A stretch of 64,000 nt of DNA from Syntrophomonadaceae bacterium (GTDB taxonomy: Bacteria > Bacillota > PH28-bin88), in NCBI GenBank assembly GCA_018333865.1, contig JAGXSE010000065.1, positions 112,794-176,793 on the forward strand. The letters run 5' to 3'. A model generated the notes under the pieces. The model saw only the letters and a list, made by a program, of their open reading frames with translations. It was not told the DNA's origin and searched no databases. Made by a program: the position numbers and the translations under genes. Shown in pieces: positions 1-64,000 of the stretch. Numbering within the stretch: the stretch's first letter is position 1; each line of letters begins with the position of its first letter.

Positions 1-692
1 CCGAATACAAAGAAATTGTCAAGTATTTACCTGATAATATGAAGGTTATCACTACTTCCGGGAAAATATTTACCTGTGCTTGGATGCTAATGGGATTTGA
101 GCATTTTTGCATGTCGCTAATAACTGACCCAGATTTGATAAAAAGAGTTTTCGACAAGGTAGGGGAAATTCAATATCAAGTGCTAGAAAGGGTTCTGGAA
201 CATGACGTTGTAAAAGCAGTATGGATGCCGGATGATGTTGCGTATTCAACAGCATTAATGGTATCTCCACAATATTTGAGAAAGTATTTATTTCCCTGGT
301 ATCGAAAATTCAGCGAAACATGCAAACAATTAGGCTTGCCTTTTATATATCATTCAGATGGGATGCTAGTAGAGATTCTAGATGATTTAATAGATATTGG
401 TTTTAATGCATTGCATCCAATTGAGCCCAAGGCTATGAATATCTATGACATAAAAGATAAGGTGCGTAATAAATTATGCTTAATTGGCAATTTAGATTTG
501 GGTTACACACTGACTAGAGGCACACCTGAAGAAGTTATTGCAGAAACTAAAGAACGAATAGCTTATCTTGCACCCGGCGGCGGATATTGTGTAAGCGCAA
601 GCAATTCAATTCCTTCATATGTTCCACTAGATAATTATAAAGCAATGCTAAAAACTACATTTGAATACGGTAAATATCCAATAAACATCTAG
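1..692 (+). CDS. URO-D family methyltransferase (MtaA/CmuA-like), 5' end outside window
   Basis: The frame is open from base 3, so the N-terminal part lies before the window; the ATG at 39 is probably internal. The visible ~230 residues resemble the C-terminal half of the uroporphyrinogen decarboxylase superfamily. They include a YHSDG motif near residue 105 (counting from the ATG), then NALHPIEP and LIGNLDLG, which form late TIM-barrel strands. In anaerobes this family often moves methyl groups between corrinoid proteins and coenzyme M or tetrahydrofolate, as well as decarboxylating uroporphyrinogen. The next gene carries a corrinoid-binding domain, which favours a methyltransferase role (inference). 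Base composition is visibly more AT-rich than the following 30 kb, so it may have a different origin. Confidence 0.7.
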   Translation, partial: EYKEIVKYLPDNMKVITTSGKIFTCAWMLMGFEHFCMSLITDPDLIKRVFDKVGEIQYQVLERVLEHDVVKAVWMPDDVAYSTALMVSPQYLRKYLFPWYRKFSETCKQLGLPFIYHSDGMLVEILDDLIDIGFNALHPIEPKAMNIYDIKDKVRNKLCLIGNLDLGYTLTRGTPEEVIAETKERIAYLAPGGGYCVSASNSIPSYVPLDNYKAMLKTTFEYGKYPINI

Positions 693-755
693 TTAAAACG
701 CACTCCAATTGAATGCCAAACTTAGCTGACATGCTTTAATAAAGGATGTGTAATA

Positions 756-2624
756 GTGAGTTTCCACCTTGACAGAATCATTCAATTCATTCTGGCAGGA
801 AATGCTGCGAAGGTCAGAGAACAAATATTAGATGCGATTGATGTGGGGATAGATCCGGTAGACATTGTCAAGGACGGGTTGATTCCGGCTATGAACCAGG
901 TTGGGGCCAAATTTGAGCGCGATGAAATCTATGTTATCGATCTGTTAATTGCTGCCCGGGCCATGCAGGAAGGATTGAAGGAGCTGAAACCATATTTAAA
1001 GGCTGTGGATTTTCCCTGTGCGGGCCGTGTTGTAATCGGTACGGTAGCCGGAGATTTGCATGATATCGGTAAAAACCTGCTCGGGCTGATGTTGGAAGCC
1101 GCCGGCTTTGAAGTGATCGATCTGGGGGTAGATGTGCAACCAATGGCCTTCGTCGAGGCAGTAGTTCAACATCAGCCTCAGGTACTTTGCATGTCAGCAT
1201 TGCTCAGCTCTACAATAAATGGGATGGAACAAACGATTCTGGCCTTAAAAAAGGCAGGCTTGCGGGAACAGGTTAAGGTGGCGGTAGGGGGAGCGCCTGT
1301 CACAAAAAATTTGGCGCGCAAACTAGGCGCGGATGCCTATGCTCCTGATGCTGTTGCCGCAGTCAGAGCAATTAAGGACATCTTGGAATATACCGATGGT
1401 GTATTGTCTGAGCAGATCTTAAAAAAAATATTCGCAGCCGCTGAGCCCGTCCAATTGCAGGCGATATTCTTTTCTCTGGCGGAATTAAATCTGATCTTGC
1501 AGGATCCTTTTGGCAATCTGGTTTCGCCGGCAGAAAAATACTCCTCTTGTTCCGACCTGTGCAACCTGGTAAGGGAGGCATGGTCAAGCGCTGAAATGCA
1601 CGGAAAGGTTTTTAGTCAAGTAAATTTGCGGGAGGAGTTAAATGGTGTTTTTGCCTACCGTTGCCGGGCCGGACTTTTAGAGATAGCATACCCATTGACG
1701 ACTGAGGCGGGAAAGATCGGAACTCTGATTTGCGGCCATTTTCTTCTGGAAGGGGATTTTCCGTCAGAGGTTAAGATTCCCCTAGCTGTTCCTATTTTTA
1801 CCCGTGAGCGGTTAGATCTTGTTAGTCGGCTTTTAGTTTATTTTGGCGACCGGATTAAGGAATTGGCTGGAGTAGTTGCCGCAAATATTCAGTTGGAAAA
1901 CCAACAGGACAGCTTTATTCACTTTTTGCGGCACCAGCACCAGCTAGAGGAAGCCCTGCGTGATGCCGAGTTAAAAGTCCTTCAATCGCAAGTCAATCCT
2001 CATTTTCTTTTTAATTCCCTGAATACTGTTGCTCGTTTGGCCCTGCTGGAAGGGGCTGAGTATACAGAAAAGGTGGTTCGTTCCCTGGCCAGGTTAATGC
2101 GCTATAGCCTGTACCAGGTTAAGGCCATGGTTACAGTGCAGGAGGAGATCAAGGCTGTTCAGGACTACATCGTAATTCAAGAAACCCGGTTCAACGGGCG
2201 CATCGTTGGCAGGGTAGACGTGGCTAAAGATATTTTGACTGCACGCATCCCTTGCATGATCCTGCAGCCCTTGGTGGAAAACGCCTGCCGCCACGGTCTT
2301 GAACCTCTAAAAGAGGGCGGTGTGGTGGAGCTGCGGGGAGACCTAAGGGCAGGGCAGGTTTGTTTTGAAATAACTGATAACGGTGTGGGCATACCGGAAG
2401 AAGTAAGCAAAGAAATTTTCCCCCAATCAACTCGTGTAAAAAACAAAGGCCAGACTACCGGAGTAGGTATCGCTAATGTTTACCGGCGCCTGCAGTATCA
2501 CTTTGGCAGCCGCTGCGCATTAGATATTAAAAGCGCCCCCGGATTGGGGACCAAGGTTTATTTGGCCTTTCCTTATGAAGAGCTTGGGAGGGAGGATACC
2601 CATGCTGCGGTTGATAATTGCTGA
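756..2624 (+). CDS. Corrinoid-binding + PocR-domain sensor histidine kinase
   Basis: A 622-aa fusion. Residues 1-215 form a methyltransferase-type B12-binding module: a helical cap, then a Rossmann domain with the DxHxxG signature D100-L-H102-D-I-G105. Residues about 225-350 resemble a PocR sensory domain (CRAGLLEIAYPL, paired cysteines). A linker follows, then a LytS/YesM-type kinase: QVNPHFLFNSLN with the phospho-acceptor His, an N box (LVENACRHG), G boxes (DNGVGIP, TGVGIANV). No membrane segments are seen, so it is probably cytosolic. GTG start with AAAGGA upstream; it overlaps the response-regulator gene by 23 nt. The natural reading is a kinase that senses a corrinoid, or the methylation state of its own cofactor, and signals to the next gene. 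The ligand is inferred. Confidence 0.85.
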   Translation: MSFHLDRIIQFILAGNAAKVREQILDAIDVGIDPVDIVKDGLIPAMNQVGAKFERDEIYVIDLLIAARAMQEGLKELKPYLKAVDFPCAGRVVIGTVAGDLHDIGKNLLGLMLEAAGFEVIDLGVDVQPMAFVEAVVQHQPQVLCMSALLSSTINGMEQTILALKKAGLREQVKVAVGGAPVTKNLARKLGADAYAPDAVAAVRAIKDILEYTDGVLSEQILKKIFAAAEPVQLQAIFFSLAELNLILQDPFGNLVSPAEKYSSCSDLCNLVREAWSSAEMHGKVFSQVNLREELNGVFAYRCRAGLLEIAYPLTTEAGKIGTLICGHFLLEGDFPSEVKIPLAVPIFTRERLDLVSRLLVYFGDRIKELAGVVAANIQLENQQDSFIHFLRHQHQLEEALRDAELKVLQSQVNPHFLFNSLNTVARLALLEGAEYTEKVVRSLARLMRYSLYQVKAMVTVQEEIKAVQDYIVIQETRFNGRIVGRVDVAKDILTARIPCMILQPLVENACRHGLEPLKEGGVVELRGDLRAGQVCFEITDNGVGIPEEVSKEIFPQSTRVKNKGQTTGVGIANVYRRLQYHFGSRCALDIKSAPGLGTKVYLAFPYEELGREDTHAAVDNC

Positions 2625-3420
2625 TGATGAGCCCTTAGAGCGGGAAGCGATTAAACTTATCTGCAGGCGTTTACGGCCAGATTGCGAGATAGCAGGAGAA
2701 GCCGCTGATGGTAAAGAGGCCTTGCAAAAAGCCCTGGCCATCAAACCTGACGTGATGTTTTTAGATATCAAGATGCCGGAAATGGATGGTTTGACCCTGG
2801 CCAGCCATGTCCGCAGTTTAATTCCCGATGTCCGTATGGTAATTATCAGTGCCTATGGGGAATTTGCGTATGCTAAAAAAGCTTTGTCTCTGGGTGTGTC
2901 TGATTACCTGTTAAAGCCGGTGGAAACAGAAGAAATCATTAGCCTCCTGGATGAGTTGACCAAAGAAATTACATCAGAAAAAAGAATTAAAAAAGAACTT
3001 CAGCATTTCATGCCTTCTCTGCTAGAAAGTTGGACCGGGGCTTTTGGCGGCCAGTTTTTGGGGGGAGTTTTTGGAAAAGAAGCCTATACCGAAATTATTG
3101 CAAAGGCAATCAATTATGTAGAGGAGTTCTACTGGCAGGACCTATCCCTGGAAGGGACCGCCAGTCGTTTTTTCCTCAGTCCTTGTTATTTCAGCCGGCT
3201 GTTTAAACGCTATAAGGGCTGCACATTTTCTGAATACCTAATTTTGCTCCGGGTAAAAGAGTCTCGCAGGCTGTTGTTAACAACTAATCTGCCGGTGGCA
3301 GAAGTAGCTTTTAAAGTTGGTTATCGTGATGCCCGGTATTTTGGTCAAGTTTTTAAAAAAATGACAGGGATGACCCCTGGCAGTTTTCGCAGACTGGGAG
3401 TGATATGGGATGCCAAATGA
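2602..3420 (+). CDS. AraC-type response regulator (YesN-like)
   Basis: 272 aa from the ATG at 2602, preceded by GGGAGGGAGG at good spacing; an upstream in-frame start at 2575 has no such site. Residues 1-120 are a receiver domain: acidic pair DDE after LRLIIA, phospho-acceptor Asp in MFLDIKMPEMDG, conserved Lys in LLKPVE. Residues about 165-270 hold two AraC-type helix-turn-helices (ATASRFFLSPCYFSRLFKR and VAFKVGYRDARYFGQVFKK). It is the cognate partner of the overlapping corrinoid/PocR kinase and probably activates local methyltransferase or corrinoid genes. The stop codon overlaps the next start. Confidence 0.9.
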   Translation: MLRLIIADDEPLEREAIKLICRRLRPDCEIAGEAADGKEALQKALAIKPDVMFLDIKMPEMDGLTLASHVRSLIPDVRMVIISAYGEFAYAKKALSLGVSDYLLKPVETEEIISLLDELTKEITSEKRIKKELQHFMPSLLESWTGAFGGQFLGGVFGKEAYTEIIAKAINYVEEFYWQDLSLEGTASRFFLSPCYFSRLFKRYKGCTFSEYLILLRVKESRRLLLTTNLPVAEVAFKVGYRDARYFGQVFKKMTGMTPGSFRRLGVIWDAK

Positions 3421-4090
3421 GAATCTGGATAGCGCTTTGGTAATTTGCTGTGGGGTGTTGCGGCATCAAATTGAAGCCATCGGGGCTGTAAACCACCAAT
3501 TTCTTTATTTGGAGCCAGGCTTGCACCGCAACCCCGACAAACTGAGGCAAGAGTTGCAAAAGACCATTGATCACTCTGGAAATTACTCAACTCTGCTGTT
3601 GGGATACGGACTGTGCAGCAGGGCGGTAGCCGGTTTGCAGACGGCCCCGCACCAGAGATTAGTTATTCCGAAGGTAGATGATTGTATCGCCTTATCTCTT
3701 GGGTCACGCAACAGATATTGCCAGGAATTCAAAGAACGCCCAGGCACCTATTACTTTACTAAAGGCTGGATTGAAGCGGCAGAAGATCCGTTGAAAGAGT
3801 ATCACAAGAGTGTGGTCAAGTTTGGCGAGGAGCTGGCTCTCTGGGCTGCCCGGGAGTGTTTGAAGCATTACCAGCGGGCAGTGTTAATTAGAACCGGTGA
3901 AGAAGAGCTGGCAGTCAGCCGCGAGTATGTGCATAATTTTGCCCAGTTTTTTAACCTGCATTACGAAGAAATGGATGGCTCCCTGGACTACTTGCAGCAA
4001 TTGCTGTTCGGCCCCTGGGATGATGACTTTGTGGTAGTTGATAGCGGTTCGCCGGTACAAGAGGATTCTTTTTCCGCCTCTTTTGCTTGA
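3410..4090 (+). CDS. DUF1638 family protein
   Basis: A 226-aa protein recognised as DUF1638-like by the early ICCGVLRHQIEAI and LLLGYGLCS motifs, the VPKVDDCIALSLGS-like segment (here IPKVDDCIALSLGS), and the GTYYFTKGW motif. The function is not established; the family often sits beside corrinoid methyltransferase genes, which fits the first genes of this window. Several conserved Cys/His could bind a metal. It overlaps the response regulator stop by 11 nt and so belongs to the same operon. The stop codon overlaps the -35 hexamer of the pyr promoter. Confidence 0.75.
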   Translation: MPNENLDSALVICCGVLRHQIEAIGAVNHQFLYLEPGLHRNPDKLRQELQKTIDHSGNYSTLLLGYGLCSRAVAGLQTAPHQRLVIPKVDDCIALSLGSRNRYCQEFKERPGTYYFTKGWIEAAEDPLKEYHKSVVKFGEELALWAARECLKHYQRAVLIRTGEEELAVSREYVHNFAQFFNLHYEEMDGSLDYLQQLLFGPWDDDFVVVDSGSPVQEDSFSASFA

Positions 4091-4116
4091 CAAAACATTA
4101 GCATAAAAGATAAAAT
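4087..4116 (+). promoter_or_regulatory. SigA-type promoter for the pyr genes
   Basis: TTGACA at 4087-4092, an 18-nt spacer and TAAAAT at 4111-4116, upstream of the first PyrR leader. The -35 hexamer overlaps the stop codon of the preceding gene. Confidence 0.6.
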
Positions 4117-4133
4117 AAATTCAATAAAACATA

Positions 4134-4824
<691 letters not shown>

Positions 4825-4854
4825 CTGACAATAACACTAACAGAATCTCCGGTT

Positions 4855-4929
4855 CCTTTTAAACCGGTTCCGCGAGGCCGGAAAGGGAGCGCCTGAAATT
4901 CAGGCCTCCCTCTGGCTGGCGGGAGGCCT
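4855..4929 (+). promoter_or_regulatory. Second PyrR-binding leader upstream of pyrB
   Basis: The loop core GGTTCCGCGAGGCCGG at 4865-4880 repeats the first leader's PyrR site. It is followed by overlapping hairpins: CCTGAA/TTCAGG (4892-4904) and AGGCCTCCC (4902-4910) with GGGAGGCCT (4921-4929). The last stem is perfect but lacks a proper U-run (AACTATTTATC follows), so termination may be weak or may depend on another factor. Confidence 0.75.
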
Positions 4930-4961
4930 AACTATTTATCACTCAGAAGGAGGCAGCAACC

Positions 4962-5903
4962 ATGGCTTTTGGGCGGAAAGATTTACTTGGAATGCAAGAG
5001 CTATCGCGGCGAGAAATTGAATTGATTTTAGAGACAGCCGTTCCTATGAAAGAGATTCTTACCCGGGATATCAAAAAGGTGCCTACCCTCCGGGGCCGCT
5101 CAATCCTAACCCTATTTTACGAGTCCAGCACCCGGACCAGGACTTCTTTCGAGGCAGCGGCAAAATACATGAGTGCCGACACCTTCAATATTGCTACTAA
5201 TACCAGCAGTGTAACCAAAGGTGAAAGCCTGGTAGACACCGCATGGAATCTGGAAGCAATGGGAGTAGATGTGGTTATTATCCGGCACTCTGCTTCCGGT
5301 GCGCCTCATTACCTGGCTAAAAGACTGAAAGCCTCGGTAATTAATGCCGGAGACGGCACACATGAGCATCCTACCCAGGCCCTTCTGGACATGTTTACAA
5401 TTCAAGAAAAACTAGGCCGGTTAGAGGGCATGGAAGTTGCTATTGTGGGGGATATTTTGCATAGCCGTGTCGCCAGGTCCAACATCCTGGGCTTAGTGAA
5501 AATGGGGGCCAAAGTCCGGGTAGTGGGACCCAGCACATTAATGCCGAAGGAAATCAGCGATCTGGGGGTTACCGTTTATTCCCGCATTGAGGAAGCCCTG
5601 GAAGGGGTAGATGCAATCAATGTGCTTAGAATCCAAAGGGAAAGGCAGCAAAAGGGGCTTTTTCCATCCCTGAGAGAATACGCCAAGCTTTATTGTGTCA
5701 CTCCCGGGCGGGTCCGTTATGCCAAGCCGGGGGCTTTGGTTCTGCATCCGGGGCCAATGAACCGGGGAGTGGAAATCGCACCCGAAGTAGCCGACGGCCC
5801 CCAGTCAGTGATATTGGAGCAGGTTACCAACGGAGTTGCAGTGCGGATGGCCATACTTTATTTGATTATGGGAGGTGCGGGCTCACATGGAGTTACTGCT
5901 TAA
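4962..5903 (+). CDS. pyrB: Aspartate carbamoyltransferase catalytic subunit
   Basis: 313 aa, normal length. It catalyses carbamoyl phosphate + L-aspartate to N-carbamoyl-aspartate, the first committed pyrimidine step. Carbamoyl-phosphate loop [11 protein letters not shown] is at about residues 48-58; [12 protein letters not shown] and LHPGPMNRG are also present. ATG start behind AGAAGGAGG. It overlaps pyrC by 17 nt, which indicates translational coupling. No regulatory chain (PyrI) is seen nearby, as in the Bacillus-type enzyme. Confidence 0.97.
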
Positions 5904-7188
5904 AAACGGTAGAACCATCGATCCGGCTAATAAACTGAATAAGGCTTTTGACGTCAGGGTATCCCGGGGAGTGATTACCGAGATAGGTCCGAATTTGCCG
6001 GCGGAAAAAGGGGAACAGGTGCTGGATATTGCAGGCTGTGTTGTTGTGCCGGGCCTGGTGGATATGCATGTCCACCTGCGGGAGCCTGGTTTTGAGGGGA
6101 AAGAGACCATTCATACCGGTACCAGGGCGGCCGCAATGGGTGGATTTACTGCCGTGGCGGCAATGCCCAATACCCACCCGGTGGTGGACAACCAGGCTAT
6201 GGTCAGGTTTGTGCTGGCCAAGGGCCAAAACGATGGGCTGGTGCCGGTCTTGCCAATAGGGGCAATTACCAAGGGGAGTAAGGGCGAGGAATTAGCTGAA
6301 ATGGGGGAAATGGCAGAGGCAGGTGCGGTAGCCTTTTCTGATGACGGAAAAACTGTGGCTTCCTCAGCTCTGATGCGCAGGGCGATGGAGTATAGCAAAA
6401 TGTGGGATAGACCCATTATCTGCCATTGTGAAGACCTGTCTTTGGCAGCGGAGGGTGTCATGCATGAAGGGTATTATTCCATGCTCCTTGGCTTAAAAGG
6501 CATTCCTGCCGCTTCAGAGGAGATTATGGTAGCCAGGGAGATCATCCTGGCTGAAACCACAGGGGCGCGGGTCCACATTGCGCATGTCAGCACAGCTGGT
6601 GCCGTTTTCCTGATCAGGGAAGCTAAAAAGCGGGGTGTGAAGGTGACCGCTGAGGCTGCCCCCCACCATTTCAGCCTGACAGACCGGGCTGTGGAGGGTT
6701 ATGATACCAGTACCAAGGTGAACCCGCCTTTAAGGAGCGAGGAACATGTGGCTGCGGTCTTGCTGGGTTTGAAGGACGGTACTCTGGATGTTATTGCCAC
6801 GGATCATGCTCCCCACGCCATTGAGGAAAAAGATGTGGAATATGATTATGCGCCTTTTGGCATTATCGGTCTGGAAACGGCGGTTCCCCTGGCAGTAACT
6901 TACCTGATCGAACCGGGATATGCCTCCTGGGCCCAGGTGGTCAGCCTTCTTTCTATAAACCCGGCCAGAATTTTGGGTCTATCACGGAGCCTGACAGTTG
7001 GGAGCAGCGCGGATATCACTGTGATTAACCCACAGTTGGAAAAGACTGTGGACCCGCAAACATTTTTCAGCAAGGCCAGAAATACGCCTTTCACCGGAAA
7101 AGTCTTGCGGGGCTGGCCGGTAGCTACAATAGTTAAAGGCCGCCTGGTAATGGAAAACGGCAGGCTAATGACTGAGGAGTATCTGTAG
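5887..7188 (+). CDS. pyrC: Dihydroorotase (class I)
   Basis: 433 aa from ATG 5887, with GGGAGGTG about ten nt upstream; an in-frame GTG at 5875 overlaps that site and is less likely. It cyclises carbamoyl aspartate to dihydroorotate. Zinc ligands lie in [15 protein letters not shown]; further metal/active-site motifs are [18 protein letters not shown] and ATDHAPH. It belongs to the pyrBC operon. carAB, pyrK, pyrD and pyrE, often in the same operon in related bacteria, are absent here and must be elsewhere. Confidence 0.96.
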
Positions 7189-7200
7189 TAAATCATTAAT

Positions 7201-7935
7201 TTGCAAATTAAGGAGGGGACAACCATAAAGTTAAGCGAGAGGATTGTCATCGCCCTTGATGTAGATACTGAATACCAGGTAGAAAGACTTGTTGAAGAGT
7301 TAGGCAATCATGTGGGCATGTTTAAGATCGGATTGCAGTTAATCCACAACTTGGGGCCGTCGGTAATTGATCTGGTACATCAGCGTGGCGGGAAGGTTTT
7401 TGCGGATTTTAAATTCCATGATATTCCCAATACTGTTGCACAGGCCTCCCGGGCTGTAGCCCGCAAAGGTGTGGCCATGTTCACCCTGCATGCATCGGGA
7501 GGCAAAGAGATGTTAAGAGCCGGAGCTGAAGCTGCGGCGGCAGAAGCCGAAAAAACTGGCATTCCTGCTCCTGCTGTCCTTGGGGTAACGGTCCTGACAA
7601 GCTGGAGCCAGACTGCTTTTTCTGAAGAGATGGGAATAATTAAGCCCATTTCCCAGGTTGTAAAAGAATGGAGCCAGCTAGCGCAGGTAGCCGGCCTTCA
7701 TGGAGTGGTTGCTTCTCCTATGGAAATCAAGGAAGTGCGGTCAAGCTGTGGAGAGGATTTCCTGGTAGTAACCCCCGGAGTGCGTCCCCCTGGTGCCTAC
7801 CAGGACGACCAGCAGCGGGTAATGACCCCAGCAGAAGCAATTTCAGCCGGGGCTAACTTCCTGGTTATCGGCCGCCCAGTGACTGCTGCCCCTGATCCAG
7901 CTGCTGCCCTGACCTCTATTCTGGCAACACTTTAA
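7201..7935 (+). CDS. pyrF: Orotidine 5'-phosphate decarboxylase
   Basis: Converts OMP to UMP. The catalytic motif FADFKFHDIPNTV is at about residues 63-75; the phosphate-binding end (TPGVRPPG, GANFLVIGRPVTAA) is intact; about 235-244 aa, as expected. The start is odd. The TTG at 7201 has no Shine-Dalgarno site, whereas a strong AAGGAGGGG (7209-7217) sits just before an in-frame ATA at 7225, followed by KLSERIVIALDV, exactly where homologues begin. The coordinates use the conventional TTG. Confidence 0.95.
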   Translation: MQIKEGTTIKLSERIVIALDVDTEYQVERLVEELGNHVGMFKIGLQLIHNLGPSVIDLVHQRGGKVFADFKFHDIPNTVAQASRAVARKGVAMFTLHASGGKEMLRAGAEAAAAEAEKTGIPAPAVLGVTVLTSWSQTAFSEEMGIIKPISQVVKEWSQLAQVAGLHGVVASPMEIKEVRSSCGEDFLVVTPGVRPPGAYQDDQQRVMTPAEAISAGANFLVIGRPVTAAPDPAAALTSILATL

Positions 7936-7941
7936 GCAAGA

Positions 7942-7966
7942 AGCCGGGAGAGCTCCCGGCTTTTTT
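7942..7966 (+). terminator. Rho-independent terminator after pyrF
   Basis: Perfect stem AGCCGGGA/TCCCGGCT around GAGC, then six T. It ends the pyr operon right at the 3' end of the convergent rqcH gene. Confidence 0.9.
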
Positions 7967-7967
7967 A

Positions 7968-9740
7968 TCATCTGATACCAAGTTTCTTAATGATTTCAGC
8001 ATCCGGCGTTACAAAAAGGGTTTTATGGTGATCGTAAATAACCATGCCCGGTTTGCCGCCTTTTAACTTGCGGACATGTTTGGCCAGGGTGTAATCAACC
8101 GGTACATTGGCAGAATTGCGGGCCTTGCTGAAATATGCAGCTAGCATGGCGGCAAGGAGCAAGGTATCAGGGGGAAGGTCAGCCTTTTCAGACCGCACTA
8201 CCACATGGGAGCCGGGAACATCCTTGACATGAAACCAAAGATCTCTTTCCCTGGCCCACTTTAAAGAAAGGTACTCATTCTGCAGGTTATTCCGGCCAAT
8301 CATAATGGTCAATCCGTCCCTAGATTCCACTTCCCATGGCCTGCTTATTTCCTCTTTTGGCATCTTTTTCTGACCTGGTCTTGGAGCACTGCTCTTTACC
8401 AGGCCGGCCTTTTCCATCTCCTGTTTAATTGCTGACAGATCGGCTGCTTCGGCTGCCTGATCAACAGCAAAGAGGAGACTGTCAAGATACTGGGCTTCCA
8501 GTCGGGATTTGGCAATTTGCTCCAGAGCCTGTACGGCAGTATTTTTGGCTTTAGTATATTTTTTATAATACCACTGGGCATTTTCAGCCGGGGTTAATTG
8601 GAGGTTTAAAGCAATCTTAACCAGGGGACCATCCGGCTGATAGTAGTTTTCCAGTTCCACCTCAGCCTGCCCGCAAGTTATTTGATGCATATTGGCCGTA
8701 AGAAGCTCTCCTTTAAGTCGCAGTTCACCGGCATTTCCAGCCTGCCGCAGGTCTTCTTCCTGTAGTTCCAGTTTCTTATCAATCCGTTTTATCTCTTTTG
8801 TGAGAACAGAGTTCAGGTGATTACGTGCCTGGCGAATTTTTTCAGCTGCCATTTTCCAGCCATAAAAAGCATCGATAGCTTGGCTGATAGTGGAAAATGA
8901 CCTTTTCTTTACACCTTCATACTGAAGGAGGTCGAAAGCTGCAAAGGCCACCGGATTTTGGGGATCTCCCACCAATGTAGGAATGAATCGGTTCTCCAAA
9001 GCGGCGGCGGCATACTGCATGATCTTTTGCCACACCAGCCTTAATTCCAGCTGGCCGCACTGATCGACAGTCAACTCCAGGGGTAAGCCGGCGGAAACTA
9101 TTGCTTCTCTGGCTAATAATGGGCTAAATCCAGCCACAGTTTCAGCAATAACTTTGGCCAGTTGAGCGTTCAGGGAGCAGGTGAGAACAGCATGAAAGAA
9201 TTGTTCTTCATTGAGTTGGGCTGGATCCAGTTTCGCCTGATCCGGCGGGCTTACATAAGGCCGCCCTGGCAAGATCTCCCGGTAACGGCTTAAAGCACTG
9301 GAATAACGCTTAATACCGTCGAGAATAAGATTGGTATCCCTATCAATTAAAATAATATTGCTGTGTTTGCCCATCACTTCACATGCCAAGACCTTTTCTT
9401 GCCACCTCCCTAACTCATCATAGGCCTGAACCCTGAACTGCATCAACCGTTCCCAGGGTGGCTGATCGATCCCTACAATCCTGCCACCCTCAAGGTGTTT
9501 GCGTAAAACCATACAAAACAGCGGAGGAGCAGCAGGATTTTCCCTCTCTTGTTCTGTCAGGTGTACTCTGGCATGAACTGCATGGCTGGACAAAAGCAAT
9601 GTTTTGTTAGTTTTATTCTGCCTGATATGAAGGACTACGGTATCTTCCGAGGGTTGGTAAACTCTGTTAATCTTGCCATCAATCAATTGTTGCTTTAGTT
9701 CCGCCAATACAGCAGTCATCACAAAGCCATCAAAAGCCAT
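7968..9740 (-). CDS. rqcH: RqcH / NFACT family ribosome quality-control protein (FbpA-like)
   Basis: 590 aa. The N-terminal NFACT-N domain starts MAFDGFVMTAVLAEL and contains the NKINRVYQ-like segment (here GKINRVYQP). A helical coiled-coil middle lies at about 280-430, and a C-terminal NFACT-R domain contains WFHVKDVPGSHVVVR at about residues 505-520. Known members bind stalled 60S/50S-peptidyl-tRNA complexes and add alanine tails; older annotation calls them fibronectin-binding proteins. ATG start with AAAGGAAGT upstream. Convergent with pyrF. Confidence 0.93.
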   Translation of the reverse strand: MAFDGFVMTAVLAELKQQLIDGKINRVYQPSEDTVVLHIRQNKTNKTLLLSSHAVHARVHLTEQERENPAAPPLFCMVLRKHLEGGRIVGIDQPPWERLMQFRVQAYDELGRWQEKVLACEVMGKHSNIILIDRDTNLILDGIKRYSSALSRYREILPGRPYVSPPDQAKLDPAQLNEEQFFHAVLTCSLNAQLAKVIAETVAGFSPLLAREAIVSAGLPLELTVDQCGQLELRLVWQKIMQYAAAALENRFIPTLVGDPQNPVAFAAFDLLQYEGVKKRSFSTISQAIDAFYGWKMAAEKIRQARNHLNSVLTKEIKRIDKKLELQEEDLRQAGNAGELRLKGELLTANMHQITCGQAEVELENYYQPDGPLVKIALNLQLTPAENAQWYYKKYTKAKNTAVQALEQIAKSRLEAQYLDSLLFAVDQAAEAADLSAIKQEMEKAGLVKSSAPRPGQKKMPKEEISRPWEVESRDGLTIMIGRNNLQNEYLSLKWARERDLWFHVKDVPGSHVVVRSEKADLPPDTLLLAAMLAAYFSKARNSANVPVDYTLAKHVRKLKGGKPGMVIYDHHKTLFVTPDAEIIKKLGIR

Positions 9741-9889
9741 TCAAGTACTTCCTTTCAATCATTGTAACCATATCCAGTATAACATTCACTTCTGGCTGAG
9801 GCAATTTGCCAAAGGACGGCATTTTTTGCAGATGGTAAGCATAGCCATTTTAAGAAGATAACTACCATCAGAGGGAGGATCAGGGGTAA

Positions 9890-12643
9890 ATGCAAAAGCA
9901 CAGATGGCATTGCCTTTTTCCAGACCAGGCTTTGGAGATTTTAGGCAGCGATTATAAAAAAGGCCTTTCGGCCAGAGTCGCAGAGCAAAGACTACAGCAT
10001 TTCGGACCTAATCAATTAGAGCAGCACAGGGGTATTTCCCCATGGCAGGTGTTTGTTAACCAATTTAAAAATTTTATGGTGGTTGTTTTGCTGGCGGCAA
10101 CTGCGATATCCGGTTTTATGGGTGAAGTAGCTGATGCCATCACCATTATGATCATTGTTGTTTTTAATGCTGTGCTCGGTTTTGTGCAGGAATATAAAGC
10201 GGAGAAATCAATGGAGGCCCTGCAGCGAATAACTGCTCCCGAAGCTTTTGTGCTGCGGGATGGTCTGGAGCTTTCCGTACCTGCCAGTTCCCTGGTGCCT
10301 GGGGACATCATCATCTTAGACACAGGCAACCGGGTGCCGGCTGATGCCCGTCTTTTGGAAACGATATCTTTGGAAGTGGAAGAATCCATGTTAACCGGGG
10401 AATCCCTGCCAGTGCGAAAACAATACGAACTGCTGCTGGCCGAAAACGCAGGTCTGGGTGACCGCAGGAATATGGTTTTCATGGGGACTGTGGTAACCAG
10501 GGGCAGAGGCAAAGCCCTGGTTGTTGCAACTGCCATGGCTACTGAAATGGGGCAAATTTTTGGGCTCCTTCAACAGACGGCTAATGAGCCCACCCCATTA
10601 CAGCGCCGTCTTGATCATCTCGGCCGCTGGCTGGTTGGCCTCTGTCTGGCTATCTGTGGTATTGTAGTTATGACAGGGGTTTTCCGGGGTGAACCTCCAT
10701 ATCAAATGTTTTTGGCCGGAGTCAGTTTGGCTGTAGCGGCAATCCCCGAAGGGCTGCCGGCTATCGTAACTGTGTCTTTGGCCATTGGAGTGCAGAAAAT
10801 GATCCGGAGAAAAGCTATTATCCGGAAACTGCCGGCTGTGGAGACTTTGGGTTGTGCCACGGTAATCTGCTCCGATAAGACAGGTACTCTGACCCAGAAT
10901 GAAATGACCGTAACCCGTATCTTAGCAGGGGATCGCTTCCTGGAGGTAACCGGAAAGGGTTTTGCACCCCGGGGCGAGTTCCTGGAACAGGGTAAGTTGG
11001 TGGTGCCAGGAGAAGACAGAAGCCTGGAAATACTATTAACCATTTCAGCCTTGTGCAACAATGCCCGCCTGAAAAGGTCCGGGATGGCTATCAGCGGTCT
11101 CTTCCGTTCAAAAAAGGAGGATTCCTGGCAATTAACCGGAGATCCTACTGAAGGAGCCTTGCTGGTTGCGGCAGCCAAGGCAGGAATCTGGAGGGACAGT
11201 GTCGAAAAAGAAATTGGACGATTGGAAGAACTACCCTTCGATTCTGAACGCAAGCGGATGTCCGTCATTTATGGTAAACCGGGTCAGTCTGCTTGGCTTT
11301 ACACCAAAGGAGCTCCTGATGTAATATTAAGCTTATGTGATCGAATTTTACTGAACAACAGAGTGATATCTCTTTCGCCGGAATTGCGGCAAAAGATCTC
11401 CCTGGTTAACGAAGAACTGGCTGCCGGAGCTCTTCGCGTCCTTGGTATGGCGTACAAGACTTTGCCAGCGGGCAAGCCGGACAGTGAGGCTCTTCAGGTG
11501 GAAAGAGATCTGGTCTTCGTCGGTCTTGCCGGTATGATCGACCCGCCCCGCCCAGCAGCCGTCAAGGCAGTTGAGCACTCTCGCCAGGCTGGAATTAAGA
11601 CCGTGATGATCACCGGCGACCATCCCTTGACAGCTCGGGCTATTGCCCGGGAATTGAGTGTTCCGGCAGGTCCCGGCCAAGTGATGACAGGCATGGAATT
11701 GGATCATCTGTCCGACAACAAACTGGCTGAAAGGGTTGAAGACATTACTGTTTTTGCCCGGGTTTCGCCGAAACATAAGCTCCGGATTGTTAAAGCACTG
11801 AAATCCTGCGGCCATATTGTGGCCATGACCGGAGACGGCATCAATGACGCCCCTGCTGTCAAAGAGGCTGATATTGGTGTAGCTATGGGGAAGACGGGTA
11901 CTGATGTGACCAAAGAAGCATCTGCAATGGTTTTGGCCGATGATAACTTTGCCACCATTGCTGCGGCTGTAGAAGAAGGCAGGGCTATTTACGATAATAT
12001 TCGCAAGTTTATTCGTTATTTGCTGTCATGTAATACTGGGGAAGTATTGACCATGTTCCTGATCACCCTGCTCGGTTTTCCGATACCTCTATTACCCATT
12101 CAGATCCTATGGGTAAATCTGGTGACTGACGGTCTCCCGGCCATGGCTCTTGCTGTTGACAAAGCAGATCCGGACGTCATGCAGCGGCGTCCCCGCAAGC
12201 CGCAGGATAGTATCTTTGCCCAGGGGTTAGGATGGAAAATACTATCCAGGGGTGTCTATATCGGAGCCGGAACCTCCCTGGTGTTTTTGGCAGCCCTTTT
12301 TCTAAGTAATGGGGACTTGGCTGTTGCCCGCACCATGGCTTTTTGTACCCTGGTTTTTTCCCAGCTCTTTCATGTTTTTGATTGCAAATCGGAAAAGTAT
12401 TCAGTATTCCAGTTAGGCTTCTTCTCAAATCCATACCTTTTGGCAGCGGTTGCCTGCTCTGTGACCATGCAGCTAGCTGTGGTATACTGGCCTGTTTTCC
12501 AGTCCATCTTTAATACAGTTCCGTTGAATGCTTTCCAATGGGGGTTAATCTTGTTGGTTGCTGGCGGAAGCACCATATTTAAAGGTCTGGTTTACTACAT
12601 ACTGACGCCGGTTATGCGGCGCTTCGTGTACTTGCGTGCTTAG
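9890..12643 (+). CDS. Cation-transporting P-type ATPase (Ca2+ type, P2A)
   Basis: 917 aa. The N-terminal cation-ATPase domain, the TGES actuator motif (ESMLTGESLPV), the membrane motif PEGLPAIVT, the phosphorylation site CSDKTGTLT, the nucleotide domain KGAPD and the hinge GDGINDAPA are all intact, with about ten membrane segments. The PEGLP motif and the C-terminal membrane region NLVTDGLPA fit SERCA/PMCA-like calcium export; Mn2+ or other cations are possible. It lies alone between rqcH and dapF with its own Shine-Dalgarno site. Confidence 0.93.
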   Translation: MQKHRWHCLFPDQALEILGSDYKKGLSARVAEQRLQHFGPNQLEQHRGISPWQVFVNQFKNFMVVVLLAATAISGFMGEVADAITIMIIVVFNAVLGFVQEYKAEKSMEALQRITAPEAFVLRDGLELSVPASSLVPGDIIILDTGNRVPADARLLETISLEVEESMLTGESLPVRKQYELLLAENAGLGDRRNMVFMGTVVTRGRGKALVVATAMATEMGQIFGLLQQTANEPTPLQRRLDHLGRWLVGLCLAICGIVVMTGVFRGEPPYQMFLAGVSLAVAAIPEGLPAIVTVSLAIGVQKMIRRKAIIRKLPAVETLGCATVICSDKTGTLTQNEMTVTRILAGDRFLEVTGKGFAPRGEFLEQGKLVVPGEDRSLEILLTISALCNNARLKRSGMAISGLFRSKKEDSWQLTGDPTEGALLVAAAKAGIWRDSVEKEIGRLEELPFDSERKRMSVIYGKPGQSAWLYTKGAPDVILSLCDRILLNNRVISLSPELRQKISLVNEELAAGALRVLGMAYKTLPAGKPDSEALQVERDLVFVGLAGMIDPPRPAAVKAVEHSRQAGIKTVMITGDHPLTARAIARELSVPAGPGQVMTGMELDHLSDNKLAERVEDITVFARVSPKHKLRIVKALKSCGHIVAMTGDGINDAPAVKEADIGVAMGKTGTDVTKEASAMVLADDNFATIAAAVEEGRAIYDNIRKFIRYLLSCNTGEVLTMFLITLLGFPIPLLPIQILWVNLVTDGLPAMALAVDKADPDVMQRRPRKPQDSIFAQGLGWKILSRGVYIGAGTSLVFLAALFLSNGDLAVARTMAFCTLVFSQLFHVFDCKSEKYSVFQLGFFSNPYLLAAVACSVTMQLAVVYWPVFQSIFNTVPLNAFQWGLILLVAGGSTIFKGLVYYILTPVMRRFVYLRA

Positions 12644-12748
12644 GAATAATACTCGCAGACAGAGCAGGAAACAATTTAATCAACTGCTTTCAGAAGTTTC
12701 TTGAGCCGATAAGATTTGCATACCACTTACTTAAGGAGGTAGAGATAA

Positions 12749-13588
12749 TTGAAGTTCAGCAAAATGCATGGATTGGGCAATGATTTTGTCATTGTTAATG
12801 CCCTGGCGGAAAAAAAATTGGGCAATTTGGAAGAACTGGCCAAACGGGTTTGCCATCGGAATTTTGGTATCGGGGCCGATGGATTGATTCTTGTCTTGCC
12901 CTCTGAAGAGGCAGATATCCGGATGCGGATTTTCAATTCCGACGGCAGTGAACCTGAAATGTGCGGGAATGGAATCCGCTGCTTTGCCCGGTATATTTAC
13001 CAGGAGAGCATTGTTCCCAAGGAAGTTATCCGTGTTGAGACCCTAGCCGGGATTATCGTGCCCAGGCTGATCACGGAAGGTTCTTTAATTTCAGGTATTC
13101 AGGTGGATATGGGGCCGCCGGTTCTGGATCCGGATCAGATCCCCGTCCGCGGTTATGCCTCCGCCCCTGTGGTAGACGTACCGCTGGAAGTTGACGGGCA
13201 AACCTTGTCTATTACGGCAGTTTCCATGGGCAATCCTCACTGCGTTGTCTTTGTTCCTGATCTGGACGCCGTTTTCTTCGACACCCTTGGCCCCAAATTG
13301 GAGACGCATCCAGCTTTCCCCCGCAAGACCAACGTGGAATTTGTCCAGGTGATCAACAACGAAAAAGTGAAAGTCCGGGTGTGGGAAAGGGGGGCCGGAC
13401 CAACCTTAGCCTGTGGAACCGGCGCATGTGCAGTAGCAGTTGCCGGGTCTCTTTCAGGGAGAACTTCCCGAAAGGTTACAGTATGTTTGCCAGGCGGTGA
13501 TCTGGATATCCTCTGGGATCAACATGACAATAGGGTTTATATGACGGGTCCGGCAGTAGAGGTTTTTCGCGGGGAGTTTTTTATCTAA
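12749..13588 (+). CDS. dapF: Diaminopimelate epimerase
   Basis: 279 aa, TTG start nine nt after AAGGAGGT. It interconverts LL- and meso-diaminopimelate for peptidoglycan and lysine synthesis. The two catalytic cysteines lie in GNGIRCFARY (about residue 75) and ACGTGACA (about residue 223). N-terminal KMHGLGNDF is typical. It is followed by its own terminator. Confidence 0.97.
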   Translation: MKFSKMHGLGNDFVIVNALAEKKLGNLEELAKRVCHRNFGIGADGLILVLPSEEADIRMRIFNSDGSEPEMCGNGIRCFARYIYQESIVPKEVIRVETLAGIIVPRLITEGSLISGIQVDMGPPVLDPDQIPVRGYASAPVVDVPLEVDGQTLSITAVSMGNPHCVVFVPDLDAVFFDTLGPKLETHPAFPRKTNVEFVQVINNEKVKVRVWERGAGPTLACGTGACAVAVAGSLSGRTSRKVTVCLPGGDLDILWDQHDNRVYMTGPAVEVFRGEFFI

Positions 13589-13592
13589 CATC

Positions 13593-13628
13593 TAGCCGGG
13601 GCAAGAACTCGCCTCGGCTAATTTTTTG
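13593..13628 (+). terminator. Rho-independent terminator after dapF
   Basis: TAGCCGGGGC/GCCTCGGCTA stem (one mismatch) with an 8-nt loop, then ATTTTTT. Confidence 0.85.
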
Positions 13629-13638
13629 GAGATTATTT

Positions 13639-13667
13639 TTGTCAAAATATCGAAATTATGGTATGTA
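13639..13667 (+). promoter_or_regulatory. Probable promoter of the yicC-remA-gmk-rpoZ-coaBC-metK block
   Basis: TTGTCA at 13639-13644, a 17-nt spacer and TATGTA at 13662-13667, about 35 nt before the yicC start and just after the dapF terminator. Confidence 0.5.
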
Positions 13668-13700
13668 TATATAAAGGCTTAATCAGAGAGGGGAGACCAA

Positions 13701-14585
13701 ATGATTAGCAGCATGACTGGCTTTGGCCGGGGGGAGGTATCTGGTGAAAACCTGAGCGTTAGGGTGGAAATTAAGTCTGTTAACCATCGATTTATTGATA
13801 TATCTGTCCGCATGCCAAAAAAATACATGGCTTTGGAGGAAAGGATTAAAAAACTTCTCAGATCTTCTGTCTCTCGGGGTTACCTGGAAGTATACTGCAA
13901 TATTGAGGATGGGACAGCAAAAAAGCGTAGTATTAAGGTTGACAAAGATCTTGCAGTAGCTTATCATCAATCTTTGAGAGAATTGGGTCAGACTTTAGAT
14001 TTGCGGGCGGATTTTGGACTGCTGGATATCGCCCAACTGCCGGGAGTCCTCGCAAGTGAGGAACCGGAAGCCGATCTGGAAGACCTCTGGCTTTCTCTTG
14101 AACAAGCCTTAACCATGGCAGTAACCGGACTGGTCCGGATGCGGTTGGCTGAAGCTGTGAGCCTTGCAGCAGATTTGCTTTGCCGGGTCAATAACATCCG
14201 GAAAATGCTCGTGGTGATCAGTGAACGCAGTCCGCTGGTATTGGGAGAATGCCAGGAAAGACTGAGTCAGAGAGCAAAAGAATGGCGCCAAGACCTGGGC
14301 ATTGAAGTTGATCCTGCAAGGTTGGCGGCGGAAGTTGTCCTATTTGCTGACAAAAGCAATATCACGGAAGAACTGGTGCGGTTGGAGAGCCATTTGCTTC
14401 AATTTGAAAGAAGCATCCAATTTTCTGATCCGGTTGGTCGCAAATTGGATTTTCTGATCCAGGAAATGCACAGGGAGATTAATACCATCGGTTCCAAAGC
14501 TAGTGATCTGGTCATCGGTCAAGAAGTGGTTGCGATTAAAAGCGAAATCGAAAAACTCAGGGAACAGGTGCAGAATATTGAATAA
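13701..14585 (+). CDS. yicC: YicC/YloC family endoribonuclease
   Basis: 294 aa. N-terminal MTGFGRGE and VNHRFIDISVRMP, and the C-terminal DUF1732-type segment with KLDFLIQEMHREINTIGSKA, mark the YicC family; known members are RNases acting on small or structured RNAs. Good RBS (GAGGGGAG). First gene of the conserved Firmicutes block leading to coaBC. Confidence 0.93.
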   Translation: MISSMTGFGRGEVSGENLSVRVEIKSVNHRFIDISVRMPKKYMALEERIKKLLRSSVSRGYLEVYCNIEDGTAKKRSIKVDKDLAVAYHQSLRELGQTLDLRADFGLLDIAQLPGVLASEEPEADLEDLWLSLEQALTMAVTGLVRMRLAEAVSLAADLLCRVNNIRKMLVVISERSPLVLGECQERLSQRAKEWRQDLGIEVDPARLAAEVVLFADKSNITEELVRLESHLLQFERSIQFSDPVGRKLDFLIQEMHREINTIGSKASDLVIGQEVVAIKSEIEKLREQVQNIE

Positions 14586-14629
14586 TAGTTGTTTCCAGGG
14601 ACACAGAATAAATTGCAGAGGTGGTAGAA

Positions 14630-14905
14630 ATGGATATAAGACTTATTAATATTGGGTTCGGCAACATCGTGTCAGCGAACCGGATAATCGCCATTGTCAG
14701 CCCTGAATCCGCTCCGATCAAGCGGATCATTCAGGAAGCCCGGGATCAAGGTGTCTTGATTGATGCAACCTATGGCCGCCGGACCAGGGCCGTCATCATA
14801 ACCGACAGCGGTCATGTGGTTTTATCTGCTGTGCAGCCTGAAACGGTTGCCCATCGCCTGAATGTCAAGGAAACCCATGCTTCCGGCCATGATGATACCG
14901 ACTAA
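14630..14905 (+). CDS. remA: RemA-like DNA-binding regulator (DUF370)
   Basis: 91 aa from ATG 14630, after GAGGTGG. The DUF370 signature ([41 protein letters not shown]) is complete. RemA forms DNA-wrapping rings and activates biofilm matrix and osmoprotection genes in Bacillus; elsewhere its targets are unknown. It overlaps the next gene by 29 nt. Confidence 0.93.
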
Positions 14906-15500
14906 AACTGACCAGATTCCCGGTTTGCTGGTGGTTGTTTCCGGTCCGTCAGGAACTGGAAAGGGAACATTGTGCAATGCGTTGCGGAGGGAATGGCCGC
15001 ACCTGGGGTATTCTGTATCTGCAACTACTCGCCAGCCACGTCCCGGTGAAATAGATGGAGTAAATTATTTTTTTTATACCCCGGCCCAGTTTGCAAAAAT
15101 GATACAACAAAACCAGTTTGTGGAATGGGCTTATGTGTACGGCAACTATTACGGCACCCCCCGGGCATTTGTTGAGGAGAAACTGGCGGCCGGGGAGGAC
15201 GTGCTGCTGGAAATTGATATCCAGGGCGCTCTGCAGGTAAAAAGGCAGTACGACAAAGGGATTTTTATTTTTGTTGCGCCGCCTTCAATGGAGGAGTTGC
15301 GAAGAAGGATTACCATGCGTGGCACAGAGTCGCCTGAAGTTATTAGCCAGCGGTTAGAAGCTACTACAACAGAAGTAGCTTATGCTCCCCAGTATGATTA
15401 TATTGTAATAAATCAGGATGTGGGAACAGCCGTTGAAGAGATCAAGGCTATAATAATTGCCGAAAAATGTCGTCCGTTTCGCCGCCCGATCAGGCTCTAA
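14877..15500 (+). CDS. gmk: Guanylate kinase
   Basis: 207 aa from ATG 14877 (AAGGAA about 5 nt upstream). ATGs at 14862, 14889 and 14892 are alternatives; this one gives the usual length. ATP + GMP to ADP + GDP. P-loop [13 protein letters not shown]-binding segments [19 protein letters not shown] and [12 protein letters not shown]. It overlaps remA, so translation is probably coupled. Confidence 0.95.
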
Positions 15501-15526
15501 CTTAATCTCAAGGAGGAAGAAAAACA

Positions 15527-15730
15527 TTGAATCAACCTGCACTGGATGAATTGATCAATAAAGTTGACAGCAAGTATACCCTGGTGGTTGTTGCTGCAAA
15601 AAGAGCCAGGGTTTTGACTGAAAAAGGAAGTTATGCCGCAGATAAATCCACCAAGGCTGTTACTGTTGCTCTAAACGAAATTTCGCAGCGGAAAATAAGT
15701 TTCGAACGGATCAAAACCGGAATCAAATAG
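15527..15730 (+). CDS. rpoZ: RNA polymerase omega subunit
   Basis: 67 aa, TTG start behind AAGGAGGAAG. Typical omega helix TLVVVAAKRARVL and the C-terminal KPVTIALEEI-like segment (here KAVTVALNEI). It promotes assembly of RNA polymerase. Position between gmk and coaBC is conserved. Confidence 0.93.
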   Translation: MNQPALDELINKVDSKYTLVVVAAKRARVLTEKGSYAADKSTKAVTVALNEISQRKISFERIKTGIK

Positions 15731-15774
15731 ATGACTTAAAAGCAGAGGCAAGGAGTAAAGTTTGGAGGGTTTCG

Positions 15775-16974
15775 TTGTTGTTGGGCAAAAGAATATTGGT
15801 TGGCATCACAGGCGGGATTGCCGCGTATAAAGCTGCAGAAATTGTGAGCTGGTTAGTCAGGGAAGGTTGTATTGTTCAGCCTGTGATGACTGAATCGGCC
15901 AAGCATTTTATTGCCCCTCTGACATTATCCACCCTTGCTGGCCGACCTGTTTTAAGCGACATGTTTGCTGAAAGAAATCCTGGGGTCCAACATATTGACT
16001 TGGCTCAAAATACTGACCTTTGTCTGATAGCACCAGCTACTGCCAACATTATCGCAAAGATGGCTTTGGGTATTGCCGATGACCTTTTAAGCACTGTATT
16101 GCTGGCTGTGGGGGCACCTGTAGTGATTGCGCCAGCAATGAACGTAAATATGTACCGGCATCCGGCGGTGCAGAAAAACCTTGAGCTCTTGATTAAACGG
16201 GGGGTAAAGATAGTAGAACCGGATGCAGGCAGACTGGCCTGCGGTGTTGAGGGGAAAGGCCGATTGGCAGAGACTGAACGAATAATCAGGGAAATAAAGT
16301 CCTCTTTATTACCTGTGATGGATTTAAATACGAAGACTGTCCTGGTGACAGCAGGTGGAACCAGAGAGGCCATCGACCCTGTGCGTTTTATCGGCAACCG
16401 GAGTTCTGGCAAAATGGGACATGCTATTGCAATGGCTGCCAGGAACAGGGGCGCCAGGGTGATTTTAGTTAACGGTTGCAGCCATGAGCCACCCCCGGGC
16501 GGAGTGGAAGTCATCCAAGTAGAAAGCGCCCAGGAGATGTATGACGCTATGCTCAGGGTTTTTGAACAGGCCGATATAGTTATTAAGGCGGCGGCCGTGG
16601 CTGACTACTGTATAACTAATCCCAGTGAACAAAAAATAAAAAAATCTGGTGCTAACCTGGTTTTGGAATTGAAGCCTACAATTGATATCTTAGGGTCAAT
16701 CGGGAAGCTAAAGAAACCCCATCAAAAAATTATTGGCTTTGCCGCCGAAACAGAAGACCTGATAAATAACGCTCTGCATAAACTGCGGAAAAAGAACCTC
16801 GATTTAATAGTTGCGAATGATGTTACCCTACACGGGGCAGGATTCGAATCAGAAACCAATATCGCCATTTTATTAACTAAAGACGGCAGGCAAATCTCTT
16901 TGCCGATAATGACCAAACTTGAGTTAGCGCATATAATTTTAAATCATGTTGGGGATTTTGATGCCAAAGACTGA
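15775..16974 (+). CDS. coaBC: Bifunctional phosphopantothenoylcysteine decarboxylase / synthase
   Basis: 399 aa, TTG start. The N-terminal CoaC flavoprotein domain has GITGGIAAYKA, the HIDLA active-site His (about residue 72) and the PAMN substrate motif. The C-terminal CoaB domain has TAGGTREAIDPVRFIGNRSSGKMG. It makes 4'-phosphopantetheine in CoA synthesis, matching the CoA-heavy metabolism encoded later in the window. Confidence 0.96.
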   Translation: MLLGKRILVGITGGIAAYKAAEIVSWLVREGCIVQPVMTESAKHFIAPLTLSTLAGRPVLSDMFAERNPGVQHIDLAQNTDLCLIAPATANIIAKMALGIADDLLSTVLLAVGAPVVIAPAMNVNMYRHPAVQKNLELLIKRGVKIVEPDAGRLACGVEGKGRLAETERIIREIKSSLLPVMDLNTKTVLVTAGGTREAIDPVRFIGNRSSGKMGHAIAMAARNRGARVILVNGCSHEPPPGGVEVIQVESAQEMYDAMLRVFEQADIVIKAAAVADYCITNPSEQKIKKSGANLVLELKPTIDILGSIGKLKKPHQKIIGFAAETEDLINNALHKLRKKNLDLIVANDVTLHGAGFESETNIAILLTKDGRQISLPIMTKLELAHIILNHVGDFDAKD

Positions 16975-17010
16975 TCCGATTGACAGGCACAGGGTAGAGG
17001 AGGAGATACA

Positions 17011-18201
17011 ATGACTAAAAAACTTTTAACATCTGAGTCAGTTACTGAAGGGCATCCAGATAAGATGGCAGATCAAATATCTGATGGTGTGCTGGATGCC
17101 ATATTACTAAAAGACCCGTTGGCCCGGGTAGCTTGCGAAACAACGATAACCACTGGTTTAGTGCTGGTAGCCGGAGAGATTACGACCGACTGTTATGTGG
17201 ATATTCCCAAGGTGATCAGAGAAATCGTCAGGAATATTGGCTATACCAGGGCGAAGTTTGGCTTTGATGCCGATACTTGTGCGGTTCTCACCTCTATTAA
17301 TGAGCAATCTCCTGATATTGCACAGGGAGTTAATCTGGCTTTAGAGGCCCGAACAGGAGAAACGAATGATGCCACAATCGAGGCTATCGGGGCTGGTGAC
17401 CAGGGTATGATGTTCGGCTATGCTACTAACGAAACAAAGGAGTACATGCCATTACCCATATCCCTTGCTCACGCCTTAAGCCGCAGGCTGGCAGAATGCC
17501 GGAAAATGCGCTTGTTACCTTACCTGCGACCTGATGGCAAATCCCAGGTCACAGTTGAATATGAAAATGACCGCCCAATTCGGGTGGATACTGTTGTTAT
17601 TGCAGCCCAACATAGACCTGACATAGATATGGATGTTCTCAGGACTGACATTTTGGATAAAGTAATTAAGGCCGTTATTCCTGCCAACCTCCTGGATAAC
17701 AAGACCAGGTATTTTATTAACCCCACCGGGCGTTTTGTTATCGGCGGGCCTCAGGGAGATACGGGTCTGACAGGGCGCAAAATAATTGTTGATACTTACG
17801 GAGGTATGGCCAGGCACGGAGGCGGGGCATTTTCCGGAAAAGATCCTACCAAGGTGGATCGCTCCGGAGCCTATGCCGCCCGCTATGTTGCCAAAAACCT
17901 GGTGGCAGCAGGGCTGGCTGACCGCTGTGAAGTCCAGCTGGCCTATGCTATCGGTGTTGCCCGCCCAGTATCTATTATGGTAGAGACCTATGGAACAGGC
18001 AAAGTAGCTGATACGGAAATAGTCAAACTAATTCAAACCAATTTCGATCTGCGGCCGGCTGGTATCATTAAAGAGCTCAATCTCAGGCGGCCACTTTACC
18101 AGCAGGTAGCGGCTTATGGCCATTTCGGCCGCCCGGACCTTGACCTGACCTGGGAAAAAATCGATAAGGCCTCTATCCTGCGCCAGCAGGCCGGAGTATA
18201 A
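17011..18201 (+). CDS. metK: S-adenosylmethionine synthase
   Basis: 396 aa. Motifs [24 protein letters not shown] and [16 protein letters not shown] are complete. ATG start after GAGGAGGAGAT. Methionine + ATP to AdoMet. Only 36 nt separate it from coaBC, so it is in the same transcription unit and I see no SAM riboswitch. In related genomes priA is often next; here a terminator and about 45 kb of other genes follow. Confidence 0.97.
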
Positions 18202-18266
18202 GGAAAGGAGCTACAACGCTCGTTACACGGATCGTCCTTGCTGTGGAATTTCTCCAACGGCTGCCT

Positions 18267-18296
18267 AAAACTGCAGGCTCGCCTGCAGTTTTATTT
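18267..18296 (+). terminator. Rho-independent terminator after metK
   Basis: AAAACTGCAGG/CCTGCAGTTTT around CTC, then TATTTAT. It ends the housekeeping block. Confidence 0.85.
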
Positions 18297-18423
18297 ATCC
18301 TCAAGTGTGCGCGTGGCAGAGAAAAATGTGCGCCTAGCATGAACATGCGGCAGGAAGATGGTTTTATCCGCCGAATATATGATTTCAATTCTTTAACTAC
18401 TTAAAACTTAAGGGGGAACCACA

Positions 18424-19605
18424 TTGAAAACAGCACAAAGACTTGATTTGCTTCAAACCGAAAATGCATTCGAAGTACTGGCTGAAGTAAAAAAACTTAC
18501 GGCTGCAGGGCGGGATATCGTCAGTTTCGCTATTGGCGAGCCGGATTTTGATACGCCAGAAAACATCAAACAAGCAGGCATCGACGCAATTAAGGAAAAT
18601 CAAACTCATTACAGCCCTGCCGGGGGACTGCCTGAATTAAGAGCATCCATTGCTGCCCATTACAGCCTGACCCGGGGAATAAAAGTAGCTCCTAATCATG
18701 TAGTGGTAACCCCTGGCGCGAAGCCAATTATTTTATACTCCTTGCTCGCCTGTGTAGATCCTGGGGATGAAGTAATCTACCCAAATCCTGGTTTCCCCAT
18801 TTATCAATCACTGATTGGATTCCTGGGAGCCAGAACTGTTCCGGTGCCAGTCAGGGAAATTAACGGACAATTTACCATTGATCCGGAAGAGCTAAAATCT
18901 CTGATAACCGATAAGACCAAAATGATTATCATTAATTCACCCCACAACCCTACCGGAGGGGTGTTGCAACAGGAAGTGCTTGCGGCTGTAGCTGAAATTG
19001 CCATAAAAAATAACCTGTGGATTTTGTCCGATGAGATTTATTCGCGCATTATCTATCAGGATAAGTTTTACAGCATTGCCAGTTTACCCGGCATGCAGGA
19101 AAGAACCATTATTCTTGATGGCTTTTCTAAAACCTACGCCATGACCGGATGGCGGATCGGCTTTGGCGTGATGAATGACGAGCTTGCCCATTGGGTTACT
19201 CGCATCCAAATCAATAATGAGTCTTGTGTGGCGACCTTTACCCAATTTGCGGCCAAGGAAGCAATTGCCGGATCCCAGGCGGGAAGTGAAGAGATCATCC
19301 GTGAGTTTGCGGTCCGGAAGGATTTGATTGTAAGTGAGCTGTCCCAAATACCAGGTGTGAAATGCCCTGTTCCCAAAGGAGCCTTTTATGTCTACCCCAA
19401 TGTAACTGAGGTTTGCAAGCGTATGGGGCTGCGAAACTCCAAGGAACTGCAGCAGGCCCTCTTGCATGAGGGAAATGTGGCGGTTCTGCCTGGTACTGCC
19501 TTCGGCCCCAAAAATGACGACCAGGAATACATCCGTCTTTCCTTCGCCACCTCCCAAGCCAACATTCTTGAGGGAATCCGCCGCATGAAGCGGATCCTGG
19601 CCTGA
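18424..19605 (+). CDS. Class I/II pyridoxal-phosphate aminotransferase (aspartate-aminotransferase-like)
   Basis: 393 aa, TTG start after AAGGGGG. Fold-type I enzyme: NSPHNPTGG at about residue 175, DEIYSRI, and the PLP lysine in LDGFSKTYAMTGWRIG (about residue 235). The FAIGEPDFDTP N-terminus is typical of the AspC/AspB group that includes aspartate, aromatic and MalY-like transaminases. Substrate is not assignable. Monocistronic: it has its own terminator. Confidence 0.9.
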   Translation: MKTAQRLDLLQTENAFEVLAEVKKLTAAGRDIVSFAIGEPDFDTPENIKQAGIDAIKENQTHYSPAGGLPELRASIAAHYSLTRGIKVAPNHVVVTPGAKPIILYSLLACVDPGDEVIYPNPGFPIYQSLIGFLGARTVPVPVREINGQFTIDPEELKSLITDKTKMIIINSPHNPTGGVLQQEVLAAVAEIAIKNNLWILSDEIYSRIIYQDKFYSIASLPGMQERTIILDGFSKTYAMTGWRIGFGVMNDELAHWVTRIQINNESCVATFTQFAAKEAIAGSQAGSEEIIREFAVRKDLIVSELSQIPGVKCPVPKGAFYVYPNVTEVCKRMGLRNSKELQQALLHEGNVAVLPGTAFGPKNDDQEYIRLSFATSQANILEGIRRMKRILA

Positions 19606-19656
19606 TCCGCGATTTCTGGCCCCATGATAATAGCTGGTTGAAAGAATATTCTCTTG

Positions 19657-19685
19657 CCCAAGGTGCACCCCCTTGGGTTTTTTTT
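19657..19685 (+). terminator. Rho-independent terminator
   Basis: CCCAAGG/CCTTGGG with a 7-nt loop and eight T. Confidence 0.9.
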
Positions 19686-19929
19686 GCCAGTAAAATCAAG
19701 AAAGGGAGCAGGATATTTTGGTTCTGTGTTGAAAATAAAACTATGCAAGAAATGCTGCGTTCCCTTGTTGTTTTAGCAGAAAAAATGTCGCAATCGTCAT
19801 AGTCCTGTCTTAGCAAGCTTTAAAGAGTATTAATAATCTTTTAGGGAGGTGAGGAAGGAGCAAGAGCTGTTTATTTTTCAGCTGCATGCATCGTTGAAAA
19901 AGGGATAATTTTATCAGGAGGTTGTAAAG

Positions 19930-20931
19930 ATGAGAAGAAGACATTTAGCTTGGATGGTGATTGGGCTTTTAATCCTAAGCTTGGCTCTGGCTGGCTGCGG
20001 CGGTAAGCAGCAGGCAGACCAAAAACCAGCTCCCGCAAAAAAACTGGAGCTTTTAATGGCCACCGGCGGGACTGCCGGAACCTATTTTCCCCTGGGAGGC
20101 GCAATCGCTCAGGTTTGGAATGCCAACTATGATAAGGTTAATGTCACAGTCCAGTCCAGTGGAGCTTCCGTGGAAAACATTCGCCTCTTAGACAGCAAAA
20201 ATGCAGACTTGGCTCTAGCAATGAATAACATTGCTGAGGACGCTTATATGGGTCGTAACGCCTTTAGAGAAGGCGCTAAGAGAAACTTCCTGGCCATTGG
20301 CGTGATTTACCCCGAGGTCATGCAGGGATTTGTTAATGCTGACAGCAACATCCAGACCATCGCCGATTTGAAAGGCAAGAGAGTTGCTGTTGGCCCGACC
20401 GGCAGCGGTACTGCCATCACCACTCGAGCAATTGTAAATGCCTATGGTCTGGATTTCGTGGACAAAAAAGACTTTGAGCCGGTTTATGCCACCTTTGCAG
20501 ATGCCGTCAACATGTTCAAGGACAATCAGATAGATGCTGCTTGGAATGCCCTGTCTGCTCCCGCTTCCGCAATTGTTGACGTAGCCACCACCAGAAACAT
20601 CCGTTTCCTGGAAATTACTGGCGAACAACTGGCAAGCCTACAAAAACAGTTCCCGCTAGTAACCCCTTATGTTATTCCTGCCGGTACCTATAGGGGAGTA
20701 GATAAGGATGTGCATACTGTTGCTCTCCAGGCTGCCTTGTATGTCCGCGCAGATATGGACGAAGAAACTGTCTATAACCTGACCAAGGTCCTGTATGAAA
20801 AAGGTGAAGATATCACCAAAGGCCATGCCATGGGCAAACACATCCAGTTAAAAACTGCCCTTGAGGGTATTACCACTCCCTTACACCCGGGAGCTGCTAA
20901 GTACTTCAAAGAAAAGGGGCTCCTAAAGTAA
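19930..20931 (+). CDS. TAXI-family TRAP transporter solute-binding lipoprotein
   Basis: 333 aa. A signal peptide with lipobox LALAGCGG puts the lipid-anchored Cys at about residue 24. The mature domain shows the TAXI hallmark MATGGTAGTYFPLGGAIAQ, then VQSSGASVENIRLL and KRVAVGPTGSGT. It captures an organic anion outside the membrane for the permease two genes on. Ligands of TAXI proteins are typically carboxylates or amino acids; the downstream aminotransferase and beta-keto acid cleavage enzyme suggest an amino or keto acid (inference). Confidence 0.92.
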   Translation: MRRRHLAWMVIGLLILSLALAGCGGKQQADQKPAPAKKLELLMATGGTAGTYFPLGGAIAQVWNANYDKVNVTVQSSGASVENIRLLDSKNADLALAMNNIAEDAYMGRNAFREGAKRNFLAIGVIYPEVMQGFVNADSNIQTIADLKGKRVAVGPTGSGTAITTRAIVNAYGLDFVDKKDFEPVYATFADAVNMFKDNQIDAAWNALSAPASAIVDVATTRNIRFLEITGEQLASLQKQFPLVTPYVIPAGTYRGVDKDVHTVALQAALYVRADMDEETVYNLTKVLYEKGEDITKGHAMGKHIQLKTALEGITTPLHPGAAKYFKEKGLLK

Positions 20932-20983
20932 AAAGTAAAAGGGGGAATAGGGCCGGGTTTAATAGCCTGGCCTTATTCAAGTT

Positions 20984-21526
20984 ATGAAAATAACACGATG
21001 GTTAGCCATATTGATAACGCTTTTCATGGTAGGCTCTTTCCCCTTGACTGTGCTGGAGGTGGCTAGAGGGCGCACCGGGGAAGTCTTGTTCCGTTACCCC
21101 GTGCGTAGGGGAGAGGAATTTAAGCTTACTTTTATCCATTCCATCACATTGAGGCGAATTGAAGAAATCTACCAGGTTACCGCAGACAGGCAAATCGCCA
21201 TTAAAGAAATGGTTTTTGACGAACCCGGCCCAAATCTGCCTGCATTTCCCGAAGGTAATACCAGGTGGATTTTCGAAAATGACCGCTGGCGGGTAATTGA
21301 TTATGATATGGTTTTGGCGGAGATCCCCATGCTGGTAGCCCAAGAGGTAGCTGATCACAAGCTGAAAATCGGTGATAAAACTGTTTCTCTAGTCCAGTTG
21401 GCCGGTCCTGGCCAGAACATAAAAATAAGGGTAATCCGTGTGTCAATCGCGGAGCTTGCATGGAAAAGGGGATTCGCATGGCTAAGCCCGAAGAAGCAAT
21501 GGATATCAAAAAACAAGAAGAATTAA
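20984..21526 (+). CDS. DUF1850 protein, TAXI-TRAP accessory
   Basis: 180 aa with an N-terminal hydrophobic segment (about residues 5-25). It then has the DUF1850 features FKLTFIHSITLRRIEEIYQV and DEPGPNLPAFPEG. Genes of this family regularly sit between TAXI binding protein and permease genes, so a role in complex assembly or solute delivery is plausible but untested. Its 3' end overlaps the permease gene by 67 nt. Confidence 0.8.
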   Translation: MKITRWLAILITLFMVGSFPLTVLEVARGRTGEVLFRYPVRRGEEFKLTFIHSITLRRIEEIYQVTADRQIAIKEMVFDEPGPNLPAFPEGNTRWIFENDRWRVIDYDMVLAEIPMLVAQEVADHKLKIGDKTVSLVQLAGPGQNIKIRVIRVSIAELAWKRGFAWLSPKKQWISKNKKN

Positions 21527-23436
21527 TGGCTAAGTATGATCGCGAGTATTCCTACCGGCGGCTGCAAGGTGTTATGCCGCGGGTTGTTGCCGCTGTTGCA
21601 ATAATCTGGGCTTTATTCCAGCTTTACACAGCCGCTTTTGGGGTCTTTCCTCCTACCTTACAGCGAGCGCCACATTTGGGATTTGCCCTGGTTTTAGTCT
21701 TTTTGCTTTACCCTATTAGACGCGGCGACCGCCAGAACAACATTCCCTGGTACGATTATTTGTTAACTATCCTATCAGTAGTCGTAACAGGGTATCACGT
21801 GGTCTTTTATGAAGATTTGATCCATAGGGCAGGGGCTTATACTCTGCAAGATACTATTATCTCTGTATTAGGGATTCTCTTGGTGCTGGAGGCTACCCGG
21901 CGGGTAGCAGGTCCGGTCTTGGTTACTGTAGCCGGCATAGCCCTGTTTTACGGTTATTTTGGTCCTTATATGCCTGATTTTTTGGCTCACCGGGGTTATA
22001 CCATTACCAGGATCGCAACCCACAGCTTTATTTCCACTGAGGGCATTTTCGGAGTACCGATTGCGGTTTCTTCAACCTTTATTTTCCTCTTCCTGGTCTT
22101 TGCTACTTTTTTGCGCAAAACCGGAATCGGGGAGTGGCTGACTAACCTGGCTGTATCCTTGACAGGCCATACTTCCGGCGGACCAGCCAAAGCAGCCGTT
22201 ATTGCCAGTGCCTGTCAGGGTACGGTGTCCGGCAGTTCAGTTGCAAATGTAGTCGGTACCGGATCCGTCACCATCCCTTTAATGAGGAGTATTGGCTACA
22301 GGAAAGAGTTTGCCGGCGCAGTGGAAGCGGCTGCCTCTACCGGGGGACAGTTAATGCCGCCGATTATGGGTGCAGCAGCCTTTATCATGACAGAGATTAC
22401 CGGCTTGCCTTACATAAAAATTGCTGCGGCTGCAGCTATCCCGGCCATCCTTTATTTTGTCGGCGTTTTTGTGATGGTGCACTTTGAGGCCAAGCGCACC
22501 GGCCTAAAAGGTATACCCAAAGGACAATTACCGAATGCATGGTTGTTATTAAAGACAAAATGGTATTTGATCTTGCCGATCGCTGGGATAGTAGTCTTTC
22601 TAATAAAAGGCTTTACCCCCATGAAGGCTGCCTATTGGGGCATTCTCCTTACCATCGGCGTCAGTTTGTTCAATAAAGAAACCCGCTTAAATTTCCGCCA
22701 GCTGCTACAGGCACTGGAGGAAGCCGCCCGTGCTGCAGTACCGGTAGCAGTAGCCTGTGCCACGGCAGGTGTGCTGGTTGGAATTATTACTTTAACGGGC
22801 TTGGGGCTTAGAATGTCCAGTGGAATTATTGATCTTTCCCAGGGCAGTGTCTATCTTACCTTGATATTTACCATGTTCGCCTCCATTATCCTGGGAATGG
22901 GAGTGCCAACAACCGCCAACTATATCATCCAGGCCACTATCGCTGCACCAGCCCTGATGGCTGTTGGGGTACCCTTGATTGCTGCTCACTTGTTTGTGTT
23001 TTATTTTGGGATTATTGCCGATATTACTCCGCCGGTTGCCCTGGCAGCCTTTGCTGCTTCCGGTATTGCCGGTTCGGAACCTATGAAAACCGGCTTTACT
23101 GCCTTTAAACTTGCTTTTGCAGCGTACCTGGTCCCCTTTGTTTTTGCTATCTCGCCTGTTTTGGTGTTGGTGGATGCAACTGTCCCTGCTGTTATTAAGG
23201 CCATGGTCACTGCCTTGATCGGCATGATCGGCATTGGCGGCGGGTTAATCGGTTACCTTTTAACAAATACTAAGATATGGGAGCGCCTGTTCCTAATTGT
23301 CGGCGGTATTCTCTTGGTTAACCCCGAAGGATTTACAGACCTGATTGGAGCGTTCCTGATTGGGATGGTTTGTGCCCTGCAGATTTTACGGTCAAGACAA
23401 AAACCCGGCAGCAAGTCGCCTGACTTAGCTCAGTAA
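21460..23436 (+). CDS. TAXI-type TRAP transporter fused permease (DctQM fusion)
   Basis: 658 aa with about 16-18 membrane segments. The N-terminal ~150 residues correspond to the small DctQ part (four helices). The remainder is the DctM transport domain, with conserved GSSVANVVGTGSVTIPLM, STGGQLMPPIMGAAAFIM and GMGVPTTANY loops. Ion-driven solute uptake. ATG 21460 has GGAG at good spacing; ATG 21478 is an alternative. A C-terminal extension of two further helices follows the core. Confidence 0.92.
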   Translation: MEKGIRMAKPEEAMDIKKQEELMAKYDREYSYRRLQGVMPRVVAAVAIIWALFQLYTAAFGVFPPTLQRAPHLGFALVLVFLLYPIRRGDRQNNIPWYDYLLTILSVVVTGYHVVFYEDLIHRAGAYTLQDTIISVLGILLVLEATRRVAGPVLVTVAGIALFYGYFGPYMPDFLAHRGYTITRIATHSFISTEGIFGVPIAVSSTFIFLFLVFATFLRKTGIGEWLTNLAVSLTGHTSGGPAKAAVIASACQGTVSGSSVANVVGTGSVTIPLMRSIGYRKEFAGAVEAAASTGGQLMPPIMGAAAFIMTEITGLPYIKIAAAAAIPAILYFVGVFVMVHFEAKRTGLKGIPKGQLPNAWLLLKTKWYLILPIAGIVVFLIKGFTPMKAAYWGILLTIGVSLFNKETRLNFRQLLQALEEAARAAVPVAVACATAGVLVGIITLTGLGLRMSSGIIDLSQGSVYLTLIFTMFASIILGMGVPTTANYIIQATIAAPALMAVGVPLIAAHLFVFYFGIIADITPPVALAAFAASGIAGSEPMKTGFTAFKLAFAAYLVPFVFAISPVLVLVDATVPAVIKAMVTALIGMIGIGGGLIGYLLTNTKIWERLFLIVGGILLVNPEGFTDLIGAFLIGMVCALQILRSRQKPGSKSPDLAQ

Positions 23437-23444
23437 CGAGTAGA

Positions 23445-23470
23445 GGCCGCGGCAACGCGGTCTTTTCTTT
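23445..23470 (+). terminator. Rho-independent terminator after TAXI permease
   Basis: CCGCG-GCAA-CGCGG stem-loop with a GNRA-type tetraloop, then TCTTTTCTTT. Confidence 0.8.
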
Positions 23471-23577
23471 ATAACATTCATTCCTGTATCTTTTTTATTC
23501 GTTAAAAAATATAATTCAAAATAATTTTTTTATTGCGGCAGGAAATTTCCAGGGACTGCCGAATAAGGGCAATAAGT

Positions 23578-23622
23578 GAAGGAAATCATGCATAAACTTT
23601 ACTATACAGACTAAATTCCTTC
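23578..23622. promoter_or_regulatory. Candidate RpiR operator half-sites upstream of the class III aminotransferase gene
   Basis: GAAGGAA (23578-23584) and TTCCTTC (23616-23622) face each other across 31 nt, just before the start at 23644. The same heptamers form a compact palindrome upstream of the rpiR-like gene (26853-26871). The shared half-site suggests one regulator controls both promoters. Confidence 0.4.
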
Positions 23623-23643
23623 ATGATAAGGGAGTGAAGAGCA

Positions 23644-24993
23644 GTGCCTGATAATGTTTTTTACCGGAGTGTAAGCAAGGAGCATCTGGTAGTTGACCGG
23701 GGCGAGGGGATTTACCTTTATGACAAAAACGGTAATCGCTATATTGATGCGTGCGCCGGGGCGGCCGTTACAAATGTCGGCCACGGAAATGCCAAGGTGA
23801 TTAACGCGATGTTAACTCAGGCCCAAAGAGTTGCCTTTACTCATCTTTCCCGCTGGACCTCCGAGCCGGTGCAAAAACTGGCTGATATGGTAGCTGCCAT
23901 AGCTCCGGGGAGCCTTAACAAGCTTTACCTGGTATCCGGCGGGTCCGAGGCTACCGAATCAGCTTTGAAAATGGCCCGGCAGTATTTTCTTGAAAGGGAT
24001 GGGGTTAGCGGCAAATACAAAATCATTTCCCGCTGGAAGAGTTTTCATGGGAATACCATCGGCTCCCTTTCCATGACTGGGGATAACCGCCGCAAGAAAT
24101 ATACGCCCTTGTTGCTAGACTTTCCAAAAATCAATCCACCGTATTGTTACCGATGTGATTACGGGAAAAACCCTGCAAGCTGTGGTTTAGACTGCGCCTA
24201 TGAGCTGGAAAAAGTTCTAATGAAAGAAGGAGCTGATTCTGTAGCTGCTTTTATCGCCGAACCGGTTATCGGTGCAGCTTCCGGCGCTGTGGTCCCGCCT
24301 GACGGCTATTTTAAAGCCATCAGAGAAATCTGTGATAAGCATGATATCCTTTTCATTGCCGACGAAGTGATGACAGGTTTTGGCCGTACCGGCTCCATGT
24401 TTGCATTGGAGCAGTTCGGGGTAATACCTGATCTGATTACAGTAGCAAAAGGAATGAGCGCAGGGTATATACCCCTGGGTGGTGTAGTGGTTAAAGACGA
24501 GATTTTTGAGACTTTCAAAAAAGGTTCTGGGGTCTTTGTCCACGGCCATACCTATGGCGGAAATCCCCTGGCTGCAGCAGTTGCAGTGGCTGTATTGGAA
24601 GTTCTTCAAGGAGAAAACCTGGTGGAAAATTCCCGGGTTGTAGGTCAATATTTATTGCATAAGCTGCAGGAAAAATTGGCTGTCTCACGTGTCGTTGGGG
24701 ATGTTCGCGGTCGGGGCCTATTGCAGGGGGTGGAAATAGTGAAGGATAAATACACTAAGACCCCCTTTAGCGTAAAACTCGGCATTGCGGAAATGGCTAC
24801 ACTGAGGTTGATGCAGCACGGTGTTGTCGTTTATCCTGGCAACGGAGCAGCTGACGGGATTTCAGGAGATCATTTCCTCCTGGCGCCACCGCTGATCCTC
24901 ACGAGAGAACAGGCTGATGAACTTGTACAGGGGATAGTAAACGGGTTTGCCGAACTGGAGCAGGAATTGCACAGAAGTGGCGAATTAAACTAA
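23644..24993 (+). CDS. Class III pyridoxal-phosphate aminotransferase
   Basis: 449 aa, GTG start behind AGGGAGTG. Omega/beta-amino-acid transaminase family: VSGGSEATESALKMAR, IADEVMTGFGRTG and the PLP lysine in VAKGMSAGYIPLGG (about residue 275). A four-Cys insert (CYRCDYGKNPASCGLDC) at about residues 169-185 occurs in a subgroup of these enzymes and could bind a metal. With the next gene 12 nt away it probably turns a beta- or omega-amino acid into the keto acid that the next enzyme cleaves (inference). Confidence 0.88.
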   Translation: MPDNVFYRSVSKEHLVVDRGEGIYLYDKNGNRYIDACAGAAVTNVGHGNAKVINAMLTQAQRVAFTHLSRWTSEPVQKLADMVAAIAPGSLNKLYLVSGGSEATESALKMARQYFLERDGVSGKYKIISRWKSFHGNTIGSLSMTGDNRRKKYTPLLLDFPKINPPYCYRCDYGKNPASCGLDCAYELEKVLMKEGADSVAAFIAEPVIGAASGAVVPPDGYFKAIREICDKHDILFIADEVMTGFGRTGSMFALEQFGVIPDLITVAKGMSAGYIPLGGVVVKDEIFETFKKGSGVFVHGHTYGGNPLAAAVAVAVLEVLQGENLVENSRVVGQYLLHKLQEKLAVSRVVGDVRGRGLLQGVEIVKDKYTKTPFSVKLGIAEMATLRLMQHGVVVYPGNGAADGISGDHFLLAPPLILTREQADELVQGIVNGFAELEQELHRSGELN

Positions 24994-25005
24994 AGGAGTA
25001 AAGCT

Positions 25006-25827
25006 ATGGATAAACTGATTATTACCATTGCCCCAACCGGGAATGTACCTACCCGGGAAATGACTCCTCACGTGCCGGTGACACCGGAAGAGATTGCGCG
25101 GGATATTCATGACTGCTATAACGCTGGTGCTGCAGTTGCGCATATTCATGCCAGAGATGAAGAATACCGCCCGACCCCACGGGTGGAGGTTTTTGCGTCG
25201 ATCCTGCAGCAAATAGATGGATATGGCATCCCTGTTATCCGCCAATTATCCACCGGGGGCCGCCATGGTAAAACTTTAGAGGAGCGTTCCCAGAATTTGA
25301 CCTTAAACCCGGAAATGGCCAGTCTGACTACTGGCTCTACTAACTTTCCCAATATGGCCTATGTCAATGCGCCGGATCTGATTGAACACCTGGCTCAAAT
25401 AATGAAAGAGCGGAGCATCAAACCGGAGATCGAAGTCTTTGATACGGCAATGATTAACAATGCTTATTTGCTGGCCCAAAGAGGCTTGTTCCGGGAGCCT
25501 TTGCAGTTTAACTTTGTGATGGGTATCAAGGGGGCTTTGCCGGCAACTCCCAAAAACCTGATGCACCTGGTGGAAAGCATCCCGGCAGGATGTCCGTGGA
25601 CTGTCACTGTTATAGGTCCTCAGCATGTGCCCTTATCAACGATGGCTTTGGCTATGGGCGGCCATGTCCGGGTTGGGATTGAAGACAATATTTATTATGC
25701 AAAAGGAGAACTGGCTACTAATGTGCGCCTGGTGGAAAGGATAGCAGCCATTGCTAAAGCGGTGGGCAGGGAGATTGCCACTCCGGTTGAGGCGAGGGCA
25801 ATCCTTGGCCTGAAGCCGGCAGGTTAA
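25006..25827 (+). CDS. Beta-keto acid cleavage enzyme (BKACE/Kce family, DUF849)
   Basis: 273 aa. BKACE signature: ITIAPTGNVPTREMTPHVPVT, the zinc-binding HIHARD (about residues 46-51), QLSTGGRHG and GGHVRVGIEDN near the C-terminus. Family members condense a beta-keto acid with acetyl-CoA to give acetoacetate and a new CoA ester; the founder, Kce, works on 3-keto-5-aminohexanoate in lysine fermentation. The lysine-fermentation partners are not adjacent, so the substrate here is open. Co-transcribed with the aminotransferase. Confidence 0.9.
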   Translation: MDKLIITIAPTGNVPTREMTPHVPVTPEEIARDIHDCYNAGAAVAHIHARDEEYRPTPRVEVFASILQQIDGYGIPVIRQLSTGGRHGKTLEERSQNLTLNPEMASLTTGSTNFPNMAYVNAPDLIEHLAQIMKERSIKPEIEVFDTAMINNAYLLAQRGLFREPLQFNFVMGIKGALPATPKNLMHLVESIPAGCPWTVTVIGPQHVPLSTMALAMGGHVRVGIEDNIYYAKGELATNVRLVERIAAIAKAVGREIATPVEARAILGLKPAG

Positions 25828-25892
25828 AATATTACCTGAGAGTTGAGGGCAGTAATTCAATTCTAAAGGTAATGCCCATATATATAGCAAAA

Positions 25893-25933
25893 AGAGACAT
25901 GAGCCTGTGAAAGGTCATATCTCTATATTTTTT
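25893..25933. terminator. Bidirectional terminator between the BKACE and rpiR-like genes
   Basis: AGAGACATGA/TCATATCTCT stem (one mismatch), an A-run on the left and ATATTTTTT on the right. It lies between convergent genes. Confidence 0.75.
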
Positions 25934-25944
25934 CTGCGCAACTA

Positions 25945-26805
25945 CTACTCGTCCACATAATAGATGTTAAACGTCCGCCAGATTTCTTCCAGTTGGCGGA
26001 GAGCCTCTTCTGTCCGGCTGCTTTCTTTGGTCCCCACGGCAATAATCAGGGCATTAATAACGCTTAAAGGAGCAACGAAAGAGTCAATGAATGAGGCCAT
26101 ATCACTGTGAGCCACCAGGGTAACCCTGGCGTGCTTGGCAAGGGGGGACATCACGCTGTCGGAAATAGCAAGAGTGGTAGCCCCCTTTTCTTTGGCGTAT
26201 TTAAGTCCTTCAACCGTTTGGCGGCTGTAGCGGGGAAAAGAAATGCCAATTACCAGATCCTCGGGACTTATGGCGGTAAGTTGCTCGAAAACCGTGCCTG
26301 CGCCGCTGATAATCCGGCAGTTCTTCAAGAGCAGGTGCAGGTAGAAATTGAGAAAGTAGCCCAAAGCGGTAGCGCTCCGCAGGCTGATGATATAAATATT
26401 CCTGGCCGATATAATCATTGAAACAGCTTCATTAAAATCATCCCGGGATATTTCCTCCAAAGTCAACCGGATATTGCTCATATCGTTCCGCAACACCCGA
26501 TCAACCACATGGTCATTGTTATCTTGGGCAGTCATCTGCAGTCTGTCTACAGTGGTCAAACGATTCTTGAGAATATCTTGCAACGCCCTTTGCATCTGGG
26601 GGTATCCGTCATACCCTAGGGCGTAAGCAAATCTAACCACTGTAGATTCGCTTACTCCTACAACTGCTCCTAATCTGGCGGCAGTCATAAAGGCTGCCTT
26701 ATCGTAATTTAATAACAGGTATTCGGCAATCATTTTTTGCCCGGCGCTGAAGCTGGGCGAAATGTCTTGTACTCGAGCTAAAAATTGCGACGCTTTCAGG
26801 AGCAT
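25945..26805 (-). CDS. RpiR-family transcriptional regulator (HTH + SIS domain)
   Basis: 286 aa. The N-terminal HTH_6 domain (residues 1-80) has AARLGAVVGVSESTVVRFAYALGYDGYP. The SIS sugar-phosphate-isomerase-like domain (about 130-260) has IYIISLRSATALGYFLNFYL and LVIGISFPRYSRQTVEGLKYA. Many such SIS domains bind phosphosugars, but members beside amino acid or keto acid genes are also common. It lies convergent to the aminotransferase-BKACE operon and divergent from the DUF362 gene. The palindrome just upstream is a likely autoregulatory operator. Confidence 0.9.
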   Translation of the reverse strand: MLLKASQFLARVQDISPSFSAGQKMIAEYLLLNYDKAAFMTAARLGAVVGVSESTVVRFAYALGYDGYPQMQRALQDILKNRLTTVDRLQMTAQDNNDHVVDRVLRNDMSNIRLTLEEISRDDFNEAVSMIISARNIYIISLRSATALGYFLNFYLHLLLKNCRIISGAGTVFEQLTAISPEDLVIGISFPRYSRQTVEGLKYAKEKGATTLAISDSVMSPLAKHARVTLVAHSDMASFIDSFVAPLSVINALIIAVGTKESSRTEEALRQLEEIWRTFNIYYVDE

Positions 26806-26852
26806 CTCCTCCTCATTGATCCATAACCTTATTTTCTACACCAGCAGGTTAA

Positions 26853-26871
26853 TTCCTTCAAGGCGAAGGAA
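26853..26871. promoter_or_regulatory. Palindromic operator candidate between the rpiR-like and DUF362 genes
   Basis: TTCCTTC-AAGGC-GAAGGAA, perfect 7-bp arms with a 5-nt spacer, in the divergent intergenic region. The same arms recur upstream of 23644. Confidence 0.5.
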
Positions 26872-26958
26872 ATGCAGTTTGAATGTCGAATGCATCCAAA
26901 AAGATAAAACCAGTGCGACAGAGGACTGTTATATGGCGCCTTTCTACAGGAGGATTAT

Positions 26959-28122
26959 ATGAACAAAGCTAAGGTTGTAGTACAACATGGCCCAGATCCG
27001 GCTACCCTGGCATATAACGCAATTAAAGACGTTTTTGACGATGATGTAAGAGGCAAAAAGGTCCTGCTCAAACCCAATACAGGAAGGAAGGGGCCAGCTA
27101 GAAGCGGTCTTTGCACTCATCCAGAAGTTATTCGCGGACTGATTAGTTTCTTCCAAGAAAATGGTGCTGCAGAAATTTATGTTGGAGACGGACCCTTGTT
27201 CGGTGTTGACGAATGGGAAGCCCTTGCCTCTGCGGGCATCATGGACGTTTGCCAGGAAACAGGAGCCACATGTGTTGACCTTGATGCCTATCAACCCGTT
27301 GATATGCTGATCAAGGATGCTGAGATAGCCGATAGTTTAAAGGTTTCTTCGTTCATGAAGCAGGTTGACTTTGTAGTATCTGTGCCGGTGATCAAGACCC
27401 ACATGTATACCGGTGTCACGCTCAGCATCAAAAATATGAAGGGCTGCCTCTATAAAAAGGAAAAAACCAAGCTGCACCGGATTGATAAGGCCCCGCCTGA
27501 CCGAAGCAAAGGCTTGACTCTGGATTATGGCATTGCCGATATGGCTGCCATATTAATGCCAAATTATGCAGTAATCGATGGTATCGTCTGTATGGAAGGC
27601 TTTGGTCCAAGTGCCGGCAGCGAGATAACCCTTGATGCGGTTGTGGCCAGTAAAAATGCCATTGCAGCCGACCTGGTAGCTATCCGCCTTATGGGCATGG
27701 GATGGGATGACGTTCCTCACATCAACCTGATCCGGCATAAACTTAGTCTGCAGCTGGAGGATATTGTTGTTGAGCCTCTCGATTTTATGAAGTTCAGCAA
27801 GAATTTTGCGCCGGCTTCCCAATTGAAGCTAAAAATTGTCTATCCCAATATAAACATTGTGGAAAAAGGGGCCTGTAGCGCTTGCAGCGCAACCGTAATG
27901 GCTTTTCTTAAAGCCCATGGAGACAAATTTTCCGGCGATCTGAAGTTTACCTTAGCTGCAGGTAAGGACCTGGCGGAGGATGATGTAATTGGGGATACAG
28001 CATACCTGGTTGGAAATTGTACAGCTGCGACAGCAAAAAAAAGTGGCTTTTCCTTCTGTAAAGGATGCCCACCTGTAGGTTCAAGTTTGTTGTCCTTTAT
28101 TACCGGCAAGGAAGCCTGGTAA
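26959..28122 (+). CDS. DUF362 family protein with C-terminal cysteine cluster
   Basis: 387 aa, ATG start behind AGGAGG. The DUF362 core runs from the VLLKPNTGRKGP motif (about residue 32) through DFVVSVPVIKTHMYTGVTLSIKNMKG. The C-terminal 100 residues are unusual: GACSACSA, then GNC, then FCKGCPP, giving two CxxC pairs plus a fifth Cys. That pattern could bind an Fe-S cluster or a metal (inference). Family function is unknown, though some members carry ferredoxin domains. It is transcribed away from the rpiR-like gene and probably shares its operator. Confidence 0.8.
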   Translation: MNKAKVVVQHGPDPATLAYNAIKDVFDDDVRGKKVLLKPNTGRKGPARSGLCTHPEVIRGLISFFQENGAAEIYVGDGPLFGVDEWEALASAGIMDVCQETGATCVDLDAYQPVDMLIKDAEIADSLKVSSFMKQVDFVVSVPVIKTHMYTGVTLSIKNMKGCLYKKEKTKLHRIDKAPPDRSKGLTLDYGIADMAAILMPNYAVIDGIVCMEGFGPSAGSEITLDAVVASKNAIAADLVAIRLMGMGWDDVPHINLIRHKLSLQLEDIVVEPLDFMKFSKNFAPASQLKLKIVYPNINIVEKGACSACSATVMAFLKAHGDKFSGDLKFTLAAGKDLAEDDVIGDTAYLVGNCTAATAKKSGFSFCKGCPPVGSSLLSFITGKEAW

Positions 28123-28143
28123 TTAAGACTCTTCTAGCGATTT

Positions 28144-28176
28144 CGCCCGGCTGCTTCTAGGCCGGGCGTTCTTTTT
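28144..28176 (+). terminator. Rho-independent terminator after the DUF362 gene
   Basis: CGCCCGGC/GCCGGGCG stem with a 9-nt loop and TTCTTTTT. It sits between convergent genes. Confidence 0.85.
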
Positions 28177-28247
28177 GGCAGAAGATGAACAGGTTGTCAG
28201 GTAAGAATTGGCAAGTAAAATTTCCAGAGGCCAAACCATTCTGTATT

Positions 28248-29534
28248 TTAAATGCCTAGAATACCTGGAAGCCACAGGGTAATAGCCGGGATAAAAGTCA
28301 CCGCCAGCAAGGCGAGGATCATGGCTGTAACAAATGGAATGGCATTGCGGCTTAGGCTCAAAAAATCGACTCGGGTAATGCCGCATGCCACAAACAGGTT
28401 GACCCCTACCGGAGGTGTAACGAAACCAATGGCCAGGTTAAGCACCATTATTAACCCGAAGTGAACCGGGTCGACTCCAAGCTGCAATACCACACTTAGC
28501 AGCAGGGGGGCCAGGATCAGTATTGCGGCAAGAGTCTCCATTACCATTCCAACCAGCAGCAAAAAGGCATTGATAACTAATAGAATTACAATTTTGTTTT
28601 GTGAAATACTGAGCAGCCATTGCACGATCATGGCAGGGATCTGCTCAATAGTCATAATCCTGCCCAGAGTCGTCGCAGTACCTACGATTATTAAGATTGT
28701 GCCGGTCATCAGTGCGGTATTAATCAAGTGCTGCGGCACATCTTTCCATTTCAGCTCCTTGTATATGTAGAGTCCTACCAACAGCCCATACATTACGGCA
28801 ATTACCGCTGCCTCTGTGGGAGTGAAAACTCCGCCATAAATTCCACCCAGAATAATAATGGGTACAAATAATGCCCACTTGGCATCATTTAAGGCGCTGA
28901 TCACATTTTTAATGGCAAACTTTTCATCCGAGCCTTTATATCCAAACTTGCGGGAGTAATAAAGAGCAACCAGGATGAGGGCGGCGCCAACTGCCAGCCC
29001 GGGCCCGAAACCTCCCATGAATAATCTCCCAACTGAGGCACCAGTGGCAACACCGTAAATAACCATGGGTATGCTGGGCGGAATAATAACACCCAAAGCC
29101 CCGGCACAAGCGGTCAGGGCAGTAGCAAACTTAATATCGTAACCCTGTTTTACCATTGCCGGGATCATGATCGATCCGATAGCGGCTACCGTAGCAGGAC
29201 TTGAACCTGAAATAGCCCCGAAAAACATGCATGCCAGCACCGTGACAGAAGCAAAACCGCCGGTTGTGGAGCCTACGATACTTGAGGCAAGGCGAACTAA
29301 TCGGCGGGACAGCCCACCGCCCTCCATGAGGGAGCCTGCCAGAATAAAAAAGGGTACTGCCATCAGAGGAAAAGAATCTACTGAGCTGAACATGCCTTGA
29401 GCAAAGAAACGCAAGGGGACTACATCAGGATTTAAGGTCATAAAAACCAGGACAGCTAAACCGATGGCAATTCCGATAGGTACATGCAGGATAAGAAAGA
29501 AGATGAAACCGCCTAGCAGCAATGCAGCCGACAT
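28248..29534 (-). CDS. dctM: TRAP transporter large permease subunit
   Basis: 428 aa, about 12 membrane helices. DctM features: LHVPIGIAIGLAV, FFGAISGSSPATVAAIGSIMIPAM, and the C-terminal VTPPVGVNLFVACGIT. ATG start with AAGGAGGT. Last gene of the minus-strand block; it moves the solute captured by DctP. Confidence 0.95.
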   Translation of the reverse strand: MSAALLLGGFIFFLILHVPIGIAIGLAVLVFMTLNPDVVPLRFFAQGMFSSVDSFPLMAVPFFILAGSLMEGGGLSRRLVRLASSIVGSTTGGFASVTVLACMFFGAISGSSPATVAAIGSIMIPAMVKQGYDIKFATALTACAGALGVIIPPSIPMVIYGVATGASVGRLFMGGFGPGLAVGAALILVALYYSRKFGYKGSDEKFAIKNVISALNDAKWALFVPIIILGGIYGGVFTPTEAAVIAVMYGLLVGLYIYKELKWKDVPQHLINTALMTGTILIIVGTATTLGRIMTIEQIPAMIVQWLLSISQNKIVILLVINAFLLLVGMVMETLAAILILAPLLLSVVLQLGVDPVHFGLIMVLNLAIGFVTPPVGVNLFVACGITRVDFLSLSRNAIPFVTAMILALLAVTFIPAITLWLPGILGI

Positions 29535-29562
29535 AATGTGCTATACCTCCTTCCGACGGTAA

Positions 29563-30081
29563 TTACCTTTGCATGATATCAACTGAAGAAGAGGCTTTTT
29601 GCTTTAGATTTGTGCGGAAAAAAGTCGCGATATTTTGAATGATGCGGCAAATCATCAACCCGAAACTAAAGGGGATTGCCAGATAGGCCAGTCCCATGGG
29701 GATTTGCATAGCAGGGGATACCTGCGGCCGGACAAAAGTAATCGTATAAGCCAATGTAGCAGTTTCTTTAGCAATCACTATGGCAAAGAGAAGAAAGAGC
29801 AGATCCCCCAGGAGTGTCACATAAGGACGGAATGCCTTTGGATAGAGAAAGAGTGCTGCGTCTACCCGCAAGTGACGGCTTCTTTTTACCGCCAGGCTGG
29901 CGCCCAGGTAAATCAACCAAACAAAAGTAAAACGGGATAATTCTTCACTCCATGCAAGGGGAAGACTGAAAATATACCTGAAGATGATCTGGATAAATAT
30001 ATAAATTACCATGCTGCCCAGGGCAAACACCAGGAGATATTCTTCCAGGTTATCAAAAATTCGTTTTAACAACGCCAACAT
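29563..30081 (-). CDS. dctQ: TRAP transporter small permease subunit
   Basis: 172 aa from ATG 30081 (a GTG three codons upstream is too close to the ribosome site). Four membrane helices, with the typical QIIFRYIFSLPLAWSEELSRF loop and LGASLAVKRSRHLRVD. It pairs with DctM in the membrane. A strong stem-loop separates it from dctP. Confidence 0.93.
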   Translation of the reverse strand: MLALLKRIFDNLEEYLLVFALGSMVIYIFIQIIFRYIFSLPLAWSEELSRFTFVWLIYLGASLAVKRSRHLRVDAALFLYPKAFRPYVTLLGDLLFLLFAIVIAKETATLAYTITFVRPQVSPAMQIPMGLAYLAIPFSFGLMICRIIQNIATFFRTNLKQKASSSVDIMQR

Positions 30082-30111
30082 TTTTCCCACCGCCTTTTGG
30101 CCAGGTAATAG

Positions 30112-30139
30112 CGCGGGGACAACTCAGGTTGCCCCCGCG
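30112..30139 (-). other. Strong intercistronic stem-loop between dctP and dctQ
   Basis: CGCGGGGACAAC and GTTGCCCCCGCG pair (11 of 12) around TCAG, with no T-run on the minus-strand side. It is not a standard terminator; more likely an mRNA-stabilising element that keeps DctP more abundant than the permease (inference). Confidence 0.6.
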
Positions 30140-30154
30140 TCGATGAAAGACAGG

Positions 30155-31222
30155 TTATCTGCGGATATGTTTAGCCTCAATCCGTTGAACTTCAGTCATA
30201 ATTTTCTGCAGCATTTCTTTCCCGATCCGCTCAGCCATTTCATCATAGGTCTTGAGAGCTTTTTCCCTGAATGCCAGTCTCTCTGTATCAGATAGTTCAA
30301 TAATACTCATTTTCCCTTTCGCCGTGAATTCCTTCTGGAAACGCACATCGTCTTCGGCAGCAAACCGGCGCTGCGCTTTAACGGCGGCGGCGGCAGACTC
30401 GTCTACAGCCTTCCGGATGTCTTCCGGAAGACCTTTGTATAATTCAAGGTTCATCATAAAGCCGGTAACATCGTAGAAATGCCCAGTCGTGGACATGTAT
30501 TTCTGCACTTCATCGAATTTCATGGCAGCGATGTTAGCAAAGGGGTTTTCCTGGCCGTCAATAGTGCCTTGCTGCAGGGCTGTAAAGACTTCGCCAAAAG
30601 CCATCGGCGTCGGGTTAGCTCCCAAGTTGCGGAAGGCAGCCAGATGAACTGGGTTATCCATGGTCCGGATTTTTAGGCCCCTAAGATCGGCTGGCGTTCT
30701 AATTGGGCGCACGTTATTAGTAACATGCCTGATCCCGTTTTCAAAATAGCCTAGAATTTTTATCCCGCTTTTCTCCAAATTTCTAGCCATTTCGGTCCCA
30801 ACTGGTCCGTCCAGAAACTCGAAAGCGATTTCACGTGTTAAGAAAAGATAAGGGAGGTTTAACGCCAAAAAGCTGCTGTCAAAAGCCGATACCCATGCTA
30901 AAGAAGCCTCGGCGGCCTGAATGGTGCCTAACTGCACTCCTTCAACCATTTCCCGGCCTCCGCCTAACTGCATGTTGGGGAAAATTTGCACATCAATTCT
31001 GTCGCCAACACGCTTTTCCAGCTCCTGTTCAAAAACTTTTAGACCGCGAGTTAAATGGTGTTGGTCATGGAAGAACCCACCAATTCTCCATACCGTCTTT
31101 TCTGGCGCCGGTTTTGGTGCCGGCGCGGCCTGTTCCTGTCTCGGAGCACATCCGCTTAAGGCAACAACCATCAACAGAATCAACATTGCCAATACTAGTG
31201 AGAGATGCAGGTATCTTTTCAT
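30155..31222 (-). CDS. dctP: TRAP transporter solute-binding lipoprotein (DctP)
   Basis: 355 aa. Signal peptide with lipobox VALSGC (Cys about residue 26) and a proline-rich linker. The mature domain has the family features GGGREMVEGVQLGTIQAAE, NLPYLF, RTPADLRGLKIRTMDNP (Arg-based carboxylate clamp region) and QQGTIDGQENPF. It binds an organic acid outside the membrane. The gene lies downstream of the CoA-transferase/dehydratase genes on the same strand, so the ligand may be the 2-hydroxy acid that those enzymes degrade (inference). Confidence 0.94.
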   Translation of the reverse strand: MKRYLHLSLVLAMLILLMVVALSGCAPRQEQAAPAPKPAPEKTVWRIGGFFHDQHHLTRGLKVFEQELEKRVGDRIDVQIFPNMQLGGGREMVEGVQLGTIQAAEASLAWVSAFDSSFLALNLPYLFLTREIAFEFLDGPVGTEMARNLEKSGIKILGYFENGIRHVTNNVRPIRTPADLRGLKIRTMDNPVHLAAFRNLGANPTPMAFGEVFTALQQGTIDGQENPFANIAAMKFDEVQKYMSTTGHFYDVTGFMMNLELYKGLPEDIRKAVDESAAAAVKAQRRFAAEDDVRFQKEFTAKGKMSIIELSDTERLAFREKALKTYDEMAERIGKEMLQKIMTEVQRIEAKHIRR

Positions 31223-31358
31223 TTCAGATAAAACCTCCTTTTTGTTATTGCCACCGATTTTAAAGCAAATATCGCATTAAAGCTTATATCACCTCCAAAG
31301 CATAAATTTTGCTCTGAGACCATAAAAACAGCACTAACAATTTGCATCTGTATTGCTG

Positions 31359-32666
31359 TCAATTACAGGTCAGGCCATAGACCTGCACTAATTCATCCAT
31401 AAGCTGATCGCGGAATTGGGGAGCAGCGATGGCGATCAGCCGGCGTGCTCTTTCCGCCATATCAACCCCGCGCAAATGAGCTGCTCCGTACTCGGTAACC
31501 ACATAATCCACATCGTTACGCGGTGTTGTTACAGCATCGCCAGGTTTAAACGTGCTGACAATCCTGGATATCTGGCCATTTTTGGCAGTTGCCGACATGG
31601 CGATAATTGATTTGCCGCCTTTGGACCAGGTGGCACCGCGGACAAAATCCATCTGGCCGCCGATACCGCTGTATTGTTTGGCGTTGATGGTTTCAGCGCA
31701 TACCTGGCCCTGCAGGTCAACCTGCAAAGCAGAGTTAACGGAGAATACCTTGTCATTCTGGGCGATAAGATAAGAATTGTTGATATAGTCCACTGGATAA
31801 AACTCGACCGCCGGGTTCTGATCCAGCCATTTATATAGCTCACCGGTTCCGGAGGCAAATGTGCATACCGATTTCCCGGTGTGGACCTTTTTGTACTTGT
31901 TGGTCACATTGCCTGCCATAATCAGCTCCATGGCACCGTCAGGAAATAGTTCGGAATGAATACCTAGATCATTTTTATTCTTCAGAAAGCCAACGATGGC
32001 ATTGGGTATGGCCCCCATACCGAATTGCATGGTGCTTCCATCCTCCAGCAGTTCGGATATATTTTTACCGATAGCCATTTCCAATGGCCCGACCTCCGCC
32101 TTTTTCATTTCGATCAGCGGCCGGTCGCTTTCTACAAAATAATCAATTTCAGTGACATGAATTAACGTATCGCCATATGTACGCGGCATGTTAGGGTTAA
32201 TTTCCGCCACCACAAGCCGGGCTCTTTCTGCGCCGGCCCGTTGATAATCGCACGAAATACCCATTGAGCAATAGCCGTGCTTATCAGGCGGCGAAAGGTG
32301 CAACCAGGCGACATCCGCCGGTATTATTCCTTTTCGCAGTGCGATCGGAGAATCCGAAAAATGCATGGGTACAAACCTAGCCCGTCCTTCTTGTACCGCC
32401 TGGCGGGTGTTGGTGCCGGCGAAAATTGTTAAATGCTCAATATGCTTTGGGTCAACGTCTTTGCCGCAGTATACAGATGGTCCTAAAGCTATTCCGTGAT
32501 AAACCACTATCCCATCAACTTTTTCCTGATTTCTGACCAGGGCCTCCGGTAAGAGCTGCGGCTCCCCGGTAGCGTGACCGCTCACGACTATATCGCCTTT
32601 TTTTAGTAGTTTTATTGCTTCGTCTGCAGTGATAATTCTTGTTTGATAATGCTCTTTCCAGTTCAA
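31359..32666 (-). CDS. Acetyl-CoA:carboxylate CoA-transferase (4-hydroxybutyrate CoA-transferase family)
   Basis: 435 aa from TTG 32666, preceded by GCGAGGTG; an upstream TTG at 32693 is possible but has no ribosome site. Family marks: NWKEHYQTRIITADEAIKLL, the GIGGQMDFVRGA substrate loop and VTEYGAAHLRG near the C-terminus. It would activate an imported acid to its CoA ester using acetyl-CoA or another CoA donor, at no direct ATP cost. First step of the pathway encoded by the block. Confidence 0.9.
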   Translation of the reverse strand: MNWKEHYQTRIITADEAIKLLKKGDIVVSGHATGEPQLLPEALVRNQEKVDGIVVYHGIALGPSVYCGKDVDPKHIEHLTIFAGTNTRQAVQEGRARFVPMHFSDSPIALRKGIIPADVAWLHLSPPDKHGYCSMGISCDYQRAGAERARLVVAEINPNMPRTYGDTLIHVTEIDYFVESDRPLIEMKKAEVGPLEMAIGKNISELLEDGSTMQFGMGAIPNAIVGFLKNKNDLGIHSELFPDGAMELIMAGNVTNKYKKVHTGKSVCTFASGTGELYKWLDQNPAVEFYPVDYINNSYLIAQNDKVFSVNSALQVDLQGQVCAETINAKQYSGIGGQMDFVRGATWSKGGKSIIAMSATAKNGQISRIVSTFKPGDAVTTPRNDVDYVVTEYGAAHLRGVDMAERARRLIAIAAPQFRDQLMDELVQVYGLTCN

Positions 32667-32724
32667 TGCTTTACACCTCGCACTATTTTTCAACTATAAG
32701 CATTCTAGATCTGTTGAGCAAGCC

Positions 32725-33504
32725 TCAACTCCGTGACGCCTTCTCGTAAGCCAGCAGGGCGGCACCGATAGCACCAGTAATTTGAGGAAAGGGGGCTACC
32801 CCGACCGCCATTTTTAGTTCCTCCGCCATTGCCAGGACGACGCCTTGATTCAGCGCCACACCACCGGTCATCACCACTTCGGGCAAGAGGCCTACACGTC
32901 TGGCCAGCGATAAAACCCGACGCGCCACCGATTGGTGAATGCCGGCGGCTATGTTTTGCCTGTTCTGCCCGGCCGCCAAATGGGAGATCACCTCGGATTC
33001 GGCAAATACGGTGCAGGTACTGCTGACCAGGACCGGCTGGTCAGCTTTTGCAGATAATTTTTCTAAATCTTGGACATCGCATTCCAGGACTCTGGCCATC
33101 ACTTCCAGGAATCGGCCGGTTCCAGCGGCACACTTTTCATTCATCACGAAATTGACCACCAATCCCAGTTCATCAATGGAAATAGCTTTGGCATCCTGAC
33201 CACCGATATCGATAATGGTGCGTGCCTTTGGCATCAGGAAGTGGACTCCTCTGGCATGGCAGGTGATCTCGCTGATCTGTTCGTCAGCCCCGGCGTAAGT
33301 CATTCTCCCATATCCGGTGACTACCTGGCGGGCAATATTTTCGCTGGTCAAACCGGCCTCGTGCAACGCGCATTCAAAAGCTCGTTGCGGTCCGCTGGTA
33401 CCGGTGCCCACAGGGATAACTTTTTTGGCAACTATTTGCTGCCCATCGGCCAGGACTACCACTTTCGATGATGCCGAGCCGATATCGATTCCCAAGGTAT
33501 ACAC
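32725..33504 (-). CDS. 2-hydroxyacyl-CoA dehydratase activator ATPase (HgdC/FldI-like)
   Basis: 259 aa from GTG 33504, preceded by TAGGAGG; this start yields the YTLGIDIGSASSKVVV N-terminus of the ASKHA family. The two cysteines that bridge one [4Fe-4S] cluster between subunits are in NEKCAAGTG and SSTCTVFAESE. Other motifs are DIGGQDAKAI and VVMTGGVALN. It hydrolyses ATP to push one low-potential electron into the dehydratase, once per many turnovers. It lies next to both dehydratase subunit genes. Confidence 0.95.
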   Translation of the reverse strand: MYTLGIDIGSASSKVVVLADGQQIVAKKVIPVGTGTSGPQRAFECALHEAGLTSENIARQVVTGYGRMTYAGADEQISEITCHARGVHFLMPKARTIIDIGGQDAKAISIDELGLVVNFVMNEKCAAGTGRFLEVMARVLECDVQDLEKLSAKADQPVLVSSTCTVFAESEVISHLAAGQNRQNIAAGIHQSVARRVLSLARRVGLLPEVVMTGGVALNQGVVLAMAEELKMAVGVAPFPQITGAIGAALLAYEKASRS

Positions 33505-33550
33505 AAAGTTCCTCCTATGATAAATTTTCTGATCCAAACTCATAGCTTTA

Positions 33551-34705
33551 TCATTTAGCGACTAACCACTTACGCCGGGAGATTAATTCCGCAAAAGCCT
33601 GCAACCTGGTGCGGCACTGTCCCAAAGAATCCATCTGCTGCTCGATTTCAAGATACAGGTGGGGTATCCCGGCATCCTCAATGTCCTTTTTAATGTAGGG
33701 ATAATCGTACTCTTCCGGATCGCAGAATTTCATAATCAGTACGATCACGCCGTCAGCCTGTCTGGTCCTTACCATATCTGCAAGAATTTTGCCGCGAAGT
33801 TTCAAGGGATCACTGACACAGGAGCACCCCTCAAAATCTGCGAAACGTTTCCCCAATCTGATATAAGGATCCGGATCTGCGGGGGTGGGGGTGCGGAATT
33901 GGCGCGAACCCTGGGCCAAATCGTCGGCAGCGATCACAAAGCCAAATTCATCAAGCAGTATTAAAAGTTCATCCGGTTCGGTCATGATCCCGGTTACCAC
34001 AACACGCAGCCTTTTTTCAGATGTTTGGGGAAGCTTCCTCAGTTCGGCAGTTAATCCTTCCACTAAAGCTAAATGTCGATCCTTGGGAATAAAAAATGAT
34101 GACTTGACCACCTGATGCCGGTAGTAGGGGGTAATCACATCGCCGTGCTCCGCTGCTAACGCATAAAAGTCCATCATGACCATATGGTGGCGGTTATACA
34201 ATTCTATGCTGGCGTGCAAAGCTTCGTCGGTTACAGGCTTGCCTGTTATTTTCGCCAATTGACCTGCTATGTTGCGGTATTCATTGGCTGTAAACTCAAT
34301 ACCAGCCTGCAGCTTGCGGTTATCCGGCAAGACCAGCCCAATCACCGGAGTATCAGGATCAGATAAGCGCAACATCAACGGGACAGGCCGCAGGGTGTCG
34401 CAGGTTTCCGGACAGATAATGGCATCCAAGTTTTTATATGCGCCACTTAAAGAGAACTCCATCACTGCCTTCATGATGGAACAACAGAAAGCTTGCAGGT
34501 ATTCATTGGCGCGAGAAATAGTGGTCTGTCCTCCCCACATCCCAATAGGCAGCATCCCAGCGGCGTAAACCACTTCTTCCGCGCAGTGAATTGGCATGAT
34601 TCCAACTGCCTTGCCGCCGGTAGCTGCTTTCCACTGCTGCAGCATTTGCGCTGGATGGTGGGCAATATATTCAAAATCTGATAATAATTTTTGCATCCTG
34701 CTCAT
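33551..34705 (-). CDS. 2-hydroxyacyl-CoA dehydratase, small subunit (HgdB/FldC-like)
   Basis: 384 aa from ATG 34705 after AAGGAGATGA. HGD-D family: PIHCAEEVVYAAGMLPIG near residue 40, then FCCSIMKAVMEF and IICPETCDTLRPV (candidate [4Fe-4S] ligands), and KFCDPEEYDYPYIK near residue 325. It acts as a heterodimer with the next subunit, removing water from a 2-hydroxyacyl-CoA through a ketyl radical. Benzoyl-CoA-reductase subunits share this fold, so a ring-reducing role cannot be excluded from sequence alone. Confidence 0.88.
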   Translation of the reverse strand: MSRMQKLLSDFEYIAHHPAQMLQQWKAATGGKAVGIMPIHCAEEVVYAAGMLPIGMWGGQTTISRANEYLQAFCCSIMKAVMEFSLSGAYKNLDAIICPETCDTLRPVPLMLRLSDPDTPVIGLVLPDNRKLQAGIEFTANEYRNIAGQLAKITGKPVTDEALHASIELYNRHHMVMMDFYALAAEHGDVITPYYRHQVVKSSFFIPKDRHLALVEGLTAELRKLPQTSEKRLRVVVTGIMTEPDELLILLDEFGFVIAADDLAQGSRQFRTPTPADPDPYIRLGKRFADFEGCSCVSDPLKLRGKILADMVRTRQADGVIVLIMKFCDPEEYDYPYIKKDIEDAGIPHLYLEIEQQMDSLGQCRTRLQAFAELISRRKWLVAK

Positions 34706-34712
34706 TCGGTTC

Positions 34713-35942
34713 TCATCTCCTTGCAGCCACGTTGCCACGGCGATTTTGCCCGATCATTTCAAAAAGCGCCTGGACCCTGGTCTCAAACTGTGCTTCGGAA
34801 AAGGCTCTCGGGTCACTTTGGTCGCCGTCCACGATCACTACCGGCACCCTGGTGGCTTTGGTAACTTCACGGGCCAGGGCATATTGGGCAAAATCCTGAT
34901 TTTTGCAGCTACGGTTCGAGTGCATGATCACTCCATCCACAGTATATTCGTCAATCATCCGGCACATGTTGTGATAGCGGAAGGAGAATTCGCGGTTCGT
35001 AAAATTACCCATATAGGCGCGGGCCATACTCTTTAAATCGTTGGGATCGTAGTTTACCGCCCAGTTGTCCGGATAAGTGGATGCCGCCATTACCGCGTTG
35101 TTGTTTAATAAAGTTTTGCTCATGACGCGCAGATTGTACCAGAAGGGTATTCCGTCCCACAGGATGCGGTATTTTTCATTATTAAGAAAACCTTCGCCCC
35201 GGGCTACTTTAGCCGCCAATTCATCGCGCAATACGCGGAAGAACTGGACTGCCTTCTCGTTACCACGGGAGCACACGATCTGGGCCATGTAGTTGAAGAA
35301 GTCAAGCCCGTTGAAAGGGCACGGGACAGCCTTGCCCATTTCAATACATTCACGCCAGAGGCTGGCCGCCTCGTTGGACAGTCGCATCGATTCTTGAAAA
35401 CGTTCATAATCAAACGGTTTGCCGGTGATGTCCTCCAATTGGCGGATGGCTTCCTTAAACTGGTCTGTAACATAATCCAAGTGATGTTTTTGCGTCTCGG
35501 GGGTAAAGCTAAATGGCAAGTCAATCATGATCAGCGGCACCTTCAGGCGCCGGGCTAAAATTTCATACCACTTGGTGACGGTATCACAGATATTGTTGGC
35601 GCAAAACAGAAGATCGGGAGCCGGTATCCTGCCGGCAGCCGAATCACCCTTTTCGAGATATCCAAGATTAACGCGAGCATATGAGCAGATATCTGCTGAA
35701 TAGCCCATGCCTTCAGCGATGTCGATCATCTCCATCGAACCCTTCTTGGCGGAAATGGCTGCGGCATGGTTTTCCGGATAGACAGTGACTATATCCATGG
35801 CCTCCAAAAATTCCCGGGGGGAGATCGAGGTAACCCAGGCCACCAGTCGTCCTTCGTCATGCGCTCGGTTAGCCTCTTCATAATACTGAGCCTGCATCTC
35901 TCTTACCAAGTCTTTAGCAGTCTTTGGTGTCTGATCGGTCAA
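34713..35942 (-). CDS. 2-hydroxyacyl-CoA dehydratase, large subunit (HgdA/FldB-like)
   Basis: 409 aa from TTG 35942, seven nt after GAGGG; the upstream extension to 35996 has no start signal. Conserved stretches: VAWVTSISPREFLEAMDIV, SADICSYARVNLGY, FCANNICDTVTKWYE and GVIMHSNRSCKNQDFAQ. The three separated cysteines fit the cluster ligands of the family. Only 7 nt separate it from the small-subunit gene. Substrate range of the family covers lactyl-, 2-hydroxyglutaryl-, 2-hydroxyisocaproyl- and phenyllactyl-CoA. Confidence 0.9.
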   Translation of the reverse strand: MTDQTPKTAKDLVREMQAQYYEEANRAHDEGRLVAWVTSISPREFLEAMDIVTVYPENHAAAISAKKGSMEMIDIAEGMGYSADICSYARVNLGYLEKGDSAAGRIPAPDLLFCANNICDTVTKWYEILARRLKVPLIMIDLPFSFTPETQKHHLDYVTDQFKEAIRQLEDITGKPFDYERFQESMRLSNEAASLWRECIEMGKAVPCPFNGLDFFNYMAQIVCSRGNEKAVQFFRVLRDELAAKVARGEGFLNNEKYRILWDGIPFWYNLRVMSKTLLNNNAVMAASTYPDNWAVNYDPNDLKSMARAYMGNFTNREFSFRYHNMCRMIDEYTVDGVIMHSNRSCKNQDFAQYALAREVTKATRVPVVIVDGDQSDPRAFSEAQFETRVQALFEMIGQNRRGNVAARR

Positions 35943-35964
35943 TATTACACCCTCTTTCTGGCTC

Positions 35965-37194
35965 TTAATCTTCAACTTGAATGATAGCAGCGTCACCCTG
36001 CGTCAGCCCGCCGCAGATGCCAATTGCCCCTATCCCCCCGCCACGGCGCTTTAGTTCATACATCAAAGCAAGGAGCAGGCGGGCGCCGCTGGCGCAGTTG
36101 GCGTGGCCAACCGCCACCGCTCCGCCGTTAACGTTCATCTTATTTTTGATCAGATCCCACTTGTTTTCATCATTCTCAGCCAGGATTTTGGAGCTAACCA
36201 AGGGGACGCAGGCAAATGCCTCGTTGATCTCCAGCAGGTCCATATCATCCATGGTCAACCCGGTTTTTTCGAAGCACTTCTTGATCGCAAGCGCCGGCGC
36301 AATTGGCAGCATGGTTGGGTCAGCTCCGATGCTGGCCATGGTGATAATTGTGGCCAGCGGTTTTATCCCCAGTTTTTCGGCTTTTGTTCGGGATGTAATA
36401 ATCAACGCCACTGCGCCGTCATTGAGGCCGGGGGCATTGCCGGCTGTGACCCCACCGATGTTATCGAATATCGGCGCCAGTTTGGCTAATTTCTCCACGG
36501 TGCTGTCAGAGCGGTATTGTTCATCGATATCTAAAACCTTGACCTTGCCGTCTTTTTGCGGGAATTCTAGCGGCAACATCTCATCTTTGTATTTCCCTTC
36601 ATTCCAGGCCTTGCCGTACTTGGCATGGCTGGCAGCCGCCCATTCATCCTGCATCTGGCGGGTGATGCCATGCAAAACGGCTACCCGGCCCGAGTCTACC
36701 GCAACCGGAGCAAAATCCTTGTAGCCTAATGGAAACAGAGGGTCCTCCATTTTAATTGCACCGATCCGGTGTCCCTGAAAACGAATATCGCGGAGGAGAA
36801 AGGGAACCGATGAGAAATGGGTGGCGCCACCGGCCAGCACGATCTCGGCTTCGCCGGTTTTAATGGCACGCAAGGCGTACATCACCGCCGAGGTTCCTGA
36901 TACACAAGCCTTGTCAAAGGTACAGCACGGAGTGTTAGGCGGCATCCCCGCTTTGAGCAGGCTCTGTCGGCCGATCACCGGAGTGAAAACATCCTTGGTG
37001 TTGGAAGTGTCGCCACAGCCCCACCAAACTTCATCAACCTGTTCCGGCTTAAGGCTGGCTCGTTCTAAAGCAGCCTTCATTACATCTGCACTCAGATCAA
37101 CGATGTCCATATCTTTCATGGTGCCGCCAAAACGCCCGAAAGGTGTGCGCACACCGCTGATGATTACAACGTCGTCGATATTCTTCTTGAACAT
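35965..37194 (-). CDS. Thiolase family protein (acetyl-CoA acyltransferase), divergent motifs
   Basis: 409 aa from ATG 37194 behind GGAGGACG. The nucleophile Cys97 lies in DKACVSGTSAVM (usual form: NxxCGSGL). NEAFA, the catalytic His in AVGHANCASGAR (usual form: GHPxGxSG) and a C-terminal Cys in GICGGLTQGD are present. All catalytic residues are therefore there, but two motif neighbourhoods differ from standard biosynthetic thiolases. In context it would cleave a 3-ketoacyl-CoA. The changed loops may reflect an unusual acyl group. Confidence 0.88.
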   Translation of the reverse strand: MFKKNIDDVVIISGVRTPFGRFGGTMKDMDIVDLSADVMKAALERASLKPEQVDEVWWGCGDTSNTKDVFTPVIGRQSLLKAGMPPNTPCCTFDKACVSGTSAVMYALRAIKTGEAEIVLAGGATHFSSVPFLLRDIRFQGHRIGAIKMEDPLFPLGYKDFAPVAVDSGRVAVLHGITRQMQDEWAAASHAKYGKAWNEGKYKDEMLPLEFPQKDGKVKVLDIDEQYRSDSTVEKLAKLAPIFDNIGGVTAGNAPGLNDGAVALIITSRTKAEKLGIKPLATIITMASIGADPTMLPIAPALAIKKCFEKTGLTMDDMDLLEINEAFACVPLVSSKILAENDENKWDLIKNKMNVNGGAVAVGHANCASGARLLLALMYELKRRGGGIGAIGICGGLTQGDAAIIQVED

Positions 37195-37213
37195 ATATCG
37201 TCCTCCAATCTGC

Positions 37214-38068
37214 CTATTTGTCGTACTTATAGAAGCCTTTGCCGGTTTTGCGGCCCAGTTCTCCTGCTCGAACCATCTGCAAAAGCAGCGGGGCCGGTTT
37301 GTATTGGGCACCCAGATCACGTTCCATGGTCTTTAGACCATTAACTACAACGTCGATTCCTACCAGATCAGCTAATGAGCAGGGACCGATTGGGAAGTTG
37401 CAGCAGAGTTTCATGGCCTTGTCTATATTCTCCGGAGTATTGCCGTCCATCACACACTTGGCGGCTTCGTTCTGCAGCACGTTCAACAGCCGGCTAACAA
37501 CAAAACCGGCATAGTCCACCGCCATCACAGGTTCCCGGCCAATTTTTTTCACGTAGGCAGCCGCTTCATCCATGACCTCTGGGCTGGTAAGCCGGCCGGC
37601 AATCACTTCTACCCCCACCATCACCGGTACAGGGTTCATAAAATGGATCCCGCAGAAATTTTGGGGTTGAGAAACGGCAGATGCCAGTTCTGTTATCGGG
37701 AAAGTTGAGGTGTTGGAACCAATAATGGCGTTAGGTTTGCATGCCGTATCGACTCGTTTGAAGATTTCTTTTTTAAGCTCAATGTTTTCTGGAACCGCCT
37801 CGATGATCATATCCGCGTCCTTGACGGCTTCCTCCAGATTGGTGGTGACCTGAATCAGGGCGATTATTGCGGCAGCCTCATCAGCAGTCATCTTGCCTTT
37901 ATTTGCCAGTTTATCAAGGCTTTTATTGATGGTACCCATGCCTTTTTCCAGAGCCAACTCGCTGATATCCTGCATGACAACGCTATAGCCGGCCTGAGCG
38001 GTTACCTGAGCTATTCCGTTACCCATGGTGCCGGCTCCCAGAACCGCAACTTTTTTAATCTCGAACAC
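37214..38068 (-). CDS. hbd: 3-hydroxyacyl-CoA (3-hydroxybutyryl-CoA) dehydrogenase
   Basis: 284 aa from GTG 38068, preceded by GAAGGAG. NAD-binding VAVLGAGTMGNGIAQV, catalytic HFMNP region (FCGIHFMNPVPVM) and C-terminal GPCSLADLVGIDVV are complete; length matches clostridial Hbd. It oxidises (S)-3-hydroxyacyl-CoA to the 3-keto form. Spaced 19 nt from the thiolase gene. Confidence 0.95.
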   Translation of the reverse strand: MFEIKKVAVLGAGTMGNGIAQVTAQAGYSVVMQDISELALEKGMGTINKSLDKLANKGKMTADEAAAIIALIQVTTNLEEAVKDADMIIEAVPENIELKKEIFKRVDTACKPNAIIGSNTSTFPITELASAVSQPQNFCGIHFMNPVPVMVGVEVIAGRLTSPEVMDEAAAYVKKIGREPVMAVDYAGFVVSRLLNVLQNEAAKCVMDGNTPENIDKAMKLCCNFPIGPCSLADLVGIDVVVNGLKTMERDLGAQYKPAPLLLQMVRAGELGRKTGKGFYKYDK

Positions 38069-38092
38069 GATTATCACTCCTTCTCAGTACAT

Positions 38093-38878
38093 TTACCTGC
38101 CTTTGAACTGTGGGACGCGCTTTTCCAAAAACGCGTTGATGCCCTCATCACGGTCTTCGGTAGCATAGCATGCGGCAAACAGTTCAATTTCCATCTGCAA
38201 TCCCGAATCTAAATCCATATCAAGGCCGCGGCTAGTTGCCATCTTGGCCCATTCCAAAGCCCGGGGAGGTTTAGCAGCCAGAGTGTTCGCCAGTTTAATC
38301 GCCTCTTCCATCAGTTGGTCGTGGGGCACTACCCGATTGACCAGGCCCATTTCATGGGCACGGGCCGCACTGATGCTCTCGCCGCTGAAAATCAGTTCTT
38401 TTGCCCGGCCCTCGCCGATTAAGCGCGCCAACCGCTGGGTGCCTCCCCCTCCTGGAATAAAGCCCAGACCAATTTCCGGCTGCCCGAACTTGGCTTTTTC
38501 CGATGCGATGCGGATGTCGGCGCACATGGCTACCTCCAGGCCTCCGCCCAGAGTATGGCCGGGGAGAGCAGCAATGACCGGTTTGGGACAGTTCGCGATC
38601 GCCTGCTGACTGGTTTTGGTTCGCAAGGCAAAAGCGCGTGCCTCCAGAAAAGAGCATTGTTGCAGTTCACGAATGTCGGAACCGGCAGCAAAGGCTCTTC
38701 CGCCTTTGCCTGTTAATACAATTACTGCCACTTCGTTGTCGTTCGCCAAATCAGTAAAAACCTGTCCCAACTCGAAGAAAACTGTTGAATTAAGTGCGTT
38801 CAGGACTTCGGGGCGATTGATGGCAACAATCGCCACCTTATTTTCTTTGTTTACTTTAAGTGTCTTCAAATCTTGCAT
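38093..38878 (-). CDS. Enoyl-CoA hydratase (crotonase family)
   Basis: 261 aa. Oxyanion-hole segments AFAAGSDIREL (about residue 65) and PGHTLGGGLEVAM (about residue 108), catalytic glutamates in GQPEIGLGFIPGGGGTQRL and in the following REL-type helix (GRAKELIFSG). It hydrates a 2-enoyl-CoA to 3-hydroxyacyl-CoA. First gene of the minus-strand catabolic operon, downstream of the XRE-cupin regulator. Confidence 0.94.
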   Translation of the reverse strand: MQDLKTLKVNKENKVAIVAINRPEVLNALNSTVFFELGQVFTDLANDNEVAVIVLTGKGGRAFAAGSDIRELQQCSFLEARAFALRTKTSQQAIANCPKPVIAALPGHTLGGGLEVAMCADIRIASEKAKFGQPEIGLGFIPGGGGTQRLARLIGEGRAKELIFSGESISAARAHEMGLVNRVVPHDQLMEEAIKLANTLAAKPPRALEWAKMATSRGLDMDLDSGLQMEIELFAACYATEDRDEGINAFLEKRVPQFKGR

Positions 38879-38994
38879 TTAGTCGCCCCCTCCAAATTGT
38901 TAACCGGCATGAACCATTTCAATATCTGGTTAAAGTGAGCTAAAAGAGCAATATAAAACTAAGCATGGCCAATATTAACATGCAAAAGTTTCTG

Positions 38995-39023
38995 CCCTGT
39001 TTTCTATACTGTTGGAAACAGGG
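38995..39023. promoter_or_regulatory. Inverted repeat upstream of the crotonase operon, operator candidate
   Basis: CCCTGTTT (38995-39002) and AAACAGGG (39016-39023), perfect 8-bp arms with a 13-nt spacer, between the XRE-cupin gene and the operon. No T-run follows on either strand, so a regulator site is more likely than a terminator. Confidence 0.45.
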
Positions 39024-39153
39024 ATAATCCCGCATTTTTAATTATATAGAGATATTCGGGGTAGATCATAAGTTTGGTTGCCAAGTATTCAACCTTGCAG
39101 CATTGGTTGAATAGCAGTTAACTATTTGGGATTCAAGCTGGAAAGAAAAAAGT

Positions 39154-39729
39154 TCAGGCGTTGGCTTTTGTGTAGGCAAAGGTAAGTAGAATTAATGCTA
39201 ACTCGCACTGATAAGGAACCATCCGGTGCGGTTTAGAGGCGTCAAAGAATACCGAATCCCCGGTGTCTAGAACATAATCATTTTCACGAAATTCGAGTTT
39301 AAGACTGCCGGATAATACGAACACAAATTCATATCCGTCATGGGTGACAAAGCGAGCCGTATTTCTGGCATCACTGTGGATAGCCAAAAAGATATTTTCC
39401 ATTCTGGCTTCCTTGGATCCTGCCAGCCGGTGGTACTCATAACCAGCTTTACTGCTCATGTGGTTGGCCGAAAACCGTTTTCTGTCCTTTTCCTTGACCA
39501 CGGTAATCATTTTGCGAGAAGGGGGATCCTCTAGCAGATCTGATACGGTAACATCCAAAGCTCTGGCAATATCAAGCAGTAGATCCAAGTGAATTGAAGC
39601 TTTGTTGGCCTCAATCTTGCAAATGAGACTCTTGGTCACATTACATCTGGCAGCCAGTTCCGTTTGAGTAAGACCATTTTCTATTCGGATCTCACGAATT
39701 CTTTCTGCAACATTACATCTGGTCGACAC
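39154..39729 (-). CDS. XRE-family regulator with C-terminal cupin domain
   Basis: 191 aa, GTG start behind AAGGGGGATG. Residues about 8-65 are an XRE helix-turn-helix (LTQTELAARCNVTKSLICKIE). Residues about 110-185 form a cupin sensor (HDGYEFVFVLSGSLKLEF, LDTGDSVFFDASKPHRM). Such regulators usually bind a small metabolite through the cupin. It lies upstream of, and on the same strand as, the hydroxyacid catabolic operon, and diverges from the SDR gene, so it is a likely regulator of one or both. Confidence 0.88.
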   Translation of the reverse strand: MSTRCNVAERIREIRIENGLTQTELAARCNVTKSLICKIEANKASIHLDLLLDIARALDVTVSDLLEDPPSRKMITVVKEKDRKRFSANHMSSKAGYEYHRLAGSKEARMENIFLAIHSDARNTARFVTHDGYEFVFVLSGSLKLEFRENDYVLDTGDSVFFDASKPHRMVPYQCELALILLTFAYTKANA

Positions 39730-40067
39730 AATCTCATCCCCCTTGCCAAACCCAACATGCTACAGAAATAGTATTTGACCGATTTTAATTGATATCTAAA
39801 AACGCTCCTGGTATTATAATAAGTGGCGACAACAAGTATTCTGGGCTGTTTTATATTTACATTATAACAATTATCTATTGACATTATATACCGCAATTAT
39901 TGCGCATTCAAGGCTATCATCTTCTCGGCATGCTAAATAAACATATGCGGCATAGATTCTTAACCATTGACGATGAAAATCCCCATTCGCATTGTTGCAT
40001 TATTATTGCCGTAACCAAACGCCTCAAAGGACGATAACTATAATATATTTTAAAAGGAGGTAGCGGC
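39730..40067. other. Divergent intergenic region, XRE-cupin gene / SDR gene
   Basis: 338 bp, AT-rich, with no coding sequence I can support. It must hold both promoters. On the plus strand TATAAT occurs about 30 nt before the SDR start, and TTGACA occurs near 39877, but they are not spaced as one promoter. No terminator or RNA structure seen. Confidence 0.5.
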
Positions 40068-40826
40068 ATGTTTAGCCTGGATGGGAAAGTGGCTCTGGTA
40101 GTCGGAGGAAGTGGTGCTCTTGGAAAAGCAATTACCCTTGGTTTGGCAGAGGCCGGTGCAGATGTAATTCCAGCTAGCCGGAACTTGGAAAATAACCGGG
40201 GGTTAGCTGAGGAGGTACATGCGCTGGGACGGCGCTCTTTTGCCACTTCGGTTGATGCAACAGATCGGGCACAGATGCAAGAACTGCTTAATAAAATTAC
40301 CACTGAGTTTGGCCATATCGATATCCTGGTTAACATGGCCGGTACGCTTTTCAAGAAGCCCATGTTTGAGCTGACTGATGAAGAGTGGGATAAGACCATG
40401 AGTGTTAATCTGAAATCAATGTTTGTTACCGGAACAGTGGTAGCCGAAAAAATGCGGGACCAAGGTGGCGGTACGATCATCAACTGTGCTTCTATGGGCT
40501 CTTTTTTAGGTGTCAAGCGTTCCTCGGCTTATTGCGCCAGCAAAGGCGGGGTTGTCCAATTAACCAAGGTTATGGCAATTGAATGGGCACCCTACAACAT
40601 TAGAGTAAATGCAGTAGCGCCAGGATGGTTTAAAACTCCACTGAACGAGATGTTTTTAAGTCGGCCGGAGGTGCAGGAGGCAATTTGTAGCCGCACACCC
40701 CTCGGCCGCTACGGTAAACCGGAGGATTTAATTGGTGCTCATGTGTTTTTAGCTTCAGAAGCATCAGCATTTGTAACAGGCGCTGTCCTGCCAGTAGACG
40801 GCGGCTATCTATCATACGGAGCTTAA
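40068..40826 (+). CDS. Short-chain dehydrogenase/reductase (SDR)
   Basis: 252 aa, ATG start after AAAAGGAGG. Classical SDR: the cofactor loop reads GGSGALGK (usual TGxxxGIG), then NMAGTL, catalytic Ser in CASMGSFLG and YCASKGG (Tyr-x-x-x-Lys). The PVDGGY C-terminus is typical. Close to 3-oxoacyl-ACP reductase/gluconate dehydrogenase types; substrate unknown. It may act on a hydroxy/keto acid linked to the adjacent operon (inference from the divergent regulator). Confidence 0.88.
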   Translation: MFSLDGKVALVVGGSGALGKAITLGLAEAGADVIPASRNLENNRGLAEEVHALGRRSFATSVDATDRAQMQELLNKITTEFGHIDILVNMAGTLFKKPMFELTDEEWDKTMSVNLKSMFVTGTVVAEKMRDQGGGTIINCASMGSFLGVKRSSAYCASKGGVVQLTKVMAIEWAPYNIRVNAVAPGWFKTPLNEMFLSRPEVQEAICSRTPLGRYGKPEDLIGAHVFLASEASAFVTGAVLPVDGGYLSYGA

Positions 40827-40863
40827 CGAGAAACTATATCTTTAATAAACCTATATCTTCAAC

Positions 40864-40938
40864 GCTGATGTGGCTCAGGGGTAGAGCAGCGCACTCGTAA
40901 TGCGCAGGTCGCGGGTTCAAATCCCGCCATCAGCTCCA
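40864..40938 (+). tRNA. tRNA-Thr (anticodon CGT)
   Basis: Complete cloverleaf: acceptor GCTGATG/CATCAGC, D stem GCTC/GAGC, anticodon stem GCGCA/TGCGC with loop CTCGTAA (anticodon CGT, reads ACG), T stem GCGGG/CCCGC with TTCAAAT. Encoded CCA end. Its 3' half is also the left attachment site of the integrated element. Confidence 0.97.
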
Positions 40939-40940
40939 AT
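40893..40940 (+). repeat. attL, 48-bp direct repeat (inside tRNA-Thr)
   Basis: Runs from the anticodon loop through CCA plus two bases. It matches 46818-46865 at 47 of 48 positions; the one difference is T/C in the variable loop. Confidence 0.92.
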
Positions 40941-40946
40941 ATTTGC

Positions 40947-40979
40947 AATGCCTCCAGGGGTTTTCCGGAGGCATTTTTT
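40947..40979 (+). terminator. Terminator after tRNA-Thr (inside element)
   Basis: AATGCCTCC/GGAGGCATT stem followed by TTTTT. Since it lies inside attL, the element supplies it; the original host terminator is probably the one after attR. Confidence 0.8.
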
Positions 40980-40995
40980 GTGTGTTTTGCGCGAC

Positions 40996-41014
40996 TTGGT
41001 GCCGAGTTGGTGCC
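40996..41014 (+). repeat. Left pair of TTGGTGCC repeats, candidate integrase arm sites
   Basis: Two TTGGTGCC copies at 40996 and 41007 (11-nt period), between attL and the integrase stop. The same octamer recurs at the right end. Confidence 0.55.
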
Positions 41015-41027
41015 ATACCATATTTTT

Positions 41028-41762
41028 CTATTTTCTAAACAAAGCCTCAAGCTTGTCCGCCGCATCTTTTTGCATCCCCGGCATCAGGTGGGAATATATA
41101 TCATAGGTGATCCGAATGCTGCTGTGTCCCAGCCGCTCAGAAATGATTTTGATGTCAACGCCCGCCTGCAAGAGATGGCTGGCGTGAGTATGGCGCAGGC
41201 TGTGAAGATTCAGCCTGGGTAGCTTGATAATATCCATTTCACGCACTTTTTTGCAGCAATGAGGGCAGATTTCCTCGTTTTTAATCAGATTGTTGCACGT
41301 TTTATGAATCTTTACCCTTCCCAAAAAATCAGGAAGCCAGCTTGTGGGTGTGTCGGGGTGCATAGGCTTGCCATTGTGCTGAGAGAACACCAGGTCGCCG
41401 TCCTGATATTTTTCTCCGTAAAAAAGCCTGGCCTCATTCTGCAGCTTTTTTTGATGCTTGAATACATCAATAACCTCTTTTGAGATATGGATCGTTCGGC
41501 GGCTACGCTTGTTTTTTGGCGGCTTAAAAAATAGACCTTTAGCCAGAGTATAGGCCAGGGATTGCTTGACGGAAAGGGTGCCTGTTTTCAGATCAATATC
41601 CTTCCAGCGCAAGCCAAGAAGCTCGCCGCGGCGCAGGCCAGTTCGGACAGCAGCGAACAGCAGGGGAAAATAGGTTGTTTCTTTGGCGCCCTGCAGCATA
41701 TATTCAACCTGGTCGCTGGTTAAGACTTTGATGCCGTCCTCCAGGCCATCATCTTCGATAAC
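41028..41762 (-). pseudogene. Tyrosine recombinase (phage integrase), N-terminus missing
   Basis: The open frame gives about 244 residues and covers only the catalytic domain: TGLRRGELLGLRW (first Arg), LHSLRHTHASHLL (His-x-x-Arg) and the nucleophile Tyr in YDIYSHL. A four-Cys insert (CNNLIKNEEICPHCCK) could bind zinc. Full-length relatives have about 370-400 residues with N-terminal arm-binding and core-binding domains. Here an in-frame TAA at 41763-41765 is followed by unrelated plus-strand sequence, so a deletion has removed the N-terminal part. The ATG at 41699 is only an internal Met. It lies beside attL, the usual integrase position. Confidence 0.85.
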
Positions 41763-41872
41763 TTACGGGGGCCTGGGTAGTTCCACGGCGTTGGCCGGGT
41801 TTATGGGAAGGAGCGAAGAAGCTGTATTACCCTGTTTTGGACAATTTGTCAACCGGTATCGGGAGGAACTTA

Positions 41873-42253
41873 ATGTACAAAACAAGGTCATTTGGAAAAC
41901 TGCGCACAGAGAGTGTTTGGGCCGGGGGCGGAAGCTTTGGCCTGACTACGAATGGAGCGTTAAACCTCTGGCGCAAAGAACAATACGCCCATTTTGCCCA
42001 AAGGCACCCCCGAACAGCAATAGGCCAGCGCAAAGACTTAATAATGCTTTTTGTGGTTGTGGATGGGAGGTCAAGCACCAACAGGGGCGTTACAGGGCGT
42101 CAGCTGGCGAACATCATGCTAGAGCTAAAAGCTTGGGATTCACTGAATGCTGACGGGGGAGGCTCTTCAACCCTATGGTTAGGCGGAAAAGTTTTGAATA
42201 AACCAAGTGATGGCAAGGAGAGGTCAGTCGGGTCTGTTCTTTTAGTTTATTAG
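41873..42253 (+). CDS. Phosphodiester glycosidase (NAGPA-like) domain protein, probably N-terminally truncated
   Basis: 126 aa from ATG 41873, with GGGAGG at ideal spacing. It shows the C-terminal half of the NAGPA/DUF2233 domain: PRTAIGQRKDLIMLFVVVDGR, TGRQLANIMLELKAWDSLNADGGGSSTLWL and KPSDGKERSVGSVLLV. Complete domains are about 200 residues, so part may have been lost in the deletion that also cut the integrase. In phages these domains occur in tail or lysis modules and cleave exposed sugar-phosphate links (family knowledge; target unknown). Confidence 0.75.
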   Translation: MYKTRSFGKLRTESVWAGGGSFGLTTNGALNLWRKEQYAHFAQRHPRTAIGQRKDLIMLFVVVDGRSSTNRGVTGRQLANIMLELKAWDSLNADGGGSSTLWLGGKVLNKPSDGKERSVGSVLLVY

Positions 42254-42301
42254 TTACCCGGTTCCTAGCCGGGATACTGAACATTGAAGGGAGCGATGGG
42301 G

Positions 42302-42517
42302 GTGGAACTATCTCAAAGAGTAGGTAATCTTGAGGTAACCGCAGGACGGCATCACGAAAGGCTTGAAAAATTGGAACAGTACCAGGAAAAGCAAAACAGC
42401 AACTTTCAGAAAATCGAAGCAAAGCTAGATCGGTTTACATGGTGGCTGGTTCTAACGCTGGGCGGAGTATTGACCTCGCTTATTCTATTGCTTGTGAATT
42501 TGAGCCTGGGCAGGTAG
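42302..42517 (+). CDS. XhlA-like holin-associated membrane protein
   Basis: 71 aa from GTG 42302, eight nt after AAGGGAG; the ATG at 42296 is too close to that site. A coiled-coil segment rich in Glu/Lys/Gln (residues about 5-40) leads into one C-terminal membrane helix (WWLVLTLGGVLTSLILLLV), the classical XhlA layout. It probably helps the holin and amidase in lysis. Confidence 0.75.
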   Translation: MELSQRVGNLEVTAGRHHERLEKLEQYQEKQNSNFQKIEAKLDRFTWWLVLTLGGVLTSLILLLVNLSLGR

Positions 42518-42542
42518 AGCAGGTAGAAAGGAGGAGAAAAAC

Positions 42543-42782
42543 ATGGACTTGGAACTGTATGGAGTAAGCGCAGTATTGCTGATTATCGGCATCGTGCAGT
42601 TGGCGAAGAGTGTTGGTTTTAATAGTAAATACGGAGGAATCCTTGCCGTAGCCTTGGGCGTTCTCGCTTCTGTAAGCTATACATTATTTGCTCAAACCGA
42701 TGTTATCCGGGCGGTAGTTATAGGTCTGGCATTGGGGTTATCGGCTGATGGTTTGTATTCTACCGTGAAAAATTCAAAGTAA
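42543..42782 (+). CDS. Small phage holin-like membrane protein
   Basis: 79 aa with about three hydrophobic segments (residues 5-22, 30-48, 53-70) and a short charged tail. ATG start after AAAGGAGGAG. Size, topology and position between the XhlA-like and amidase genes support holin. I do not recognise a precise holin family. Confidence 0.7.
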   Translation: MDLELYGVSAVLLIIGIVQLAKSVGFNSKYGGILAVALGVLASVSYTLFAQTDVIRAVVIGLALGLSADGLYSTVKNSK

Positions 42783-42814
42783 TAAGCTGTTTTTGCACAC
42801 AAAAGGAGAGGAAG

Positions 42815-43557
42815 GTGGTTTGGTTGCCAAGGATTTTCATTGATCCTGGCCATGGCGGCAAAGACAGAACCAACAGAGGCCCCACCGGCTATATTGAGGC
42901 AGACGGTGTGCTGGACATTGCCCTGCGACTAAGGCTTCTGCTTCAGGCAGCTGGTTTTCTTGTTCATCTAAGCCGGGAGACAGACAGCACCGTTAACCTT
43001 TATGACCGCTCATCAAAAACAAACAACTGGGGGGCAGATTTGTTTGTTAGCATCCATACCAACGCCCATCCTAACCCATCTGCAAATGGAGTAGAAGCCT
43101 GGCACTCCCTAAACGGAGAGTGGGGAGGGCAATTTCACGCCGAAGCAAAACGGGTGGCAAATATTGTGCAGACAGAGTTAGTTGCCAGAACAGGGCTGCG
43201 GGACAGGGGCATAAAAACAAGGCTGATAGAGACCGCGGGAAGTCCGATCCGGGGGATGGATTGGTACGCAGTCATTCGCCGGACCAAGTGTCCGGCGATT
43301 ATCATAGAAGCAGGGTTTCACACCAACCCAACTGAAGAAGCTTGCTCAAGTCTCAAGACTATCAGCAAGAAATAGCAGATGCAATTGCTGCAAGCCTGGA
43401 AAAAGCCTATCCTAAGGCCAGACAGGAACGTATTGCCGAGCTGATGAAAGAGAATAAAGAACTTGCTCAAAATATCATTCAGATAAAAACAGAACGCGAC
43501 AAGTTAAAAATGGCAGTTAAACGTATTCAGGAAGTGGTAATGGAGTTTGAGCCATGA
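42815..43557 (+). pseudogene. N-acetylmuramoyl-L-alanine amidase (Amidase_3), frameshifted
   Basis: Phage endolysin gene. The first frame (42815-43375) carries FIDPGHGGKD, the zinc-binding VSIHTNAHP and the catalytic Glu in IIEAGFHTNPTEEA. At about 43340 the homologous continuation (LLKSQDYQQEIADAIAASL) shifts to the next frame and runs to 43557, with a coiled-coil tail. Restoring one T in GAAGCTTGCTC would join them. This is either an inactivating single-base loss or a sequencing error. The catalytic core ends before the shift, so the short form (186 aa) might keep some activity. Confidence 0.82.
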
Positions 43558-43571
43558 CCACAGAAGCATTA

Positions 43572-43610
43572 ACCCCCAGGCTACGGTCCGGGGGTTTTTA
43601 TTTTTTTTAT
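43572..43610 (+). terminator. Rho-independent terminator after the lysis cassette
   Basis: ACCCCC/GGGGGT-type stem across an 11-nt loop, then TTTTTATTTTTTTT. Confidence 0.85.
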
Positions 43611-43860
43611 GGATTTTATGGATCTAAAGCTTAATATTTTTACTGCCGCTTTTTTAAAAAATCCCTTTCCCGGAATAAAAGAACACAAAAAAAAGAGATA
43701 TAGATTATTTTTTAATCTTATGAGGCGATTTTTGGAGCTCAAGGCTCTTGACAAATCATATTAGGTGTATATTTAGTGTGTACTTGTTCCCGAAGAAAGG
43801 ATATAATATTTCCAGAAAAGAAAAAGGAATTTTTCTATTTCCGTTCAAAGGTAGGTTTTT
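43611..43860 (+). promoter_or_regulatory. AT-rich leader and promoter region of the TAC operon
   Basis: No coding sequence. A candidate promoter is TTGACA (43748-43753), 16-nt spacer, TATTTA (43770-43775). A TATAAT hexamer also lies at 43802-43807, without a matching -35. The AAAGGTAGG ribosome site for the toxin gene is at 43847-43855. The region just upstream of the -35 could hold an operator for the antitoxin, but I see no clear palindrome. Confidence 0.5.
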
Positions 43861-44406
43861 GTGTTGGCTGAACCCCTACAATTTTGTTTATACCATGGGA
43901 CAACTGTAGATAAGGGGCAAAGTATATTAGTACAACAGAAATTCCTGCCATCAAGTGGGAACAGGCACTGGTTAGGAGATGGCATTTACTTTTTTGAACA
44001 GGAGAAAGATGCTGTACAATGGGTAGAAAAGTACGGGGAATATGTCGTTTTAGAAACGAATCTATCAGTACCACCCGAAAGATTTTTTGACCTATTAAAC
44101 GAAAACCAACGAGAAGCCTTTGAGTATGTTATGGAAACAATTTTAGATAACGCCGAACAGCATAATTTGCAAATTTCCCGTAAGGATAAAATTGACGGAT
44201 ATGTAATAAATTTTATGTGCAATGTTTTAAATTTTCCCATAGACATCGTAAAAGCTGCTTTCTATTTTGAAAACGATCGTTTTCGCCGATATATAGAGAA
44301 GTACGGAGCAAGTCCGACGAGAATGCGTGTTGCTCAAATCCAGTATTGTCTTAGAAATGAACGATGTATCATAGAAATTAGAAAAAAGGTGGAGAGAGCC
44401 TCATGA
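43861..44406 (+). CDS. PARP/ADP-ribosyltransferase-like toxin of a TAC system
   Basis: 181 aa, GTG start five nt after AAAGGTAGG. Residues 11-60 carry an ART/PARP-like core: LYHGTTVDKGQSIL (His12-Gly-Thr), then HWLGDGIYFFEQ with Tyr43. This matches the first two elements of the H-Y-E type NAD+ fold as seen in DUF3990-like and PARP-like domains. The third (Glu-type) element is not certain. The rest is helical and unlike anything I recognise. No signal peptide, so it probably acts in the producing cell. It is the first gene of a three-gene operon, overlapping the next gene as ATGA. Clearly more AT-rich than its neighbours, a sign of recent transfer. Confidence 0.68.
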   Translation: MLAEPLQFCLYHGTTVDKGQSILVQQKFLPSSGNRHWLGDGIYFFEQEKDAVQWVEKYGEYVVLETNLSVPPERFFDLLNENQREAFEYVMETILDNAEQHNLQISRKDKIDGYVINFMCNVLNFPIDIVKAAFYFENDRFRRYIEKYGASPTRMRVAQIQYCLRNERCIIEIRKKVERAS

Positions 44407-44618
44407 TTATCAAGGAAGATATCCGCAAGGCTTTAGACAGGTATTTCAATTCTGTAGAGAAAGAACAATTTATGCAAGACTTAACACAAGCTGGATTTAC
44501 TGTTTGTGAAAGAGTAACCGGATTTGAGGTCATTAAGGCTACTTACACCTTTAGCACTAAATATTTTATGCCTAAAGATATAAATGAACAAGATTATGCA
44601 ATTGGAGAGGTTGCCTAA
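44403..44618 (+). CDS. Antitoxin candidate of the TAC system
   Basis: 71 aa, no family recognised. It overlaps the toxin stop (ATGA) and the SecB-like start (TAATG), so its synthesis is coupled to both. The N-terminal 55 residues look like a small alpha/beta domain. The last ~20 residues (YFMPKDINEQDYAIGEVA) are acidic with scattered aromatic residues. In known toxin-antitoxin-chaperone systems such a C-terminal tail is what the SecB-like chaperone binds (chaperone addiction). The assignment rests on size, position and partners. Confidence 0.6.
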   Translation: MIIKEDIRKALDRYFNSVEKEQFMQDLTQAGFTVCERVTGFEVIKATYTFSTKYFMPKDINEQDYAIGEVA

Positions 44619-45055
44619 TGGACAAGTCTCATTATGCTAAACTTCAGTTCAAACATTACGTTGTTGAGTTTTTGGATTTTAAAATTAATCCTGAGTTCAA
44701 TTCCGATGATGATTCTATTGAAATTGAGCTTGGTTTTAATTTTGATTTAGAAATCTATTCAGAAAATAATTCTGCCCAACTCAGCTTGGGGTGTGAGATC
44801 TTCAAAGACTATATAGAAAAGGGATTACCTTTTTATATGAACACGAAATTAGTGGGATATTTTGGTTATGATTTTTCAATTGAGGAAAAAAATCTTGCAA
44901 AAATGTTGAAGATTAACGCCACTGCTATCCTTTTTCCTTACTTAAGAGCGATCGTAAGCACTGTTACATCTTTATGTTCGGTTCCAACCCTTTTGTTGCC
45001 AACCATTAATATTCATAAACTCTTAGAAGAAAAAGACAACCGTGATGGACAATAG
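44618..45055 (+). CDS. SecB-like chaperone of the TAC system
   Basis: 145 aa. The C-terminal half carries the SecB family signature: NATAILFPYLRAIVSTVTSLCSVPTLLLP, then TINIHKLLEE, preceded by the beta-sheet region of a SecB protomer. Firmicutes normally lack SecB for export, and no sec genes are nearby. A SecB-like gene as third member of a coupled small-gene operon is the hallmark of TAC systems, where it protects the antitoxin. It overlaps the antitoxin gene by one base and is followed by a terminator. Confidence 0.82.
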   Translation: MDKSHYAKLQFKHYVVEFLDFKINPEFNSDDDSIEIELGFNFDLEIYSENNSAQLSLGCEIFKDYIEKGLPFYMNTKLVGYFGYDFSIEEKNLAKMLKINATAILFPYLRAIVSTVTSLCSVPTLLLPTINIHKLLEEKDNRDGQ

Positions 45056-45091
45056 GCATTTTTAGATTAAATCAGAGCCGTTCATTACAAT

Positions 45092-45126
45092 AGAGCTTAC
45101 CCCTCTCTTCGGGGTGAGCTTTTTTG
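45092..45126 (+). terminator. Rho-independent terminator after the TAC operon
   Basis: AGCTTACCCC/GGGGTGAGCT stem (one G-T pair), 7-nt loop and TTTTTT. Confidence 0.9.
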
Positions 45127-45142
45127 TTTAGGAGGTTAAAGT

Positions 45143-45334
45143 ATGGTGCTAATGATGCTAGTCTCGAAGGACCTTTATTATGAAGGTGAAATTGTTGAAG
45201 TTCCAAACAGCACCGGTCGGGCATGGGTCGGCCTGGGCCTGGCCAAAGAGGCCTGCCCCGAGTGCCATGCTCCTTTGATCCATGAGGGCGGCTGCATAGC
45301 ATGCTATTGCTGTGGGTTCGCGAAATGCGGGTAG
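45143..45334 (+). CDS. Small zinc-ribbon protein resembling the ribonucleotide reductase C-terminus
   Basis: 63 aa, ATG start behind AGGAGGTTAAAG. The N-terminal 35 residues form a short beta-rich segment (LYYEGEIVEVPNSTGRAWV). The C-terminus has CPECHAPL, then GGCIACYCCGFAKCG: seven cysteines in a zinc-ribbon pattern much like the C-terminal tail of B12-dependent ribonucleotide reductases. Function unknown. Its own ribosome site argues that it is real. Confidence 0.65.
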   Translation: MVLMMLVSKDLYYEGEIVEVPNSTGRAWVGLGLAKEACPECHAPLIHEGGCIACYCCGFAKCG

Positions 45335-45346
45335 GGGTGAATAGCC

Positions 45347-45607
45347 ATGTCCAGGATAATCAACAAGCCGGTGCAGGTGAAGGCCTCCAGCTCATATTTT
45401 CCAGATATGATGTTGCCGAGGATGTTCCGCTACCGGGATTCTATTTTTGCTGTGAAGGTCCTGGAGGTTTGGAAGGACATAGGAGAGTGGTGGAACGGGG
45501 AAGCCGAAAAGATTTTTTACCGGGTTGCAGCTGCCGGCGGAAGTGTATTTGAGCTGTACCAGGACTTGGGAAGCAAGAGATGGTTTTTGTATAAGGTGTA
45601 TGACTAA
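45347..45607 (+). CDS. DUF6504-like small protein
   Basis: 86 aa. The order RMFRYRDSIFAVKVLEVWKD, GEWWNGEAEKIFYRV and FELYQDLGSKRWFLYKVYD recalls the DUF6504 family, which often lies beside Y-family polymerase/ImuB genes. No such gene is here. Weak ribosome site (GTAGGGGTG). Function unknown. Confidence 0.6.
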   Translation: MSRIINKPVQVKASSSYFPDMMLPRMFRYRDSIFAVKVLEVWKDIGEWWNGEAEKIFYRVAAAGGSVFELYQDLGSKRWFLYKVYD

Positions 45608-45648
45608 ACCAAAATCTCCTGGCATATTTTGTACCAGGAGGTGATAGT

Positions 45649-45903
45649 ATGCTGGAGTGCAGGCATAGGATGAGCTGCAACCCTAACTGCTGGATGTATA
45701 TAACTAAAGAGGGGTTCCATAAGGAGCAAAAAACGCACTGCGTGTTGCAAGTAATTTGGACAAAGCTGGAGGAAATAGAGGATCACGATTATGATTACGC
45801 CAGCTCAAACCATGATCATGATTATGAATATGCTGGCCGTTCCCACGAACACAAAGAGAAATTCATAGCGCCAGGAGGGATTAAGCCAAAGCAGTTTCCG
45901 TGA
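45649..45903 (+). CDS. Small Cys/His-rich protein, unknown
   Basis: 84 aa, ATG start after AGGAGGTG. The N-terminus has ECRHRMSCNPNCWMY. The C-terminal half is an imperfect His/Asp/Tyr repeat (DHDYDYASSNHDHDYEYA, then SHEH). The repeat could bind a metal or resemble the His-rich stalks of phage fibres. No family recognised. Confidence 0.5.
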   Translation: MLECRHRMSCNPNCWMYITKEGFHKEQKTHCVLQVIWTKLEEIEDHDYDYASSNHDHDYEYAGRSHEHKEKFIAPGGIKPKQFP

Positions 45904-46017
45904 CCTTTTGAAGACTGAATTCTATCTCCAGTGCCGCTCAACCAAGGGGCGGCTTTTTCCTGTTCATGGCAGGAATTACCATTGCGGCCGTCGAAATGCT
46001 TGTTCGAGGTGAGGGCG

Positions 46018-46236
46018 ATGGGCAGAGTACGGAACAGGTTAAAATATTGGCGGCATCGGCACCAGATGAACCAAACCGAGTTTGCCCAGTTGCTAGGGCT
46101 TCAGCAGCAACAGTACAACCGGTACGAACGTCAGACAATACAGCCAACACTGGTAACAGCACTGATCATAGCGGCTAAAATAAAACAGCCGGTTGAGGAA
46201 ATTTTTTATATCGAAGAGTATGCCCTGGGGGATTAA
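46018..46236 (+). CDS. XRE/Cro-type transcriptional regulator
   Basis: 72 aa from ATG 46018, preceded by CGAGGTGAGGGCG. A complete helix-turn-helix (NQTEFAQLLGLQQQQYNRYERQ) followed by the usual TALIIAAKIKQPVEEIFY helices. A phage-type repressor/Cro-like protein near the right end of the element. Its stop codon lies within the following terminator hairpin. Confidence 0.85.
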   Translation: MGRVRNRLKYWRHRHQMNQTEFAQLLGLQQQQYNRYERQTIQPTLVTALIIAAKIKQPVEEIFYIEEYALGD

Positions 46237-46250
46237 CCCCAGGGTTTTCT
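46223..46250 (+). terminator. Rho-independent terminator after the XRE gene
   Basis: CCCTGGGG/CCCCAGGG with GATTAA loop (containing the gene's TAA), then TTTTCTGTTTT. Confidence 0.85.
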
Positions 46251-46335
46251 GTTTTATGGGAATAATTTCTTTGCCTAATTTTACGCTAGGACAGGCAAAA
46301 AATTCGGCAAAGAGCATAAAACAAGTGACGCAATG

Positions 46336-46363
46336 CCCGCCTCCTAAAAAGGCGGGTTATTTT
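46336..46363 (+). terminator. Terminator-like hairpin
   Basis: CCCGCCT/AGGCGGG, 7-nt loop, then TTATTTT. No supported gene ends just upstream. Confidence 0.6.
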
Positions 46364-46444
46364 ACGCCCACAGACCTGAATCCGCTATTTCATAGGTGGG
46401 GAAAGTTTGACGCTCACAGAGGAAAGAAGGGGAGGTGACAAAAT

Positions 46445-46639
46445 GTGACTATTCGTATTGCGTTTGAATTGATCTGTTTGGTAGCGGGAATGGTAATTCT
46501 AGGTAAGGCAGCCTGGATAGGAATTCAGGGAATCAGAATTAAAGATAACCGCGGCAAAGCAGTTTTTTTACACGCCATAATCGCCACTGTATTTGTTCAA
46601 CTCTCACATTATCAGTTTGACATAGTAGTACCCGGCTAG
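46445..46639 (+). CDS. Small membrane protein, unknown
   Basis: 64 aa, GTG start after GGGAGGTGAC. Two hydrophobic segments (residues about 5-25 and 38-55). No family recognised. It is the last gene before the right attachment region. Confidence 0.5.
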   Translation: MTIRIAFELICLVAGMVILGKAAWIGIQGIRIKDNRGKAVFLHAIIATVFVQLSHYQFDIVVPG

Positions 46640-46676
46640 TTTTTTGACCATTTGCTGGCCATTTCAAAAGGTAAAA

Positions 46677-46720
46677 TTGGTGCCATTTTGGTGCCGCAAG
46701 GTGCCCTCTTTTGGCACCAA
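46677..46720 (+). repeat. Right cluster of TTGGTGCC repeats, candidate integrase arm sites
   Basis: TTGGTGCC at 46677 and 46688, AAGGTGCC at 46698 and an inverted GGCACCAA at 46713. Periods of 11 and 10 nt put the direct copies on one DNA face. The same octamer lies in two copies at the left end. Confidence 0.55.
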
Positions 46721-46817
46721 TATTTGTGTTTGGAAAACCATCCCAACAGGGCTTAGGGCCTTGATATAACTGGCTTTTATAGGCTTTCGCTATCTCTGAA
46801 AATCTACCCCCCGGAAT

Positions 46818-46865
46818 ACTCGTAATGCGCAGGCCGCGGGTTCAAATCCCGCCATCAGCTCCAAT
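46818..46865 (+). repeat. attR, 48-bp direct repeat of the tRNA-Thr 3' half
   Basis: Copy of 40893-40940 with one T/C difference; marks the right end of the element. Confidence 0.92.
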
Positions 46866-46874
46866 GAAATTTAT

Positions 46875-46905
46875 AACGCCGCAAGGTAATGCGGCGTTAA
46901 TAGTT
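46875..46905 (+). terminator. Terminator after attR, likely original tRNA-Thr terminator
   Basis: AACGCCGCA/TGCGGCGTT stem with AGGTAA loop, then AATAGTTTCTT. It sits where the tRNA terminator would be before integration. Confidence 0.65.
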
Positions 46906-47053
46906 TCTTGCCCTTTTAGTACTTAATGAGACAGGCAAGCGACATTTTTATGCCTAAAACCATTTCTACATAAAATTAGGAACCATTTGGGGAGAGAACC
47001 ATAATATAAATTAGGCAGCAGCCAAAAAATTATTACAAAGGAGGCTCCCCTGT

Positions 47054-47149
47054 ATGTCATTAGGTTTTCTGCCAGGAAATCCTGGAGTTGGTGTCAGCAG
47101 ACTTTTATTAATTTTCTTGCTTATCCTCTTCCTTTTTGATTTCAAATAG
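47054..47149 (+). CDS. 31-aa hydrophobic peptide (small spore/membrane peptide type)
   Basis: ATG start about 12 nt after AAAGGAGG; 31 codons ending in TAG. The N-terminus is Gly/Pro-rich (MSLGFLPGNPGVGVSR), followed by one membrane helix (LLLIFLLILFLF) and a charged end. Layout recalls the YjcZ-like small peptides of spore formers, but it is too short for a firm family call. Two terminators follow. Confidence 0.55.
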   Translation: MSLGFLPGNPGVGVSRLLLIFLLILFLFDFK

Positions 47150-47169
47150 GTCCGACCAAGTCTGATGAT

Positions 47170-47196
47170 GACAGGGGCGGTTCCCCTGTCTCTTTT
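47170..47196 (+). terminator. Rho-independent terminator after the small peptide
   Basis: GACAGGGG/CCCCTGTC around CGGTT, then TCTTTT. Confidence 0.8.
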
Positions 47197-47219
47197 GAAG
47201 AAAATTAAAGGATAATAGT

Positions 47220-47252
47220 GGGACAGGGAGAATTGCTTTCCTGTCCCTTTTT
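47220..47252 (+). terminator. Second terminator hairpin
   Basis: GGGACAGG/CCTGTCCC, 12-nt loop and TTTTTCTT. Its arms resemble those of the hairpin 50 nt upstream. Confidence 0.75.
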
Positions 47253-47697
47253 CTTGGGGGTGGTAAAGCATATCCTGGTGCGGGAGCAAGAGCAGTTTGA
47301 TAAGATTTGCATAATATCCTTGGCAAAGGATAAAATATAAAAACTATAATGCCAAGTATCCAATTTGTTCTAAGGCCACAGCATATTAATGGTTGTGGCC
47401 TAGCTAATAAAAGTTATTTGATTTCGGAATACAATGTATTCCTGCCAGGAATAGCGCTGATAAAAACTCTTGATCTGCAAACCATTTTGGCAGAAGATAG
47501 TTCCATATTATCGGAAAATAGTCGCAATTATCTTGCAGGCTGCAGGTAAAAGGACAAGGTTGTCGAATAACATGTCATAAATAAACGATTGAAAAGATTG
47601 AATCAGCAATCTTTGCTAAGAATGGAGGGATTTTTGCAGACCTTTTAATTTTATAACAAGTAGCGGCCCCCGGATACCGCCAAATAAAAAGGAGATA
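47253..47697. other. Intergenic stretch without a supported gene
   Basis: 445 bp. One 66-codon frame (47349-47549) lacks a ribosome site and family resemblance. Near the end, GGAGGGATTTTT and AAAAAGGAG appear before the permease gene. No structured RNA recognised. Confidence 0.5.
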
Positions 47698-47727
47698 ATG
47701 AAAAACCCATGGAGAACGTGCAATTGA
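47698..47727 (+). other. Nine-codon upstream ORF overlapping the permease start
   Basis: ATG 47698 (MKNPWRTCN, stop TGA 47725-47727) overlaps the permease start at 47709 in another frame. The AAAAAGGAG site fits neither start ideally: spacing is about 3 nt to this ATG and 14 nt to the permease ATG. It may be a leader that couples translation, or be meaningless. Confidence 0.3.
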
Positions 47728-49094
47728 CTGCGATTCACTGGATTTATATTTTAGTAGTTTTAGCAGTAATAGTAACTATGGTTATGCGCAGAGACACAGT
47801 CCTGCCGTGTATCGTCGGGCTTTTTGTTATTGGTTTTACTTTTACCGGCAGCCTGGTAAGCACCATCCAGATTATTTTTAATGCCTTGGTGGCTGCCGGA
47901 AATGAGTTTTTAGGCATTATTACTGTTATTTCCCTTGTTGTTGCCATGTCCAAGGCGATGGGAGATGTTGGGGTTGACAGGCTGATCATGCAGCCTGCCG
48001 CCAGGTTAATGGTTAGCCCAAATATTGCGTTTTTTGTAGTCGGTTTTGCGATGATGATCGTCGCCTGGTTTGTGTGGCCTTCTCCTGCAGTTGCTTTAAT
48101 TGGCGCCCTGCTTCTGCCGGCAGCGGTTAGGGCCGGCTTGCCTGTAATCGGCGCTGCTGTAGCTATGAATATATTCGGCCATGGCATCGCACTCTCTAGT
48201 GACTGGATTATTCAAGGCGCCCCTGGGTTAAGCGCAAAATTTGCCGGCTTGCCTGATGCCACTGCTGTTACCTCTGCCGGGATTCCCCTATACTTTACCA
48301 TGGCCGTTGTCACAGTTGGAACTGCTTTTTACATGTTGAAGCGGGACATGACAGCCAATAAACAGAAATTTGCTGCAGAAGCCTTGGCCTACCAGGAAAC
48401 CAAGCCCAAGGAAACCAATCATAGTTCAGTGGCCAGCGTATTTGCTATTTTAATTCCTGTAGCTTTTGTTCTGGTGTTGATCGCAATGCTTATGCTGGAC
48501 TTAAGAGGCGGGGATGCCACAGCGTTAATTGGCGGTACAGCCTTGACGATTACTGCCTTATTGTCTGTCATTGCATTTAAGGCCAATGCCTTGGAGCGGA
48601 TTACTGACTATGTGCGGGATGGCTTTATGTTTGGAATTAAAGTATTTGCACCAGTTATTGTTATCGGAGCTTTTTTCTTCCTCGGCTCGGAAGGAACAGC
48701 TAAGGCAATTCTAGGTGAAGGCGCAACTGGTTTGTTAACCGATATCGGCAAGGTCTTAGCTGCTTCTGTCCCAATGAGCGCAGTGCCGGTTGCCTTTATT
48801 CAGATGATAATCGGCGGAATAACTGGATTGGATGGTTCTGGTTTTTCAGGATTACCCTTAACGGGTTCTTTAGCTAATACCCTTGGTTCGGCAATTAATG
48901 CTGATGTCGGTGTGCTGGCTGCCCTGGGCCAGATTTCTGCCATTTGGGTTGGCGGGGGTACAATAATTCCTTGGGGCCTGATTCCTGTAGCTGCCATCTG
49001 TGGAGTTGAACCAATGGAATTGGCCCGCCGCAACTTCTTGCCGGTTATAATTGGATTGCTGGCAACCACAGTTGTGGCAATTATAATGCTGTAG
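47709..49094 (+). CDS. Ion-transporter-superfamily permease (unassigned substrate)
   Basis: 461 aa, about 11-12 membrane helices. Conserved-looking half-helix loops: WFVWPSPAVALIGALLLPAAV in the first half and GITGLDGSGFSGLPLTGSLA in the second, typical of the IT superfamily (GntP/DcuC/CitM-like). It has no binding protein partner, so it is a secondary transporter. It lies upstream of the FCD regulator and the B12-linked locus, for which it may bring in the substrate. Confidence 0.8.
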   Translation: MENVQLTAIHWIYILVVLAVIVTMVMRRDTVLPCIVGLFVIGFTFTGSLVSTIQIIFNALVAAGNEFLGIITVISLVVAMSKAMGDVGVDRLIMQPAARLMVSPNIAFFVVGFAMMIVAWFVWPSPAVALIGALLLPAAVRAGLPVIGAAVAMNIFGHGIALSSDWIIQGAPGLSAKFAGLPDATAVTSAGIPLYFTMAVVTVGTAFYMLKRDMTANKQKFAAEALAYQETKPKETNHSSVASVFAILIPVAFVLVLIAMLMLDLRGGDATALIGGTALTITALLSVIAFKANALERITDYVRDGFMFGIKVFAPVIVIGAFFFLGSEGTAKAILGEGATGLLTDIGKVLAASVPMSAVPVAFIQMIIGGITGLDGSGFSGLPLTGSLANTLGSAINADVGVLAALGQISAIWVGGGTIIPWGLIPVAAICGVEPMELARRNFLPVIIGLLATTVVAIIML

Positions 49095-49112
49095 CTATTT
49101 GTATTAAGAAGC

Positions 49113-49140
49113 GCGCCAGCTTTGCCTGGCGCTTTTTTTA
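49113..49140 (+). terminator. Rho-independent terminator after the permease
   Basis: GCGCCAG/CTGGCGC with a 6-nt loop, then seven T. Confidence 0.85.
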
Positions 49141-49215
49141 TCAATTGTATGGAATATAGATTCATGTTATTATTTAAAATGCGTGGCAACAGTGAAATAT
49201 GCTAGGTGAGGGACT

Positions 49216-49947
49216 ATGTTATCTGAAAAGGACAAGCTAGAATATGAAGTTCTGAAAATCATCGCCGGTGAAGGAAAACCCTTGGGTTCCGGCCTGATCA
49301 GCCAGTCTTTGGCTGAACGGGGGTATGTTTTGAGTGAGGCTACTGCTGGCCGCTTCTTAAGCGAGTTGGATCGCAAGGGGCTTACCCAGAAAGTAGGGTT
49401 CCAGGGCCGCTTGATTTCCCTGAAAGGACAGCAAAGACTGACCGATCTGCAACTTTCTGAGGAGCGTTCAAAATACGGTTTTAGGTTTTTAAACTCCCTT
49501 GATTCCAAGGGAAAGGACGACCTGATTGAAATCCTGGTTGCCCGCAGGGCAATGGAAAGAGAGCTGGCCCGGCTGGCTGCCATTAATGCTACAGAATCGC
49601 AAATTAAACTGTTAAAGAAAATCTATCATGAGCAAGAAAGATATGTTTCCCGGAATCTAGTCTCTGCGGAACAGGATATCAGATTTCACCGGGTAATTGC
49701 TTATTCGGCTAAGAACAAGGTCCTGGCTGCGGCCCTGGATTTGATCCGGCAGAACAGCCAGTTAACTCCCGTACTGGAGCATATCAGGACAAAAGTGGAA
49801 AAGAGGGTGGCTGTTGAGCACGCCAAGATACTGCAAGCAATCGAAGCGAGAAACCCTGAGGAAGCAGACCGGGCCATGGTGGAGCATCTGGAAAGCCTGG
49901 TCCGGGATGTAGTAAATTACTGGGCCCAAGCCAAGGGGAAAATATAG
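49216..49947 (+). CDS. Transcriptional regulator: NrpR/RNase R-type winged helix + FCD ligand domain
   Basis: 243 aa. Residues about 8-70 form a winged helix of the type found in NrpR and at the RNase R N-terminus (LGSGLISQSLAERGYVLSE, then FLSELDRKGLTQK). Residues about 90-235 are an all-helical FCD domain (VARRAMERELARLAA, DIRFHRVIAYSAKNKVLAAAL, EHAKILQAIEARNPEEADRAM). FCD domains normally follow a GntR helix-turn-helix and bind carboxylates with a metal. The His ligands expected of FCD (FHRVI and EHAKI) are present. Probably local regulator of the flanking transport and catabolic genes. Confidence 0.78.
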   Translation: MLSEKDKLEYEVLKIIAGEGKPLGSGLISQSLAERGYVLSEATAGRFLSELDRKGLTQKVGFQGRLISLKGQQRLTDLQLSEERSKYGFRFLNSLDSKGKDDLIEILVARRAMERELARLAAINATESQIKLLKKIYHEQERYVSRNLVSAEQDIRFHRVIAYSAKNKVLAAALDLIRQNSQLTPVLEHIRTKVEKRVAVEHAKILQAIEARNPEEADRAMVEHLESLVRDVVNYWAQAKGKI

Positions 49948-50078
49948 GCTGCCAAAACCCTAATCCATCAGGAACAGGGCTTTCTTTTTATTATGGAAAA
50001 AATATTTTTAATGACAGGATTTTTTAAGGAAATGTAGAAGAAACTAAGCAAGCTCATCACTGATGAGGAGGCTGAAGA

Positions 50079-50510
50079 ATGGACCCATATGATTTAGGGT
50101 TATTCCGGGATAACCCATACAAAGAAAAGATGGACATCAGAGGGAGGCTTGTGGTTGTCCTGCAAGGGGCTTTGGATGACCGGCAGCTGAAACTGATCAA
50201 GACTATTTCCCGGGCAGTTAAACGGTATGAAGTCCACGAAATTATTTTGACGGACGAGGAGCAGTCTGGGCCAGGGGCAACGGTTAACCGGGTTATTTAT
50301 ATCGGTTTTATGGAAGTAACCAGGAGCGGGGTGATTGTATCCGGGGATGAGTTCTTCCTGGGGGACAGGTTGTTAGGGACTGTGGCCGGGTTTGATGAGA
50401 CTCACCTGCCGAATCACTTGAACATTGTGATTCAGGCGGGTTCAGGGATCTATGCACCGGCAGTTTTGGGGGAAAAAATTGTCATCAGGCAGAAAAAGGA
50501 GGAAAACTAG
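50079..50510 (+). CDS. Conserved hypothetical protein beside the PLP enzyme
   Basis: 143 aa, ATG start after TGAGGAGG. Predominantly beta, with LVVVLQGALDDRQLKLI and GFDETHLPNHLNIVI as recognisable blocks; no membrane segment. I do not recognise the family. Its stop touches the next start (TAGATG), which points to a complex with the PLP enzyme. Confidence 0.75.
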   Translation: MDPYDLGLFRDNPYKEKMDIRGRLVVVLQGALDDRQLKLIKTISRAVKRYEVHEIILTDEEQSGPGATVNRVIYIGFMEVTRSGVIVSGDEFFLGDRLLGTVAGFDETHLPNHLNIVIQAGSGIYAPAVLGEKIVIRQKKEEN

Positions 50511-51974
50511 ATGAAAAAACCGAAATTTAAATTTCAAATGTACAAACACTTGCAGGCCAATCTGGCTAATATCTATGCCGAGGCTAAGAAGGCCGCTGAC
50601 GAAATTGGCATTCCCGCAGAATTAAGAGGCAAATTTGGCTTGACTGGGGCCATTTCTGGTTGCCCTGCCCCGCTCAGGAATGATATTTTAGAGGCCGGAG
50701 AAAAAGGGGCGGTGGAAGTAGTCCCTTTAAGCAAGCTAATGGATGAAATAAGAGAAACTGTTAAAGATGTTTATGGGGACGGATATGATGCCGCTGCTAC
50801 CAGCACCTGCGAGGCAGGTCTCTGGGTGACCTTTGATACCCTGTTCTCTCCGCCTATTACAGGCCGGGGAGACAACTATCGCGCCCGTTATATCGCCCCC
50901 TACGAAAAGCACTTGCATCACCAGGGCAGTTATGGCCGGCCCTTTCCTCCCAGGTTTAAAGAGCTTTTTGCAGACCGGGGCTCCACCGCAGGTGAATTGG
51001 GTTTCTCAGGCAAAAGGCAGAACAATCTTGATACGGTAATTGTTCCTTTAGAAGGAGCCAGATATGATGTGCACGGGATTAAGTATCACCCGGTACCAAT
51101 GCTGGCAGATGTTGACCCCGAAGCCTCTATTGAAAAAATCGCTCTCCATGCAGAAATCCATGAGACTATGTTGACAGGCTTTACTTCCCTTGGCTATGAT
51201 ACCCCCGGGTATGGTTATCGGGTGAAAGATGATGCCGGGGTGCCGCTCCTGCAGAAATATCTGGCCGATTTAGCCCATTCCTACGACCTGCCTTATGTGG
51301 TAGATAATGCCTGGGGCTTGCCATTTGTCGGTTTTGATCCTGTCAAAACCGGCGCTGACATTGTGATTTACAGTATGGACAAGGCCAGTGGTGCGGCCAC
51401 CAGCGGGCTCATTATCGGCAAAGAAGAATATATGGTTCCGATCCGCCGGGCTTTAGGGATGCACGGGGACAGGTGGGGGACTACCGCCTCTTATGGCAAG
51501 GCAGCCTACGTCACCTTTGATCCGGGCAAGGAGGCCCTGTTGACCCAAATCCAGGCCTTGAAGGTTTTGCGGGATAACCCTGCCCTTCTAACAAAACCCG
51601 TGGACGACCTGGAGCGGATTGTCAAGGAAGAGTTTGCCACTTTGCCAGCAGAGCTCCTGCAGGGGATAATCATCAGCAAGTCCTACAACTCTACTGCAGT
51701 AGAGGTCAACTATGAGGGCACCTGGAAAGATGGCCAAATGGGCATCCCCGTTTTTACAATTGAAGATATGTATTCTGGCACCAATATCTTGCAGACCGGC
51801 TGCGCACAGATGGGTATTATCCCAACTGTTGCTTATGATGCCAATATATACATTTCTCCTGGTTTGGGCACCACCGATGCTAACGGTCAACTATTGGAAG
51901 CTGAAGCTCGCTGGGCTGTAAAAGGTCTGGTCAGGCTGATTGAGATTGTCTGCAGGTACGCACAGGTAATTTGA
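50511..51974 (+). CDS. Fold-type I PLP-dependent enzyme, function unknown
   Basis: 487 aa. The PLP lysine lies in YSMDKASGAATSGLIIG (about residues 289-305), with the aspartate-like partner in VDNAWGLPFVGF (about residue 265), as in SelA or group II/V fold-type I proteins. An N-terminal 120-residue extension has CPAPLRNDILEAGEKGAVEV and TSTCEAGLWV. Not OrtB-like (fold II). It could be a lyase, thiolase-like or aminotransferase-like enzyme of amino acid breakdown. Co-transcribed with the preceding gene. Confidence 0.72.
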   Translation: MKKPKFKFQMYKHLQANLANIYAEAKKAADEIGIPAELRGKFGLTGAISGCPAPLRNDILEAGEKGAVEVVPLSKLMDEIRETVKDVYGDGYDAAATSTCEAGLWVTFDTLFSPPITGRGDNYRARYIAPYEKHLHHQGSYGRPFPPRFKELFADRGSTAGELGFSGKRQNNLDTVIVPLEGARYDVHGIKYHPVPMLADVDPEASIEKIALHAEIHETMLTGFTSLGYDTPGYGYRVKDDAGVPLLQKYLADLAHSYDLPYVVDNAWGLPFVGFDPVKTGADIVIYSMDKASGAATSGLIIGKEEYMVPIRRALGMHGDRWGTTASYGKAAYVTFDPGKEALLTQIQALKVLRDNPALLTKPVDDLERIVKEEFATLPAELLQGIIISKSYNSTAVEVNYEGTWKDGQMGIPVFTIEDMYSGTNILQTGCAQMGIIPTVAYDANIYISPGLGTTDANGQLLEAEARWAVKGLVRLIEIVCRYAQVI

Positions 51975-52024
51975 GGTGACAGTTAAACCCGGCTGGAAAC
52001 TAAGGATTTAATTTACTAACTGGG

Positions 52025-52059
52025 TTGCCAGGCTGTTGACTAAGACAACAGCCTGGCAA
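52025..52059. other. Very strong perfect stem-loop between the PLP and FAD genes
   Basis: TTGCCAGGCTGTTG pairs perfectly with CAACAGCCTGGCAA (14 bp) around ACTAAGA. No T-run follows on either strand, so it is not a standard terminator. It probably affects mRNA processing or partial termination. Confidence 0.65.
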
Positions 52060-52090
52060 AAGCAAACTAAATCTGCAAAGGGGGATGCAC

Positions 52091-53374
52091 TTGGTACGCA
52101 CAGTGATTATCGGTGGGGGTTGGGCCGGAGTAGGGGCGGCTGTTGCAGCTGCTAAAGCAGGGAGCCGGGTAACTTTGTTGGAACGCACTGATATGCTCCT
52201 GGGTACAGGTCTGGTCGGCGGAATTATGCGAAATAACGGTAGATTTACTGCTGCCGAGGAGACCATTGCTATGGGTGCTGGAGAAGTCTTCGCAGCCATT
52301 GACAAGTGCGCTCGTCACCACAACATCGAGTTTCCCGGTCACAGACATGCAACTCTTTATGACGTAGCTTTGATTGAGCCTATAATAAGAAGTCTTTTGC
52401 TGGAGCACGGGGTGGAGATCAAGTTTTTTAGCCGGGCTGCTGATGTGGAGATGGCCGGAACGAAAATAGCCGCAGTTTTACTGCCAAACGGACAGAAGGT
52501 GACCGGGGAAGTATTTGTAGATACAACTGGTTCAGCCGGTCCTATGGGCAACTGCGCAAAGTACGGCAACGGATGCGCCATGTGCGTCCTCCGCTGCCCT
52601 ACATTTGGTGGTCGGGTCAGCATAGCGGCCAAGGCTGGTGTGCAGGAGTTTATGGGTAAAAGATCAGACGGGGCAATAGGGGCTATGAGCGGCTCATGCA
52701 AATTATTAAAAGAATCCCTGTCCCCTGGCATAGTTCGGGAACTGAACGCAAAAGGAGTTGTGGTGATTCCGATCCCCGAAAAACTGCGCAAGGGAGAAGG
52801 AATGCTTTCAACTAAGGCTTGCCAGCAGTATGCCCTGAAAGAATTTGCGGATAATATTATCATGCTCGATACTGGGCATGCCAAACTAATGTCTCCTTTT
52901 TACCCGTTAGAACTATTAAGGCAAATTCCGGGGTTAGAAAACGCCCGGTTCGAGGATCCTTACAGTGGCGGAATTGGCAATTCAATACGCTATCTGGCGC
53001 TATCTCCCCGGGACAATGCCCTCAAGGTTAAGGGGCTCGACAATCTTTTTTGTGGAGGCGAAAAAGCCGGCTTGCTCGTGGGCCACACTGAGGCCGTTAT
53101 CACCGGCACTTTAGCCGGTTATAATGCAGCTTCTTATGCTGCAGGCCTGGATTCTTTGGTCATTCCCCAGAGTCTGGCCATTGGAGATGCTGTCGCCCAT
53201 GTTAATGAAATGATGGACACCCCGGAAGGCCTAACAAAAAAATACACCTTTTCCGGTGCAGATTATTTTGTCCGCATGTTGGAAAAGGGTTTATACACGG
53301 TTGATGTGGATGCCATCAGGCTAAGAGTGCAGGAAGCAGGAATGTCAGGAGTCTTTGAAAGATCAGTCTTGTAG
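52091..53374 (+). CDS. FAD-dependent oxidoreductase
   Basis: 427 aa from TTG 52091, six nt after AAAGGGGG; the ATG at 52085 abuts the ribosome site. N-terminal dinucleotide fold VIIGGGWAGVGAAVAAAKAG and ERTDMLLGTGLVGG; second FAD contact GEVFVDTTGSAG; C-terminal GLDNLFCGGEKAG. A cysteine group at about residues 155-172 (NCAKYGNGCAMCVLRC) could carry an Fe-S cluster or redox disulfide. Resembles GidA/FixC-like flavoproteins. The substrate is not known. Confidence 0.8.
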   Translation: MVRTVIIGGGWAGVGAAVAAAKAGSRVTLLERTDMLLGTGLVGGIMRNNGRFTAAEETIAMGAGEVFAAIDKCARHHNIEFPGHRHATLYDVALIEPIIRSLLLEHGVEIKFFSRAADVEMAGTKIAAVLLPNGQKVTGEVFVDTTGSAGPMGNCAKYGNGCAMCVLRCPTFGGRVSIAAKAGVQEFMGKRSDGAIGAMSGSCKLLKESLSPGIVRELNAKGVVVIPIPEKLRKGEGMLSTKACQQYALKEFADNIIMLDTGHAKLMSPFYPLELLRQIPGLENARFEDPYSGGIGNSIRYLALSPRDNALKVKGLDNLFCGGEKAGLLVGHTEAVITGTLAGYNAASYAAGLDSLVIPQSLAIGDAVAHVNEMMDTPEGLTKKYTFSGADYFVRMLEKGLYTVDVDAIRLRVQEAGMSGVFERSVL

Positions 53375-53381
53375 CATCCGG

Positions 53382-54212
53382 CTAGTCGAACAAAGTTACT
53401 GCCAAGGGTGTGGATAAATTGGATCTGAACATGGCCTGAGCGACTCTCTTATGTAGATCAACGCTCCCCAGGCTGCAGCAGTAATTTATGCCCCTAGCCG
53501 CCGCAGAACTAAAAATAGCGGTAAAGTCGGTTCCGATGCAATTGAGCTGTGCCCCTAAATCCAAGACTTTCCTTTTAAGTACTGTTTGAGGTTCAGCTAT
53601 AACTACATCAATTTCGTTCCCCTTACCTGCCAGGAAATTTTGCACTAATGCTGGCACCATAAGTTCCCCCAGGCCCTCAGCGATGATCAGTATTTTTCCG
53701 TTTGAGGTTTTGGCCAGGGGGGCTAGACCGAGTACAGTTGTTCTGCCTGTTGTTTCCAGATAATAGTTTAGGTGTTTGGACGTCAATAATCTCTCATCGA
53801 GGAGGGAAGTTTTAATTCCCAAACTAACCACCTGGTGTGCCGGATATTTCTGCAAGATCACTGCACTGACGCGGTAGCTCTTGGCGGAAATGGATGAGCA
53901 GAAATAGACCTTATCCAAAGAACTTAATTTGTCTAAGAACTCGGGTGATACCGCCAGATAAAGCAGGAAAGTGTCCTCCCTCAGCTTGAGGCAGCGCAGC
54001 AAAACTGCGCCCGTCATAGTTGAAACTTTGGGTATTATGGTTCCGTTATGCAAATAATTAAGATAGACGCATACCTTTTGCCAATCGCAGTCACATAATT
54101 CTTTGTTGGCCTGTAAGTGGCTGCAAATCATGCATTCCTGCAACGTGGCAAGGATGCAGGGACAGATTTCCGAGTTGCAGACATCGCAAGGTTCAGTTTT
54201 TAATACCTGCAT
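53382..54212 (-). CDS. Cys-rich ferredoxin-reductase-like (PyrK-like) oxidoreductase, tentative
   Basis: 276 aa from ATG 54212, preceded by GGGGAGGAAGTG; a longer frame to 54359 has no such signal. The N-terminal 50 residues have ten Cys (CDVCNSEICPCIL, ECMICSHL, LCDCDWQKVC), fit for one or two Fe-S or zinc sites. The rest resembles a ferredoxin-reductase/PyrK-like layout: a flavin-type barrel region (STMTGAVLLRCLKLREDTF) and a nucleotide-type fold (KILIIAEGLGELMVPALVQ). It faces the mutase genes across a 98-bp divergent region. Confidence 0.55.
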   Translation of the reverse strand: MQVLKTEPCDVCNSEICPCILATLQECMICSHLQANKELCDCDWQKVCVYLNYLHNGTIIPKVSTMTGAVLLRCLKLREDTFLLYLAVSPEFLDKLSSLDKVYFCSSISAKSYRVSAVILQKYPAHQVVSLGIKTSLLDERLLTSKHLNYYLETTGRTTVLGLAPLAKTSNGKILIIAEGLGELMVPALVQNFLAGKGNEIDVVIAEPQTVLKRKVLDLGAQLNCIGTDFTAIFSSAAARGINYCCSLGSVDLHKRVAQAMFRSNLSTPLAVTLFD

Positions 54213-54310
54213 GGTGGTCACTTCCTCCCCGAAATTTTTGCATAATATGTTATGCTGATGTTTTTCAGATGCTACAAAATTGGGCCCCCAAGAGGAAAGG
54301 GGATGGTTTT

Positions 54311-54553
54311 TTGCCAAAAGTATTTGATTATGTGATGGACGGATTGGACATAGAAACATTTATTGCTTGCGACAGCGAGGAGGAAGGACGGCAACTGGCC
54401 AACAGCCTCCTGCAGGAGCTGGGTTTTTCGGATTATGATATTGTATTTATTCAGTTTCATGGCCCCGGGGTGCGGCTTAGGGCCAGGGCCTACCTCCACC
54501 GGTCTGGCGACCGTTACGGGTGGTTGATAGGAGAAAGGGAAAGAGGAAAATAG
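54311..54553 (+). CDS. Small conserved hypothetical protein before the mutase
   Basis: 80 aa from TTG 54311, preceded by AAAGGGGATGG; a longer start at 54269 is possible. Sequence is acidic at the N-terminus (VMDGLDIETFIACDSEEEG) and basic at the end. No family recognised and no resemblance to the OraS subunit of ornithine aminomutase. It abuts the mutase gene with no gap, so it may be a small subunit or chaperone. Confidence 0.6.
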   Translation: MPKVFDYVMDGLDIETFIACDSEEEGRQLANSLLQELGFSDYDIVFIQFHGPGVRLRARAYLHRSGDRYGWLIGERERGK

Positions 54554-56383
54554 ATGGAACAAGTGTATTCAAAACACGTTCTTTTAGTTCCTTTTGATCC
54601 GGTTCATGACATCGGCTTAAAAATGATCCAGCGTGGTTTGGAAGAGGCCGGGCACTGCACTTATTTGCTTCCCCCTGACTTGACTCCGGAAGAAATCATT
54701 GGTGAAATACTGGTAAGAAAAACGGATATAGTTCTGCTCAGCCGTACTTTAGGTTACGGGGTGGCAGAGCTGTTAGGCCGGTTTATTGATATGGCGGATG
54801 CTGCCGGAATCAGGGAAAGGGTGCGGTTTGGCATCGGGGGGATGGCCATTAGGCCTGAACTGGCAGCCGAGCTTGGCTTTGACGGTGGGTTTGGTCCCGG
54901 AACCACTGTTGAGGAGGCTGTTGCCTTTGTTGAGGGACGGGAATTTCTGCGCCAAAAAGAACGGAGCTTTAAACAAAAAAAGGAATTGACCGCAGGCTAT
55001 TCCTATCAGTACAGCCACCAAAACATCGGGAGCCTGTTAGGAAAAATAACCCAGGGAATACTGGATTGGTCCGCTGACAAAACCTCCCCGGGAGTAGAAA
55101 GGGCCAAACTGAGGGATGAACTATGGGATGTGATTCGCTGGCGTAATAGGGAAACCTTGCATGAATTCCTGACTGAGTACCCCAAACTTTGCGGTGAACA
55201 GCCCAGGCTGGCTTACACCAAGGGGATCATGCACCCCAAAACCCGCCGGTTTACCCGGGAAGAAGTAATTGCTCTGGAAAAATATGTTGAAGACACCAAA
55301 AGTCGCATGGTAGTGCCAAGCATCCAGCATACCCGGCAGAAACCAGTTATATTTAATCAGTACGGCACCGGATGTCCCTTTATGGATGTGGGCCATATTA
55401 AAGTCAGTGAGGCCTGGGGGGCAGATGGTGTGGTCCATTTCGACCCTTCCTGGGGTGCCCGGACCGAAGGCTTTCTTGATGGTTTCTTAACCCACCAGGA
55501 AGACGGCACGGTGATTACCCCCGCCAACCTGAACCGGATTCACCAGGCGTTGGAGCCTAGTACCCTCTGGCAGGTAAGAGCTCACAGGGGCTTGAATACA
55601 CCTGAAACTGTCGTCTTGGCTGCCAAAATCGGGGCAGACCTGACCAAAATCAATATTTGCTACGGCGCATTGGGGGCAGGCACAGACCCGGCCCGGATGA
55701 CTATTGACGGAGTTTGGGCTGTGCGGTATGCGGCTAAATATGGGCTGCCCTTTGATGTGGTTACCAACGAAGAATTATGTGGTGTTCCGGCTTATAAGGC
55801 CTTTGCCGGAATGCTGATTACTGCTGACCTTGCCCTCAGGCTTGGAGCCAAGCCAGTATTGCAGCCACTGTTTTGCTTTTCTCCTGAAGTTATGATCGGA
55901 GGGCAGATGGCCGACAATTATGTAGATTTTAATGTCGCCAAGGTATTGGCACTAAGAGCTGTGCTCCATGCTCCTGTCTGGCCTGGTGCACCAATTGGCT
56001 TTTTAACCCATACGGAGGACAGGGTGCAGTCTGCAACTACTACCGCCCTGCATGCCTGTTTGGCCGCTTTGCTGGATGTCGATGCCATTACTATTGCTTC
56101 TTCCGATGAAGCATACTCTGGAGGCCCGATTACAGTGCCGGCAAAAGTCGATACCCTAAAGGCAGTAGGAGAGGGACTGCGCTTTTTTGGTCATACCAAT
56201 ATAGTTCCTACAGCCAAGGCCTTTGATTGGAGTCAGGATATTCTGCAGGGCATCGAAGAAGTCTTGGACAAAGTTGCTGCCTCAGGCGACTTTGTCCAGG
56301 CTCTTTATGATGGCCTGCTGGGGAGCCGGGAGGAGGGCGCATACCCGGGAAGGGCAGGAAAGGGAACAGTAACCCCTCGATGA
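54554..56383 (+). CDS. Cobalamin-binding + TIM-barrel mutase (glutamate mutase/aminomutase-like)
   Basis: 609 aa. Residues 1-135 are a B12-binding Rossmann domain: HVLLVPFDPVHDIGLKMIQ, then LLPPDLTPEEI and GIGGMAIRPELA. Residues about 240-590 form a TIM barrel like glutamate mutase E/OraE (GTGCPFMDVGHIKVSEAWGA, RAHRGLNTPETVVLAAKIGADL, ATTTALHACLAALLDVDAI). The usual DxHxxG motif reads P-V-H-D-I-G: the axial His is kept, its Asp partner is replaced by Pro. Likely an adenosylcobalamin-dependent rearrangement of an amino or carboxylic acid. Overlaps the P-loop gene by 4 nt (ATGA). Confidence 0.82.
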   Translation: MEQVYSKHVLLVPFDPVHDIGLKMIQRGLEEAGHCTYLLPPDLTPEEIIGEILVRKTDIVLLSRTLGYGVAELLGRFIDMADAAGIRERVRFGIGGMAIRPELAAELGFDGGFGPGTTVEEAVAFVEGREFLRQKERSFKQKKELTAGYSYQYSHQNIGSLLGKITQGILDWSADKTSPGVERAKLRDELWDVIRWRNRETLHEFLTEYPKLCGEQPRLAYTKGIMHPKTRRFTREEVIALEKYVEDTKSRMVVPSIQHTRQKPVIFNQYGTGCPFMDVGHIKVSEAWGADGVVHFDPSWGARTEGFLDGFLTHQEDGTVITPANLNRIHQALEPSTLWQVRAHRGLNTPETVVLAAKIGADLTKINICYGALGAGTDPARMTIDGVWAVRYAAKYGLPFDVVTNEELCGVPAYKAFAGMLITADLALRLGAKPVLQPLFCFSPEVMIGGQMADNYVDFNVAKVLALRAVLHAPVWPGAPIGFLTHTEDRVQSATTTALHACLAALLDVDAITIASSDEAYSGGPITVPAKVDTLKAVGEGLRFFGHTNIVPTAKAFDWSQDILQGIEEVLDKVAASGDFVQALYDGLLGSREEGAYPGRAGKGTVTPR

Positions 56384-57459
56384 ACCCGATCGTGATCGGA
56401 ATAACCGGAACGGCTAAAAATACCGGCAAGACTACTGCCACAGGCGCATTGTCTGAATATTTTGCTCATCACCAAACCCCAGTCGGCATCACCAGCATTG
56501 GCTATGATGGTGAAAGGGTTGATAATGTGACGGGCTTGCCGAAGCCCAGGCTGCACCTGAAGCCAGGGACACTGGTCGCACTTGCCGAAAAATGCCTTGC
56601 CGCCAGCAGCGCCAGGATCAATGTCCTGGCAAGGAGTGATATTTTCACCCCTTTAGGCAGGGTTATTTACGGCCAGGTGACCAGCGAAGGACTGGTTGTT
56701 GTTGCCGGACCGAATAAAAGCCGCGAACTGCGTCAGGTGATCCATCGTTTGGCTGAGATTGGCGCAGGCTTAATTTTAGTCGATGGGGCCTTAAACAGGA
56801 TTGCACCTATGGTTGAAACCACAGGCATTGTATTGGCTACTGGCGCAGCCAAAGAAACCAATGTTGAGAAACTTGTTTGGCAAACCAAGTCTATTGAAAA
56901 AATTTTCTGCCTGCCGCAGGTGAGTTTAAAACATTCCCTGGAAAAAACCATCATTTTAAGCCAGGATTTATCAACTATCCTGGCCGAAGGATCGCCATCT
57001 ATGCTGAGCGAGGCTAGCCTGCGGGACTTGTTAGCAGAATGTTCCCCTGGGGCGGGAGCTGTATTGGTTCTGCCGGGCATCGTATCCTTAAATTGCCTGG
57101 CGGAGCTATTGCCCTGGATGAGCGAAAAATTGTCGTCGGTTATTTTTAGAGATCCGGTAAAATTAATGGTTACCGGCGATGTGGTCGCAGTAACAAATTT
57201 CATTGACCAGGTAGAGGCTAAAGGCGGTCAAGTAGGCTATCTCTGGCCATTAAAACTAATTGCCGTAACTGTTAATCCCTTTTATCCCCGTTACAGGTAT
57301 GAATATGCGGATTACCTGGCGGAGTATGTTGATGCCAGGCACCTGTACAGCGCAATGGCTCAGGCTCTAAGCGTGCCGGTATATGATATATTTGTGCATG
57401 GGGTTGAAGAACTTGCGCAAAAGATTCGCCATCTGAGTTCAGATGCATGCACATTTTAA
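56380..57459 (+). CDS. P-loop protein, probable mutase reactivase (KamB-like)
   Basis: 359 aa. P-loop GITGTAKNTGKTTATGAL at the N-terminus; an acidic Walker B-like segment (LILVDGALNRIAPM) at about residue 127. Location directly after the B12 mutase with ATGA overlap recalls aminomutase operons, in which a P-loop protein helps exchange damaged cobalamin. I cannot confirm the KamB assignment from sequence alone. Stop at 57459. Confidence 0.65.
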   Translation: MNPIVIGITGTAKNTGKTTATGALSEYFAHHQTPVGITSIGYDGERVDNVTGLPKPRLHLKPGTLVALAEKCLAASSARINVLARSDIFTPLGRVIYGQVTSEGLVVVAGPNKSRELRQVIHRLAEIGAGLILVDGALNRIAPMVETTGIVLATGAAKETNVEKLVWQTKSIEKIFCLPQVSLKHSLEKTIILSQDLSTILAEGSPSMLSEASLRDLLAECSPGAGAVLVLPGIVSLNCLAELLPWMSEKLSSVIFRDPVKLMVTGDVVAVTNFIDQVEAKGGQVGYLWPLKLIAVTVNPFYPRYRYEYADYLAEYVDARHLYSAMAQALSVPVYDIFVHGVEELAQKIRHLSSDACTF

Positions 57460-57544
57460 CTGGCGTAACCAGCCCCTTGACTTTTCTCTTGAGTTGATTT
57501 ATAAAATAATCTTGAGGGAAAATGATGCGAAAGGAGTGAGCACT

Positions 57545-57814
57545 GTGCCGACCTATGAATATAAGTGCCTCAAATGCGGCATTTTTGAGCAGTTTCAAGC
57601 CATTACTGAAAAACCTCTGGAACAGTGCCCTGATTGCTATAATCCGGTTCAACGGCTGATCAGCAAGAACGTGGGCATCATGTTTAAAGGTTCCGGTTTT
57701 TATGTCACCGATAACCGCAAGAGCGGCGGAACAGGCGATGATAAACCGGCTAAAAAGGATGATCCTGCCTCTACTCCGCCGGCAAGCTCCGGTCCGCCTG
57801 CTGCCGCTAGTTAA
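57545..57814 (+). CDS. FmdB-family zinc-ribbon protein
   Basis: 89 aa from GTG 57545, preceded by AAAGGAGTG. Starts PTYEYKCLKCG, with a second pair CPDC about 24 residues on: a four-Cys zinc ribbon. Then GSGFYVTDNR and a Pro/Ser/Ala-rich tail. FmdB-like proteins are common regulators or chaperones near formamidase and amide genes; role here unknown. Confidence 0.85.
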   Translation: MPTYEYKCLKCGIFEQFQAITEKPLEQCPDCYNPVQRLISKNVGIMFKGSGFYVTDNRKSGGTGDDKPAKKDDPASTPPASSGPPAAAS

Positions 57815-57839
57815 AAACCAAGATACTTATTGTTAACCT

Positions 57840-57866
57840 GCAGGCCTTCATTGGCCTGCTTTGCTT
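57840..57866 (+). terminator. Rho-independent terminator after the FmdB gene
   Basis: GCAGGCC/GGCCTGC around TTCATT, then TTTGCTTTT. Confidence 0.8.
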
Positions 57867-57941
57867 TTGGGGCGCCGGTGGGCCCGAAGAAAAAAGGAAT
57901 ATCTGCAATACTGTAGAATTTGTTATTTTATAGTTTATTGA

Positions 57942-59687
57942 ATGGATGATGAAATTTTGCAGGACCTAAAAAACCAGATGAGTGTAATCCTGAATTCCAC
58001 CCATGAGGGAGTTATGGCTGTTGACAGCCAGGGCAGGATTACGGTTTTCAACAGGGCTGCGGAAGAACTGACCGGAGTCAAGGCCAAAGACGCTATTGGC
58101 CGTCTGGTTACTGAGGTAATCCCCAATACCAGGCTGCACCTTCTGCTTCGAACCGGCGCGACTGAGCTGAATCAGCGGCAGCAGCTCGGCCATATCACTA
58201 TTGTTACAAACCGGGTTCCGATCAAGGACGTGTCGGGAAAGATTATCGGTGCTGTAGCAGTATTTCGCGATATCACAGATGTAATAAACCTGGCCGAAGA
58301 GGTTACTAGCCTGAAAGAGACCCAAATGATGCTGCAGGCCATAATCAATTCCACTCAGGACGCCATTTCCGTTGTGGATGAAAATGGCATGGGTCTTTTG
58401 ATTAACCCTGCTTATACTCGTTTAACCGGCTTTACGGAAAAAGACGTGATCAATCAACCGGCGACCGTAGATATTGCTGAAGGGGAGAGTATGCATCTCC
58501 AGGTATTAAGGACAGGCCAGCCGGTCAAAGGAGTACCAATGAAGGTCGGTCCGGCGCGCAAGGCTGTGCTGGTTGACGCGGCACCCATCGTGGTAAGAAA
58601 TGTTCTCAAGGGGAGTGTAGCAGTCATCCATGACGTATCGGAGATTTTCCGCCTGTCCGAAGAATTGGATTCAGCCCATCGGCTGATCCGCCGTCTCGAA
58701 GCCAAGTATTCGTTTGACGATATTGTTGGAGTAAGTGAGGAAATCACTTATGCAATAGCCCAGGCAAAAAAAGCTGCTGAGATCCCCGCAACAGTCCTAT
58801 TAAGGGGAGAAAGCGGCACTGGCAAGGAATTGTTTGCTCACGCCATTCACAACACTAGCCTGCGGCGGCGGGGCCAGTTTGTTAGAGTAAGCTGTGCCGC
58901 CATTCCGGAAAGTCTTTTGGAGAGCGAGCTCTTTGGCTATGTGGAAGGAGCCTTTACGGGAGCAAAGGTCAGTGGGCGCCGTGGATACTTTGAGGAGGCT
59001 GATAAGGGGACCCTTTTTCTCGATGAAGTAGGCGAAATAAATCTGACGGTACAGGCAAAGCTCTTGCGGGTCCTGCAGGAAAGGGAAATTGTCCGGGTGG
59101 GTGATAATAAACCGGTATCAATCAATGTCAGGATAATTGCCGCAACCAATGCCAATCTGGAGGAAAGAGTAAAAAAGGGGCAGTTCCGGGAAGATTTGTA
59201 CTATCGTCTGAATGTGGTCCCGGTCTATATTCCTCCTTTGCGCCAGCGCAAGGCAGATATTCCCCACCTGGCAAGCTATTTGATTCGCAAATTTAATCAA
59301 GAGTATGGCCGTAATGTGACCGGAATCTCTCCCGGAGCCTTGAACCGGCTAATGGATTATTTCTGGCCGGGGAATGTGAGGGAATTGGAAAATATTTTGG
59401 GGCGTGCGATTATTAACCTTGGTTACGGACAAACCACTATTGAGGCGGAGCACCTGCCACCACTAGTAAGTTCTTTGGAAACCCAGATCTCTGGAAGTTG
59501 TGGTATGAGAACCGATCGTGTTCACTGGACTGGGGGAGCCCTGGAGGAAATGCGGAATAAATGGGAAAAAGAAGTTGTTGCTGAAGCCCTTGCCCAGGTT
59601 GGCGGAAACCGGGCCAAAGCAGCCGAACTCCTGGACATTTCTATTCGCAGCCTTTATCAGAAGTTGAGAAAGTTTGGCATCTCATAA
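57942..59687 (+). CDS. Sigma54-dependent enhancer-binding regulator (PAS-PAS-AAA+-Fis)
   Basis: 581 aa. Two PAS domains (residues about 10-115 and 125-235; EGVMAVDSQGRITVFNRAAEELTG is the first). AAA+ core at about 255-490, with Walker A GESGTGKE, the sigma54-contact loop GAFTGA, Walker B GTLFLDEVGE and the arginine finger region. C-terminal Fis helix-turn-helix (ALAQVGGNRAKAAELLDIS). No Shine-Dalgarno site is obvious before ATG 57942; ATG 57978 is an alternative. It lies just upstream of a perfect sigma54 promoter and probably activates the leucine dehydrogenase/vor operon in response to an amino or keto acid. Confidence 0.93.
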   Translation: MDDEILQDLKNQMSVILNSTHEGVMAVDSQGRITVFNRAAEELTGVKAKDAIGRLVTEVIPNTRLHLLLRTGATELNQRQQLGHITIVTNRVPIKDVSGKIIGAVAVFRDITDVINLAEEVTSLKETQMMLQAIINSTQDAISVVDENGMGLLINPAYTRLTGFTEKDVINQPATVDIAEGESMHLQVLRTGQPVKGVPMKVGPARKAVLVDAAPIVVRNVLKGSVAVIHDVSEIFRLSEELDSAHRLIRRLEAKYSFDDIVGVSEEITYAIAQAKKAAEIPATVLLRGESGTGKELFAHAIHNTSLRRRGQFVRVSCAAIPESLLESELFGYVEGAFTGAKVSGRRGYFEEADKGTLFLDEVGEINLTVQAKLLRVLQEREIVRVGDNKPVSINVRIIAATNANLEERVKKGQFREDLYYRLNVVPVYIPPLRQRKADIPHLASYLIRKFNQEYGRNVTGISPGALNRLMDYFWPGNVRELENILGRAIINLGYGQTTIEAEHLPPLVSSLETQISGSCGMRTDRVHWTGGALEEMRNKWEKEVVAEALAQVGGNRAKAAELLDISIRSLYQKLRKFGIS

Positions 59688-59688
59688 G

Positions 59689-59735
59689 ATGCAACTGTCT
59701 GCAGTGCAAAAAAATGCACGTGCAAAATGTTGCAT
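59689..59735. promoter_or_regulatory. Nested inverted repeats, candidate enhancer (UAS) for the sigma54 activator
   Basis: Outer arms ATGCAAC (59689-59695) and GTTGCAT (59729-59735); inner arms GTGCA (59704-59708) and TGCAC (59715-59719). They lie about 100-145 nt upstream of the -24/-12 element, the usual enhancer distance. Confidence 0.55.
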
Positions 59736-59810
59736 TCACCCATGACACCAACCAGACAACCTGACGCATAAAAAAAGCAGGCATTGCAAGGGTATTTCAT
59801 AATTATCAGG

Positions 59811-59848
59811 AAGGGTGCCTTTTTGACGAAAGTGGCACCCTTTTTGCA
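59811..59848 (+). promoter_or_regulatory. Sigma54 (-24/-12) promoter overlapping a terminator hairpin
   Basis: TGGCAC-N5-TTGCA at 59833-59848 matches the -24/-12 consensus. AAGGGTGCC (59811-59819) pairs perfectly with GGCACCCTT (59834-59842), followed by TTTGCA after the stem, so the promoter's -24 element is also the 3' arm of a terminator-like hairpin. Confidence 0.8.
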
Positions 59849-59913
59849 TTAAAAGTAAGTTGTCGGTAAGTTATTGATAGTTTGTTTGCCTTTGCAGACG
59901 GGAGGGTTGTACA

Positions 59914-60993
59914 ATGAATATCCTGAAAGAAATGGAATTATTTAACTATGAAAACTTGGTCTTCGGCCAGGACCGGGATTCCGGTTTAAAAGCTATTATA
60001 GCCATTCATGATACTACACTGGGTCCAGCTCTGGGCGGGACTCGGATGTGGGCTTATTCGTCGGAAGAAGAAGCTGTATGGGATGTGTTGCGTTTAGCCA
60101 GAGGGATGACTTATAAAGCTGCTGTTGCCGGTTTAGAATTAGGCGGGGGCAAAGCGGTAATAATCGGCAATCCTAGGCAAGAAAAAAGCGAGAAATTGCT
60201 CCGGGCTTATGGCCGCTTTGTCGATACACTAAAAGGCAAGTATATTACTGCGGAGGATGTGGGTACCTGCCAGCAGGATATGGATATCATCAGCCAGGAA
60301 ACTGCTCATGTTGTGGGAGTTGACCCAGCCAAAGGCGGCAGTGGGGACCCTTCGCCCTTTACGGCTTTGGGTGTTTTTCATGGCATGAAAGCAGCTGCAA
60401 AATTTGTTTACGGCAGTGAAAGCCTTGCGGGGAAACGGGTAGCGGTGCAGGGAATAGGCAATGTAGGATATCACCTGTGCAATTTGTTAGCCGAAGAAAG
60501 GGCCGAACTGGTAATCACCGATATCAACCAACCTGTTGTTGAGGAGGCAGTTCGGGAGTTCGGGGCGGATGCTGTTTTGCCGCAAGATATATTTTCTGTG
60601 CAGTGCGATATTTTTGCTCCTTGTGCACTGGGTGCGGTGATTAACGATGAGACTATTCCCAGGTTGAAATGCAGGATTGTGGCAGGCGCGGCAAATAATG
60701 TCCTGGCAGAAGAGTATCATGGAGAACGTCTGATCGAAAAAGGTATCCTTTATGTCCCTGATTATGTTATTAATGCAGGTGGGTTAATAAATGTAGCGGA
60801 AGAACTTTGTGGTTATCAGCGGCAGCGGGTAATCGACAGGGTAGTCAGGATTTATGACAGCGTAACTGAAGTATTACAGATTAGCAGGAGAGAAGCCATT
60901 CCTCCCTTTCAAGCTGCCAACAGGCTGGCCGAGGATAGGATTGCCAGCAGGAAAAACAGGGGGTCATTACAAGGAGTGAGTAAAGTTGGCTAA
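59914..60993 (+). CDS. Leucine/valine dehydrogenase (Glu/Leu/Phe/Val dehydrogenase family)
   Basis: 359 aa, ATG start after GGGAGGG. Catalytic Lys in [18 protein letters not shown] (about residues 68-85), NAD-binding [13 protein letters not shown], and [17 protein letters not shown]. Length and motifs match leucine dehydrogenases (Bcd). It deaminates branched-chain amino acids to 2-oxo acids, which the next four genes oxidise. It has a sigma54 promoter and overlaps vorD by 8 nt. Confidence 0.93.
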
Positions 60994-61216
60994 GAAGGGC
61001 TTGGCGCTTTTTGAAGAGGAGCGATGCAAAGGTTGTGAACTTTGCATTACCGCTTGCCCAAAAAAAATTGTGTATCTGAATGGGCGATTAAACCAGTCTG
61101 GCTATCCCGTCGCCGGGGTGACAGATATGAATGAATGCATTGGATGTGCCATGTGCGCCTTGATGTGCCCCGATCTGGTGATTACTGTGAAAAGGGGGGA
61201 AGCCCCTTGCGAATGA
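60986..61216 (+). CDS. vorD: 2-oxoacid:ferredoxin oxidoreductase, ferredoxin-like delta subunit
   Basis: 76 aa, TTG start after AAGGAGTG. Two [4Fe-4S] motifs: [13 protein letters not shown] and [13 protein letters not shown]. It passes electrons from the alpha-beta core to ferredoxin. Its TGA overlaps the next ATG. Confidence 0.92.
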
Positions 61217-62277
61217 TGATGAAGGGAAACGAAGCAATCGGAGAGGCAGCTGTAAGGGCTGGATGCCGTTACTTTTTCGGATATCCCATCACGCCGCAGA
61301 ACGAATTGCCCGAATACCTTTCCTATCGGCTGCCTGAAGCAGGCGGGGTATATCTGCAGGCGGAAAGCGAAATTGCAGCTATTAATATGGTATTCGGGGC
61401 TGCCGGTGCCGGAGCACGGGTACTGACGTCTTCTTCCGGACCTGGGATCAGCCTGAAGCAAGAAGGAATTTCTTTTCTGTCCGGGGCCGAGTTGCCCTGT
61501 GTAATAGTAAACATTATGCGCGGCGGGCCGGGCCTGGGGGGAATCCAGCCTGGTCAGGCGGATTATTTTCAAGCCACTCGTGGCGGTGGCCATGGTGACT
61601 ATCGAACCATAGTTCTGGCTCCTGGCTCAGTTCAGGAAATGGCGGATTTTACTTATTGGGCCTTCGAATTGGCCGATAAATACCGGAACCCGGTTTTGAT
61701 CCTGGGGGACGGGGTCTTAGGCCAAATGATGGAACCTGTTGTATTCCCGCCGGAGGCCAAGGCGGATCAAACAAATAAGCTTTGGGCCACAACAGGGTGC
61801 CGGGGCCGCCAGCCAAATATTATCAAGTCTCTTTATTTAAACCCGGAAGAGCTGGAAGAACAAAACAAAAAACTGCAGGAAAAGTTTGAGCTAATTATGC
61901 AAGAGGTTAACCGGGCGGAAAAATACCAGGTTGAAGACGCAGAAATAATTCTGATTGCATACGGCATTTCCGCGCGGGTGAGTTTGGCAGCGATTGATGC
62001 TGCCAGAGAAGAGGGAATCAAGGTGGGGTTGTTCCGTCCAATCACCCTATGGCCTTTTCCGGAAAAAATCCTTCTGGAATCGTTATCAAAGGCAAAGAAG
62101 CTTCTGGTTGTAGAAATGAGTGCCGGTCAGATGATTGAAGATGTCAGGCTGGCTGTTTGCGGCAGGTTGCCTGTCCATTTTTACGGTCGAACCGGGGGCA
62201 TGTTGCCATCAGCCAAAGAAATTCTGTCCAAAATTAAAACGCTGGGAGGTGGGGCAAGTGGACGTAGTATTCGCTAG
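61213..62277 (+). CDS. vorB: 2-oxoacid:ferredoxin oxidoreductase, alpha subunit
   Basis: 354 aa from ATG 61213 (ATGA overlap with vorD); TTG 61207 has better spacing from AGGGGGG and is an alternative. [29 protein letters not shown] is typical of VorB/KorA. Further motifs [13 protein letters not shown] and RGGPGLGG. Insert of charged helix at about residues 215-240 ([19 protein letters not shown]). Oxidative decarboxylation of 2-oxoisovalerate-type acids to acyl-CoA. Confidence 0.92.
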
Positions 62278-63001
62278 GCCCACATCCATGACCAAACAGA
62301 GGTTTCACTACTGCCCCGGTTGTACCCATGGCATTATCCACCGGCTGGTAGCTGAGGTTATCGATGAGATGGAAATCCGGGAAGACACCATTGGGGTTGC
62401 CCCTGTCGGGTGTTCCGTCCTTCTATATAATTACCTGGACATTGATATGCAGGAGGCTGCCCATGGGAGAGCTCCGGCCCTGGCAACAGGCATCAAACGG
62501 GTTTTGCCGGACAGGATGGTATTTACTTACCAGGGAGATGGGGATCTCGCCTCAATTGGGACAGCTGAAATCATTCATGCCGCTGCCAGGGGAGAGAACA
62601 TTACTGCAGTCTTCGTTAATAACGCTATTTACGGCATGACTGGTGGGCAAATGGCACCAACCACCCTGGCTGGCCAGGCTACTACCACTTCTAAAACAGG
62701 CAGAAATATTCAATCGGCTGGCTTCCCCATCCGCATGTCGGAAATGCTGGCCACTCTGGATGGAGCGGCTTACATCAGCAGGGTTTCAATACACAACCCG
62801 GCTCATGTTATCAAAGCAAAAAAGGCACTTCGTAAGGCCTTTGAAACCCAGAAACGGGGGATTGGTTTTAGCATGGTGGAACTGCTTTCTACCTGTCCTA
62901 CCAACTGGGGCCTGAAACCCACAGAGGCTTTAAAGTGGCTTGAAGAGAACATGATCCCTTACTATCCTCTTGGTGAATTTAAAATAAAGCAGGAGGTGTG
63001 A
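62258..63001 (+). CDS. vorA: 2-oxoacid:ferredoxin oxidoreductase, beta subunit
   Basis: 247 aa from GTG 62258, seven nt after GGGAGGTG, overlapping vorB by 20 nt. Thiamine-diphosphate-binding subunit: [14 protein letters not shown] at the start, then the TPP/Mg motif [17 protein letters not shown] (about residues 90-106) with [16 protein letters not shown]. Confidence 0.93.
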
Positions 63002-63004
63002 TTC

Positions 63005-63562
63005 ATGCAACATGATGTAATTATTGCCGGTTTTGGCGGGCAAGGAGTTCTGTTGGCAGGCCAACTTCTGGCTTATGCCGGCTTGATGGAAAACAAAGAG
63101 GTGGCCTGGTTTCCATCCTATGGTCCTGAAATGCGGGGAGGAACAGCCAATTGCACAGTAATTGTATCCCCAAGGAAAATCAGTTCGCCTGTGGTGGAAG
63201 AACCAAGTGCGGCATTGGTGTTAAACCTGCCTTCCATGCTAAAGTTTGAACCAATAATCAGACCTGGCGGGTTCCTGTTGATAAACTCCAGTCTGGTTGA
63301 GCGACAGCCGGGAAGAAAAGACATTTATGCCTATCTGGTGCCTGCTAATGAAATTGCCCAGAATTTGGGTCATATCAAGGTTGCAAATATGGTTTTGCTG
63401 GGAGCCTATTTGGAACTCACAGGAGCAGTATCCATGTCCAGCATGCTGAAGGCATTGGAGAAGACCCTTCCTGAACATCGACAATACCTCTTGCCTGTAA
63501 ACCAAAAAGCCATGGAGATGGGGGCTCAGGCTGTCAGAAGAGTTTCTGCGATCGGTGCCTGA
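63005..63562 (+). CDS. vorC: 2-oxoacid:ferredoxin oxidoreductase, gamma subunit
   Basis: 185 aa, ATG start after GGAGGTG. Gamma-type domain GFGGQGVLLAGQLLAYAG at the start and WFPSYGPEMRGGTANCTV. Completes a four-subunit VOR/KOR-type enzyme (order D-B-A-C), last gene of the sigma54 operon. Confidence 0.93.
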   Translation: MQHDVIIAGFGGQGVLLAGQLLAYAGLMENKEVAWFPSYGPEMRGGTANCTVIVSPRKISSPVVEEPSAALVLNLPSMLKFEPIIRPGGFLLINSSLVERQPGRKDIYAYLVPANEIAQNLGHIKVANMVLLGAYLELTGAVSMSSMLKALEKTLPEHRQYLLPVNQKAMEMGAQAVRRVSAIGA

Positions 63563-63616
63563 AACCAGAACTAACTATGTTCATTATTCTACCCTCATAT
63601 ATTTTCTTCCCTTTTT

Positions 63617-63650
63617 ACGCCTGCGTACTGTCGCAGGCGTCTTTCTTTGG
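63617..63650 (+). terminator. Rho-independent terminator after vorC
   Basis: ACGCCTGCG/CGCAGGCGT around TACTGT, then CTTTCTTT. Confidence 0.85.
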
Positions 63651-63682
63651 CGGGGGAATTGCTTTTCCCCAATACTGATTTC

Positions 63683-63691
63683 TGGTATAAT
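63683..63691 (+). promoter_or_regulatory. Extended -10 promoter for priA
   Basis: TGGTATAAT: an extended -10 (TG-n-TATAAT) 26 nt before the priA start, with no good -35 hexamer. Confidence 0.5.
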
Positions 63692-63716
63692 GGTGGAAAT
63701 AAAGGGGGGGACCTTT

Positions 63717-64000
63717 TTGTCAGGCGCAGAAAAAGCCTATGCCAGTGTTGTGATTGACCACAACAATCTCAAATTTAACCGTTTTTATGACTACCTGGTC
63801 CCGACAGGCCTGCGGCCGTTCGTTGAAGTGGGCTCAAGGGTATTGGTCCCCTTCGGTTCTCGTTTGCTGGAAGGTTATATTGTTGATCTGCCAGAAATAC
63901 CGGGGACAAGTAAGGTATTAAAAGAGATCAATCAGATGATTGATAAAAACCCTTTGTTAAACAAGGAGAGCATCGAACTGGCCAGGTGGATGAGCGATAC
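63717..64000 (+). CDS. priA: PriA primosomal helicase, N-terminal part (gene continues beyond window)
   Basis: TTG start at 63717, preceded by AAAGGGGGGGACC. The 94 visible residues show the PriA N-terminal 3'-DNA-binding domain: FNRFYDYLVPTGL, GSRVLVPFGSRLLEGYIV and the LARWMSDT segment that begins the winged helix. The frame stays open to the window end. PriA restarts stalled replication forks. It belongs to the coaBC-priA block that is interrupted here. Confidence 0.88.
   Translation, partial: MSGAEKAYASVVIDHNNLKFNRFYDYLVPTGLRPFVEVGSRVLVPFGSRLLEGYIVDLPEIPGTSKVLKEINQMIDKNPLLNKESIELARWMSD

Follow-up and report, generated by a model that had tools for sequence, protein, structure and literature searches.

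AdoCbl mutases that act on amino acids are few, and the reactions they catalyze are chemically unusual. The described systems closest to the locus analyzed here are lysine 5,6-aminomutase (KamD/KamE, with KamB), D-ornithine 4,5-aminomutase (OAM; OraS/OraE), and glutamate mutase (MutS/MutE). In lysine 5,6-aminomutase, PLP is contacted by K144, S238, Y263, N299, R184, R268, S189, G187, Q188, and Y236 (PMC3958899). In OAM, Glu338 is the barrel glutamate that promotes Co-C homolysis (PMC4413051).

An earlier note on the window, by which we mean the whole 64,000-nt stretch of DNA analyzed, had described an uncharacterized B12-dependent, probably catabolic locus. Our results support that description, and every gene it named was found in place:

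47709..49094, plus strand: permease, 461 aa, a family of its own, weakly CitMHS-like
49216..49947, plus strand: FCD-type transcriptional regulator, 243 aa (PF07729, 77 bits; HTH_12 PF08461, 44 bits)
50079..50510, plus strand: DUF6917 protein, 143 aa (PF21891, 146 bits, E 5.9e-43)
50511..51974, plus strand: orphan fold-type-I PLP enzyme, 487 aa (Cys/Met, SelA, and DgaE matches over a local stretch only)
52085..53374, plus strand: GidA/TrmFO-like FAD protein carrying a group of four cysteines, 429 aa (PF01134, 106 bits)
53382..about 54212, minus strand: Cys-rich FAD/NAD-binding oxidoreductase, PRK05802-like (NF004470, 83.5 bits against a cut-off of 313), its start at 54212 taken from the conserved start region
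54311..54553, plus strand: putative small subunit of 80 aa that starts with TTG, a stand-alone domain resembling OAM_dimer
54554..56383, plus strand: predicted B12-dependent mutase, 609 aa (PF02310, 48 bits; AlphaFold and Foldseek)
56380..57459, plus strand: KamB-type reactivase, P-loop, 359 aa (NF052386 reactivase_KamB, 220 bits)

The permease lies just beyond the 49216-57459 span. An Rfam search for a riboswitch in positions 46500-58000 returned no match, and literature searches of open-licence papers found no description of the locus. Across our sample (398 genomes of the phylum, 79 named loci, and 104 aligned mutase sequences), the locus is real and conserved, and its clustering is far above chance. 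Full-length relatives of the 609-aa protein, 53-75% identical, occur in 38 of the 398 phylum genomes and, beyond the phylum, in Atribacteria, Thermotogota, Treponema, and Ca. Adiutrix. We favor, at somewhat better than even confidence, a catabolic amino-acid pathway whose central enzyme is an AdoCbl mutase of the lysine/ornithine-aminomutase type, belongs to a third lineage, and most likely works without PLP.

Judged by its sequence, the 609-aa protein is a rearranged mutase of the lysine 5,6-aminomutase type, in which a Rossmann domain is followed by an OraS-like segment and then a KamD-like barrel. The B12 domain thus precedes the barrel, as the earlier note had it:

54569..54937, plus strand: residues 6-128, B12-binding Rossmann domain (aligned with KamE, OraE, MutS, and corrinoid proteins)
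54995..55228, plus strand: residues about 148-225, OraS/KamD-N-like accessory segment (hhalign)
55316..56380, plus strand: residues about 255-609, KamD-like TIM barrel (hhalign; four-family alignment and tree)

The B12 motif reads DPVHDIG (D15-x-H18-x-x-G21); among the 104 aligned family sequences, D15 and H18 are near-invariant, and the glycine is replaced by alanine in a few. The accessory segment, TSPGVERAKLRD, corresponds to TSPAVERSVLLR in OraS. In single hhalign comparisons of shallow profiles, residues 148-191 matched OraS with P 1.8e-5 (reversed control 0.31), the barrel matched KamD over 405 columns with P 2.3e-6 and OraE in the same register with P 1.3e-3, and the comparison with MutE gave P 0.04 and was out of register. 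The 609-aa protein has no Pfam match to the MutE-family barrel PF06368. With its AlphaFold model (pLDDT 79), Foldseek ranked KamD first (1xrs_A, E 1.2e-14), followed by OraE and then MutE. The earlier statement that OraS and Kam-type substrate subunits are absent is therefore mostly wrong, because the modules are present in permuted form, the OraS-like segment being fused inside a protein whose barrel is KamD-like.

The small gene, previously listed as a small unknown, lies directly 5' of the mutase in all 77 of the 79 named loci with upstream DNA covered. It resembles the OAM_dimer domain found in KamE and OraE, both by profile-profile comparison (hhalign P 1.5e-5 against KamE and 2.6e-3 against OraE) and by its location at the expected place. 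Members of its family give weak matches to PF16554 OAM_dimer (E 0.09 and 0.18), the best of them scoring 13.6 and 12.7 bits and not reaching the gathering score of 25 bits. The P-loop partner is present as noted before, and its family proved to be a known one: it exceeds the curated NF052386 cut-off (220 versus 210 bits), with residues 6-337 on model positions 1-326, and a KamB gene lies directly 3' of the mutase in 52/77 loci.

The module set matches that of KamDE/OraSE plus KamB, and would thus suit an ordinary lysine/ornithine aminomutase acting on D-lysine, beta-lysine, or D-ornithine. We consider such an assignment very improbable. In the barrel tree, with MutE as outgroup, KamD and OraE group together (support 100) and the 609-aa family falls outside them (100), while the B12-domain tree unites KamE with OraE (98) and keeps the 609-aa family separate; both trees contain long branches. 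On these two trees, the placement of the protein in a lineage outside KamD/E, OraE, and MutE/S holds, and because of this the view of the locus as uncharacterized survives the phylogenetic check. Further against an ordinary aminomutase, the OAM substrate-binding R297/Q299 region is not conserved, the PLP pocket is gone (see below), and one genome (G033) carries a true KamD beside the 609-aa protein. Relatives of OrtA and OrtB are likewise absent, bearing out the earlier observation (hhalign P 0.42 for DUF6917 against OrtA and 0.28 for the PLP enzyme against OrtB).

The PLP site of the known aminomutases is largely lost. Across the 104 family sequences, the insert bearing the PLP lysine (KamE Lys144, OraE Lys629) is missing from the Rossmann domain. 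In the barrel, the position of KamD R184 is D297, that of S238, which contacts the pyridine nitrogen, is R345, and that of Y236 is A343. The G187-Q188-S189 stretch of the phosphate motif (R-T-x-G-Q-S) is deleted in the family, and R268 of lysine 5,6-aminomutase is not conserved. Y263, retained as Y370, is the only PLP contact seen to be kept, the alignment at N299 being ambiguous. Loss of both the PLP tether and the KamDE/OraE pocket makes PLP independence most likely. Stated more broadly, the 609-aa protein is most likely an AdoCbl mutase that either dispenses with PLP or binds it in a new way. The loss of PLP-binding residues had not been mentioned in the earlier note.

An arginine contacts the PLP ring in alanine racemase, and R345 at the Ser238 position, together with barrel lysines K365 and K415, means that PLP could bind in another manner. 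The protein might then still be a PLP- and B12-dependent aminomutase that moves the amino group of a diamino acid, with PLP on K365 or K415, R345 at the pyridine nitrogen, and the Gly-rich loop AYSGGPI at the phosphate. Its nearest relatives, KamD and OraE, are both PLP users, the stacking tyrosine is retained as Y370, and K365 and K415 are near-invariant in the family alignment. Diaminopimelate-type genes beside the mutase also have a parallel in ornithine fermentation, which employs a racemase and a dehydrogenase. However, the tether lysine, the R-T-x-G-Q-S motif, and the pyridine serine are all gone, and we regard this possibility as doubtful, at roughly one chance in four. The diaminopimelate-type genes are found near the mutase only in Thermotogota (DapF in 3 loci, DAP-dehydrogenase in 2) and one Atribacterium; being so confined, they are a hint to the substrate and not part of the core.

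R342, R345, Y370, and E519 are invariant in the barrel. E519 (SSDEA) aligns with OAM Glu338 (ITPDEG) and with a conserved MutE glutamate (TPHEA), and R342 aligns with the arginine of the MutE QVR motif in the four-family alignment. Both alignments would be compatible with a carbon-skeleton mutase that resembles glutamate mutase, takes an acidic amino acid as substrate, and is a functional analogue of MutSE, as would the CitMHS-like, Na+:dicarboxylate symporter, and TRAP transporters and the Asp/Glu racemase found in some loci. Such a mutase is nevertheless unlikely: similarity to MutE is negligible, the reactivase is of the KamB type and not MutL, methylaspartate ammonia-lyase was not seen at the locus, and the transporters differ between lineages. 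Still less probable, and the most remote of the readings considered, is a corrinoid methyl-transfer or sensory protein that is not an isomerase. The B12 domain does resemble methyltransferase corrinoid proteins, but both the barrel and the accessory segment resemble those of mutases, the Co-C-cleaving glutamate is conserved, and an aminomutase-type reactivase travels with the protein.

The favored catabolic pathway draws further on the PLP enzyme, whose AlphaFold model (pLDDT 83) has SepCysS and SelA as top structural matches and in which Lys291 probably holds PLP. The enzyme is present in 38/38 mutase genomes and in 1/360 other genomes of the phylum (Fisher p about 2e-52, with shared ancestry ignored). 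Among the 42 loci for which no less than 9 kb is available on each side, 39 contain its gene. Loss of the gene in Thermotogota/Atribacterium lineages was considered and rejected, as the gene is present on the same contig at a distance of about 12-15 kb. For the Paenibacillus copy, no PLP partner was found in the genome; the record looks frameshifted. The DUF6917 gene (46/79 loci) has its stop directly before the start of the PLP gene, and Rid, DUF6917, and PLP genes are found together with two different Rid subfamilies, in that order at L201 and L203. Many relatives have a Rid gene at the locus; the window has none. An obligate PLP partner encoded with DUF6917 and, elsewhere, with a Rid enamine hydrolase suggests a catabolic amino-acid pathway.

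The FAD protein carries a conserved C-x6-C-x2-C-x3-C group; it had been counted as a member of the locus, yet it is not locus-specific, occurring in 113/398 genomes, widely without the mutase, and was rejected as a dedicated enzyme. The Cys-rich oxidoreductase gene occurs in 14/79 loci, the FCD regulator in 47/79, and a permease near 24/79. The window permease has no Pfam match above cut-off; a 48% identical Thermotogota homologue (L113) matches CitMHS PF03600 with E 1.1e-5, below cut-off. Based on Pfam and NCBIfam, mreC/PBP2/RodA, RadC, spmAB/DacF, spermidine synthase/arginase, and ClpB were dismissed as pathway genes and assigned to ordinary chromosomal flanks.

In the pathway we propose, the permease and FCD regulator would provide substrate uptake and sensing. 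The mutase would be formed by the small subunit and the 609-aa protein, with cobalamin bound base-off/His-on via His18 of the N-terminal Rossmann domain. Once substrate occupies the barrel, the Rossmann domain would move over it, and Glu519 would aid Co-C homolysis, yielding a deoxyadenosyl radical that drives a 1,2-rearrangement while R342 and R345 hold the substrate carboxylate, somewhat as in glutamate mutase. KamB would swap out inactivated cobalamin in a nucleotide-dependent manner. The PLP enzyme and DUF6917 may then cleave or deaminate the mutase product to an enamine or imine, which Rid, encoded in relatives' loci, would hydrolyze. The genes and their domains, the retained and missing residues, the co-occurrence, and the separateness of the lineage are shown by the data; PLP-free catalysis, the order of the steps, and the lyase role are inferred.

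More tentatively, and at a little under even confidence, the locus may represent a third aminomutase-type AdoCbl class without PLP, catalyzing an undescribed rearrangement, possibly of a diamino-dicarboxylic amino acid such as diaminopimelate, and feeding an orphan PLP lyase, DUF6917, and Rid in a new anaerobic pathway present in several phyla. A lysine/ornithine aminomutase architecture minus the PLP site would shed light on the relationship between PLP-assisted and PLP-free radical mutases, and would assign function to the orphan PLP family, DUF6917, and the free-standing dimerization domain. A further prediction is that subsurface and syntrophic anaerobes ferment an amino acid by this route, including Peptococcaceae, Sporomusa, Heliobacteria, Atribacteria, and Thermotogota.

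With respect to known enzymes, the 487-aa partner shares its fold and lysine segment with SelA, SepCysS, and DgaE-type enzymes, at 12-14% identity; it is longer, has conserved blocks of its own and, with a single exception among the sampled phylum genomes, occurs only alongside the mutase. Glutamate mutase likewise has no PLP lysine, and its QVR and xxEA barrel motifs align with the new mutase, whereas its subunits are separate, its sequence is distant, its reactivase differs, and its methylaspartate ammonia-lyase has no counterpart seen here. D-ornithine 4,5-aminomutase shares the TSPxxER segment, the Glu338/E519 pair, and the C-terminal YPxRxGxGxV motif; in the new mutase, however, the OraS-like part is internal, the B12 domain is N-terminal, and PLP Lys629 is absent, and the locus is without Ord, OrtA, and OrtB. 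Compared with KamDE, the dimerization-like domain is a gene of its own, the B12 domain is fused before the accessory segment and barrel, the PLP-tethering lysine and pocket are lacking, and the lineage and neighbors are separate. Lysine 5,6-aminomutase with KamB nonetheless has all the same parts, namely a dimerization-like domain, Rossmann domain, accessory segment, TIM barrel, and KamB, and KamD is the closest relative of the barrel both by profile and by fold.

The locus has the following gene order, in window positions:

47709-49094, permease, the first gene of the set
49216-49947, FCD regulator
50079-50510, DUF6917 protein (143 aa)
50511-51974, PLP enzyme (487 aa)
52085-53374, FAD protein (429 aa)
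conserved part beginning near 54212, not 54359, Cys-rich oxidoreductase, its gene divergent relative to its neighbours
from 54311, small gene, most likely starting at a TTG (80 codons)
54554-56383, B12/barrel protein (609 aa), here the mutase
56380-57459, P-loop protein, scoring above the cut-off of the KamB reactivase model

The window's genome lacks both KamD (lysine 5,6-aminomutase) and OraE (ornithine 4,5-aminomutase, OAM). The DNA directly downstream (57942-63562) carries what looks like an amino-acid fermentation set, mostly missing from related loci: a sigma-54-type activator, a Leu/Glu-type amino acid dehydrogenase and a trio of 2-oxoacid:ferredoxin oxidoreductase-like genes. Elsewhere in the window, a corrinoid methyltransferase-like gene (3-692) adjoins the gene of a 622-aa protein in which a corrinoid-type B12-binding domain is fused to an apparent sensor histidine kinase; together with the AraC-type response regulator that comes next, it spans 756-3420. 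On another contig of this genome (C56, locus L152, 5864-7315), a divergent MutE-like (glutamate mutase) protein scores 536 bits against PF06368; it is encoded on its own, with no MutS/MutL neighbours, and adjoins an ABC transporter and apparent phnG/phnH genes.

Full-length relatives of the mutase (53-75% identity) occur in 38 of 398 sampled phylum genomes, and the 79 named loci fetched span Bacillota, Atribacteria, Pseudothermotoga, another Thermotogota MAG, Treponema and Ca. Adiutrix. The earlier note had proposed examining the co-occurrence of the unknown genes. The small gene lies directly 5' of the mutase in all usable loci (77/77), and KamB directly 3' in 52 of the 77. The PLP enzyme is present in 38/38 mutase genomes and in 1 of the remaining 360. 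Nine genomes lacked it in the fetched flank, and eight of them still encode it; in Thermotogota and one Atribacterium its gene lies about 12-15 kb from the mutase on the same contig and, where seen, has DUF6917 and Rid as neighbours. These distributions, raw counts ignoring kinship, indicate that mutase and PLP enzyme belong together. The locus is a real, widespread, uncharacterised B12 locus, and no earlier description was found in the open-licence literature. Of 398 phylum genomes, 113 encode the GidA/TrmFO-like FAD protein, frequently with the Cys-rich oxidoreductase next to it and at a long distance from any mutase (e.g. L185:6808-9049, L190:4313-6585).

The PLP enzyme, of fold type I, is a deep orphan: it resembles the Cys/Met, SelA and DgaE families only locally, its nearest structures are SepCysS/SelA, and Lys291 is probably the lysine that holds PLP. 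DUF6917 is encoded alongside it, joined in many relatives by a Rid protein, of subfamily PF14588 in Bacillota loci and of another, TIGR00004 (185 bits vs 106), in Thermotogota locus L201; the Rid of Atribacterium locus L203 is short and similar to the latter. Rid proteins hydrolyse enamines and imines, so the PLP enzyme is probably a lyase releasing one or the other. It seems that the PLP module can occur apart from the mutase: Rid (57%), PLP enzyme (55%) and DUF6917 lie together in genome G256 (contig C34, L192:6998-9609) with no mutase nearby. A third PLP paralogue of that genome (L191) is more distant. The window's genome carries another copy of the PLP enzyme (80% identical), paired with another FAD protein (66%) next to heterodisulfide-reductase-like genes, some 71 kb upstream of the window (contig C65, L181:9108-11875); this pair comes with no second mutase.

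With respect to the substrate, transporters vary by lineage: the locus's own permease, oligopeptide ABC genes, TRAP, a Na+:dicarboxylate symporter or a branched-chain-type ABC system. In Thermotogota and one Atribacterium, DapF-like and diaminopimelate-dehydrogenase-like genes lie on the upstream side of the mutase (in Thermotogota locus L113, TIGR00652 at 241 bits and TIGR01921 at 297 bits, both above cut-off); elsewhere in the Atribacterium genome is a second DapF that scores better. Together with the mutase, these genes resemble the racemase-mutase-dehydrogenase logic of ornithine fermentation, an analogy that hints at a diamino acid substrate. Against this hint, the window's own genome has no diaminopimelate dehydrogenase.

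Comparison with the PLP contacts listed for lysine 5,6-aminomutase (PMC3958899) shows that the PLP-tethering lysine and the insert bearing it are missing from the mutase, the G-Q-S phosphate loop is deleted, and R184, Ser238 and Tyr236 align with D297, R345 and A343. Tyr263, kept as Y370, is the sole contact retained among those compared. The simplest reading is an AdoCbl mutase that would work without PLP; PLP may instead be held at a re-wired site, by K365 or K415. OAM Glu338, which drives Co-C homolysis (PMC4413051), is kept as E519, and R342 aligns with the Arg of the MutE QVR motif.

In the barrel tree, with MutE as outgroup, KamD and OraE group together (support 100) and the mutase family falls outside them (support 100); in the B12-domain tree, KamE and OraE group together (98) and the family stands apart. 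Long branches make its exact placement soft. No tree places it within any characterised family; grouping inside one, with the same neighbours, is what the earlier note had named as counting against its reading.

The proposed order of B12 domain first and barrel second is borne out: residues 6-128 form the B12 domain, in which D15 and H18 hardly vary. OraS and Kam-type substrate subunits had been thought absent; instead, hhalign aligns residues 148-191 with OraS (P 1.8e-5; reversed control 0.31), and it aligns the entire barrel with KamD (P 2.3e-6), with OraE matching in that register too (P 1.3e-3) and MutE hardly at all (P 0.04). The AlphaFold model (pLDDT 79) gives the same ranking, KamD > OraE > MutE. 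The small gene, formerly without assignment, resembles the OAM_dimer domain (weak Pfam matches in two family members; hhalign P 1.5e-5 to KamE). With the KamB reactivase, all lysine/ornithine aminomutase modules are thus present, re-ordered. The mutase represents a new lineage of a known kind, arranged in a new way, and a change in its cofactor use is plausible; it is filed as working like a KamDE/OraE-type AdoCbl mutase and not as a KamDE, OraSE or MutSE member. Unlike in the lysine and ornithine aminomutases, the dimer domain here has its own gene, while the B12 domain, OraS-like segment and barrel form one chain, in that order.
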